Shown: one piece after another, positions 1 to 38,955 of the stretch | How positions within the stretch are numbered: position 1 is the first letter of the stretch | How the letters are laid out: each line of letters begins with the position of its first letter | NCBI GenBank assembly: GCA_945889495.1 | Contig: CAMDBU010000043.1 | Span: forward strand, 1 to 38,955 | Direction of reading: 5' to 3' | Length of the DNA stretch: 38,955 nt | DNA from: Syntrophobacter sp. SbD2 | Lineage (GTDB): Bacteria > Desulfobacterota > Binatia > UBA9968 | The notes under the pieces: generated by a model | The model's input: the letters and a program-made list of their open reading frames with translations, nothing else | Told to the model about the DNA's origin: nothing | The model's database searches: none | Position numbers and translations under genes: made by a program

Positions 1-80
1 GGGGTTGTGCCGCCTCGCGACCACGTCTTCAGAAGAACAATCTCACTCTCGGTCAACTCAATGGCTGGGGCAACTCGCAT
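1..80 (-). CDS. IS630-type transposase, N-terminal fragment (cut by window edge)
   Basis: The minus strand opens with an ATG at 80 preceded by a strong ribosome-binding site (GGAGG, six bases upstream). It encodes 26 residues beginning MRVAPAIELTESE and containing KTWSRGGTTP before the window ends. IS630-family transposases typically begin with this pattern: a short basic start, an acidic 'LTE' helix, then W-(S/A)-R-G-x-x-T-P of the first helix-turn-helix. The rest of the protein, including the DDE catalytic domain, lies outside the window. The IS630 call rests on the N-terminus alone. The next gene on the right is an SBP gene that has lost its 5' part, which fits insertion of this element. 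Confidence 0.6.
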   Translation of the reverse strand, partial: MRVAPAIELTESEIVLLKTWSRGGTT

Positions 81-142
81 CAAAACCTCCGCTTGCCCCT
101 TAGACGAACAGTAACTACTATTAATTCAGAGACACTACACTA
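81..142. mobile_element. Putative right end of the IS630-type element
   Basis: About 60 bases separate the transposase start codon from the point where homology to the neighbouring SBP genes resumes. Homology returns at the sequence TAGAT near 141, where the intact copy at 2805-3839 reads TTAGAT. IS630/Tc1 elements insert at and duplicate TA, so the TA at 141-142 is the likely insertion point. The terminal inverted repeat cannot be confirmed because the other end is outside the window. Confidence 0.4.
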
Positions 143-523
143 GATGCCAAGGATATTGAGACCGCATTCCGAGCCGCAACCAAGGGGCGTGCTCAGGCAG
201 TCCTCACGCTAGCGAGCGCCATCCTCAGTTCTCAGCGAGCACAGGTTGTCGAACTCGCGGCAAAGAGCCGGCTCCCGGTGATATATCCAAATAGCCTGTT
301 TATGGACGCAGGGGGCCTGATGACCTACAGCACGAGCTTGACCGACTTGTCCCGGCGCGCCGCTACGTTTGTGGACAAGATTTTAAAAGGTCGGACGCCC
401 GCCGACCTGCCGGTCGAGCAACCGATCAAGTTCGAGTTCATCGTCAATCTCAAAGCAGCGAAGCAGATCGGCCTGACGATCCCGCCCCAGGTACTGGCGC
501 GGGCGGATCGGGTGATCCGATGA
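125..523 (+). pseudogene. 5'-truncated ABC_sub_bind-type substrate-binding protein gene
   Basis: An open frame from 125 to the stop at 523 encodes only the C-terminal third (about 127 residues) of a protein paralogous to those at 571-1551 and 2805-3839. Recognisable segments are DAKDIETAFRAATKGRA, then YPNSLFMDAGGLMTYSTS, then the shared tail ending RADRVIR. The first roughly 200 residues, including the signal peptide and the first lobe of the binding protein, are missing. The frame has no internal stop, so decay is recent. The cause is most likely the IS630-type insertion immediately to the left. A short ORF starting at the internal ATG at 278 could be translated but could not form a folded binding protein. 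Confidence 0.75.
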
Positions 524-525
524 AG

Positions 526-556
526 TAGGCAATAGGCATGAGGCAACAGGCAAGAG
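526..556. repeat. Iterated (n)aggca(n) short repeat, copy 1
   Basis: The units taggcaa, taggcat, gaggcaa and caggcaa follow one another directly after the stop codon of the truncated SBP gene. A second copy (taggcat, gaggcaa, caggcaa) sits at 3838-3858 after the stop of the third SBP copy. The repeat creates spurious ATG codons just upstream of both following genes. Confidence 0.6.
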
Positions 557-570
557 TAAGACAGAAAATC

Positions 571-1551
571 ATGTGCAAAAAAACTATCCTCTGGCTACTA
601 ACAACCGTCTTGCTGACAACCGGTTTCGCGGACGCCCAGCAGCCGACGAAGATTCCCCGAATCGGTTGGCTAACCGCTTCGTCGCTCGCCGCTCAAGCGA
701 CCCGCATCGAGGCATTTCGGCTAGGGTTGCGCGACTTGGGCTACGTCGAGGGCAAGAACATCGCCATTGAGTTGCGCTCCGCCGATGGGAAGTTGGATCG
801 TGTCCCCGCGCTGGTGGCCGAAATCCTCCGCCTCAAGGTCGACATCATCGTATCCGCCGGCCCGGCCGTGACTCGCGCGGCCAAGGAAGCCTCGGCGACG
901 ATTCCAATCGTCATAACCAACGATAACGATCCGGTTGCCAGCGGCTTCGTCGCCAGCCTGGCGCGCCCAGGAGGGAATATTACCGGACTATCCACCCTCG
1001 CCCCGGAGTTAAGCGGAAAACAGCTGGAGATACTGAAGGAGACCATTCCTAAATTATCGCGCGTCGCCATCCTGGGAACTTCCACCGACCCGGGCAACGC
1101 GCAAGCGATAAAAGAATTGGAACTTGCCGCCGGTGCATTGAAGTTGAAGCTTCAATACCTAGACCTATTGAAACCCAAAGACATCGACCCAGCATTCCAG
1201 GGCGCGATGAAGGGGCGCGTCGAAGCGGTCCTGGTACTACTGAACCCCATCACCGGCGCCCAGCGCGCGCAACTTTTAGACCTCGCGGTGAAGAACCGGC
1301 TTCCAGCGATCTATCCCAATAGCCCCTACGTCGACTCAGGCGGCCTGATGACCTACAGCACGAGCTTGACCGACTTGGACCGGCGCGCCGCTACTTACGT
1401 GGACAAGATTTTGAAAGGCCGGACGCCCGCCGACTTGCCGGTAGAGCAGCCGATGAAGTTCGAGTTCATCGTCAATCTGAAATCCGCCAAGCAGATCGGT
1501 CTGACTATCCCGCCGAATGTGCTGACGCGGGCGGATCGGGTGATCCGATGA
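571..1551 (+). CDS. ABC_sub_bind-type periplasmic substrate-binding protein
   Basis: The product is about 326 residues and belongs to the 'ABC transporter substrate binding protein' family (PF04392 type). These are two-lobed periplasmic proteins that deliver small ligands to membrane transporters. Visible family features are PRIGWL after the signal peptide, GLRDLGYVEGKNI, LARPGGNITGLS and PELSGKQLEILKE, with GGLMTYSTSLTDL near the end. I chose the ATG at 571 because the protein then begins MCKKTILWLLTTVLLTT, a normal Sec signal peptide cut near DAQ-QP. An earlier in-frame ATG at 538 lies inside an iterated repeat and would add eleven non-signal residues. No permease or ATPase gene is adjacent. 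The ligand is unknown. Confidence 0.85.
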   Translation: MCKKTILWLLTTVLLTTGFADAQQPTKIPRIGWLTASSLAAQATRIEAFRLGLRDLGYVEGKNIAIELRSADGKLDRVPALVAEILRLKVDIIVSAGPAVTRAAKEASATIPIVITNDNDPVASGFVASLARPGGNITGLSTLAPELSGKQLEILKETIPKLSRVAILGTSTDPGNAQAIKELELAAGALKLKLQYLDLLKPKDIDPAFQGAMKGRVEAVLVLLNPITGAQRAQLLDLAVKNRLPAIYPNSPYVDSGGLMTYSTSLTDLDRRAATYVDKILKGRTPADLPVEQPMKFEFIVNLKSAKQIGLTIPPNVLTRADRVIR

Positions 1552-1561
1552 TGATCGGGTT

Positions 1562-1587
1562 GCTATACTAAACGCAACTAGTATTGC
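1562..1587. promoter_or_regulatory. Imperfect inverted repeat upstream of the AAA_14/DUF4143 gene
   Basis: The arms GCTATACTA (1562-1570) and TAGTATTGC (1579-1587) are complementary at eight of nine positions and are separated by eight bases. TATACT at 1564-1569 resembles a -10 box. The site lies 34 bases before the start codon at 1621 and could be an operator. No convincing -35 element is visible. Confidence 0.3.
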
Positions 1588-1620
1588 GCATAGTGCAGCT
1601 ATTCGCTAGGCTGCTTTCCG

Positions 1621-2781
1621 ATGGTCGAAAGAAAATCTTGGATCGATCGGTTGGAACAAGCGTGGAAACGGCGCTCCGTAGTCTGGCTTTCCGGAGTTCG
1701 GCGCGCTGGCAAGACTGTCCTATCGCAGAGTCTTCGAGATATCGAGTATTTTGACTGTGAGCTGCCGCGCGTGCGCCGGATGATCGAAGATCCCGAAGCG
1801 TTCCTCAAGGACAACCGCGGCCGCAGAATCGTATTAGATGAGATTCACCGTCTTGAGCGGCCATCGGAAATTTTGAAAATCGCCGCGGACCATTTTCCCA
1901 ACACCAAGATTCTCGCGACCGGATCCTCGACTCTTGGCGCTTCAGCCAAGTTTCGCGACACCTTAGCCGGGCGTAAAGAAGAATTGTGGCTCACCCCCAT
2001 GACCACGGCAGACCTCGAAGATTTTGGCGGAAAGAACCTTCAACATCGACTTCTGCACGGTGGCCTACCCGCTTTCTTTCTTGAAAAACAGCTTCCCGAG
2101 AAAGATTTTCAAGAATGGATGGATGCGTACTGGGCGAAAGACATCCAAGAGCTTTTCCGCCTCGAACGGCGCCAGTCTTTTCAAAAATTTGCCGAGCTGC
2201 TGATGGCGCAGAGCGGCGGTATCTTCGAAGCAACGAAGTTTGCCCGGCCCTGCGAAGTCAGCCGAACCACGATCGCCAACTATCTCGCCGTGCTGGAAGC
2301 GACCTATATCGCCCATGTGATCCGCCCCTACAGCACGCACCGCCCCACCGAAATCATATCCGCGCCAAAAGTTTACGGTTTCGACACCGGCTTTGTCTGC
2401 TACCATCGCGGCTGGCACGAACTGAGGAGCGAGGATCTCGGATTGTTGTGGGAGCATCTGGTGCTCAACGAAATGCACGCGCACATGCAATCTCGCGAAA
2501 TTCGCTACTGGCGTGACAAGCGCGGCCACGAGGTCGATTTCATCCTGGCCCAAACCAAACAATCCTCGTTAGCGATCGAGTGCAAGTGGTCGGCATCGGA
2601 TTTCGACGCCGGCAACCTGCAAGCGTTCAGAAAACCTTACCCAGACGGCGACAACCTGGTGGTCGCCAATGATGTCGAGCGCTCCTTCACCCGCTCTTAC
2701 GGCGGCCTGTCCGTGCGCTTCGTAAGTTTGGCGGATTTGATTGCCGAGGTAACGAGGAAACCGCCAGCGCGCGCGAAATAG
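1621..2781 (+). CDS. AAA_14/DUF4143-type P-loop ATPase
   Basis: This 386-residue protein has a Walker A motif, GVRRAGKT, at residues 25-32 and a Walker B motif, RIVLDEIH, with D73 and E74. A sensor-like LATGSS strand follows. The middle carries a helical winged-helix-like stretch around ARPCEVSRTTIANYLAVLE. The C-terminal DUF4143 part holds GFDTGFVCYHRGW, GLLWEHLVLNEM and a nuclease-fold-like signature EVDFIL...IECKWS. Such stand-alone ATPases are widespread, horizontally mobile and of unclear function; a role with nucleic acids is often assumed. It sits between two paralogous SBP genes and so interrupts what was probably a tandem SBP array. No good ribosome-binding site precedes the ATG. A second member of this class is at 14853-16157. 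Confidence 0.85.
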   Translation: MVERKSWIDRLEQAWKRRSVVWLSGVRRAGKTVLSQSLRDIEYFDCELPRVRRMIEDPEAFLKDNRGRRIVLDEIHRLERPSEILKIAADHFPNTKILATGSSTLGASAKFRDTLAGRKEELWLTPMTTADLEDFGGKNLQHRLLHGGLPAFFLEKQLPEKDFQEWMDAYWAKDIQELFRLERRQSFQKFAELLMAQSGGIFEATKFARPCEVSRTTIANYLAVLEATYIAHVIRPYSTHRPTEIISAPKVYGFDTGFVCYHRGWHELRSEDLGLLWEHLVLNEMHAHMQSREIRYWRDKRGHEVDFILAQTKQSSLAIECKWSASDFDAGNLQAFRKPYPDGDNLVVANDVERSFTRSYGGLSVRFVSLADLIAEVTRKPPARAK

Positions 2782-2804
2782 GATTTGGATTATGGAGAAC
2801 CCAC

Positions 2805-3839
2805 ATGGTTGAGAAAATTTCCCTCCGGTTTCTGGATTCTAGTTTTGACAAGCGGCCCCGCCGACGAAAATGGGTAGGGCTTGTCACCCTGGTTATAGCC
2901 TTCGGAGTTTGCAGCGAAGTCAGTGCACAGCCAACGAAAATCCCGCGGATAGGACGCCTATCGATTACCTCCCCTCCCGCTGAATCGGCCCGCATGGAGG
3001 CGTTAAGCCAGGGTCTGCGTCAACTTGGCTACGTGGAGGGGAAAAACATTATCATCGAGCATCGATCTGCGGAGGAAAAACTAGATCGCCTGCCTGCGCT
3101 CGCGGCCGAGTTGGTGCGCCTGAAGGTAGACGTTATCGTCACGGCCGGTTCGACACCGACTCGCACCGCCAAGGCAGCAACTTTTGCGATTCCCATCGTT
3201 ATGAGTAACGATAACGACCCTGTTGGCGATGGATTTGTTGCTAGCCTGGCACGACCTGGGGGAAACATTACTGGACTATCTAACTTTGCCCCGGAGCTAA
3301 GCGGCAAACGACTGGAGATTCTAAGAGAGGCGGTCCCTAAGCTCTCCCGCGTAGCCGTTCTCGGTACTTCAACCAACCCGGGACAATCTCAAATAATAAA
3401 AGAAGTGGACCTCGCCGCAAAGGCGTTCGGAGTGAAGCTTCAAACCCTAGACGTTTTAGATTCCAAGGATATTGAGACTGCGTTTCGAGCCGCAAGCAAG
3501 GGGCGGGCTGACGGAGTTCTTGTTCTAACAAGCGCCGTCCTCGTTCCTCAGAGAGTTCAGGTTGCTGAGCTCGCGCTAAAGTACCGTCTTCCCGCGATAT
3601 ATTCCAACAGCCAGTACGTAGAAGCCGGCGGCCTTATGTTTTACGGCGTGAACGTCCTCGACTTAGACCGGCGCGCCGCGACGTATGTGGACAAGATTTT
3701 GAAAGGCCGGACGCCCGCCGACCTGCCGGTGGAGCAGCCGATGAAGTTCGAGTTCATCGTCAATCTGAAAGCGGCCAAGCAAATTGGCCTGACGGTCCCG
3801 CCGAATGTGTTAGCGCGGGCGGATCGGGTGATTAAATAG
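2805..3839 (+). CDS. ABC_sub_bind-type periplasmic substrate-binding protein, third copy
   Basis: This 344-residue paralogue of the 571-1551 product shares QPTKIPRIG, GYVEGKNI, SLARPGGNITGLS, FAPELSGKRLEILRE and a nearly identical last 60 residues ending RADRVIK. The ATG at 2805 has GGAG nine bases upstream and gives an unusually long, Arg/Lys-rich n-region (KRPRRRKW) before the hydrophobic core VGLVTLVIAFGV. Cleavage is likely near VSA-QP. The middle differs from copy two at many positions (for example AVLVPQRVQVAELALKYR) while the 3' end is highly conserved in DNA, suggesting recombination between copies or strong selection on the tail. The ligand is unknown, and no transporter core genes are nearby. 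Confidence 0.85.
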   Translation: MVEKISLRFLDSSFDKRPRRRKWVGLVTLVIAFGVCSEVSAQPTKIPRIGRLSITSPPAESARMEALSQGLRQLGYVEGKNIIIEHRSAEEKLDRLPALAAELVRLKVDVIVTAGSTPTRTAKAATFAIPIVMSNDNDPVGDGFVASLARPGGNITGLSNFAPELSGKRLEILREAVPKLSRVAVLGTSTNPGQSQIIKEVDLAAKAFGVKLQTLDVLDSKDIETAFRAASKGRADGVLVLTSAVLVPQRVQVAELALKYRLPAIYSNSQYVEAGGLMFYGVNVLDLDRRAATYVDKILKGRTPADLPVEQPMKFEFIVNLKAAKQIGLTVPPNVLARADRVIK

Positions 3840-3860
3840 GCATGAGGCAACAGGCAAAAC
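3838..3860. repeat. Iterated (n)aggca(n) short repeat, copy 2
   Basis: The units taggcat, gaggcaa and caggcaa directly follow the stop codon of the third SBP copy and match the repeat at 526-556. The two copies share both sequence and position relative to homologous gene ends, so they probably spread with the tandem duplication. Confidence 0.55.
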
Positions 3861-3886
3861 CAAGAGATCAGATTGGAGGTCGTCCG

Positions 3887-4846
3887 ATGAAGCGAATGGT
3901 CATAATTTTAGCTCTGTGCGGCGGATTGGTCACCGCCACACAAATCAATGCCGCCGACAAGCTCACGCTGAGCTCGACCAACATCACGGCGCTCGACTTG
4001 GATCATGTGGTCGCCAAGGACAAGGGGTTTTACGCCAAGGAAAATCTCGATGTCGATATCCAGACCATGGCGCCGGACTTGGTAATCAAGACTTTGCTCG
4101 CCGGCACGGTCGACCTGGCGCGCTCGGGCACCCACTTCGGCATGATCGCGGCGGTGCGCGGCGGCGAACTGAAGATCGTCGGTGGTTCGAACTACGGCTA
4201 TCCCTACGAGGTGATCAGCCAGCCGCAGTTCAAGACCTTGGCCGACTTGAAAGGCCAGCGCATCGCCGCGGCGTCGCTGGCGAGCATCACCACGACGATT
4301 TTTAAAGATGTCATGCAGCGCCAGGGCATCCCGCCGTCGGCTTACACTTTGGTTTTCGTCGGCGGCAGCGCCGACCGGTTTCAAGCGGTCGCCGCCGGCG
4401 CCGCGGTGGCGTCCCTCGCCGAAGCGCCGCCGTTCAATTTCAAATCTGTGGAAGCCGGCCGCAAAGTCCTGCTCAAGTATTCCGACGAGATCAAAAACCT
4501 GCAATACACTTCCTACTTCGTGCAAACTAAAGCACTGGTGCAAAGCCGGCCGCTCTACAGCCGCTTTATGCGCGCGCTGGGCCAAGCGATGCGCTGGATG
4601 AACAATCCGGCCAACGAGAAACAAATGCTCGAACTGATGGTGCAGAAATTGAAAATCGACGAAGCCACCGCGCAGCAAACTTACAGATTCATGATCTCCG
4701 AGCAAAAATCCTTCCGCCTCGAAGGCGCCATCGACGGCCCCGGCATGGCGGAAATGGTGCGGCTACTGTTCGAAGACAAAATGATCCCGGAGAAAAAGCC
4801 CTGGGAAAGCTTCGTCGATCCGGCCTTCTTGTCGGCGAGCAAGTAG
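3887..4846 (+). CDS. NitT/TauT-type (NMT1/SsuA-like) substrate-binding protein
   Basis: The 319-residue exported protein belongs to the NMT1/THI5-like family of ABC transporter substrate-binding proteins. The ATG at 3887 is preceded by GGAGG with seven bases of spacing and starts the signal peptide MKRMVIILALCGGLVTA. An upstream in-frame ATG at 3842 lies in a repeat and has no ribosome-binding site. Family features are DHVVAKDKGFYAKENLDV, DLVIKTLLAGTVDLA, LADLKGQRIA and AEAPPFNF. It has about the same length as the gene immediately downstream and is clearly paralogous to it over the whole length (for example TTIFKDVMQRQGIPPSAYT in both). No permease or ATPase genes are adjacent, so transport through this locus alone is not possible. 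The ligand cannot be predicted. Confidence 0.85.
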   Translation: MKRMVIILALCGGLVTATQINAADKLTLSSTNITALDLDHVVAKDKGFYAKENLDVDIQTMAPDLVIKTLLAGTVDLARSGTHFGMIAAVRGGELKIVGGSNYGYPYEVISQPQFKTLADLKGQRIAAASLASITTTIFKDVMQRQGIPPSAYTLVFVGGSADRFQAVAAGAAVASLAEAPPFNFKSVEAGRKVLLKYSDEIKNLQYTSYFVQTKALVQSRPLYSRFMRALGQAMRWMNNPANEKQMLELMVQKLKIDEATAQQTYRFMISEQKSFRLEGAIDGPGMAEMVRLLFEDKMIPEKKPWESFVDPAFLSASK

Positions 4847-4875
4847 CTGGATCGCTGCAACCGGAACTCGGATTA

Positions 4876-4946
4876 TCTCGCGCCAAGCACGCAAAGACCG
4901 CAAAGGAAAGATTACGGTTTCCGAACTTGGCGAGCTTGGCGCGAGA
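4876..4946. repeat. Intergenic hairpin repeat, family A, copy 1
   Basis: The arms TCTCGCGCCAAGC (4876-4888) and GCTTGGCGCGAGA (4934-4946) are perfect reverse complements. Iterated 'GCAAAG' and 'CTTGGCG' units lie in the loop. Related elements occur at 25897-25976, 30668-30743 and 32607-32717, all between or at the edges of genes. The element separates the two paralogous SBP genes here and could fold in the mRNA. Confidence 0.75.
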
Positions 4947-5015
4947 CATTCCAAGTCGCGGCTGCGGCTTTTCGCTCTAACCAAACATGGTAGAAATCCC
5001 CAACAAGGAGATCCT

Positions 5016-5978
5016 ATGAGTCAGCTAACGCGCGCCATTCTGATTGCCGCGGTGATCGCTTTTCACTCACCAATGTTCGCCGCCGACAAGGTCACCATGA
5101 GCTCGACCAACATCACCGCCTTCGATCTCGATCAGATCGTCGCGGTGGCGAAGGGCTTCTTCGCCAAGGAGAACGTCGAGTTCGAGCCCACCTACATGCA
5201 GCCTGACTTAGTAATTAAGGCGCTGCTCGCCGGCACCGTCGACATGGCGAAGTCGGGGTCGCACTTCGGCCTGATCGCGGCGTCGCGCGGCGGCGAGGTG
5301 AAAGTCATCGGCGGCTCGACCTACGGTTACGCCTACCAAATCATCAGCCAGCCGGAATTCAAAACTCTCGCCAGCTTGAAAGGCCAGAAGATCGCCGGCG
5401 CTGGCGTCGCCAGCATCACCACGACGATCTTCAAGGACGTCATGCAGCGCCAGGGCATCCCGCCCTCGGCCTACACGATCCTATCGGTCGGCGGCAGTGG
5501 GGAAAGATTTCAAGCCGTCGCCTCCGGCCAAGTCGCCGCGTCGCTCGCCGAAGCGCCGCCTTTTAACTTTCGCTCCATCGACTCGGGCAAGCGCGTGCTG
5601 CTCAATTATTCCGACGAGATCAAGAGCATCCAGTACGGCTCCTACTTCGCGTCGAATAAATCGCTGACGCAAATGCGCCCGGTGCTCCAGCGCTTCATGC
5701 GCGCCATCGGCCAGTCCATGCGCTGGCTGAACGATCCGGCCAACGAAAAGGAAGCCGCGCGCATCCTGATTGAGCGCCTGAAGATCGACGAGACCGTCGC
5801 CGCCCGCACCGTCAAATTCATGATTCCCGAAAACAAGTCCTACCGCGGCGAAGCCCTAGTCGACCCCGTGGGCCTGAACGAAATGATCCGCCTGCTCCTG
5901 TTGGATAACTTGATCCCAGAGAAAAAATCTTGGGAAACCTTCGTCGACGCCGGATTTCTCCCGGCCGTGGCAAAATGA
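5016..5978 (+). CDS. NitT/TauT-type substrate-binding protein, tandem paralogue
   Basis: The 320-residue protein starts at an ATG with AAGGAG five bases upstream and has a signal peptide, MSQLTRAILIAAVIAFHSPMFA, likely cut before ADKV. It shares VTMSSTNITAFDLDQIV, DLVIKALLAGTVDMAKSG, HFGLIAASRGGEVKVIGG and TTIFKDVMQRQGIPPSAYT with the gene at 3887-4846. The N-terminal lobe is more conserved than the last 60 residues. It is an NMT1/SsuA-like periplasmic binding protein. The pair probably arose by tandem duplication. Similar but diverged ligand specificity is an inference. Confidence 0.85.
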   Translation: MSQLTRAILIAAVIAFHSPMFAADKVTMSSTNITAFDLDQIVAVAKGFFAKENVEFEPTYMQPDLVIKALLAGTVDMAKSGSHFGLIAASRGGEVKVIGGSTYGYAYQIISQPEFKTLASLKGQKIAGAGVASITTTIFKDVMQRQGIPPSAYTILSVGGSGERFQAVASGQVAASLAEAPPFNFRSIDSGKRVLLNYSDEIKSIQYGSYFASNKSLTQMRPVLQRFMRAIGQSMRWLNDPANEKEAARILIERLKIDETVAARTVKFMIPENKSYRGEALVDPVGLNEMIRLLLLDNLIPEKKSWETFVDAGFLPAVAK

Positions 5979-5980
5979 GA

Positions 5981-6073
5981 ATCGTGCTCGTGACTCGTGA
6001 TCGTGTTCGTTGTCGAATCCGGAAACGAGCACGAGCCACGAGCGACGAGCACGACCCCGAGCACGAGCACGAT
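5981..6073. repeat. Hairpin built from iterated 'CGTGCTCGTGA'-like units
   Basis: The left arm (5981-6010) repeats CGTG/CTCGTGA words and the right arm (6025-6073) repeats ACGAGCACGAGC words. They are reverse complementary over most of their length, with several possible registers. The element fills the whole space between the convergent genes ending at 5978 and 6073. It could act as a bidirectional transcription barrier, but it lacks a T-run. Confidence 0.65.
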
Positions 6074-6774
6074 TAAATCGTGACCGCCACGCGAAAGCCG
6101 TAATCGGAATATTGAAACGCCGGCGGCAGCGAGCTGCGCGCGGCGCAGCGGGCGAATTTGATCTGGTGGCGCCAGGAACCGCCGCGTGAGGCGCGCCGCT
6201 CACCTGACAGCGCGCCACGGGGATTACGCTCCGGTGAATCGCGATAATAGTTGTAGTCGTAGTAGTCGCTGCACCACTCGTGCACGCCTTCGCTCATGTC
6301 GTAGAGCCCGAAGCCGTTGGCTTCATTGACGCCAACCCGCGCCGGGCCGCAGCTATCAGGATCGAAGCCAACGTAAGGCCGCAGCTCCGGAGCTTCATCT
6401 CCCCAGGGGAACAGCGCGCCATCCCGTCTGCCGCGCGCGGCATATTCCCATTCGGCTTCGCTCGGCAGACGAAATAATTTTCCAGACTCCGCGCTCAGCC
6501 ACTGGCAATAGTCCACCGCCTCGAACCAAGTCACGCCGACCACCGGCTTCAACCCATCGGCGAAACTCGGCTCGGCCCAGTATTTCGGCGCCGGCGCACC
6601 GGTGGATTGCAAATAAATTTCGTATTGCCCATGGGTCACCGGATACTTGCCCAGGCCGAAGCCGTCCACCCAGACGCGATGCACCGGCCGCTCGTTATCC
6701 TGGCCCGACTCCCAGCCCATGAGAAATGAGCCGGCGGGGATTTCGACCATCTCGGGGAATTCGGCAATAAACAT
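6073..6774 (-). CDS. Formylglycine-generating-enzyme fold (SUMF1/FGE-sulfatase) protein lacking the active-site cysteines
   Basis: This 233-residue protein shows the FGE-sulfatase fold: MVEIPAGSFLMGWE, PVHRVWVDGFGLGKYPVT, VVGVTWFEAVDYCQWLS, RLPSEAEWEYAARG, LFPWGDE, NGFGLYDMSEGVHEWCSD and the end ASRGGSW...GFRVAV. In true formylglycine-generating enzymes a pair of cysteines lies between RGGSW and the final GFR. Here that segment reads RGGSWRHQIKFARCAARS and the usual pair is not present, so sulfatase activation is unlikely. Related family members act in ergothioneine synthesis or as accessory and structural proteins. I chose the ATG at 6774; a TTG at 6810 could add twelve residues. No signal peptide is visible. 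The gene diverges from the Bug/TctC-type gene at 6869. Confidence 0.8.
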   Translation of the reverse strand: MFIAEFPEMVEIPAGSFLMGWESGQDNERPVHRVWVDGFGLGKYPVTHGQYEIYLQSTGAPAPKYWAEPSFADGLKPVVGVTWFEAVDYCQWLSAESGKLFRLPSEAEWEYAARGRRDGALFPWGDEAPELRPYVGFDPDSCGPARVGVNEANGFGLYDMSEGVHEWCSDYYDYNYYRDSPERNPRGALSGERRASRGGSWRHQIKFARCAARSSLPPAFQYSDYGFRVAVTI

Positions 6775-6868
6775 TGCGGCGAAGGTAATGCGCCGGCTGG
6801 ATAGCGTCAAGAGATTGCGCTAAATCTAGCTGAGCCTATATTGGCGCGAAGACTTTCTGGAGGCGTTC

Positions 6869-7927
6869 ATGACAAGTTGGCCGAAACATTGGTGGCGGAT
6901 AGTGGTATTGGCGGCGGCGCTGACCGAAGTCACGTTATCGCCGAACAGCAGCCTTGCCCAATCGACCCCCTTCTACAAGGATAAAACCATCCGCATCGTC
7001 GTCGGCTTCACCTCCGGCGGGCTCTACGACCAGTACGCGCGCTTGCTGGCGCGCCACATGGGCAAATACATTCCCGGCAATCCGACGATCATCGTGCAAA
7101 ACATGCCCGGCGCCGGATCGCTGAGCGCGACCAACTATCTTTACGGCGTCGCCAAACCGGACGGCCTCACCCTCGGCATGTCGGGCAGCGGCATCTATCT
7201 CGACCAATTACTCGGTCGCAAAGAAGCGATGTTCGACGTGGCGAAATTTCCCTGGATCGGCAGCGTCGACCAGCGCGATCTGGTACTCTACATGAAAGCC
7301 GACGCGCCGTGGAAGTCCATCGAAGACATCCTCGCCGCCAAGGAAGCGCCCAAGTGCGGCTCCACCGGCACCTCCGATCTGACGACGATCCTGATGAACA
7401 TCCTGGGCGACACTCTCGGCGCCAAATTTCACGAAGTGCGCGGCTATCCCGGCGGCGTCGAGATCGATCTGGCGCTGGAGAAAGGCGAAGTCCATTGCCG
7501 CGGCACCGGTCTCACCACCCACTTCGCCCGCGAGCCCTACTTCACCTGGCACAAGACCGGCTTCGACCGCCACATCGTCCAGACCGGCGCGAAAAAAGAT
7601 CCGCGTATCGCCGACGCCCCGACACTCGGCGAACTGATGGAAAAAAAGAAAACCTCAGCGCTGCCGCGCAACGTCGCCAAAGTATTGCTCGTCTCAGCCA
7701 CCGTCGGCCGACCCATGATGACCACCCCCGGCACGCCGCCCGACCGAGTGAAGCTCTTGCGCGAAGTTTATGTGAAAACTTTCAAAGACCCGCTGGTCAT
7801 CGAAGAAGCCAAACGCGCCAAGATGGATCTGGAAATCTTGACCGGCACCGAAGTCGAAGCCCAACTGCGCGACGTCATGGGGCAGCCGAAGGATGTCATT
7901 GAGAGGGTGAAGAAGCTGTCGGAGTGA
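6869..7927 (+). CDS. Bug/TctC-type tripartite tricarboxylate transporter substrate-binding protein
   Basis: The 352-residue protein starts at an ATG with GGAGG five bases upstream. It has a signal peptide (WWRIVVLAAALTEVTL...) cut near SLAQ-STP. Family signatures are FYKDKTIRIVVGFTSGGLYD, ARLLARHMGKYIPGNPTII, NMPGAGSLSATNYLYG and AKPDGLTLGM. Bug/TctC proteins bind carboxylates and related small ligands in the periplasm and normally partner with TctA/TctB membrane proteins; neither is found nearby. It is somewhat longer than the usual 300-330 residues. A second member of this family is at 32649-33779. Confidence 0.85.
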   Translation: MTSWPKHWWRIVVLAAALTEVTLSPNSSLAQSTPFYKDKTIRIVVGFTSGGLYDQYARLLARHMGKYIPGNPTIIVQNMPGAGSLSATNYLYGVAKPDGLTLGMSGSGIYLDQLLGRKEAMFDVAKFPWIGSVDQRDLVLYMKADAPWKSIEDILAAKEAPKCGSTGTSDLTTILMNILGDTLGAKFHEVRGYPGGVEIDLALEKGEVHCRGTGLTTHFAREPYFTWHKTGFDRHIVQTGAKKDPRIADAPTLGELMEKKKTSALPRNVAKVLLVSATVGRPMMTTPGTPPDRVKLLREVYVKTFKDPLVIEEAKRAKMDLEILTGTEVEAQLRDVMGQPKDVIERVKKLSE

Positions 7928-8126
7928 GCGGCGGCGCTAAAACGCGCTGGCATCGGCGTTCGTTGGCGGTGAAATGTTCATACAAATGACCAGTGCATGA
8001 AAGCTCTAAGTGTCGTCGAAAGAGTCACCATCGGTGGAATTTGTTTTGGGAGAGCAGCGATTGTAAAAGAAACTATGGAACTGCTTACCCTGGTCACGGG
8101 AATCATAAGTTAGGCGCCGAAGCTAC
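7928..8126. other. Spacer ahead of a possible gene cassette
   Basis: These 199 bases have lower GC than their surroundings and end in GTTAGGC (8109-8115), the consensus right end of an integron attC site, eleven bases before the start codon at 8127. A 38-codon open frame at 7997-8113 stops inside that heptamer. No left attC core could be placed with confidence, so nothing more definite can be said. Confidence 0.25.
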
Positions 8127-8687
8127 ATGTCTCCACCAGAACGGAAAAAATCAAATTGGTCATCCGTGAAGGCCGCACTCTCGCAGCTCAAACAGGATGA
8201 ACTGCTTGGCCTTCTGCGAGATTTGTACGAGGTCTCGCCAAGCAACAAACAGTTCATGGAAGCACGCCTGCGAATCGGCGCGAACCAGATCGCACCGTTC
8301 AAGAAAATCGTTGCCGACTACATGTACCCAGACGTCTATAAAAACCGTCCAGTGCAGATTGCCAAAGCCAAAAAGGCTATCAGCGATTATCGCAAGGCGG
8401 CCCCAAGTGATGCTTTGGGGGCGATCGATCTCATGATCTTCTTCGTCGAGTGCGGCAACCGCCTGACATGCGATTTTGGCGATATAGACGAGCCGTTCTA
8501 TGACGCGCTGCTGAGCATGTACGCGAAAGCTGTCGAGGCGGTAGTCGGGCTCCCGGAACCGGCGGCGGAGCCGTTTCGAAATAGACTCCGGGAACTCACG
8601 GAATCATCTAAAGGGATTGGCTGGGGATATCATGATGGCCTATGCGATGAGTACTATTCGGCATTCCCAGAGGAAGACAGCGAGTAG
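8127..8687 (+). CDS. Hypothetical protein, resembles DUF6155 family
   Basis: This 186-residue soluble protein has no signal peptide or membrane segment. The N-terminus (SNWSSVKAALSQLKQDELLGLLRDLYEVSPSNKQFMEARL, residues 9-48) has the pattern of short helical proteins annotated as DUF6155, where a 'K-x-L-x-x-L-x-x-E-L-x-x-L-x-x-L-Y' start is typical. A second helical part follows, and the C-terminus is acidic (EYYSAFPEEDSE). The assignment is from memory of the pattern and is tentative. There is no ribosome-binding site before the ATG. Its spacing from GTTAGGC upstream and an attC-like sequence downstream suggests that it arrived as a gene cassette. The codon third positions are less GC-biased than in the SBP genes nearby. 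Confidence 0.6.
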   Translation: MSPPERKKSNWSSVKAALSQLKQDELLGLLRDLYEVSPSNKQFMEARLRIGANQIAPFKKIVADYMYPDVYKNRPVQIAKAKKAISDYRKAAPSDALGAIDLMIFFVECGNRLTCDFGDIDEPFYDALLSMYAKAVEAVVGLPEPAAEPFRNRLRELTESSKGIGWGYHDGLCDEYYSAFPEEDSE

Positions 8688-8715
8688 TCGCTCGCAACTG
8701 ACCTGCCGAACAACA

Positions 8716-8769
8716 GGGCTAACTTCGCTAAAAGCTGTATCGGCGCGCCGTTGAGGCCGTGCGTTACCC
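8716..8769 (+). other. Possible degenerate integron attC site
   Basis: The left end GGGCTAAC (8716-8723) and right end GTTACCC (8763-8769) are near-complementary. The left core continues TTCGCTAAAAGC, close to the R''-L'' segment of known attC sites. A palindrome, CGGCGCGCCG, lies in the centre. The 54-base length is near the short end of the attC range. Open frames lie 28 bases upstream and 16 bases downstream. The right end deviates from the GTTRRRY consensus, so this is a weak call. Confidence 0.3.
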
Positions 8770-8785
8770 CTCCTGAACCTACGAT

Positions 8786-9010
8786 ATGAAACCCTTCGTC
8801 TGGATCACCGCGCTAATCCTCTCACTGCCGTTCCTCGCCGGCGCAGCGTTCACGGCCTACGATGTGATGGGCCGCGCCGACATTCTCACGAACCCGGAAT
8901 CGAAGGTGGCGGTGGGCTGGCTGTTTACCGGGCTGATGTTTCTCGGCACCGGCGTGCGCGGCTGGCGCACGCACCGGCGCGCGGCGAAAGCGACATCATC
9001 AAGGACCTAA
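8786..9010 (+). CDS. Small membrane protein, hypothetical
   Basis: This is a 74-residue protein with two predicted membrane segments: ITALILSLPFLAGAAFTAY (residues about 8-26) and VGWLFTGLMFLGTGVRGW (about 43-60), followed by a basic tail RTHRRAAK. The short loop between the segments is polar (DVMGRADILTNPESK). No family is recognised. The ATG lacks a clear ribosome-binding site, and the gene begins 16 bases after the attC-like right end, again in the manner of a gene cassette. It does not overlap any stronger reading frame. Confidence 0.5.
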   Translation: MKPFVWITALILSLPFLAGAAFTAYDVMGRADILTNPESKVAVGWLFTGLMFLGTGVRGWRTHRRAAKATSSRT

Positions 9011-9028
9011 AAACTATGATCAGCCCCG

Positions 9029-9337
9029 TCAGACCGCGATGCTAGCGTGGAACCGGAGTCCCAACGCGCGGACCACCTTGAGCACGGTCGCAAGCTCTGG
9101 GTTTCCAGTGGATGAGAGCGCCTTATAAAGACTTTCGCGTCCCAAGCCGGTCTGCCGGGCAATTTGACTCATGCCTTTCGAGCGAGCGATATCGCCTAAT
9201 GCGGCGGCGATGAGGTTCGGATCACCGTCCTCTAGCGCAGCTTCTAGATAGGCTGCCCGATCTCTTTCGGTTTTTAGATGATGAGCGGCATCCCATGGCA
9301 GAGTTTTCTTCTTCGTCTTTTTTTTTGCCGTAGCCAT
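9029..9337 (-). CDS. HTH antitoxin of the HI1420/TIGR02684 type
   Basis: The 102-residue protein is an addiction-module antidote. A lysine-rich start (ATAKKKTKKKTLPWD) leads into AAYLEAALEDGDPNLIAAALGDIARSKGMSQIARQTGLGRESLYKALS, which holds the helix-turn-helix. It ends with NPELATVLKVVRALGLRFHAS. This architecture is characteristic of the HI1420-like antitoxin, normally cotranscribed behind a RelE-fold toxin (HI1419-like). The toxin frame immediately upstream (9340-9489) has lost its first half, so this antitoxin is an orphan. It could still act as a repressor. The start at the ATG at 9337 is two bases past the toxin stop codon, consistent with the usual tight coupling. Confidence 0.85.
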   Translation of the reverse strand: MATAKKKTKKKTLPWDAAHHLKTERDRAAYLEAALEDGDPNLIAAALGDIARSKGMSQIARQTGLGRESLYKALSSTGNPELATVLKVVRALGLRFHASIAV

Positions 9338-9339
9338 CT

Positions 9340-9489
9340 TCAGTACTCCCTCACCGCCTCGATCGCATTTTTGATGTCTTTTGTCTGAGACGCCTTATCT
9401 CCACCAGCAAGCAAGATTATCAACCGATCGCCTCGTCGAGTGAAATAAATGCGATAACCGGGGCCATAGAAATTCCGATAATTTTCCAT
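9340..9489 (-). pseudogene. C-terminal remnant of a RelE-fold toxin (HI1419 type)
   Basis: The frame ending at the TGA at 9340-9342 encodes NYRNFYGPGYRIYFTRRGDR, then LIILLAGGDKASQTKDIKNA, then IEAVREY. This is the C-terminal half of the addiction-module killer protein family, in which GPGYRIYF and GGDK are hallmarks. The first half (about 50 residues, including the start) is gone. It is replaced exactly at the iterated CCATTCTCCATTATCCATTG repeat, and an in-frame TAA lies just upstream. An in-frame ATG at 9489 comes from the repeat itself. The remnant is unlikely to be active. Confidence 0.75.
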
Positions 9490-9511
9490 TCTCCATTATC
9501 CATTGTCAATT
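9484..9511. repeat. Iterated 'ATTCTCC/ATTATCC' repeat at the toxin truncation point
   Basis: The short words TTCCATTC, TCCATTAT and CCATTGTC follow one another. The same kind of run is found at 10459-10493. This copy fills the junction between the truncated toxin gene and the end of the SBP gene at 9506. Confidence 0.55.
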
Positions 9512-10468
9512 TTTCGTTTCCAGCTCTTTCCACACCGACCGGACAAACGAAAAATCACGCACGTCATCGATAGTGCGCTTCTTGTCATTGCCCAATCGAT
9601 CGATAAAACTTTCCATCTCGCTGTCGGTCATGGTGCCGTCGCGCAAAATCGATTTGAGCTCGACATCGTAGGAACGCGCGGCGATCTCGGGGGTTTGCTT
9701 GACCCATTGCAACAGCACTTTGATGGTCTCGGCACGGTTTTCGTCGATAAACCGGTTGGCGCGCAATAAGGCGCGCACGCCGCGCCGGACGAACTGGGGA
9801 TTCTCTTTGATCAGGCGCTCCGAGGTAATCATCCCCGACGCCGGCATGCCGATCTCCGGCGGGCCGGCGAGTACTTTGACGCCGGCCTTTTGCGCCATAA
9901 GATCGTGCGGCGGCGACAGCGTGGTCACCTCCACCGCGCCGGTGATGACGGACTGCAAGCGCACCGAAGTATCGCCCAGCGCCACCGGCTGCATCAGCGC
10001 CGGGTTGAGCCCTTTGGAGCGGAGCAACTCCTCGGCGACCAGATGATCGGCACCACGGATGCTCGACACGCCCAACTTCTTGCCTTTCAAATCCTGCACA
10101 TCCTTGATGCTTGGATGAGCGATCAAATAATAAACGCCCTTCTTGAACGCGACGAGAACGATCTTCAGCGGAAATCCCGAGAGAATCCCGCGCACCGTGC
10201 TGACAAACGTGCCGGTGAAGGACACGTCGCCGTTCATCAGCGCCATCACACCCAAGCGCGGATTGGCCTGAATGATCTCGACGTCCATGCCTTCGTCGCG
10301 AAAGAACCCTTTGCTGACCGCGACGTAGTAGGGCACGCTAGTATTGCTCCGGCTAGAAAACGAAATCCGCACCTTCTGCGTCTGCGCTTGAGCGATACCT
10401 CCTGCGCTTGCGACGAACAGCGTGATCAAAGCAACCAAGAACCGATGACGAATCCGAACATTCTCCAT
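9506..10468 (-). CDS. NitT/TauT-type substrate-binding protein
   Basis: The 320-residue exported protein has a signal peptide (RFLVALITLFVASAGGIAQA) and the NMT1/SsuA-like pattern VRISFSSRSNTSVPYYVAVS, KGFFRDEGMDVEIIQANPRL, VQDLKGKKLGVSS and LQSVITGAVEVTTLSPP. I chose the ATG at 10468. A TTG two codons upstream is also open, and both lie in an iterated GAGAATG repeat that supplies GAG-rich ribosome-binding sequence. It is paralogous to the gene just upstream (10502-11461), sharing NPRLG, GDVTFT/SFT, PPEIG and ELETxx at the end. It forms the third gene of a leftward run of three SBP genes. No transporter core is present. Confidence 0.85.
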   Translation of the reverse strand: MENVRIRHRFLVALITLFVASAGGIAQAQTQKVRISFSSRSNTSVPYYVAVSKGFFRDEGMDVEIIQANPRLGVMALMNGDVSFTGTFVSTVRGILSGFPLKIVLVAFKKGVYYLIAHPSIKDVQDLKGKKLGVSSIRGADHLVAEELLRSKGLNPALMQPVALGDTSVRLQSVITGAVEVTTLSPPHDLMAQKAGVKVLAGPPEIGMPASGMITSERLIKENPQFVRRGVRALLRANRFIDENRAETIKVLLQWVKQTPEIAARSYDVELKSILRDGTMTDSEMESFIDRLGNDKKRTIDDVRDFSFVRSVWKELETKN

Positions 10469-10493
10469 TCTCAATTCTCCATTCTCAATTTTG
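10459..10493. repeat. Iterated 'TTCTCAATTCTCCA' repeat overlapping a start codon
   Basis: Four near-identical units of CATTCTC/CAATTCTC occupy the 33-base gap between two SBP genes. On the coding (minus) strand they read GAGAATGGAGAATTGAGAATG. That places a purine-rich ribosome-binding sequence and the start codon of the 10468 gene within the repeat. The repeat is related to the one at 9484-9511, at the other end of the same gene. Confidence 0.6.
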
Positions 10494-10501
10494 AACCCGC
10501 G

Positions 10502-11461
10502 CTATCGCGCGGTTTCAAGCTCTTTTAGCGCTGCCCGGGCAAAGGAAAAATCCCTGACTTCATCGAGAGGCCGCTTCTTCTCGGCCAACCGTTCCATCTG
10601 AAACTCGATCTCGGCGTCGGTCATGGTGCCGTCCTTGGACAGCGCCTTGAATTCGATGTCGTAGGAGCGCGCCGCCAATTCGGGCTTCTGCTGCACGTAC
10701 TGGGTCATGATGCGGATAGTCTCATCACGGTTGGCTTCGATGTAGCGGTTGGCTCTGTGCAGCGCGCGGATGGTCCGGCGCAGGATCTGCGGCTGCTCCT
10801 TGATCAATTTGTCCGCGGCGAAAAGACCGGAAGACGGCACGCCGATCTCCGGTGGCCCGGAGATCGCCCGCAGTCCCTGGGCTTGCAGTTGGGTATCGTA
10901 GGGCGGCGGCACCGACACCGCTTGCACCACCCCCGTCACCACCGCTTGAAAACGCAATGCCGGATCACCGACGGCGATGGCCTGAACGGTGCTCGGATCG
11001 ATGCCCTTCATGCGCAAAAGCTCGCGGCCAATAATATGATCGCCACCGTTGATCGCCGTGACACCGAGTTTTTTGCCCTTGAGATCTTGCGGGTCTTTGA
11101 TCACCTCGGGGCGCACCATCAAGTAGTAGGTGCCCTTCTTCAAGAGAACGAACACGGTCTTCATCGGCAGCCCCTGAACCACGCCGCGAAAGGTCGAGAC
11201 AAAGGATGTCGTGAAGGTCACATCGCCGTTGAGCACCGCCATGGCGCCCAGGCGCGGGTTGATCTGAATGAACTCGACCTCCAGCCCCTCTTCCTTGAAG
11301 ATCCCTCTAGACTGCGCGACATAGTAGGTCGCGTTGGTGTTACTCCGACTCGACAGCGAGATGCGGATCTTTTGCAACTGCGCGTGCGCGGGAGCGAGCT
11401 GCGCTAGCAACGCGGCGGCCGCGATCCAGCCAATGACGAGTTTGCCAATTTTGATTTTCAC
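10502..11461 (-). CDS. NitT/TauT-type substrate-binding protein
   Basis: The 319-residue protein starts at a GTG at 11461, with AAGGAG seven bases upstream. This is better than the ATG at 11518, which lacks a ribosome-binding site and lies inside the upstream gene. The GTG start gives the signal peptide MKIKIGKLVIGWIAAAALLA cut near AHA-QLQ. Family features are IRISLSSRSNTNATYYVAQS, RGIFKEEGLEVEFIQINPRL, PQDLKGKKLGV and PPYDTQLQAQGL. It is the second gene of a leftward three-SBP unit, ten bases after the stop of the 12440 gene. It is clearly paralogous to the 9506-10468 product, including the C-terminal RSYDIEFKALSKDGTMTD block. Confidence 0.87.
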   Translation of the reverse strand: MKIKIGKLVIGWIAAAALLAQLAPAHAQLQKIRISLSSRSNTNATYYVAQSRGIFKEEGLEVEFIQINPRLGAMAVLNGDVTFTTSFVSTFRGVVQGLPMKTVFVLLKKGTYYLMVRPEVIKDPQDLKGKKLGVTAINGGDHIIGRELLRMKGIDPSTVQAIAVGDPALRFQAVVTGVVQAVSVPPPYDTQLQAQGLRAISGPPEIGVPSSGLFAADKLIKEQPQILRRTIRALHRANRYIEANRDETIRIMTQYVQQKPELAARSYDIEFKALSKDGTMTDAEIEFQMERLAEKKRPLDEVRDFSFARAALKELETAR

Positions 11462-11471
11462 TCGGGTCTCC

Positions 11472-12440
11472 TTATTTTCCTCGGATCTCTCTGGCGAGGG
11501 TAAAGTCCGCGACTTCATTTATCCCCACATTGGACGCTAACAACTTGGCGCGCTGGCCGACGATCTCCCAAAACGCTTTGTCGTTGCGCGGCAGGCCGTC
11601 GCTATAGGCAAACGACACGTCGCGCAGCGCGCCGGCGGCCTCGTCCTTGGACATCTTGAGCCACTGGACGATGGACGCCAGGGTGGCCGCTTCGTTGGCC
11701 GGTTGCGAGATAAAGCGGGTGGCGCGGATCAACGCGCGCAGCACCCGGCGCACCTGTTCGGGATTGTCTCTAATCGTGCGCCGCTGGGTCGACAAGCCAG
11801 CCAACGGCGCGCTGTAGACATCGCCGGCGCGAAACAACACGTTCATCCCCGCGCTACGCGCCTTCTGCGGCCAAGGCGGCACGAGAAAAGTCGCATCGGC
11901 GATGCCCTGGTGCACCATGGCGAACAGCGCCGGCGAGTCCGCCGCCGAGATCCACTTCACGTCCTTGCCAATCTCCAGATTGAAGTGGCGCGCCAAGGCC
12001 TGAAAAACCAATCCGGTAGAGCCGTTCAGATCCACCGCGTTGATGACGAAGGTCTTGCCGCGCAGGTCGGCCGGCGACTTGATCGTCGACCGAGTCACCA
12101 AATAGTGCAGCGAGCGGTCGACGAACACGCCGGCCATCTGCACCGGCGAGCCGCGCAGCGCGCTGTCAATGGGCGGCAAGAAACTCATGGTGTAGTCGAT
12201 GTGGCCGTTGGCCAGCGCCGGCGTCAGCGCGGCGGTGCGCACCTGAACGAATTTCACGTCCAAATTTTCCTGGCGAAAGAATCCTTGGTCGATGGCGACA
12301 CGGCCGGCGAGAAAGGTCAAAGTCGAGGCGGTGTAGCTGAGCGAAATCTCCTCGCCGTGAACCCAACACGGAAAAGCCGCCGACAACAGTGAAACGATCA
12401 GTATAGTGAAGCATTTAATCATAAGGTGAGCGCCGATCAT
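11472..12440 (-). CDS. NitT/TauT-type substrate-binding protein
   Basis: The 322-residue exported protein carries a signal peptide (MIKCFTILIVSLLSAAFPCW, after a six-residue extension) and the family pattern TLTFLAGRVAIDQGFFRQEN, SPADLRGKTFVINAV and VHQGIADATFLVPPWPQKAR. The ATG at 12440 has CAGGA seven bases upstream; the second ATG at 12422 does not. It is more distant from the two downstream SBP genes than they are from each other, but it shares the C-terminal 'FTLAREI' type ending seen as FSFARAALKEL in the neighbour. It is the first gene of the leftward SBP unit and diverges from the SBP gene at 12549. Confidence 0.85.
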   Translation of the reverse strand: MIGAHLMIKCFTILIVSLLSAAFPCWVHGEEISLSYTASTLTFLAGRVAIDQGFFRQENLDVKFVQVRTAALTPALANGHIDYTMSFLPPIDSALRGSPVQMAGVFVDRSLHYLVTRSTIKSPADLRGKTFVINAVDLNGSTGLVFQALARHFNLEIGKDVKWISAADSPALFAMVHQGIADATFLVPPWPQKARSAGMNVLFRAGDVYSAPLAGLSTQRRTIRDNPEQVRRVLRALIRATRFISQPANEAATLASIVQWLKMSKDEAAGALRDVSFAYSDGLPRNDKAFWEIVGQRAKLLASNVGINEVADFTLAREIRGK

Positions 12441-12548
12441 CGTGAATCCTGTTGCTTTAAATAGGTCAGTCCCGCCCCAGCGTCAAGCAGCGTAGCGAAG
12501 AGACTATTTACAATCTTCCGCCAGTTGGACTACAGTCGAGCCACCATC

Positions 12549-13571
12549 ATGAAATTTTCCCCATCGACATTTGTCTGCGCTTTGCTGTGCGCCGCGGCAG
12601 CCTCCGCCAACCATTATCTACCCAAGCCCGGCGAACGGCCGATACCGCTGCGCGTCGCCACTTCAGCGGTGACCGGCGGCTTCATCCATCTTTACGCCGC
12701 GCTCGACTACGGCATCCTGGAGAAATACGGCTTCAAGACTGAGCATATCTATATCCGCGGCCAGTCGCCGGCGCTGGCGGCCCTGGCCGCCGACCAAATC
12801 CAATTCAACTACGGCGCCGCCGACGGCAGTCTGCCCGGCATCGCCGCCGGTATCGACGCCAAGTTCGTCGCCTCGCCGTTGGTCAAGCTGCCCTACGTCA
12901 TGATCGCGCGCAAGGACATCCGCCGGCCAGAGGATTTAAAAGGCAAAGCCATCGGCGTCACTCGCCCCGGCGACCTGAGCGCGCGCTTGTCGCGCATGGT
13001 GATCCGCAAATTCGGCTTGACCAGCGACGATGTGACGATCCATCCCATCGGTGGCAGCCAGCAGGAGCGCTACCAGGCGATGGTCGGCAACGTCGTGCAA
13101 GCGATTCTAGTCACGCCGCCCCTCGACATCCGCGCCAAGAGCGACGGCTTCAACGTGATTTACCGCTTGATCGATCTGGACATCCCGTTTGTCTACAGCT
13201 CGCTCATGACCAATTACAAAATGCTCCGCGAGCGTCCAGACACCGTCCAGCGCATGGTCGCGGCGTTAGCCGAAGCGGTCCATTTCGTCGAGAAAAATCC
13301 CGACAAAGCCAAAGCCTCGGTGGCCAAAGCCATGCGGGTCAAGGACGAAGAAGCGCTGCAAAGCTCCTACAACGTCTACGCCCGCGACATCGTCGACCGC
13401 ACCATGCTCGTGCCGGGGAAATCCATCACCGAAGCCTGGGAACTCGCCCGCGACACCGGCACCATCGTCAGAAGAAAACCCGAAGAACTGTACGACAATA
13501 GCTTCGTCAATAACTTGGAGAAGAGCGGCTTCCTGAAAGAGCTCTGGGGCAACGAAAATTATCGGCGCTAG
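12549..13571 (+). CDS. NMT1/SsuA-like substrate-binding protein
   Basis: This 340-residue protein has the signal peptide MKFSPSTFVCALLCAAAASA and a mature start NHYLPKPGERPIPLRVATSA. Family features are GGFIHLYAALDYGILEKYGF, PEDLKGKAIGVTRPGDLS and IHPIGGSQQERYQAMVGN. I prefer the ATG at 12549 over a TTG at 12525 because the product then has exactly the length and signal peptide of its paralogue at 13801. The two proteins match throughout, including the last 14 residues (KELWGNENYRR versus KELWGSENYRR). A 229-base repeat-bearing spacer separates them. Ligand unknown. Confidence 0.87.
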   Translation: MKFSPSTFVCALLCAAAASANHYLPKPGERPIPLRVATSAVTGGFIHLYAALDYGILEKYGFKTEHIYIRGQSPALAALAADQIQFNYGAADGSLPGIAAGIDAKFVASPLVKLPYVMIARKDIRRPEDLKGKAIGVTRPGDLSARLSRMVIRKFGLTSDDVTIHPIGGSQQERYQAMVGNVVQAILVTPPLDIRAKSDGFNVIYRLIDLDIPFVYSSLMTNYKMLRERPDTVQRMVAALAEAVHFVEKNPDKAKASVAKAMRVKDEEALQSSYNVYARDIVDRTMLVPGKSITEAWELARDTGTIVRRKPEELYDNSFVNNLEKSGFLKELWGNENYRR

Positions 13572-13592
13572 CAATTAGCGATATTTTCCGAA

Positions 13593-13738
13593 TCCGTCAT
13601 TCCCGCGCAGGCGGGAATCCAGGTGGCGGACAAAGTCCGCCCTACCGGCGAAGGCCGGTATCCAGGCCGTGTGGATACTGTAAGATGGATGCCGGCGGGA
13701 GTTTATCCTGAGCAAGATTGAAGGGCCGGCATGACGGA
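13593..13738. repeat. Dispersed 'GTCATTCCCGC' hairpin repeat
   Basis: The motif CATTCCCGCGCAGGCGGGAA (13598-13617) is a small palindrome of a kind found dispersed in many proteobacterial genomes. Here it is the left end of a larger element: TCCGTCAT at 13594-13601 pairs with ATGACGGA at 13731-13738. Two inner hairpins lie between them (GGCGGAC...GTCCGCC near 13625-13643 and CCGGCGAAGGCCGG near 13646). It lies between two paralogous SBP genes. Confidence 0.7.
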
Positions 13739-13800
13739 GCTAATAGGGATATCGAACATGCGCCGGCTTTAGATAAACGCGCACAAGGAGTTGGCCACCG

Positions 13801-14823
13801 ATGCAGCGCAAACTTCCAGCGATCTTACTCGCGCTATTGTTTTCCGCTCCCAGTTTCGCCAGCCACTACCTACCCAAGCCCGGCGACAAGCCGGTTAATA
13901 TTCGCATCGGCACCTGCGCCATCACCGGCGGCTTCGTCCATCTCTACGCCGGCCAGGACTACGGCATATTTGAAAAGTACGGATTGAAAACCGAATCGAT
14001 CTTCATCCGCGGCAGCGGTCCGGCCTTGGCCGCGCTGGCCAGCGATGAGCTGCAATTTATTTTCTGCGCCGCCGACGGCACCATCCCCGGCATGGCCACC
14101 GGCATCGACGTCAAACTGGTCGCCTCGCCACTGGTCAAATTGCCCTACGTACTGATCGCGCGCAAGGAAATCCGCCGCGGCGAGGATTTAAAAGGCAAAG
14201 CCATCGGCATCGCCCGCGCCGGCGATCTGAGTGACAAACTCACCCGCGCGGTGATCAAGAAATTCGGCTTGACCCCCGATCAAGTATCGATCCGCCCCAT
14301 CGGCGGCAGCCAGGGCGAGCGCTACCAAGCGATGGCCGCCAACATCGTCCAGGCCGTCACGGTCACGCCGCCGCTCGACAGCCGCGCCAAAAACGCCGGC
14401 TTCAACGTCGTCTATCGCCTGATCGATCTCGACATGCCTTTCATCTACAGCTCGCTCCACACCAGCCATAAAATGCTCCGCGACCGGCCCGAGCTGGTCC
14501 AGCGCGCCGTCGCCGCCTTCGCCGAAGCGGTCCACTTCGTCGAGAAAAATCCCGACAAAGCCAAAGCGTCCATCGCCAAAGCAATGAACATGAAGGACGA
14601 GGAAGCGCTCCAGTCCTCCTACAACGTCTACGCCAAGGAAATCGTCGACCGAACCATGATCGTCCCGGCCAAATCGGTCGCCGAGTCCATCGAAAGCGCC
14701 CGCGAAGGCGGCACCACTATTCGGCGCAAAGCCGAGGAGATCTTCGACAACAGCTTCGTCAACAATTTAGAAAAGAGCGGTTTTCTAAAAGAGCTCTGGG
14801 GCAGCGAGAATTACCGGCGGTAA
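13801..14823 (+). CDS. NMT1/SsuA-like substrate-binding protein, tandem paralogue
   Basis: The 340-residue protein starts at an ATG with AAGGAG ten bases upstream and carries the signal peptide MQRKLPAILLALLFSAPSFA before SHYLPKPGDKPVN. It is colinear with the 12549-13571 product, sharing GGFVHLYAGQDYGIFEKYGL, ASPLVKLPYV, LIARKEIRRGEDLKGKAIGI, VHFVEKNPDKAKAS and KDEEALQSSYNVYAKEIVDR. The conservation over the whole length, including the tail, indicates a relatively recent duplication. It is convergent with the ATPase gene at 14853. No permease or ATPase partner is present. Confidence 0.87.
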   Translation: MQRKLPAILLALLFSAPSFASHYLPKPGDKPVNIRIGTCAITGGFVHLYAGQDYGIFEKYGLKTESIFIRGSGPALAALASDELQFIFCAADGTIPGMATGIDVKLVASPLVKLPYVLIARKEIRRGEDLKGKAIGIARAGDLSDKLTRAVIKKFGLTPDQVSIRPIGGSQGERYQAMAANIVQAVTVTPPLDSRAKNAGFNVVYRLIDLDMPFIYSSLHTSHKMLRDRPELVQRAVAAFAEAVHFVEKNPDKAKASIAKAMNMKDEEALQSSYNVYAKEIVDRTMIVPAKSVAESIESAREGGTTIRRKAEEIFDNSFVNNLEKSGFLKELWGSENYRR

Positions 14824-14831
14824 TCCGCCGG
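14814..14831. terminator. Perfect hairpin at a convergent gene end (possible terminator without T-run)
   Basis: CCGGCGG (14814-14820) and CCGCCGG (14825-14831) form a perfect seven-base stem around TAAT, overlapping the SBP stop codon. It lies in the 29-base gap between convergent genes. No T-tract follows on either strand, so it is at best a weak or factor-assisted terminator. Confidence 0.3.
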
Positions 14832-14852
14832 TTCAAGCCAGGTTCACTGGAG

Positions 14853-16157
14853 TCATTCGGCAAGAAACCAATCCACTGCGCCAACCGCCGAGACCGTTTT
14901 GGGTAGATCGCGGGAGAGCTCGGGCTCGAGAGTAATCAACACCTGCTTTGCGCCGCGGTGTTCCCGTGCCGCGGCTGCTAACGCCCGAGTTTCACGTTCT
15001 CGCGTTGTCGCGCTGTCTAAATCGGCGCAGACTTGAATGAGTTCACGTTTTGAATCTGGATAGCGCGCGAGAAAATCGACCTCATACCCATCCGCGGTCC
15101 GTACATACGAGATCTCGGCGCCGCGCCGTTCCAGTTCCAACAATACACAGGTCTCTAGGGAATGCCCCAAATTGCTCTTCCCTGACCGGTCGAAAACCGG
15201 AATTAAACCAGCATCGATGGGATAAATCTTGCGCGGATTCACCATCCGCCGCCGCTCGGAATCCGTGGCGATATACACAGCGCGAATCAAGAACGCGTCT
15301 TCCAGATGAGACAGATAGGCATGCAGAGTATCCTTAGCGACGGGCACACCTTGAGACTTGAGATCGCTCAAGAACTTACTCACACTGAAATGACTCCCAG
15401 CATTTCCCAATAAATGGCGCACCATCCAGCGGAGCGCTACCGGGTGAGAAACCGAATGCCGCTCGATAACATCGCGAATCAACGCAGTATCGACGTAGCC
15501 GCGGAGGAGCTCGAATCGATCCCTGGGTGGGACACCTTGAGCTTCCGGAAAGCCGCCCCCAGTAAGAAACTCCCTCAAGTGCTTATTGAGGGCTGAACGT
15601 TGGGACTTGGCCAGCTGCCTAAGTTTTAGATCAGGCTCTCGGCCGCAATGGCGCAGGTACTCGCGAAAACTAAACGGGTGCACAAGCGCTTCCATGGCGC
15701 GCCCTCGCATACTCGTCGCCACCTCGCGGCTAAGCAAGCGCGCTGAAGAACCGGAAATCAGCAACTCCACATGCTCGGTGTCGAGGAGCCGGCGCGCAAA
15801 GGTTTCCCATCCTTGAACAACCTGTATTTCGTCAAAAAAGAACACCGAGCGACTACGATCACGCAATTCTGGGTGTAAGCGATAGTATTCTTCAACCACC
15901 AGATGCAAATCCGAAGCTCCCAGCCCCGCCAAACGTTCGTCTTCGAAATTGAAATAAAGCAGGGCCTCTCTGGCCGTCCCTTGCGACAGGCGATCGGCCA
16001 GGACCTGCCATAAAAAAGTGGTTTTGCCGGTGCGCCGCATGCCGATGACCGCGACGGCCTTATTTTTGACCGCGGGCAGCCAAACGTCTCGGCGCGTGAA
16101 CGCTGGAACTGGCAGGGCTAACGAATCGACGATTTTTTGCCGGATGAGCTCTCGCAT
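14853..16157 (-). CDS. AAA_14/DUF4143-type P-loop ATPase
   Basis: This 434-residue protein has Walker A GMRRTGKT at residues 39-46, Walker B VFFFDEIQ with D109 and E110, and a sensor-like LISGSSARLLSRE segment. Next comes MEALVHPFSFREYLRH, typical of this class. A winged-helix-like stretch follows (FSVSKFLSDLKSQGVPVAKD, then LHAYLSHLEDAFLIRAV). The C-terminal DUF4143 part has YPIDAGLIPVF and the nuclease-fold-like GYEVDFLARYP. The function of the family is not settled. The promoter carries two palindromes, one of them overlapping the ribosome-binding site (AAGGA, next to the ATG at 16157), so expression is probably tightly regulated. It is only distantly similar to the ATPase at 1621-2781. 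Confidence 0.87.
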   Translation of the reverse strand: MRELIRQKIVDSLALPVPAFTRRDVWLPAVKNKAVAVIGMRRTGKTTFLWQVLADRLSQGTAREALLYFNFEDERLAGLGASDLHLVVEEYYRLHPELRDRSRSVFFFDEIQVVQGWETFARRLLDTEHVELLISGSSARLLSREVATSMRGRAMEALVHPFSFREYLRHCGREPDLKLRQLAKSQRSALNKHLREFLTGGGFPEAQGVPPRDRFELLRGYVDTALIRDVIERHSVSHPVALRWMVRHLLGNAGSHFSVSKFLSDLKSQGVPVAKDTLHAYLSHLEDAFLIRAVYIATDSERRRMVNPRKIYPIDAGLIPVFDRSGKSNLGHSLETCVLLELERRGAEISYVRTADGYEVDFLARYPDSKRELIQVCADLDSATTRERETRALAAAAREHRGAKQVLITLEPELSRDLPKTVSAVGAVDWFLAE

Positions 16158-16158
16158 T

Positions 16159-16177
16159 TGTCCTTATTAAAAGGACA
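16159..16177. promoter_or_regulatory. Proximal palindromic operator of the ATPase gene
   Basis: TGTCCTT (16159-16165) and AAGGACA (16171-16177) are perfect complements around the five-base loop ATTAA. On the coding strand the second arm supplies AAGGA immediately before the ATG, so a bound protein would also cover the ribosome-binding site. Its centre is 33 bases from that of the distal palindrome. Confidence 0.6.
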
Positions 16178-16205
16178 TATTATTAACTATTTGTCCTTAT
16201 GTAAA
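16177..16205 (-). promoter_or_regulatory. Candidate sigma-70 promoter of the ATPase gene
   Basis: On the minus strand TTTACA (16205-16200) as -35 and TAATAT (16182-16177) as -10 are separated by 17 bases. The -35 box lies inside the distal palindrome and the -10 box touches the proximal one. Repression by a protein bound to the palindromes would be expected. Confidence 0.5.
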
Positions 16206-16214
16206 GGACAAATA
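16188..16214. promoter_or_regulatory. Distal palindromic operator of the ATPase gene
   Basis: The arms TATTTGTCCTT (16188-16198) and AAGGACAAATA (16204-16214) are perfectly complementary over eleven bases, with a five-base centre, ATGTA. The inner seven bases are identical to those of the proximal palindrome. The 33-base centre distance is about three helical turns, so two dimers could bind on the same face of the DNA. Confidence 0.65.
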
Positions 16215-16485
16215 ATCCGAATTTCGCTGTCCGGACCGAGAGCTGTTGTGAAACGTTGGAACTGAGCACAGCGAATAAACGGCCCCTTGCAAGCTGCAAG
16301 GCATCGGGGAATTCATCTCGCACCACGTAGTTGAGTGGGTAAAGGCGCGTAACACCGATACCCACCATTCAAAACGACGGGTATCGCTTACGCTCCATCC
16401 ATCCTACTACGCTAAGACCGATCAGCCGATTCCAACCGCTTGAGCGGCGCGAAGCGTTTGAACGACCTAAACGATATGAGCGGAG
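16215..16485. repeat. Gene-free spacer with a dispersed 'GGGTATCGC' hairpin repeat
   Basis: No credible gene lies here. CGATACCCACC (around 16356-16366) and GGGTATCG (around 16379-16386) form an inverted repeat. It is followed by CTCCATCCATCCTAC, a motif familiar as a dispersed intergenic repeat in proteobacteria. The rest shows no recognisable structure. Confidence 0.5.
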
Positions 16486-17451
16486 TTATCTTGTTTGCGC
16501 CTTGCGCAGCCAGCTCATGTCTTCCAAATCGTCCGGCGTGAAGGTTTTCGCGACTTTCAACGACTCGCGGTAGATTTCGATTTCCTTTTCCACCGCGGCG
16601 CGCGGCTTGGTGCCGTCCTTGCTGTAGCCGAGCATCTGCGCCGCCATCGCTTTCTCAGCCAGCGCCAAGTCGATCTTGTGGTAAGCCGAAACATATTGCA
16701 CCACTTCGCTACGATTGGCCGGATTGAGAATGTAATTCATGGTCCGGTGCAGGGCGGCGATCATACCTTGGACTTTTTGCGGCGATTTCTTCATGGTCTC
16801 GATGGAACTCACCAGGCCGATGAAACTCAGCGGCGCGTAGGTGCGCGCCTCAGCTAACTTCACATAACCTTTGGCCTCCAACTCTTCGACATAGGGCGGA
16901 GGCAAAATGGTCGCAGCCACTCTCCTGCTGATCAGCGACTTCATCATGTTGTCGGTGACCTGGAGCGCGAGCAACGTGGCCTTGCCGGCTTCGATGCCAT
17001 GGGCACGCAGAATCGCCGCGGTCGACATTCCGGTGGCATCGGTCAAGGCATTCACACCGATAGTCTTGCCCGCCAGCTCGGCCACCGATTTGATCTCCGG
17101 CTGGCCCATCAGCACATGAACCGGATCCTGCTGGACGTAGAAAACCCGTCTGATCGGCACGCCGCGCATGATCGCGGAGGTCGCCGCGCCGGTGGTCGAG
17201 GAAAAATCCAAGTCCCCCGCCACCATCGCCGCGATCGCCGTCGGCGGCGCCATCAAGATCAACTGCGGCTCGATCTGCTCGGCGGCGAAGAAGCCCTTAT
17301 CCTTGCCGAAGTAGTACGGCATGATCGACAGACTTCTCGAAGGAATGTGAATCGACACCCGGGTCGGCGCGGCGGCGCCCTGCGCCGATTGCGCGACCGC
17401 CGTCACTGACAGAACCAACAATAAATTGCCAATCATTCTCCACGCGCGCAT
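16486..17451 (-). CDS. NitT/TauT-type substrate-binding protein
   Basis: The 321-residue exported protein starts at the ATG at 17451, with AAGGTGA upstream. Its signal peptide is MRAWRMIGNLLLVLSVTAVA, cut near QGA-AAPT. An upstream extension open to 17547 would bury the signal peptide. Family features are VSIHIPSRSLSIMPYYFGKD, KGFFAAEQIEPQLI, VAELAGKTIGVNAL and LISRRVAATILPPPYVEELE. It lies 61 bases downstream of the AhpD-like selenoprotein gene and probably ends the leftward unit that begins with the amidohydrolase at 19071. The unit suggests uptake and breakdown of one compound class. Confidence 0.85.
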   Translation of the reverse strand: MRAWRMIGNLLLVLSVTAVAQSAQGAAAPTRVSIHIPSRSLSIMPYYFGKDKGFFAAEQIEPQLILMAPPTAIAAMVAGDLDFSSTTGAATSAIMRGVPIRRVFYVQQDPVHVLMGQPEIKSVAELAGKTIGVNALTDATGMSTAAILRAHGIEAGKATLLALQVTDNMMKSLISRRVAATILPPPYVEELEAKGYVKLAEARTYAPLSFIGLVSSIETMKKSPQKVQGMIAALHRTMNYILNPANRSEVVQYVSAYHKIDLALAEKAMAAQMLGYSKDGTKPRAAVEKEIEIYRESLKVAKTFTPDDLEDMSWLRKAQTR

Positions 17452-17512
17452 CGATTCACCTTCCGTTTTTGCGGCCCATTGCGTTCTTTGCGGCCAATAA
17501 TCCGATTCCGAC

Positions 17513-18103
17513 TCACTCATGAAACTTGCTCGCCGCTGCCGCCGCAACTTCCTTGACCAGCGGCACCGGGCAGAAGCCGTGCGCCTCGACGGCGAACACC
17601 GGGTTGAACTTACTGCGGAAATTTTCCAGCGCGATGACCGCCGCCAGTTCGACCAGCTCTTCTTCGCTGAACTGCTTCTTCAACCGGGCGAAAAAGCGAT
17701 CGGTGACCCGCTTGCCGGTGTAGGTCATGCGCTCGCACAGCTCCAACGCCAATTTTTCTCTTAAGGAGAATAAAGAATTCTTTTTGTAATCGCCCAGCGC
17801 CGCTTCGACTTTGTCCGCCGACGCTCCATGTTGCATCCCACTGGATGCGTTGATGTCCAGTCAATAGGGACAACCATTGATGCTGGCGGCCTTCATGCAG
17901 AGAAGATGGCGCAGCTCGGCGCTAATCAATCCCGACGCGACGATGCCGGCTTGCAGGGCTTGCACGCCTTGCTGAATCGTCGGCCGCAGGCCGTAGACTT
18001 TCGCGGTGTTGAGAATCGTGCCGTACTGCTTTTCCTGGGCGGCGAAAACTTCCTGCACTTCTTTCGGCGCGGTTTCTTTCGATGCTCCCTTGATGCGTAG
18101 CAT
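17513..18103 (-). CDS. Carboxymuconolactone decarboxylase/AhpD-like protein, probable selenoprotein (TGA read as Sec81)
   Basis: One reading frame runs from an ATG at 18103 (GGAGG just upstream) to a TGA at 17513. A single in-frame TGA at 17861-17863 interrupts it. The 80 residues before the TGA end ASINGCPY. The 115 residues after it begin LDINASSGMQHGASADKVEA. Together they form one uninterrupted CMD/AhpD-type domain of 196 residues, and the TGA falls exactly where the second cysteine of the CxxC motif belongs. AhpD-like proteins reduce peroxides through this motif, and selenocysteine versions of the family are known. A hairpin at 17827-17855 fits a bacterial SECIS element. The following helix (residues about 110-155) contains AVIALENFRSKFNPVF. 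The gene lies 14 bases after the amidohydrolase gene. If the TGA were a stop, both halves would be non-functional. Confidence 0.8.
17827..17855 (-). promoter_or_regulatory. Putative bacterial SECIS element
   Basis: On the mRNA strand GCAUCC (17848-17843) and GGAUGC (17838-17833) form a perfect six-base stem with the loop AGUG. A lower CAU/AUG stem (17855-17853 with 17829-17827) adds three pairs across an internal loop. The loop starts 18 bases after the UGA and contains the G-U doublet typical of SelB-binding hairpins. Spacing and loop both fit the bacterial SECIS model. Confidence 0.65.
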
Positions 18104-18117
18104 AGAACCTCCCTTGG

Positions 18118-19071
18118 CTAGATTTTTAACAGCTTCGCCGCCGTGCCGCCAAGCATAGCTTCTTTCAAATGCGCCGCCAGCGGCAAGCCACGAATCTCGT
18201 CGATGTATTCATTGACCCCGGAAATATTTTTCCCCTGCGCCGGATCGCTGGCGTTGAAGTTTTGCGGATAGTCGGTGGCGAACACCAACCGCTCGGGCTT
18301 GATCACCTCCAAGGCGCAGCGCAGCGCGATGGCGCTGCCTTCGAAGCCGGCCATGTCGAAATAGAGCTGGTTGAAATAGTCGTCGAAATGCTTGGGCAAC
18401 TTGAATCGGTAGGACGAGCGCGAGATGCGCTCCTTGTAACCGGCCAAGCCGCCGCCGAAGTGGGCGAAAACGAATGCCAATTCAGGATAGCGCTCCATCA
18501 CGCCGCCGGCGATCAAGCGCGTCACCGCCACGCCGAGATCGAACTCGCGGGTGAGGATCACCGGAAACATGTAATCCTTCATCAGATCGTAGCCCTTGGG
18601 TCCCAACGCCGGATGGACAAAAATCGGCACCTTGAGCCGCTTGACGGTATCGTAGAACGGCGTGAACTCCTTGGCGTCGAGCGACAAACCATTCGCCTGC
18701 GACGAGATCGTCACGCCTTTCAAACCCAACTCAACAATCGCCCGCTCCAACTCCGCCAGCGCCGCGGCGCCACCTAGCGGCGGCAAATGGGCCAGGCCGA
18801 CAAATCGCGTTGGATAATCGCGTTGAGCTCGTGCCGTGCAGTCGTTGAGCAACTGGCAATTCTCCAGCGTGGTGTCCCAGCCGAGGATCGAGCTCTGCAC
18901 CGCGATATCGATGCCGGCGCGATCCATGTCGGCGATCTGCGCGTCGAGATCGAAAAGCTGCGAATGAATCGACGCGTCGCCGGTGCGCACCGCGTCCTTG
19001 CGTGTCGGGTCCATGCCGAGCTTACGTCCGAGCTCGGCGGGAATGTAGTGATGTTCAAAGTCGATAACCAT
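18118..19071 (-). CDS. Amidohydrolase family protein (Amidohydro_2, ACMSD-like)
   Basis: The 317-residue TIM-barrel metal hydrolase or decarboxylase starts at an ATG with GGAG six bases upstream. Putative metal and catalytic residues are H7/H8 in MVIDFEHHYIP, H153 in FVHPALGPKG, H204 in FVFAHFGGG and D267 in VFATDYPQNF. Other family blocks are DMDRAGIDIAVQSS and GLAHLPP. Members of this family hydrolyse or decarboxylate aromatic and heterocyclic acids; the substrate here is unknown. It is the first gene of a leftward unit with the AhpD-like selenoprotein gene and an SBP gene. It diverges, across 97 bases, from the SBP-hydrolase-HyuA-HyuB unit, so the two units may share a promoter region and a substrate. 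Confidence 0.85.
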   Translation of the reverse strand: MVIDFEHHYIPAELGRKLGMDPTRKDAVRTGDASIHSQLFDLDAQIADMDRAGIDIAVQSSILGWDTTLENCQLLNDCTARAQRDYPTRFVGLAHLPPLGGAAALAELERAIVELGLKGVTISSQANGLSLDAKEFTPFYDTVKRLKVPIFVHPALGPKGYDLMKDYMFPVILTREFDLGVAVTRLIAGGVMERYPELAFVFAHFGGGLAGYKERISRSSYRFKLPKHFDDYFNQLYFDMAGFEGSAIALRCALEVIKPERLVFATDYPQNFNASDPAQGKNISGVNEYIDEIRGLPLAAHLKEAMLGGTAAKLLKI

Positions 19072-19168
19072 TTGTCACTCCGCGCGACTGGCGCGCTGCT
19101 TAGGCATTGATGATTTCACCGTTCGGCCGTTTGACAGCGGTCCCATCCCGTAAGTATATCTTCTACCG

Positions 19169-20167
19169 ATGTATGACAAACTAATTTTCCTGCTCGCGAT
19201 CATCGCGCTAGCCGCGCAAGGCGCTGCCGCTCAAGAGACTAAAAAGCTCACCACGGTTCATCAAGCGATTTCGACACCCGACTTCGGCTACCTGCCGACA
19301 TTGGTCGGGCGCAGCAAAGGCATGTTCGCCCAGGAAGGCATCGACTTGAAGCTGCTGGTGCTCAGCGTGCGGGTGGCGCTGCCGGCGCTGTTGGCGAAAG
19401 AAGTTCATTTCGCCACCGCCGGTTCATCCCTGCCGGCGTCCTTGCGCGGCTCGCCGGTGAAAGCGGTGTATTTTTCCTACAAGACGTCGACCTTCCAACT
19501 GGTCGTGCGGCCGGAAATTACCAGTGGCGCCAATCTCAAAGGCAAAACCCTGTCGATCTCGACGCCGGGATCGAGCAACGATATCGCTTCCAGGCTGATG
19601 TTGAAAAAGCTCGGCTTGGAGGCCGGCCGCGATGTCAACTTACTGCCGAGCGGCGATTCCCAAGCGCGCGTCCTCGGCATGGAAACCGGCGCCATCGCCG
19701 GCTCGGCGGTCAATCCCGACGTGGCGGCTTTCCTTGCGACCAAAGGCTACCGCATCTTGATGAACTCGTCGGAGGTTTATCCCGTGCCGTTCTCGGGCAT
19801 GTCGACCCACGACGATCTGCTGCGCGATAATGCCGACTTGATCCGGCGCTGGCTACGCGCCCATGTTCGGGCCATGGTGCAAATTCGAAAGAATCCCGAA
19901 GACGCCGCGCACGTCGCCGCCAAAGAGTTGAAGATCAATCCTGACATCGCGCTGGGTGCCACCAAGTTACTGTTGCCGGCGATCGGCGCCGACGATCCCG
20001 GCGGTTTCGGCGAAACCGGCATGCGCTTGAACATGGAACTCACCGGCAGCCGCCAAGGCACCGACACCAGCAAGATTCCGATCGCGCAGGTCGCCAGCGT
20101 CAACCTGCTGCGCGAAGTCCAGCGCGAGCTCGGCATCCACTGCAAAGACGGCTACCAGTGCAAGTAG
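19169..20167 (+). CDS. NitT/TauT-type substrate-binding protein
   Basis: The 332-residue protein has a signal peptide (MYDKLIFLLAIIALAAQGAA, cut before QETK). It shows the NMT1/SsuA-like pattern FGYLPTLVGRSKGMFAQEGI, LKGKTLSISTPGSSNDIASR and LEAGRDVNLLPSGDSQAR. The two cysteines in HCKDGYQCK at the C-terminus could form a disulphide in the periplasm. The ATG has no evident ribosome-binding site, so the start may be leaderless or weakly translated. It heads a rightward unit with an isochorismatase-like hydrolase and HyuA/HyuB. That makes cyclic amides or their products plausible ligands, but this is only an inference from context. Confidence 0.84.
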   Translation: MYDKLIFLLAIIALAAQGAAAQETKKLTTVHQAISTPDFGYLPTLVGRSKGMFAQEGIDLKLLVLSVRVALPALLAKEVHFATAGSSLPASLRGSPVKAVYFSYKTSTFQLVVRPEITSGANLKGKTLSISTPGSSNDIASRLMLKKLGLEAGRDVNLLPSGDSQARVLGMETGAIAGSAVNPDVAAFLATKGYRILMNSSEVYPVPFSGMSTHDDLLRDNADLIRRWLRAHVRAMVQIRKNPEDAAHVAAKELKINPDIALGATKLLLPAIGADDPGGFGETGMRLNMELTGSRQGTDTSKIPIAQVASVNLLREVQRELGIHCKDGYQCK

Positions 20168-20239
20168 GCGGCGAAAAACGAATCGGAACGATCCACCGCG
20201 AAGATCGCCCTGGAGTCGAAGGTTTCGAATCATTCACCG

Positions 20240-20345
20240 CTGAGACGCCGACGGCGCCCAGTAGAGAATTGTGAATTAATAACGACTGCCGACTCTGCAA
20301 CGTCTGCGCCTCCGCGATGAAAGTTATTTTCGCAAAGACGAACCC
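20240..20345. repeat. Degenerate hairpin-like intergenic repeat
   Basis: The words CACCGCTGAGACGCCGAC and GTCTGCGCCTCCGCGATGAA resemble the arms of the widespread 'ACCGC(A)GAGACGC...GCGTCTCTGCGGTG' intergenic repeats, here in imperfect form. They fill most of the 183-base gap between the SBP gene and the isochorismatase-like gene. Confidence 0.35.
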
Positions 20346-20350
20346 AACCC

Positions 20351-20992
20351 ATGAATACCGATGACTTCGACAGCGGCAAGACCGCGATGCTTTTTTTCGA
20401 TCTGCTCAACTCCTTCATCCACGGTGGCGATGACAGCGCCAAGGCGCAGAAAATGCCAATGGTGGACAATGCCGTGCGTTTGATGAAAGCATGCCGCGAG
20501 GCGGCGATACCGATTTTTTTCGCCAGTGCAAGCCACCATGGGAGCGGCTCGACAGCATCGAACTTGATCACCGACACCGACACGAGCTTGAAGCCCTGGT
20601 CGGGTGGCATGGTTGCCTGGCGCAAGCCGCACACCATCCAGGGCGACTGGGGCTCGCAAGTGATCGCCGAGTTGGAGCCGCGCGCCGACGATTATTACAT
20701 CCCCAAGTGCCGCTATAGCGCGTTTCACCAAACCTGTTTAGACTTGGCGCTGCGCAGCCGCGCCATCGACACGCTGATAATTTCCGGCGGCTCCACCGAT
20801 GTCGGCGTCTGCGCCACGGTGTTCGCCGGCCGCGATCACGACTATCATCTAATAGTGGCCCGCGACGCCTGCGCCACCAGCCATGATCCGCGCAGTCACG
20901 ACACTTTGATGGACTTGGTCTTTCCGCGCATGGCGCGGGTGCGCAGCACCGAGCAGATCATTGGCATGATTCAAACCAGAGCGCAGGCGTAA
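20351..20992 (+). CDS. Isochorismatase-like cysteine hydrolase
   Basis: The 213-residue cytoplasmic protein has the catalytic triad of the family: D17 in MLFFDLLNSF, K119 in YYIPKCRYSAF and C154 in STDVGVCATVF. The length is normal. Family members hydrolyse N-carbamoyl compounds, nicotinamide, ureidoacrylate or biuret-like substrates, or isochorismate. Next to HyuA/HyuB, an N-carbamoyl amino acid or similar amide hydrolase is a plausible role; N-carbamoylsarcosine amidase is a family member with exactly that partnership. Specific residues for that activity cannot be judged by eye. HyuA follows 16 bases downstream, so the genes are probably cotranscribed. Confidence 0.87.
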   Translation: MNTDDFDSGKTAMLFFDLLNSFIHGGDDSAKAQKMPMVDNAVRLMKACREAAIPIFFASASHHGSGSTASNLITDTDTSLKPWSGGMVAWRKPHTIQGDWGSQVIAELEPRADDYYIPKCRYSAFHQTCLDLALRSRAIDTLIISGGSTDVGVCATVFAGRDHDYHLIVARDACATSHDPRSHDTLMDLVFPRMARVRSTEQIIGMIQTRAQA

Positions 20993-21008
20993 GCGCGGAA
21001 AGAACGGC

Positions 21009-23132
21009 ATGGCAACCGACCACTCGCAATATATCGTCGGCGTCGACATCGGCGGCACCTTCACCGACTGCGTCGTCGTCAGCGAGCGCGGCCGAATCAC
21101 CATCGGCAAGGCGTTATCGACGCCCGACGATTTCGCCCAGGGCGCGGTCAACGCCCTGCGCGACGCGGCGAATAATTTGGGGCTCCCGGATGAAGCCGCC
21201 ATCCTGGGCGCGACCCGGTTGTTTTTCCACGCCTGCACCGTTGGCGACAACACGCTGATCACCCGGGCCGGCGCCAAGACCGGCTTGATTACCACCAAGG
21301 GCTTCGCCGATACTTTGCTGATGATGCGCGGGCGCATCACCGAAGGCATGACCGAAGCCGAGGCCGATCATCTCGCCGCTTTGAGCAAACCCGAGCCCTT
21401 CGTGCCGCGCCGTTTAACCGACGAAGTTTACGAGCGCATCGACTACAAGGGTGCGGAGATCATTCCGCTGACCGTGACCGAAGCCGAGAATGCGGTTAAA
21501 CGCTTGGCCGACAAAGGCGTCGAGTCCATCGCCATCTGCCTGCTTTGGTCGGTCTTGAACGACAGCCATGAAAAGTTGCTCGGCGATGTGGTGCAGAGAA
21601 AATATCCCCAGCTGTTTTTCACACTGTCCAATGACGTGGCGCCCTTCGTCGGCGAGTACGAGCGCATGGTCACCACCGTCTTTAACGCCTACATCGGTCC
21701 GAAAATCACCGCCTACTTGAACAATCTCGACCGTACGCTCAGAGCCAAGGGACTCGGACGCGAGCCGCTGATTATGCAGGCCTATGGCGGCGTGCTGGGC
21801 ATGCAGGCGACCCAGAAAAACGCCGTCGGCGCCATCGAGTCCGGCCCGGCCGCCGGAGTCGTCGGCAGTCACTTTCTCGGCCGGCTCATCGGCGAGAATA
21901 ACGTTCTCGCCACCGACATGGGCGGCACGACGTTCAAAGTCAGCGTCATCCGCGACGGCCAGATCGAGCGCGACTACAAGCCGGTATTCATGCGCTACAA
22001 TATTTTGTCGCCAAAAATTTGGGTCGAGTCGATCGGCGCCGGCGGCGGCAGCATCGCCTGGATCGACGAGGAAATGGGACTACTCAAAGTCGGCCCCGAA
22101 GGCGCCGGCGCTAAACCTGGTCCGGTCTGCTACGGCCTGGGAGGAACCGAACCCACGGTGTCCGACGCCAATCTAGTCCTGGGCTATTTGAATGAAAACT
22201 ATTTTCTCGGCGGGCGCATGAAGCTCGACAAAGATCGCGCGGTCAAAGCCATTCGAGAGAAAATCGCCGCGCCGCTCGGCCTCTCTGAGAGCGAAGCCGC
22301 CAGCGGCATTTTTCGCATCGCCACCGCCCATATGAGCGATCTGATCCGCAAAGCCACGGTGGAGCGCGGCTACGATCCGCGCGCCTTCGTCATGTTCGCC
22401 TATGGCGGCGCCGCACCAATTCACGCCAGCCGCTATGCGGCGCAACTCGGCGTTAAAAAAGTCATCGTCCCGGTAACCGCTTCGGTGCACGGCGCCACCG
22501 GCTTGATCAGTTCCGATGTCGTTTACGAATACGGCAAGTCCGACCACTTAGTCGTGCCCGCCGACGTAGCGCGCGTGAACCAGAATTTCGCCGCTATGGT
22601 GCAACAAGCTTTAAATGATCTGCACGCCGCCGGTTTTGCCGATGGCGATATCGAGATCACCCGCAGTGTCGACATCCGTTATCGCTATCAAGTGCATGAA
22701 TTAAACGTCCCCTTCGAGGCCGGCTCCGCGCCGATCGCGGCAGCGCAGATGGAAAAACTCTACGACCGCTTCGACGAACTTTACGAACAATCCTACGGCA
22801 AGGGCTCGGCCTACCGCGAAGCCGGCAAAGAGATCATCACCTGCCGCGTCACCGGCGTCGGCGCTCTGCCCAAGCCGGAACTCGAACGGCAAACGATGGG
22901 CGAGACAAATCCGCAAGCGGCTTTGAAAGGCCGGCGCGATGTTTATTTCGAAGAGTACGGCAAGTTTACACCGACGCCTATTTATGATTTCGACCGCCTC
23001 AGCGCGGGAGCCGAGATCCCCGGCGCGGCGATTATCGAAACGCCGGTGACCACCATCGTCGTGGGTCCCAAAGATCGCGCCGTGGTCGACGGCCTGCGCA
23101 ACGTTGTCGTTCATGTCGGAGGACAGGAATAA
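21009..23132 (+). CDS. hyuA: Hydantoinase/oxoprolinase family protein, subunit A
   Basis: The 707-residue subunit has the ATP-binding actin-like fold of N-methylhydantoinase A, 5-oxoprolinase and acetone carboxylase beta. Motifs are YIVGVDIGGTFTDCVVVSE (D13-D20), FFHACTVGDNTLITR, AIESGPAAGVVGS, LATDMGGTTFKVS and FVMFAYGGAAPIHA. The length is usual for the family. HyuA couples ATP hydrolysis to activation of a cyclic amide, and the ring is opened together with HyuB. HyuB starts two bases after the HyuA stop, so translation is coupled. The genes upstream encode an isochorismatase-like hydrolase and an SBP. Whether the substrate is a hydantoin, 5-oxoproline or another lactam cannot be told from sequence alone. 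Confidence 0.92.
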   Translation: MATDHSQYIVGVDIGGTFTDCVVVSERGRITIGKALSTPDDFAQGAVNALRDAANNLGLPDEAAILGATRLFFHACTVGDNTLITRAGAKTGLITTKGFADTLLMMRGRITEGMTEAEADHLAALSKPEPFVPRRLTDEVYERIDYKGAEIIPLTVTEAENAVKRLADKGVESIAICLLWSVLNDSHEKLLGDVVQRKYPQLFFTLSNDVAPFVGEYERMVTTVFNAYIGPKITAYLNNLDRTLRAKGLGREPLIMQAYGGVLGMQATQKNAVGAIESGPAAGVVGSHFLGRLIGENNVLATDMGGTTFKVSVIRDGQIERDYKPVFMRYNILSPKIWVESIGAGGGSIAWIDEEMGLLKVGPEGAGAKPGPVCYGLGGTEPTVSDANLVLGYLNENYFLGGRMKLDKDRAVKAIREKIAAPLGLSESEAASGIFRIATAHMSDLIRKATVERGYDPRAFVMFAYGGAAPIHASRYAAQLGVKKVIVPVTASVHGATGLISSDVVYEYGKSDHLVVPADVARVNQNFAAMVQQALNDLHAAGFADGDIEITRSVDIRYRYQVHELNVPFEAGSAPIAAAQMEKLYDRFDELYEQSYGKGSAYREAGKEIITCRVTGVGALPKPELERQTMGETNPQAALKGRRDVYFEEYGKFTPTPIYDFDRLSAGAEIPGAAIIETPVTTIVVGPKDRAVVDGLRNVVVHVGGQE

Positions 23133-23134
23133 AA

Positions 23135-24946
23135 ATGGAACCGCTCAACCGCAACGTCGATCCGATTACTTTCGAGATCCTTTCGCACCGGCTGCACCAG
23201 ATCGCCAAGGAGACCGGCATCGCCCTGGAGCGGGTCGGCGGCACGGTGAATACGACGCAGATGCACGATTACGCCGCGGCGCTGTACCGCGCCAACGGCG
23301 AGATTCTCTCCGCCGGCGAAACCACCGGTTGGCATGTCGCCTGCGCCGGCGTGGCGGTGAAACGGATCATCGAGCGCTTCAATGAGGACGGCGAAATCGG
23401 GCCGGACGATATTTTCATCTTGAACGATCCCTATCTCGCCGCCATCCATCAGTCGGATATCTACATGCTCTGTCCGATTCATTTTAAAGGTCGCTTGGTC
23501 GGCTGGAGCGGCACCTTCGTCCACGTCATGGACATCGGCGCGCTTTCGCCCGGCGGCGACTCGCCTGGCGCCAGCGAGATTTTTCACGAAGGGTTGCGCA
23601 TCCCAGGGTTAAAGCTCGCCGAGGGCGGCAAAATCCGCCGCGATATTTTCGACACGCTCACCAACATGACGCGCCAACCGGTGATGGTGGGGCTGGATCT
23701 CAAATGCCAGATGGCCGCCAACAACGTCGCCAAAGCGCGCATGCAGGAGATGTATGCGCAGTACGGTCCGGAGATGATCGACGCGGTCTCCACCGACATG
23801 ATCCGCTACTCGGAAGCCGTCTTGCGCAGACGCATCGCCGAGATTCCCGACGGCGAATGGAGTGAGAGCAACGAGATTCAAGGCGACGAGGTCTGGAAGA
23901 TCGCCGTCAAGCTGACCAAGAAAGACGACCGGCTGATTTTCGACTTCACCGGCACCGATCCGCAAGCCAAGCGCGGCATCAATCTGCCGATTCATGCGAC
24001 TTTCGGCGCCTGTTTTCGCGTCGTGTTATTCGCTCTCGCCTACGACATCCCGAAAAATCATGGGTTACTTCAGCCCATCGAAGCCATCGCCCCGGAAGGC
24101 ACCATCGTCAATCCTAAATTCCCCGCGCCGGTTTCACTCAACACAACCTCATCGGGTTCGATGGTGCGCTACTTGGCCAGCGCGGTGTTGATGCAAGCCC
24201 TCGCCGGCAGCGATAAGTGGAGAAAAGAAGTGACCGCCATCAGCGCCGGCCATCGCAATCTGCGCCATGCCGGGGTAAACCAATACGGCCGCTACGCGGT
24301 CTCCGCTCTCGGTCATGGCGCGCTCGACGGCACCGGCGCGCGCAGCTACGCCGACGGCGTCAATTCCTGGGGCGGCCATATGAGCGTCGCCAACGCCGAA
24401 TGGTTCGAGAGTAATTTCCCCGTGCTCTATCTGTTCCGCCGTCACGCCCTCGACGGCGCCGGACCGGGAAAATTTCGCGGCGGCGCCGGCGCCGAGACCG
24501 CTCATATCGTCCACGACGCACCCGAGGGCCAAGTCAAAGGCATCACCTACGGCGTGGCGAGCTCGCGCAACTCCGGCCAAGGCATCTTCGGCGGCCACGC
24601 CGCCGCGCCCAGCGTCATCGTCCATCTGCAAAATACCAAAGTCGACGAGATGATCGCCCAACGCCAACCCGTGGAAGAGATGGCCGATGTCGGCGGCGAA
24701 CCGTCGCAACTCGCCTACAAAGAGTTTGAATTCAAAAAAGGCGACGTGGTCTACATGCGCATGGCCGCCGGCGGCGGCTATGGCAATCCATTGGAGCGCG
24801 ACCCGCAAATGGTGCTCGAAGATGTGCTCGACGGCATCGTGTCGGAACCGGCGGCACGGGATGTTTACGGCGTCGCGATCGATCTCGAAGCCCAGAGCAT
24901 CGACCGTCACGCCACCGAGCAACTGCGCGCCGCGCGGCGTCGATAG
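23135..24946 (+). CDS. hyuB: Hydantoinase/oxoprolinase family protein, subunit B
   Basis: The 603-residue protein opens with the family signature DPITFEILSHRLHQIAKETG and continues with IFILNDPYLAAIHQSDIYML, GTFVHVMDIGALSPGG and PGASEIFHEGLRIPGLKL. Histidine- and aspartate-rich segments (HQSD, HVMD) are typical of the metal-binding site of the related acetone carboxylase alpha. The C-terminal part holds GPGKFRGGAGAET and AGGGYGNPLERDP, the usual end region. The ATG follows the HyuA stop by two bases, with GGAGGA a little further upstream inside hyuA. It converges with the asparaginase-like gene across 36 bases. Confidence 0.92.
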   Translation: MEPLNRNVDPITFEILSHRLHQIAKETGIALERVGGTVNTTQMHDYAAALYRANGEILSAGETTGWHVACAGVAVKRIIERFNEDGEIGPDDIFILNDPYLAAIHQSDIYMLCPIHFKGRLVGWSGTFVHVMDIGALSPGGDSPGASEIFHEGLRIPGLKLAEGGKIRRDIFDTLTNMTRQPVMVGLDLKCQMAANNVAKARMQEMYAQYGPEMIDAVSTDMIRYSEAVLRRRIAEIPDGEWSESNEIQGDEVWKIAVKLTKKDDRLIFDFTGTDPQAKRGINLPIHATFGACFRVVLFALAYDIPKNHGLLQPIEAIAPEGTIVNPKFPAPVSLNTTSSGSMVRYLASAVLMQALAGSDKWRKEVTAISAGHRNLRHAGVNQYGRYAVSALGHGALDGTGARSYADGVNSWGGHMSVANAEWFESNFPVLYLFRRHALDGAGPGKFRGGAGAETAHIVHDAPEGQVKGITYGVASSRNSGQGIFGGHAAAPSVIVHLQNTKVDEMIAQRQPVEEMADVGGEPSQLAYKEFEFKKGDVVYMRMAAGGGYGNPLERDPQMVLEDVLDGIVSEPAARDVYGVAIDLEAQSIDRHATEQLRAARRR

Positions 24947-24982
24947 CTCGGCCAGAAGGACGCGCCCAAATCATTCGGCTCT

Positions 24983-25840
24983 TCAACTAGCGACTTGAGC
25001 CACGCCATTTTCGGCCACATAGCACACCGGCATATGCGTGGTGTTGCGGCCGAAGCCGATGCGGCCATGGGCGTCGATGAGAATCAGGCCGGCGGTGCTA
25101 GCGGTTAACTCTACAAGATTTTCCAGCGCCATCGCCGCGGCTTCGTTAGGATCGAGGCCGTCTTGCAGCAATTGCACGGCGTCGCGCGCCATCACCACGC
25201 GCATGATCGCTTCGCCGTAGCCGGTGCAGGACACCGCGCCGAATTTGTTGGCGTAGGTGCCGCAGCCGATCAATGGCGAGTCGCCGACCCGGCCGGGTAG
25301 TTTATTAAAAATACCGCCGGTGGAAGTCGCCGCGGCCAGTTGGCCGTGGCGATCGAACGCGACGCAGCCCACCGTGCCATGCTTGCTGTCCCAGCGCTGC
25401 TTTTCGCTGGCGACGATGAGCGAAGCCGGATCGCATTCGGGAAAATCGATACTACGGGCGAACAACGACGCGCCTTCGCCGGCGAGCAAAACATGCCGGC
25501 CGTCATCGAGTACCCGGCGCGCTAGCTTGATCGGATTCTTGATCGCTTTCAGCGCTGCCACCGCGCCAGCGCGCAGCCCGTCCGCGGCCATGATCGCCGC
25601 GTCCATCTCCACCTGGCCCAGACTGTTGAGCGTCGAGCCGGTACCGGCGTTAAACAGCGGATTGTCCTCCAGCGCCACCACTGCGGCCTCGGCGGCATCG
25701 AGAGCGCTGCCGCCGAGGCGGAGAATTTCATAACCGGCCAGCGCCGCAACTTTGCAGCCGTCAAGCCGCGCCGCCAAACTATCGTCCTTAACCGGCCCGG
25801 CGCCGCCATGCACGATGATCGAAGGTTGGAAGTCGCTCAT
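24983..25840 (-). CDS. Isoaspartyl peptidase/L-asparaginase (Ntn-hydrolase)
   Basis: The 285-residue type-2 asparaginase precursor has the Ntn-hydrolase signatures IIVHGGAGP (residues 8-16), DAAEAAVVALEDNPLFNAGT, and the cleavage and nucleophile site KHGTVGCVA with T156. Autoproteolysis before T156 would give the alpha and beta chains. Beta-chain blocks are ATSTGGIFNKLPGRVGDSPL and GCGTYANKFGAVSCTGYGE. There is no signal peptide, so it is cytoplasmic. It removes L-isoaspartyl or beta-amide groups, which fits the amide-degrading neighbourhood. It converges with hyuB and is transcribed alone. There is no clear ribosome-binding site before the ATG. Confidence 0.92.
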   Translation of the reverse strand: MSDFQPSIIVHGGAGPVKDDSLAARLDGCKVAALAGYEILRLGGSALDAAEAAVVALEDNPLFNAGTGSTLNSLGQVEMDAAIMAADGLRAGAVAALKAIKNPIKLARRVLDDGRHVLLAGEGASLFARSIDFPECDPASLIVASEKQRWDSKHGTVGCVAFDRHGQLAAATSTGGIFNKLPGRVGDSPLIGCGTYANKFGAVSCTGYGEAIMRVVMARDAVQLLQDGLDPNEAAAMALENLVELTASTAGLILIDAHGRIGFGRNTTHMPVCYVAENGVAQVAS

Positions 25841-25896
25841 GAGACTTTTGCGTCTTTCGTAGTGTTACAGCCAAAAATATTTGGTTTCGGAAATGG

Positions 25897-26021
25897 CTCG
25901 CGCCAAGCCCGCTAAGGTCGCAAAGAAAAAAGATAATGTCTCCGACCTTGGCGCCCTTTGCGCGCTCTGCGCGAGAACATCCGATTCTTCACCTCTGTGA
26001 TCTCTGTGCACTCTGTGGTGA
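25897..26021. repeat. Composite intergenic repeat: family A hairpin plus 'CTCTGTG' iteration
   Basis: The family A hairpin (arms CTCGCGCCAAG at 25897-25907 and, less perfectly, CGCGCTCTGCGCGAG at 25961-25975) has iterated GCAAAG and CTTTGCGC words. It is followed at 25990-26021 by CTCTGTGATCTCTGTGCACT and CTGTGGTGA. The latter is one arm of another widely dispersed repeat, 'CACCACAGAG...CTCTGTGGTG'. Together they occupy most of the 283 bases between the divergent genes at 25840 and 26124. Confidence 0.65.
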
Positions 26022-26123
26022 AATCTCCCCTCTCCTTACGTACAACCTCACCTTGACTCTTTCAATCGCAACCGTTTCCAAGTTATGAATCGAATCGTCG
26101 ACGACGACAAGGAACGAATCACA

Positions 26124-27149
26124 ATGACCCATTGGCCGAAACCGCTGGCGACCCAACTGGTCGGCAGCTACACCAAACCATCTTGGCTGTTGCTCAAACA
26201 TGGCGAGAGCTGGCGCGCCGATCCTGAAGTCCTCGCCGACGCCCAGGACGACGCCGTGCGCTTGGCGATCTACGATCAAGAGCGCGCCGGTCTCGATCTG
26301 GTCTCCGACGGCGAAGGACGCCGGCTCAACTTCGCGCGCCACTTTGCCATCGGTTGGCAAGGCGTCGACGCCGTGAACATGGTTAAGCTCACCAACCAGC
26401 GGCGCGGCGTGACCACCGAATATCCCCGCGTCGTTGGCCCAATAGAATTGAAACAGCCGCGCGTGCTCGGCGACCTACGCTTCTTGAAAGCCGCCACCGA
26501 CCGCCCGGTGAAAATGACCGTGGTCGGGCCGCTCACCGCGGCGCGCCGACTGGTCGACGAATATTACAAAGACGAAAAAGCGCTGCTGTTCGCCTGCGCC
26601 GACGCTATCAACGCCGAACTGCGCGCCCTCGAAGCCGAAGGCTGCGATCTTTTACAACTCGACGAGCCGGTGCTCTACACCAACCCCGGCCCGCTCCTGC
26701 CCTACGCGAGTGAAGCGCTCTCCCGCGCACTGACTGGAATCGCGACGCCCGTCGCCGTCCATGTCTGTTACGGCTACGCCTATCGCTTCCCCGACAAGCA
26801 AGCCGATCCCGCCTACGGCGCCGCGCTAGAGACACTCGCAGCATGCAAGCAAGTGCAATGGATCTCGATAGAATACGCCCAGCCCAAACACGCACCCGAA
26901 CTGTTGAAACACTGCGGCGGCAAAGGCGTCATCCTAGGCGTCCTCGATCTCGCCAACCACGCGATCGAATCCGCCGGCGACATCGCGGCGAAAGCGCGCG
27001 CGGCTTTGGCATTCGTCCCGCCCGATCGTCTCAGCCTCGCCCCCGACTGCGGCATGTGGCACCTGCCACGTCCGGTGGCGTTGGCAAAACTGCGCGCGCT
27101 CGTGCAAGGCGCGGCGCTAGTCCGCCAAGAACTGAATCTCGCGGATTAG
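26124..27149 (+). CDS. MetE-core (cobalamin-independent methionine synthase C-terminal domain) protein
   Basis: The 341-residue protein corresponds to the catalytic barrel of MetE without the N-terminal half. The likely zinc ligands are all present: H213 and C215 in AVHVCYGY, E250 in ISIEYAQP and C309 in APDCGMWHL. LATQLVGSYTKPSWL at the start, LVSDGEGRR, VVGPLTA and CDLLQLDEPVLY are also typical. I chose the ATG at 26124, with AAGGA ten bases upstream, over an ATG at 26085. Such short proteins transfer methyl groups from methylcobalamin-type or unusual methyl donors, or act as thiol-dependent catabolic enzymes. With no corrinoid protein nearby, the donor is open. Histidine and cysteine spacing is normal, so the site should be functional. 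Confidence 0.85.
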   Translation: MTHWPKPLATQLVGSYTKPSWLLLKHGESWRADPEVLADAQDDAVRLAIYDQERAGLDLVSDGEGRRLNFARHFAIGWQGVDAVNMVKLTNQRRGVTTEYPRVVGPIELKQPRVLGDLRFLKAATDRPVKMTVVGPLTAARRLVDEYYKDEKALLFACADAINAELRALEAEGCDLLQLDEPVLYTNPGPLLPYASEALSRALTGIATPVAVHVCYGYAYRFPDKQADPAYGAALETLAACKQVQWISIEYAQPKHAPELLKHCGGKGVILGVLDLANHAIESAGDIAAKARAALAFVPPDRLSLAPDCGMWHLPRPVALAKLRALVQGAALVRQELNLAD

Positions 27150-27246
27150 TTTCCAACTCCAGGCAGTTTTTCGATTGCAAGTCGGCGCCGAGGCGTCGTA
27201 GAAATATGCCTAGTCCCAAGAACTGTAATCGACCCACGGAGGTCTT

Positions 27247-28335
27247 ATGTCAGCTCAAGTTAATTTGAACGTCATCGACGCCGATGCCCATGTGGTGGAG
27301 AACGAACACACTTGGGATTACCTCGAAGGCAGCGAGAAAAAATTTCGCCCGACGCTCACGCCCAATCCGAAAAGCCCCGGCCGTTTTTTCTGGCTGCTCG
27401 ACGGTGAAAACATCGGCCCGAAGTTTCCCTCGCCCGATGACGAGGAGTCCGCGGCCCACGCCAAACGATATGGACGGGAAGTCGCCACGCCGGTCAAGGC
27501 GCGCGAGTTGAGCGACGTCGCCCAGCGGCTCAAACATATGGACGAGTTGGGTATCGACGTCCAGGTGCTTTACAACTCGCTGTGGCTGCGCGCGCTCACC
27601 AGCCGGCCCGATGCCGAGATCGCGCTCTGTTGGAGTTGGAACCGCTGGTTGGCCGACGTGTGGAAGCTGAGCGACAACCGCCTACGCTGGAGCTGCGTCG
27701 TGCCGGCGTTGACGCCCAGCGCTGCCGCCGAGCAAATGCGCTTCGCCAAGGCCCATGGCGCCGTCGGCGTCACCATGCGCCCCTTCGAGCGCGGCCGGCT
27801 GATGACCGAGCCGTTTTACTACCCGATCTACGACGAAGCCCAGCGCCTCGATATTCCGGTCACCATCCATATCGCCAACGGCAGCCCAGAGCTTTTCAAC
27901 TTGCTCGACAACGAAGCCGCCGGTGGCTTCACCACCTTTCGCGTGCCCACCGTCACCGCATGCTACGCGCTGATCATGAGCGAGATCCCGCGAGTGTTTT
28001 CCAAGCTGCGCTGGGGCTTCATCGAAACCTCAAGCCAATGGGTGCCCTGGGTCGCCCACGAAGCCGTGCGCCGATCCTTGGGCGGCACAGAACCAAAATC
28101 CCGGAACTGCTTCAGCGACCACGGCATCTACGTCTCGACCCAGACCGACGATGACTTCAATTACGTGATGTCCTACACCGGCGAGGAAAATCTCGTCATC
28201 GGCACCGACTACGGCCACGGCGACACATCGAGCGAGCTCAACGCCATCTCCCGCTTCAAAGCTATGGACAACCTCAGCACCGAGGTGAAACGAAAAATTC
28301 TCTCCGACAATCCGCGGCGGTTTTACGGGATCTGA
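27247..28335 (+). CDS. Amidohydrolase family protein (Amidohydro_2)
   Basis: The 362-residue protein starts at an ATG with GGAGG four bases upstream. NVIDADAHVVENEHTWDYLE at residues 8-27 gives D11, D13 and H15. Further blocks are QRLKHMDELGIDVQVLYNSL, IPVTIHIANGSPELF (the metal-binding histidine), KLRWGFIETSSQWVPW and LVIGTDYGHGDTSSEL. It lacks a signal peptide. The family includes decarboxylases and hydrolases of aromatic or heterocyclic acids. The gene follows the MetE-core gene by 97 bases and precedes the E1 genes, so a common catabolic role is possible. It is distinct from the amidohydrolases at 18118 and 37592, with only family-level similarity. Confidence 0.87.
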   Translation: MSAQVNLNVIDADAHVVENEHTWDYLEGSEKKFRPTLTPNPKSPGRFFWLLDGENIGPKFPSPDDEESAAHAKRYGREVATPVKARELSDVAQRLKHMDELGIDVQVLYNSLWLRALTSRPDAEIALCWSWNRWLADVWKLSDNRLRWSCVVPALTPSAAAEQMRFAKAHGAVGVTMRPFERGRLMTEPFYYPIYDEAQRLDIPVTIHIANGSPELFNLLDNEAAGGFTTFRVPTVTACYALIMSEIPRVFSKLRWGFIETSSQWVPWVAHEAVRRSLGGTEPKSRNCFSDHGIYVSTQTDDDFNYVMSYTGEENLVIGTDYGHGDTSSELNAISRFKAMDNLSTEVKRKILSDNPRRFYGI

Positions 28336-28642
28336 TGGAGCGTCGTTGGCCATGGTTAAACGTAATCCAGCAATCTTCTCCCTACCTGACCCTTCCGAAA
28401 TGCGAAGAAGTCCCCGGGCTGTCATCCTGAGCGCCAGCGAAGGATCTCGTCTTGTTAGCCGCTTACGAAGACGAGATTCTTCGCCTTAGGCTCAGAATGA
28501 CACTTTGGACACAAGCTGTTGACGGGCAACGATGGCGGGAAAGTTGCTCGTTTGAATTTCTTTCACGTTACCCCACTCTTTACATTTTCCCCCGCTCGGA
28601 AGTAGAACTGCTTTAACGCATAACAAAGTTACGGAGGAACCC
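28336..28642. repeat. Gene-free spacer with dispersed 'GTCATCCTGAGC' hairpin repeat
   Basis: TGTCATCCTGAGC (28421-28433) pairs imperfectly with GCTCAGAATGACA (28491-28503). AGGATCTCGTCTT (28442-28454) pairs with AAGACGAGATTCT (28469-28481) except at one position. This hairpin type is dispersed in many environmental genomes. The last 15 bases carry GGAGG for the E1 alpha start. Nothing else is visible. Confidence 0.6.
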
Positions 28643-29662
28643 ATGCTACCCGATATCCCAAGAGAGCGTCAGCTAGGCATCTTGCGCAAGATGCTGATGA
28701 TCCGCCGCGCCGAAGAACATTGCATTCGATTCAATGAAGAACATACCGGCCTGTTGCGCGGCCATTTTCATGTCTACATCGGCCAGGAAGCCACCGGCGT
28801 TTCGGTGTGCGATTGGTTGAACCCCGACGATTACGTTTTCACGACTCATAGAAATCACGGCCATGTCATCGCCAAGGGCGGCGATCCGAAAAAAGTCCTG
28901 GCCGAGATCATCGGCCGCGCCACCGGCTACTGCCAGGGGCGCGCCGGGACCTTTCACGTCGCCGCGCCGGGAGTTGGCATCATCCATACTTCGGCGATCG
29001 TCGGCGGCTGCTTGGCGCTGGCTGGCGGCACCGCCTACGCGGCGCAGGTCAAAGGTGAGAAGGCGATCACCGTGGTCTTCTTCGGCGACGGCGCCATGGA
29101 GGAAGGCGTGTTCTATGAAACGGTGAACATCGCCAAGCTGTGGAACTTGCCGCTGATCTTCTGGATGGAAAACAATTATCGTAGAGCAGGCGGGCGCGGC
29201 GCCGGCAACGCGGCGCTGGAGCTCACCAACATTCCCAAAGCCTTGGACGTCGAGACCACGGTCATCGACGGCATCGACGTTGGCACCGTGCACAAGACCG
29301 CAAAGTCGATCGTCGAGCGCGTGCGTGGCGGCCAGGGGCCGCTGTTCGTCGAAGCGCGCACGCATTTATGGCCGGGCAATGCGTTTAACATGCCGAAGCT
29401 CATCGGCGGCGTCACCGATATCGCCTGGGCCTGGGATGCCGGCAAGGCGCCGGAAAAAGTCCGCGACTGGCATAAAGATCACGATCCGATCCTCAACTAC
29501 GTTCGTGAATTGGAAAGCGCCGGCATGAGCCGCGCGGAGCTGGCAAAGATTGATGCTGAAGTGAGCAAAGAAGCCGACGCCGCGGCTCAGTTCGCTTTGA
29601 ACAGTCCGCTGCCGGCGGCCGAGGACGCGGTCAAATACGCCTTTGCCGGGGAAGGAAACTAA
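28643..29662 (+). CDS. Thiamine-diphosphate-dependent 2-oxoacid dehydrogenase E1, alpha subunit
   Basis: The 339-residue subunit has the thiamine-diphosphate motif starting FFGDGAMEEGVFYE and ending at MENN (residues about 147-177), with NIAKLWNLPLIFW between. TTHRNHGHVIAKGGDPKKVL, GRATGYCQGRAGTFHVA and GGCLALAGGTAYAAQ are family blocks. In pyruvate, acetoin and branched-chain dehydrogenases E1 decarboxylates the 2-oxoacid and transfers the acyl group to E2 lipoate. Residues after ENN are YRRAGGRG rather than the common Y-A/G-I pattern, so the substrate pocket may differ. The start has GGAGG upstream. The beta subunit begins three bases after the stop. E2 and E3 are not in the window. Confidence 0.88.
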   Translation: MLPDIPRERQLGILRKMLMIRRAEEHCIRFNEEHTGLLRGHFHVYIGQEATGVSVCDWLNPDDYVFTTHRNHGHVIAKGGDPKKVLAEIIGRATGYCQGRAGTFHVAAPGVGIIHTSAIVGGCLALAGGTAYAAQVKGEKAITVVFFGDGAMEEGVFYETVNIAKLWNLPLIFWMENNYRRAGGRGAGNAALELTNIPKALDVETTVIDGIDVGTVHKTAKSIVERVRGGQGPLFVEARTHLWPGNAFNMPKLIGGVTDIAWAWDAGKAPEKVRDWHKDHDPILNYVRELESAGMSRAELAKIDAEVSKEADAAAQFALNSPLPAAEDAVKYAFAGEGN

Positions 29663-29665
29663 GCC

Positions 29666-30640
29666 ATGCCACAGGAAATGACTTTTGGTGAAGCGCTCCT
29701 CGAAGCCATCGACGAGGTGGCGGAGAAAGATCCACGCATCGTTATGTTCAACCCGAGCTTCGCCGGCGAAGCCGGCCATGCCAAGCTCGCCGCGCTGCGC
29801 AAAAAATACGCCGCGCGAATCAAATATCCGCCCATCGCCGAGATCGGCTTCTGCGGCGTCGCCATCGGCGCGGCGATGGCCGGCCTGCGCCCCATTGTCG
29901 ACATCAGCACGGCGACGTTTTCCTACGAGGCGATCGCGCAGATCGTCAACGAAGCCGCCATCGCCCACTCCAACTCCGGCGGACTGACCAGCGCGCCGGT
30001 GACTTTTTATTTGAAGTTCGGCATCCGCGGCGGCGGCGGCGTGCAGCACTCCGGCAGCCCGCAGTCCTGGTACTGGAATACGCCAGGCTTGCAGGTGGTC
30101 ATGCCGTCGACGCCGGCCGACGCCAAGGGGCTCATGCGCACGGTATTGCTGAAGAGCAAAGATCCGACGATCTTCTTCGGCCACGACCGCTTGTTAGACG
30201 ACAAAGGCATGGTGCCCGACGGCGCCTATGAAATCCCCCTCGGCAAAGCCGACGTGAAACGCGCAGGCAAAGACGTCACCATCATCGCCCTGTCGATCCA
30301 AGTGCCACGCGCCTTGGCGGCAGCGGAAATATTGGCCAAAGAAGGCATCGACGCCGAAGTCATCGACCCGCGCACCCTCCAACCGCTCGACAAGCCGGCG
30401 CTGCTCGCGTCGGTGAAAAAAACCGGCCGTGTCGTCATCACCGACGAGAGCCCGGACAACTGCGGCGTCGCCGCCGGTCTAGCCGCGATCATCGCCGACG
30501 AAGGGTTCGCGAGCCTGCGCGCGCCGATCAAACGGGTATCGATCCCGCCCGTGCCAGTGCCCTACGCCGTGCCGCAGGAAGACTACGTGACGCCGCTAGC
30601 GGGAAGAATCGCCGAGGTGGCGCGGGCGCTGTGCAGATGA
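29666..30640 (+). CDS. Thiamine-diphosphate-dependent 2-oxoacid dehydrogenase E1, beta subunit
   Basis: The 324-residue transketolase-like subunit opens PQEMTFGEALLEAIDEVAEK and has RIKYPPIAEIGFCGVAIGAA, IRGGGGVQHSGSPQSWYWNT and VVMPSTPADAKGLMRTVLLK. The C-terminal domain contains VTIIALSIQVPRALAAAEIL and VIDPRTLQPLDKPALLASVK. These match the family, in which this subunit completes the active site with alpha and contacts E2. ATG and stop spacing (three bases after the alpha gene) indicates an operon. Without E2/E3 nearby, the complex must be completed from elsewhere, or the enzyme may act as a stand-alone decarboxylase or acetoin-type enzyme. Confidence 0.9.
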   Translation: MPQEMTFGEALLEAIDEVAEKDPRIVMFNPSFAGEAGHAKLAALRKKYAARIKYPPIAEIGFCGVAIGAAMAGLRPIVDISTATFSYEAIAQIVNEAAIAHSNSGGLTSAPVTFYLKFGIRGGGGVQHSGSPQSWYWNTPGLQVVMPSTPADAKGLMRTVLLKSKDPTIFFGHDRLLDDKGMVPDGAYEIPLGKADVKRAGKDVTIIALSIQVPRALAAAEILAKEGIDAEVIDPRTLQPLDKPALLASVKKTGRVVITDESPDNCGVAAGLAAIIADEGFASLRAPIKRVSIPPVPVPYAVPQEDYVTPLAGRIAEVARALCR

Positions 30641-30667
30641 TGTGGAGAGAATTCGGAATCGGATATT

Positions 30668-30743
30668 CTCTCGCAAAGGCGCGAAGGCGCAAAGTTAAGA
30701 AACGATAAATTCCGAACTTGGCGTCTTTGCGCCTTGGCGAGAG
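30668..30743. repeat. Intergenic hairpin repeat, family A, copy 3
   Basis: CTCTCGCAAAGGCGCGAAGG (from 30668) faces CTTTGCGCCTTGGCGAGAG (ending 30743). The arms are complementary with small bulges and have internal GCAAAG/CTTTGC iteration. It lies between the E1 beta gene and the secreted amidohydrolase gene, and the flanking words GAATCGGATATT and TTCCGAAC recur at the copy beginning 32607. Confidence 0.75.
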
Positions 30744-30773
30744 TAATCTTAGTTCTTCACTAAGGAGGCAGAC

Positions 30774-32579
30774 ATGATGCGTAAACGAAATGGGATTTTC
30801 ACAATCGTCGCTTTGTTCATCCTCGCGCTGCTGCGCGCCGACGGGCTCACCCAGCAGGCCGCAACCACCACGGTCTTGACCGGCGCGACGCTCATCGACG
30901 GCACCGGCCGCGCCGCGGTCGCCGACTCGGTGATCGTCATTCAGGACGGCAAGTTCACCGCGGTGGGCGGGCGCGGCACAAACTATCCCGCTGGCGCGAC
31001 GGTCATCAATGCCGCCGGCAAATTCATCATCCCCGGCCTGGTCGATAGCCACACTCACAGCCGCGCTTTCTGCGGCGAGCTCTATTTGAACCATGGCGTC
31101 ACCAGTCTTCACATCCTCAATCCCTGGGGCGCCAACGGCAACACGCTGGAAGTCGTGCGCGCCTCGCACTTGCCGGCCACGCGCACGCCGCGCTACTTCG
31201 GCAACGCCGACCGCTTCCCGCTGGCGCCGGGCATGACCCGCGAGCAGGTGCGCGAACAGTTCAAAGAATGGATCGCCAAGAAGCCCGACTTCGCCGTGCT
31301 GCCGTCCTACAACGAGCGCATCAAAGAGCCCTACGGCTGGGCGGCGGAGTTGATGCATGAGGCCGGGCTATTTATTTTCGGCCACACCGAAGACGCGCCG
31401 GCATCGAACCGTTTGGGACATGACGGCATCGAACATATCTGGGGCTACGCCCAGTATTTGATGACGCCGGCAGAATTGCACGGCTTCCAGACCGGCAAGC
31501 ATTTGCACTGGGGCACCTTTCTCAAGGACAAAGCGCGGGTCGATCAGTTGATCAAAGAGTCCATCGGCCGCGGCGCCTATTTGAACCCGACCTTGGTTTA
31601 CGAGTTGGGTTCGCTCAGCACCTTGGCGCGCAAGCATGAAGGGGATGTCTACGACGTCTATCGCAACGCCGCGTTGATGACCTACTATCCGCGCAACCTC
31701 GCCGACAGCTTGCTGCTCAAGTACCGCGCCGTGCGGACGTTTTCGAGCCGCTACGAAAATCCGGTGGCACTGGCCAACCTGGCGCCCAAAGACTTGCAGG
31801 AATTCAAAGACGCCTTCCGCCTGTCCCAGGAATTCACCAAGCGTTGGGTCGAGCTCGGCGGCAAGATCATCGGCGGCACCGACGATCCGTCCGTCGGCAC
31901 CTGCGGTCTGAGCGTGCATATGGAGATGGCGATGCTGGTGGAAGCGGGGTTGACGCCAATGCAGGCGATTCAATCCTTGTCGCTGTGGGGCGCCGAGATG
32001 CAGACGGCGAGAAAGAAAACACCGACCAAGCCAACGATGGGTCACATCGGCGAGGGCGCCAACGCCGATCTCGTCATACTCACGGCCAATCCGCTGACCA
32101 ATATCGACAACACAAAAAGGATCGAGCGCGTCATGAAAGGCGGCCGCTTCATGGAACTCGGCTACACGCCGCACTACACCAGCCCGGTGGTGGTCGGCGG
32201 CGCGATCCCGAGCACCGCGGTGCCGGAGCTGAGCGCCATCGCGCCGCACACCGTCGCCGAGGGCAGCGCAACTTTTGAGATCACCGTCGAAGGCGTCGGC
32301 TTCGTGACCAACTCCATCGTCCGCGTCGACGACCTGCCGGTGCCGACGACCTTCGTCGATATTCGCACTCTGAAAGCCCGTGTGCCCGCCAGCGCGGTCA
32401 GCCGCGCCACACCACATCGATTCAACTTCCCCGGCCCCGAACAACATGCCGGCATCTACGGCGACCGCACGGTGAAAATCACCGTCTTCAACGGCCCCCC
32501 CGACGGCGGCCTGTCGAACCCAGTCGCCCTGCGCGTGTTCGCCAAATGGCTGGCGGAGGAAAAGAAGTTGGGCAAGTGA
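30774..32579 (+). CDS. Exported amidohydrolase (imidazolonepropionase-like) with C-terminal IPT/TIG-like domain
   Basis: The 601-residue protein starts at an ATG with AAGGAGG five bases upstream. It has a signal peptide (KRNGIFTIVALFILALLRAD). The catalytic part begins VLTGATLIDGTGRAAVADSV, with metal-binding histidines in GLVDSHTHSRAF, a long barrel insertion, H in FIFGHTEDAP and the aspartate in IIGGTDDPSVG; GEGANADLVILTANPL closes the barrel. Residues about 482-595 form a separate beta-rich segment (VPELSAIAPHTVAEGSATFE, ITVEGVGFVTNSIVRVDD) resembling IPT/TIG immunoglobulin-like domains. This suggests a periplasmic or surface-exposed hydrolase. The substrate is unknown; imidazolonepropionase-like proteins act on amide or ester bonds in cyclic compounds. 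Confidence 0.83.
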   Translation: MMRKRNGIFTIVALFILALLRADGLTQQAATTTVLTGATLIDGTGRAAVADSVIVIQDGKFTAVGGRGTNYPAGATVINAAGKFIIPGLVDSHTHSRAFCGELYLNHGVTSLHILNPWGANGNTLEVVRASHLPATRTPRYFGNADRFPLAPGMTREQVREQFKEWIAKKPDFAVLPSYNERIKEPYGWAAELMHEAGLFIFGHTEDAPASNRLGHDGIEHIWGYAQYLMTPAELHGFQTGKHLHWGTFLKDKARVDQLIKESIGRGAYLNPTLVYELGSLSTLARKHEGDVYDVYRNAALMTYYPRNLADSLLLKYRAVRTFSSRYENPVALANLAPKDLQEFKDAFRLSQEFTKRWVELGGKIIGGTDDPSVGTCGLSVHMEMAMLVEAGLTPMQAIQSLSLWGAEMQTARKKTPTKPTMGHIGEGANADLVILTANPLTNIDNTKRIERVMKGGRFMELGYTPHYTSPVVVGGAIPSTAVPELSAIAPHTVAEGSATFEITVEGVGFVTNSIVRVDDLPVPTTFVDIRTLKARVPASAVSRATPHRFNFPGPEQHAGIYGDRTVKITVFNGPPDGGLSNPVALRVFAKWLAEEKKLGK

Positions 32580-32606
32580 GTCGGTTTTTTGCAGAATCGG
32601 ATATTA

Positions 32607-32717
32607 CTCTCGCAAAGGCGCAAAGCGCGCAAAGTTCGGAGGAGAAAAATGGCGAGGTCCAGAGAAGCTCTTAACCATCACTTTCCGAACTTTGCGGCCT
32701 TGGCGTCTTTGCGAGAG
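32607..32717. repeat. Intergenic hairpin repeat, family A, copy 4, overlapping a gene start
   Basis: CTCTCGCAAAGGCGCAAAG (from 32607) pairs with CTTTGCGAGAG-type sequence ending at 32717, with flanking ATCGGATATT and TTCCGAAATCCGAT outside. The loop contains GGAGGAG and the ATG at 32649, so the 5' end of the Bug/TctC-type gene lies inside the element. A further half-arm (CGCCCTTTGCGCTTTTTGCG) follows at about 32738-32757. Confidence 0.7.
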
Positions 32718-33779
32718 AAATTCCGAAATCCGATTTTGCGCCCTTTGCGCTTTTTGCGGTTAACTCTCTTCGGACTTCTCGCCGCCAGCCTACCGCCGCT
32801 TTCCGGCATGGTAACGTCAACAACCCATGATTACTACAAAGGTAAAACCATCCGCTTCATCGTCGCCTTCAGTCCCGGCGGCACCTTCGACGCCTACACG
32901 CGGGTGATCGCGCGCCATTTCGGCAAGCATGTGCCAGGAAATCCGACCATCGTCGTCGAAAACATGACCGGCGCCGGCGGTTTCATCCAGGCCAACTTCA
33001 TGTACCAGCGCGCCAAGCCCGATGGCCTGACCATCGGCAACAACCAGGGTAGTTTCATCCTGCAACAAATCATGGGCGCCCGCGGCATCGAGTTCGACAG
33101 CCGCAAGTTTGAATTCATCGGCGTACCGACGGAGTTTCATCCGGTCTGCGCGCTGACCAAAGCGAGCGGCCTCACCACCATGGAGCGCTGGTTCGCCGCC
33201 AAAGAGCCGGCCAAGCTTGGTGGCATCGGCCCCGGCACCGGCCCATCCGACATCGCCCGCACGATCAAGGCCGCGCTGCCGACGTTGCCATCGCGGGTCA
33301 TCGACGGCTACAAGGGCGCCGCCGATGTGCGCCTCGCCGCCGACGCCGGCGAGCTCGCGGGCTTCTGCGCCGCCTGGGAAGGCATCAAACTTTTGTGGAG
33401 GAAGTCGATAGACAGCGGCGACGTCTCAGTGGTCCTGCAAGTAGCGCCGAAAAAACACCCCGAGCTGCCCAACGTGCCACTCGCCATCGATTTCGCGAAA
33501 TCGGATGAAGCCAAGCAAATCCTGAAGTACGCGGTGCAGGACGTCGCCGTTCTTCAATACCTCTACTTCCTGCCACCGGCGACCAATAAAGAAATCCTCC
33601 GCACCCTGCGCAAGAGTTTTCTCGATACCTTGAAAGATCCCGAGTTTCTCGCCGAGATGAACAAAGCCAACCTGGCGGTCACGCCGGTGGGCGGCGAAAC
33701 GATTGAGGGCATCGTCTCCGGTCTGTTCAAACTCGACGCAGGAATGGTTGCCAGACTAAAGAGCGTACTGGTACCGTAG
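32649..33779 (+). CDS. Bug/TctC-type substrate-binding protein with repeat-derived N-terminus
   Basis: Residues from about 59 onward are a normal Bug/TctC protein: DYYKGKTIRFIVAFSPGGTF, YTRVIARHFGKHVPGNPTIV, NMTGAGGFIQANFMYQRAKP and DGLTIGNNQGSFILQQIMGA. The ATG at 32649, with GGAGGAG four bases upstream, gives a 376-residue protein. Its first 30 or so residues (ALNHHFPNFAALASLREKFR) are translated family A repeat. The hydrophobic stretch LRLTLFGLLAASLPPLSG is the export signal. A TTG 29 codons further on would give a compact signal peptide (MRLTLFGLLAASLPP) but has no ribosome-binding site. The original start was probably displaced by the repeat. Partners TctA/TctB are absent. Confidence 0.8.
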   Translation: MARSREALNHHFPNFAALASLREKFRNPILRPLRFLRLTLFGLLAASLPPLSGMVTSTTHDYYKGKTIRFIVAFSPGGTFDAYTRVIARHFGKHVPGNPTIVVENMTGAGGFIQANFMYQRAKPDGLTIGNNQGSFILQQIMGARGIEFDSRKFEFIGVPTEFHPVCALTKASGLTTMERWFAAKEPAKLGGIGPGTGPSDIARTIKAALPTLPSRVIDGYKGAADVRLAADAGELAGFCAAWEGIKLLWRKSIDSGDVSVVLQVAPKKHPELPNVPLAIDFAKSDEAKQILKYAVQDVAVLQYLYFLPPATNKEILRTLRKSFLDTLKDPEFLAEMNKANLAVTPVGGETIEGIVSGLFKLDAGMVARLKSVLVP

Positions 33780-33843
33780 ACAAGGCCGGCGCTCGACCGG
33801 TGTGCACCCCAAAATCCCCCCTGAGCAGCTTGGAAATCCCAAG

Positions 33844-33873
33844 TTGACGCGATCATCGGCGCTGCAATACAAT
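33844..33873 (+). promoter_or_regulatory. Candidate sigma-70 promoter of the lipoprotein gene
   Basis: TTGACG (33844-33849) and TACAAT (33868-33873) are separated by 18 bases, and each deviates from consensus at only one position. The start codon lies 68 bases past the -10 box, preceded by AAGGAG. Confidence 0.5.
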
Positions 33874-33941
33874 ACACCGAAGTAGAGTTCGCTAGGTCGT
33901 CCAAGTTCCTAGAGCGACAATATTTGCAAAAGGAGAATGCC

Positions 33942-34226
33942 ATGATTGCTAACAATTTCCGTTGTCGCGAGGTCCTCACCGTCATCGGAGTAGCCCTCAC
34001 CTTAAGCAGCTGCGCCGCACGCGTAGACTACAGCGACTCCGACGACTATGGCTCCCGGAGCCGAAGCTCATCTTCGGGACGCTCGACAGGCATCAACGTC
34101 GGCTTGGGCATCCTCGGCGCCGGCGTCTCCGCCATCGTCGGCGGCCGCGCGGAGAACAAGGATCAAAAGCCGGAAGAGAAGAAAGAACCGACGGCCGAAG
34201 AAGCCGAGAAGAAGCCGACTCAGTAG
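33942..34226 (+). CDS. Small lipoprotein with glycine-zipper-like segment
   Basis: The 94-residue protein starts at an ATG with AAGGAG six bases upstream. The signal peptide ends in the lipobox LSSC (L21-C24), so the mature protein should be lipid-anchored at C24. A serine/aspartate-rich linker (YSDSDDYGSRSRSSSSGRST) leads to GINVGLGILGAGVSAIVGG, a glycine-spaced hydrophobic stretch. The C-terminus is highly charged (EEKKEPTAEEAEKKPTQ). No family is recognised beyond the general pattern of small envelope lipoproteins. It has a good promoter and is transcribed alone. A start six codons further upstream is possible but has a weaker ribosome-binding site. Confidence 0.7.
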   Translation: MIANNFRCREVLTVIGVALTLSSCAARVDYSDSDDYGSRSRSSSSGRSTGINVGLGILGAGVSAIVGGRAENKDQKPEEKKEPTAEEAEKKPTQ

Positions 34227-34261
34227 GCGTCGAGGTCAACCTCGACTATCAGTTTCAACGA

Positions 34262-34423
34262 TCCGGCAACAACCACTTCCTGTTCGCCAGCGACTTCCCC
34301 CACGAAATTGGCCCCAAGATATCCTCCACGATCTAAGAACTGGAAGAATACGAAGGGCTCAGCAATGAGGATAAGGCAGCGATACTCTGGGGCAATGCGC
34401 TGCAGTTTTATCAGGTGGCTTAA
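34262..34423 (+). pseudogene. C-terminal relic of an Amidohydro_2-type gene
   Basis: In one frame this stretch encodes NNHFLFASDFPHEIGPKISS-TI, then an in-frame TAA at 34334, then ELEEYEGLSNEDKAAILWGN and ALQFYQVA before a second TAA at 34421. The pattern (ASDFPHE, then LS-EDK-A-ILWGNA-FY) is the C-terminus of Amidohydro_2 proteins. The remaining five-sixths of the gene is missing. It lies directly after the lipoprotein gene, and the frame may extend back to 34226. It is not related in detail to the three intact amidohydrolases here. Confidence 0.65.
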
Positions 34424-34501
34424 ACGTACCAGGCCACACGCGCTAAACCGGGCGTGGCGCCGGGGCTTGACCCAGTATGCACCCAACGGCATAATAACAA
34501 T

Positions 34502-34864
34502 GTGACTTGGGTGGTTGAGATTAGCACGGAATTCGAACCTGAATTTCGCGCATTACAGGAAGAGGTGCAGGTAGAAATTCTCGCTTTGGCCCGTCTACTC
34601 CAGCAGTTCGGCCCCCAACTTGGTCGACCGCGCGTCGATACTCTTAACGGCTCACACCACAAGAATATGAAGGAACTACGCTTCGCTGCGGCCGATGGCG
34701 AATGGCGAGTCGCCTTTGCCTTAGATCCCAAACGCCGGGCGATCCTCCTGGTGGCGGGAGACAAGAGCGGCACTAGTCAGAAGCGGTTTTACCGGCAGCT
34801 CATTACCAAGGCCGATGAGCGATTTGACGCTCATCTCGGCCGATTGAAAACGGAGAGAAGGTAA
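34502..34864 (+). CDS. RelE/HigB-type toxin (phage Gp49-like)
   Basis: The 120-residue protein has the RelE/HigB fold pattern: WVVEISTEFEPEFRALQEEV, LARLLQQFGPQLGRPRVDTL, KNMKELRFAAADGEWRVAFA and KRRAILLVAGDKSGTSQKRF. The conserved K-ELR, WRV-FA and GDK positions are typical of ribosome-dependent mRNA endonucleases of the Gp49/HigB-2 group. I chose the GTG at 34502, since it starts the first conserved strand; a more upstream ATG at 34454 would add sixteen unmatched residues. The antitoxin gene begins two bases after the stop, so the two are cotranscribed with the toxin first, as usual for HigBA. Confidence 0.85.
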   Translation: MTWVVEISTEFEPEFRALQEEVQVEILALARLLQQFGPQLGRPRVDTLNGSHHKNMKELRFAAADGEWRVAFALDPKRRAILLVAGDKSGTSQKRFYRQLITKADERFDAHLGRLKTERR

Positions 34865-34866
34865 CC

Positions 34867-35199
34867 ATGACTAAAAACGTGAACGACATCATCAAAAACC
34901 TTACGCCGGCACAGCGCAAGCGGGTCGAAAAACGAGCGGCGGCGCTCATCGCCGAGGAAATGACGCTCCGCCAACTTCGCCATGCCCGCAAACTGACCCA
35001 ACAAAGGCTCGCCAAATGTCTGCACATCGGCCAAGAGGGCGTCTCGAAAATCGAGCAGCGCACAGACCTGTTGATCTCCACGCTGCGCAGCTGCGTCAAA
35101 GGCATGGGCGGAGATCTTCACTTGGTCGCCGAATTTCCCGATCGCCCGCCCGTGGAGCTCGTGGGGTTTGCCGGCCTCGAAGACGATCAGCGCAAATAA
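34867..35199 (+). CDS. XRE-type helix-turn-helix antitoxin (HigA-like)
   Basis: The 110-residue partner of the preceding toxin has an N-terminal helical segment (TKNVNDIIKNLTPAQRKRVE, then KRAAALIAEEM). The helix-turn-helix is at residues about 40-90 (LRQLRHARKLTQQRLAKCLH, IGQEGVSKIEQRTDLLISTL). The C-terminus, DLHLVAEFPDRPPVELVGF, is the toxin-neutralising tail common to this group. It probably binds its own promoter. It has a good ribosome-binding site in the toxin end (GGAGAGAAGG). The next gene, encoding a SIR2-like protein, starts 28 bases after its stop, so cotranscription is possible. Confidence 0.87.
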   Translation: MTKNVNDIIKNLTPAQRKRVEKRAAALIAEEMTLRQLRHARKLTQQRLAKCLHIGQEGVSKIEQRTDLLISTLRSCVKGMGGDLHLVAEFPDRPPVELVGFAGLEDDQRK

Positions 35200-35227
35200 G
35201 AAAAAAAGCGTGGCTGCGACGAAAACC

Positions 35228-36298
35228 ATGGTCAATGTCACGACACCGAAGTCCCTTGTCTTGGTCGTCGGCGCCGGCGCTAGCAATGAAGCCAATCTGC
35301 CGACGGGCGCCGAGCTCAAAAAACAGATTGCCAACGCCCTCGACATCCAGTTGGAATTGGGCAGGGGTATTACTCGCGGGGACCCGCGCATCTTGGAGGC
35401 GTATCGAACAATTGCTCACCTTGATCAGAAACTAAAGGATAACATTAATCCACTGGTACTCGCCGGACGGCGAATCCGTGATGGCATGCCACAAGCGATT
35501 TCGGTCGACAATTTCATTGACAACCATCGCGACGACAAAACAATCGCTCAATGCGGGAAATTAGCAATTGTCCGATGTATTCTAGCCGCCGAACAAGCGA
35601 GTAAATTATTTGTAGACACGAGCAATATCAACAATAAAATAGCCTTCGCCAAAATCGAATCAACGTGGTTCAATTCGTTCTTCCAACTACTCACCGAGAA
35701 TTGCCCGGCAACGGATCTGCCAGCTAGGCTGTCTCAGATCGCTATAATCTGCTTCAACTACGACCGATGCCTCGAGCACTACCTTTGCGCCAGCTTGCAG
35801 AACTATTACGGCATGGAATTAACTGCCGCGGCAGAAGTCCTTCGAAACCTAGAAATCCATCACCCCTACGGAATGGTTGGTCGATTGCCATGGCAAGACC
35901 ACGCAGCCGGATTCGAATTCGGGGGAGAGCCGGACGGTAAAAAGCTGATCGACCTATCTGAGGAATTGAGAACTTTTACCGAAGGGATCGATCCAACGAA
36001 GAGCGATATACAATCCATAAGCGCCATTCTCGCATCAGCGCAAAGAATCGCGTTTCTCGGCTTCGCTTTCCACCGTCTAAACATTCAACTTCTGTTCGCT
36101 ATGAAACCCAATCAGCAAAATTCAAGAAACTGTCCGGTTTATGCGACTGCGTTTGGAGTGTCTTACTCGGACTGCCAGAAGATCACAGAGGAGTTAGGCC
36201 AATACGCTGGAATTGAGCAATCATCAATCAGAATAAAGAACGAACTCAAGTGCGCAGGGCTGTTTCACGAGTACCGGCGGAGTCTAGCGCTCGCGTGA
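35228..36298 (+). CDS. SIR2-like domain protein
   Basis: The 356-residue protein has the SIR2-like Rossmann features: LVLVVGAGASNEANLPTG (G15-S19) at the N-terminus, ICFNYDRCLEHYL at residues 174-186 (N177, D179), HHPYG at 211-215 and a C-terminal IAFLGFAFHRLNIQLL. These match the SIR2_2 type seen in bacterial NAD-degrading defence effectors, rather than deacetylase sirtuins. The zinc-binding cysteines of true sirtuins are absent. The middle is divergent and helical. I chose the ATG at 35228; a TTG at 35168 overlaps the antitoxin gene. It follows a toxin-antitoxin pair, so it may be a defence cassette. GC content and codon use are lower than in its neighbours, which supports acquisition. Function is inferred only. 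Confidence 0.68.
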   Translation: MVNVTTPKSLVLVVGAGASNEANLPTGAELKKQIANALDIQLELGRGITRGDPRILEAYRTIAHLDQKLKDNINPLVLAGRRIRDGMPQAISVDNFIDNHRDDKTIAQCGKLAIVRCILAAEQASKLFVDTSNINNKIAFAKIESTWFNSFFQLLTENCPATDLPARLSQIAIICFNYDRCLEHYLCASLQNYYGMELTAAAEVLRNLEIHHPYGMVGRLPWQDHAAGFEFGGEPDGKKLIDLSEELRTFTEGIDPTKSDIQSISAILASAQRIAFLGFAFHRLNIQLLFAMKPNQQNSRNCPVYATAFGVSYSDCQKITEELGQYAGIEQSSIRIKNELKCAGLFHEYRRSLALA

Positions 36299-36405
36299 AC
36301 GGTCAAGGTCAGGAATCGGTGTCAGGTCAGGAATCAGGGACATGCTTTGCTCGTTTGATATCAACTTGCGCTAAAGCATCCATAGCCGGCACCGCATCTC
36401 TCCAA
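36299..36405. other. Short spacer with direct 'GGTCAGGAATC' repeat
   Basis: GTCAGGAATC occurs at about 36308-36317 and again within GGTCAGGAATCAGGGACATG at about 36325-36344. Similar words are common in dispersed, transposase-linked repeats. No gene is visible. Confidence 0.35.
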
Positions 36406-36697
36406 TCACTCCCCCAACCCATACAACCGCGCCGCATTCTCCCCAAGTATCCGCTTCTTCGCCGCCGCTGACATCTCCGCCTGCTGAATCGGCCCAACGG
36501 TGTTGGGCCATTTGCTGTCGGGGTGCGAATAGTCCGACGCCGACATGATGCAGTGGTCGCTGACGACGTAGGGCAAGGTTTTTTCGCCGGGCTCGCAGGA
36601 GACGATCATGCAGCCACTCGTAAACAAAGCGTTGGGCTTGGTGCGCTTACTGGAAATTTTTCGGCGCGACAGGCCGTCGTAGATCGCTGTCGCATGC
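36406..36697 (-). pseudogene. Truncated duplicate of the amidohydrolase gene at 37592
   Basis: Read on the minus strand, the region encodes AIYDGLSRRKISSKRTKP, LFTSGCMIVSCEPGEKTLPY, CIMSASDYSHPDSKWPNT and KKRILGENAARLYGLGE. These match the last third of the 37592-38707 protein residue by residue, apart from a three-residue deletion after YVVS. By eye the DNA is about 85% identical over 280 bases. Homology ends abruptly near 36697, and no start or N-terminal part exists. The altered ASDYSHPD (intact copy: ASDYPHPD) shows drift. A toxin-antitoxin module lies between relic and source. Confidence 0.75.
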
Positions 36698-36759
36698 GCG
36701 CCGCGTTTGGGAGTAGTGGGCGACATCGTACGTCATTCCGTAGTTCTCGTTCAACCCAT

Positions 36760-37089
36760 TCAACTGGCAAGCGAAATTTCCTGATAGGGTTCCCCCACCT
36801 TGTGCTGGGCAATCCGAATTGTAACCTTGCGATCCAAACGTTTGAGAAAATCTAGCAACTTGTCGGTGGTGAAGCGGCTGTAATGTCCGTTCATCAAATG
36901 CGATACATCCGACTGCGCGATACCAAGGACAGCGCCAATGTCTTTCTGTTTAAGTTTTTTGTCGCTGACGATCTTATGAACGCAAAAGCCGATCTGCGCC
37001 CGGGCAAACAGCTCATCGGAATCCTTGAGCCCTAAATCGGCGAAGACATTCCCGCTGCCCTCTTCAAACCTGATTTTCTTTTTCGCCAC
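36760..37089 (-). CDS. XRE-type antitoxin
   Basis: The 109-residue protein has GNVFADLGLKDSDELFARAQ near the start, then the helix-turn-helix LKQKDIGAVLGIAQSDVSHL (residues about 48-67) and a tail FLKRLDRKVTIRIAQHKVGE. This is the XRE (HigA2-like) antitoxin pattern. I chose the GTG at 37089, with AAAGGAG ten bases upstream; the TTG at 37098 sits too close to that ribosome-binding site. The gene overlaps the end of the toxin gene by 26 bases, so translation is coupled. It probably also represses the operon through the palindrome at 37466. Confidence 0.83.
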   Translation of the reverse strand: MAKKKIRFEEGSGNVFADLGLKDSDELFARAQIGFCVHKIVSDKKLKQKDIGAVLGIAQSDVSHLMNGHYSRFTTDKLLDFLKRLDRKVTIRIAQHKVGEPYQEISLAS

Positions 37090-37447
37090 GGTTGGCAAGC
37101 TCCTTTGCTTCTTTGTAGCGCCGCAAGATCAGTTCGATATCCCGCTTTGGAGTTGCAATGCCCCGCTTCGATTTCTTTTGAAAAGCGTGCAGGACATACA
37201 GTCTCTCGCCAAGCTGCACTGCCACAACAGAGCGATAAGCATCCTTGTCATAGCGCACGGCTATTTCTAACACGCCGCTACCAACCCCCTTGAAGGGTTT
37301 CGTGTCTCTCGGCATCCCGCCAAACTGGAGCAACTGTATTTCATCGCCAATCAGCTTTCGGGCGCCCTCCGGGAAATCGCGAAGGTTCGTCTTCGCGTCT
37401 CCCAGCCAAACGACCGCGCGCAGAATCGGCGCTTCAACACCCTTCAC
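37064..37447 (-). CDS. RelE/HigB-type toxin
   Basis: The 127-residue protein shows RVVVWL-like start (AVVWLGDAKTNLRDFPEGA), KLIGDEIQLLQFGGMPRDTK, GVGSGVLEIAVRYDKDAYRS and YVLHAFQKKSKRGIATPKRD. FQKKSKRGIATP is characteristic of the RelE-like/Gp49 toxins paired with an XRE antitoxin. The start is a GTG at 37447 with GAGGGTGG upstream. It is the first gene of a two-gene operon, with the antitoxin overlapping its 3' end. The second TA pair in this interval is at 34502-35199 and is not closely related. Confidence 0.83.
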   Translation of the reverse strand: MKGVEAPILRAVVWLGDAKTNLRDFPEGARKLIGDEIQLLQFGGMPRDTKPFKGVGSGVLEIAVRYDKDAYRSVVAVQLGERLYVLHAFQKKSKRGIATPKRDIELILRRYKEAKELANRGEKENQV

Positions 37448-37465
37448 GCTTCCACCCTCTGAGAT

Positions 37466-37481
37466 ATAGTAAATTTACTAT
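37466..37481. promoter_or_regulatory. Perfect palindromic operator upstream of the toxin gene
   Basis: ATAGTAAATTTACTAT is a perfect sixteen-base palindrome 18 bases upstream of the GTG start codon of the toxin operon. AT-rich palindromes at this position are common binding sites for XRE antitoxins. Confidence 0.6.
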
Positions 37482-37591
37482 CGAGCCATTGCAAGTTCAA
37501 TCTAAGCATCTTCAACTGCTGTAGCCGGCTTTGCAGAATTGATTTCACCGCCCACTACCGCACACTTCGCCAGTTCATTGTCTCGGGATAG

Positions 37592-38707
37592 TTACCCGCC
37601 CAATTTATACAACCGCGCCGCATTCTCCCCAAGTATCCGCTTCTTCGCGATAGCTGACATCTCCGCCTTCTCAATCGGCGCCACGGTGTTGGGCCATTTA
37701 CTGTCGGGGTGCGGATAATCCGAGGCGTACATGATGCATTGGTCGCCAACAGCGCTGACAACATAGGGCAAGGTTTTTTCACCGGGCTCGCAGGAGACGA
37801 TCATACGGCCGGAGGTGAACAGGTCGCTGGGCTTGGTGCGCTTGCCGGCTACTTTGCGGCGCAGCAAGCCGTCGTAGATCGCCGGCTCATACTCGCCGCG
37901 TTCGTGCAGGTCGTCCAACCGTTCGAGCCAGTAGGGCAGCCAGCCGCAGCCGGTTTCCAATAGACCGAAGCGTAATTTCGGAAACAAGTCGGCGATGCCG
38001 CCGGCGATGAGCGATACCAGCGCGACGGTCAACGTTAACGGCATGGCGACCGCCTTGGAGCCGAAGAAGTGATCGAACAGGTCCGCGCCAACCGTCGGAT
38101 ACATGCCGGTGACGGTGTGGATGCCGACACCGACGTCGAACTGCTGCACGCGCTCCCAAAACGGATAGAGATCGGGGTGGTCAAGAGTTTTGCTGCCGAT
38201 GGTGCCGGGCACCATGACACCGACGGCGCCAAGTTTCGTCGCGGCGTATTCGACTTCGTCGGCGGCAGCGAGCGGATCTTGCAGCGCGACCACCGCGGCG
38301 TATTTCAACCGACCCTTCGACTCGGCGCAGCGCTCGGACATCCAGCGGTTGTAAGCGCGCGCCACCGCGGCGGCCAGCGCGGCATCGTCGAAACTGTTGA
38401 TCGACATCAAGACGTTGGGATAGATCACTTGCACGTCGATGCCTTCCTTATCGAGATCGGCCAAGCGGCCGGCGATATTTTCCATACCGAAAGACTGGCA
38501 GCCTTCAAGCCGCCGGCTACCGATGGAGAGCGGTGTCCCCGGTCCCCAACCCGACGGCTTGATGATCACCCGCCCTTCGATGATGTAAACCCCGCGCCCG
38601 TCGTCGAGCTCGACGTAACGCGGCCGCTTGGCGCGAAACGCCGGATCGAGATAGTCGTCGAACACGGTATTTGGAATATGCGTATGGCCATCGGCATCGA
38701 TTATCAC
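37592..38707 (-). CDS. Amidohydrolase family protein (Amidohydro_2)
   Basis: The 371-residue protein starts at a GTG at 38707, with AAGGGAG six bases upstream. MIIDADGHTHIP gives D4, D6, H8 and H10. RLADLDKEGIDVQVIYPNVL, VGVGIHTVTGMYPTVGADLF (histidine ligand), LRFGLLETGCGWLPYWLERL and IMYASDYPHPDSKWPNTV are family blocks. MSAIAKKRILGENAARLY is the usual end. It has no signal peptide. The duplicate C-terminal relic at 36406-36697 shows that the region has undergone segmental duplication. Substrate unknown; aromatic or heterocyclic acid hydrolysis or decarboxylation is typical for the family. Confidence 0.88.
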   Translation of the reverse strand: MIIDADGHTHIPNTVFDDYLDPAFRAKRPRYVELDDGRGVYIIEGRVIIKPSGWGPGTPLSIGSRRLEGCQSFGMENIAGRLADLDKEGIDVQVIYPNVLMSINSFDDAALAAAVARAYNRWMSERCAESKGRLKYAAVVALQDPLAAADEVEYAATKLGAVGVMVPGTIGSKTLDHPDLYPFWERVQQFDVGVGIHTVTGMYPTVGADLFDHFFGSKAVAMPLTLTVALVSLIAGGIADLFPKLRFGLLETGCGWLPYWLERLDDLHERGEYEPAIYDGLLRRKVAGKRTKPSDLFTSGRMIVSCEPGEKTLPYVVSAVGDQCIMYASDYPHPDSKWPNTVAPIEKAEMSAIAKKRILGENAARLYKLGG

Positions 38708-38731
38708 TGTTGGCTCCCTTCGGTCGCTGGG

Positions 38732-38812
38732 AAGTAAGGAGTGAATAGTAAGGAGTAAGGAGTTTCCGATCCGAACTCCGAACTCCGAACTCCTGACTCC
38801 TGACTCGTGATT
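38732..38812. repeat. Hairpin of iterated 'GTAAGGA/ACTCCGA' heptamers
   Basis: The left arm (38732-38764) repeats AGTAAGGAGT words and the right arm (38774-38805) repeats AACTCCGAACTCCTGACTCC. The arms pair over much of their length. It lies just upstream of the amidohydrolase start and resembles heptamer-iteration hairpins scattered in other bacterial genomes. Confidence 0.6.
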
Positions 38813-38955
38813 CTGCTGAAAAACCCTATTGCAAATTTAGTATTCGCGCAACGAAAGCGCAGTGAGCATTGATAAAGGTAGCGGCAGACTTTAATTTGAA
38901 TTCATGAGCGTACAACGGATGAGTTCACAGCGGAGTTTTTATCACACGGGTTTTG
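38813..38955. other. Window end, no recognisable feature
   Basis: No gene, repeat or promoter could be supported in this stretch. Confidence 0.4.

Follow-up and report, generated by a model that had tools for sequence, protein, structure and literature searches.

Locus and reading frame

The window analysed here is the whole stretch of 38,955 nucleotides of contig CAMDBU010000043.1 from Syntrophobacter sp. SbD2. A predicted selenoprotein gene is located on its minus strand, between the positions 17513 and 18103. The translation gives a single frame of 196 residues, from 18103 to an ordinary TGA stop at 17515-17513, with one internal TGA at codon 81 (17863-17861). This TGA, identified from the translation and from the aligned codon of the relatives, is read as the codon of selenocysteine (Sec) and closes the redox motif C78-P-Y-U81 (17861-17872) defined by the family alignment. 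The coordinates, the frame unbroken around a single TGA and the flanking residues INGCPY and LDINASSGMQHGAS are all as the initial annotation had given them; the strand, absent there, is the minus strand. A GGGAGG ribosome-binding site was recognized by eye ahead of the ATG (18108-18113, minus strand). An amidohydrolase gene (PF04909; 18118-19071, minus strand) ends 14 nt before the selenoprotein gene, and a gene for an NMT1-like substrate-binding protein (16486-17451, minus strand; start chosen by eye) follows it. The three genes are separated by short gaps, and both neighbours are probable operon partners.

With ordinary ORF calling, the gene appears as two short ORFs (17861-18103 and 17513-17836). 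A reassignment of UGA to Trp, Gly or another amino acid, to which the in-frame TGA retained in the lineage could point, is the least tenable reading and is excluded as a general change of the code, because UGA is also the ordinary terminator of 11 of the 29 genes of the window, this gene included, and the homologous residue is Cys rather than Trp or Gly.

The codon of the redox site among relatives

Relatives were collected from 148 genomes of the same class and from named genome contigs (labelled as Deltaproteobacteria MAGs), which yielded a deep family. At the aligned site, the distinct sequences carry TGA (57 sequences), TGC or TGT (12 sequences) or another codon (2 sequences, both distant paralogues devoid of the CxxC motif). 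The in-frame UGA is consequently aligned with the redox Cys of the homologues, as expected for a selenoprotein and as claimed initially for the second Cys of the motif. All of the 40 aligned proteins share the first Cys of the motif. Neither TAA nor TAG was found at the site among the distinct relatives typed in the class, so the selenoprotein reading is not contradicted by other stop codons. Two genomes (G142 and G147) taken at one point for TGA forms devoid of machinery were rejected as such: the TGA is there an ordinary stop that was read through in the search, and the site codon is TGC. One MAG copy (L034:2218-2821 and L055) is interrupted after codon 104 by a stretch of unknown bases and a change of frame, which is probably an assembly fault.

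The two halves of the gene are under similar purifying selection, with pn/ps values of 0.05-0.45 before the TGA and of 0.16-0.30 after it (13 relatives). These data bear on the possibility of a pseudogene, that is a Cys-form gene broken by a nonsense mutation. The two short ORFs given by the gene caller are what such a gene would present, but 57 distinct sequences from many genera retain a TGA at this codon, TAA or TAG never takes its place, and the part behind the TGA is as constrained as the part before it. We therefore regard a broken gene as extremely improbable, in line with the low likelihood accorded to a chance mutation in the initial annotation.

A SECIS-like hairpin behind the TGA

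Within the coding sequence, 12 nt after the UGA, the segment GCAUCC-AGUG-GGAUGC (17848-17833, minus strand) folds into a SECIS-like hairpin with a 6-bp stem (GCAUCC/GGAUGC) and an AGUG loop, which is the minimum-energy fold (-9.6 kcal/mol). Its position right behind the UGA and its small G-containing loop correspond to the features of bacterial SECIS elements used for comparison (PMC1088965). The position, the six-pair stem and the loop had been correctly described before, but the evidential weight given to this single hairpin does not hold: an equally good fold arises in 32 of 200 dinucleotide shuffles (z -0.94), and the lone hairpin of the window gene was for this reason rejected as proof.

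The family is more informative when the shuffling preserves the coding, i.e. when synonymous codons are exchanged with the protein kept and typical codons used. With this procedure, the hairpin of the window gene has a p-value of 0.004. The TGA forms reach a mean z of -2.1 (57 sequences), with p ≤ 0.05 in 32 of them, whereas the mean z of the Cys forms is -0.3 and only one of the 12 sequences falls at p ≤ 0.05. Since the TGA forms are more stable than their synonymous shuffles and the Cys forms are not, the encoded protein does not explain the hairpin. The spacing between the TGA and the hairpin is constant, and the hairpin was not seen in the Cys forms as a group. A stem of at least 6 bp is present behind the TGA in 48 of the 57 TGA forms; 44 of the 57 have a loop that begins at +18, and the loops are mostly AGUG, GUC, GGU, GUG or GUU. 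The stems vary in sequence yet remain paired through compensatory changes (GCAUCC/GGAUGC, CUCUGCC/GGCAGAG, CGCCGCC/GGCGGCG, UGCUAGC/GCUAGCA). The hairpin is weaker (shuffle p 0.04-0.09) in nine relatives in which a Ser of the stem region is changed to Ala, and a few distant relatives have no outstanding hairpin. The Rfam scan of the window gave no match, which has no bearing on the hairpin because bacterial SECIS elements are short and variable.

Selenocysteine machinery and its co-occurrence with the TGA form

The source genome (5.64 Mb, 239 contigs, 95.6% complete) contains selA (614 bits), selB (411 bits) and selD (377 bits), adjoining one another on contig 26, and a tRNA-Sec gene on contig 78 (73.1 bits, anticodon UCA according to ARAGORN); with the tRNA-Sec model, the other tRNAs of this genome score up to 45 bits. 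The set selA, selB, selC and selD by which a bacterial selenoprotein is recognized is thus present, and the selenoprotein reading passes the search for this machinery that had been proposed together with it. The selD gene (L019:1501-2427, i.e. G000:C26:37215-38141) is itself of the Sec form, with an in-frame TGA in the motif AGUAAK.

The TGA form occurs in 48 of the 148 genomes, and each of the 48 contains selA with a score above the cut-off or a tRNA-Sec that scores 74 bits or more. The gene selA is over the cut-off in 45 of these genomes. It was not detected in the three others (G139, G056 and G063), where the sel genes are probably missing owing to assembly gaps, since each has a strong tRNA-Sec (74-81 bits) and G056 also has selB. 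Among the nine genomes typed as Cys-only, seven gave neither selA nor selB and no tRNA-Sec match above 52 bits; the two remaining are G094, with selA, and G059, with a partial match. The association of the TGA form with the machinery has a Fisher p-value of 1.4e-7, which is overstated as the genomes are related; more generally, the p-values overstate independence, given the common descent of the sequences and of the genomes. Five changes of the Cys label are required on the tree, at least three of them forced by well-supported branches, so that Sec and Cys have replaced each other on more than one occasion. This natural Sec/Cys series, which follows the presence or absence of the machinery, is useful for asking why Sec is retained.

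A termination at the UGA followed by re-initiation at Met91, giving two subunits or a short regulated product, would account for the ATG-started ORF of 107 amino acids found after the TGA. This scenario is hardly credible: the nine codons between the TGA and Met91 (LDINASSG) are conserved as protein, each Cys relative is one full-length protein, the site codon tracks the Sec machinery, and the two products would divide the CxxU motif between them.

Protein family and predicted fold

The protein belongs to the CMD/AhpD superfamily (Pfam PF02627, 39.6 bits for a cut-off of 23). The best curated family is NCBIfam NF053654 (GroundWater_YciW), whose profile is covered nearly in full by the residues 1-173 (E 6e-47). 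The score of 159.7 bits is below the cut-off of 310 and leaves the window protein outside this family as curated; a relative from the same class (L056) reaches 294 bits. The name of NF053654, "YciW-related (seleno)protein", marks it as a Sec/Cys family. The score against TIGR00778 (AhpD) is of 20.5-21.8 bits, under the cut-off of 27.8.

Selenoproteins of this kind have been known since 2005, when AhpD-like (COG2128, YciW) and CMD-like CxxU proteins were described from the Sargasso Sea (PMC1088965), and they are listed in reviews of 2022 (PMC9312934) and 2026 (PMC13188914). The superfamily and the Sec at the second position of the motif, the features on which the comparison was based, are common to the Sargasso Sea proteins and the window protein. 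The AhpD-like selenoprotein of the 2026 review is assigned to TIGR01926 (peroxidase-related enzyme; PMC13188914), whereas the window protein attains only 45 bits against this model and is not a member (cut-off 81.8). It represents a divergent subfamily that extends across the class and belongs to a kind of selenoprotein described before; what is already known of selenoproteins as such is unchanged.

An AlphaFold model computed with 40 family sequences as input (mean pLDDT 96.6) predicts an all-helical fold of the AhpD/"peroxidase-related" type. The top match of the structure search is the AhpD of Deinococcus radiodurans (6k40; Z 21.7, rmsd 2.4 over 181 residues), followed by the "peroxidase-related" structures 2prr, 2oyo, 2pfx and 3c1l (Z 20-21.5); matches within 1 Z are considered as tied. 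These five structures have their fold in common with the model over 178-181 residues, but their sequence identity is 14-18% and they have Cys where the window protein has Sec.

The AhpD of Mycobacterium tuberculosis carries a His, H137, at the fourth position behind the second Cys of its CxxC motif (H137F structure entry 1lw1). The window protein has Asn85 instead of the His of AhpD proper, and the 40 family proteins have N (30), G (5), H (3) or another residue (2) at this position. The detailed chemistry of AhpD is therefore not to be assumed, as Asn occupies the place of the relay His in this protein and the family does not conserve the His.

Other members of the superfamily were observed in the same genome. 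A second AhpD-like gene (L025:212-763, contig 15) likewise carries a TGA in frame at CxxU (NHCSYUTTAHGEALR), together with a 7-bp hairpin of its own and a His after the motif; its product scores 153 bits against TIGR01926, above the cut-off, and it is a probable second selenoprotein gene of this genome. Two CMD-family paralogues, L023 (contig 47) and L024 (contig 70), have neither Cys of CxxC (VEYV and AQYA).

Proposed mechanism and substrate

The product of the gene is almost certainly a selenocysteine-containing protein of the AhpD/CMD (YciW, "peroxidase-related") superfamily. This interpretation, the one put forward in the initial annotation, is supported by computed evidence of several kinds: the frame, the complete machinery, the exchange of TGA and Cys at codon 81, the conserved hairpin, the selection on both halves and the fold. 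Since two short ORFs are what ordinary annotation makes of this gene, the selenoenzymes of this widespread group (48 of 148 genomes, in a mostly uncultured class) are probably misannotated.

According to the proposed mechanism, SelB attached to the hairpin that closely follows UGA 81 would bring Sec-tRNA (anticodon UCA) to this codon, where Sec would be put in instead of termination. In the all-helical AhpD-fold product, C78 and U81 would form a selenol/thiol redox centre. The selenolate would most likely attack an oxidised substrate, for example a peroxide, C78 would resolve the intermediate as a selenenylsulfide and a thioredoxin-like partner would reduce the latter. The redox chemistry and the peroxidase-like use of the protein are deduced from homology. 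The peroxidase activity claimed initially is supported by homology only, and the relay His of AhpD is an Asn in this protein; a peroxide or a similar oxidant may be the substrate, a proposal that we hold at about even confidence.

Another chemistry is conceivable for such a class-wide subfamily of selenoenzymes, namely a substrate other than peroxide, as in a Sec-dependent reductive dehalogenase of AhpD fold. The debrominase Bmp8 (6ohi, 6ohj) is the best sequence match among the solved structures (E 2.6e-9) and a good fold match (Z 18.9), and its CxxC is aligned with the CxxU of the window protein. The lack of conservation of the AhpD relay His goes in the same direction, and Sec is used for dehalogenation by the deiodinases. 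However, Bmp8 is a Cys enzyme that shares only 22% identity with the window protein, and a likeness of substrates is conjecture; the AhpD and "peroxidase-related" structures are matched somewhat better (Z 20-21.7), and the neighbourhood gives no hint of halogenated substrates. A literature search on Bmp8 and deiodinases matched only the unrelated growth factor BMP8, and one on selenocysteine in Binatota gave a single paper of no apparent relevance. We consider a dehalogenating activity as unlikely; if true, it would parallel the Cys enzyme Bmp8 and would be convergent with the deiodinases.

Genomic neighbourhood

The amidohydrolase, selenoprotein and substrate-binding protein genes likely form a local operon. 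This order was found again in three of the 19 other loci of the close subfamily (L108, L109 and L111), which come from the same genus (two genomes) and from another genus of the family (one genome); it is absent from the 16 others, several of which are contig fragments. The operon context presented as new in the initial annotation is thus real, but it is limited to the genus and one close relative and is not the notable part of the locus. It is a weak indication of function, and as a functional clue it was rejected beyond the genus and G124, since the neighbours differ in the other relatives.

Many genes for substrate-binding proteins, NMT1-like and TctC-like, are observed in the window (538-20167 and 32589-33779), over ten by appearance, of which three were examined with Pfam. 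Some are tandem duplicates and no permease was noticed adjoining them. At the loci L113, L115 and L125, an ICL/PEP-mutase-like gene, recognized by eye, follows the selenoprotein gene.
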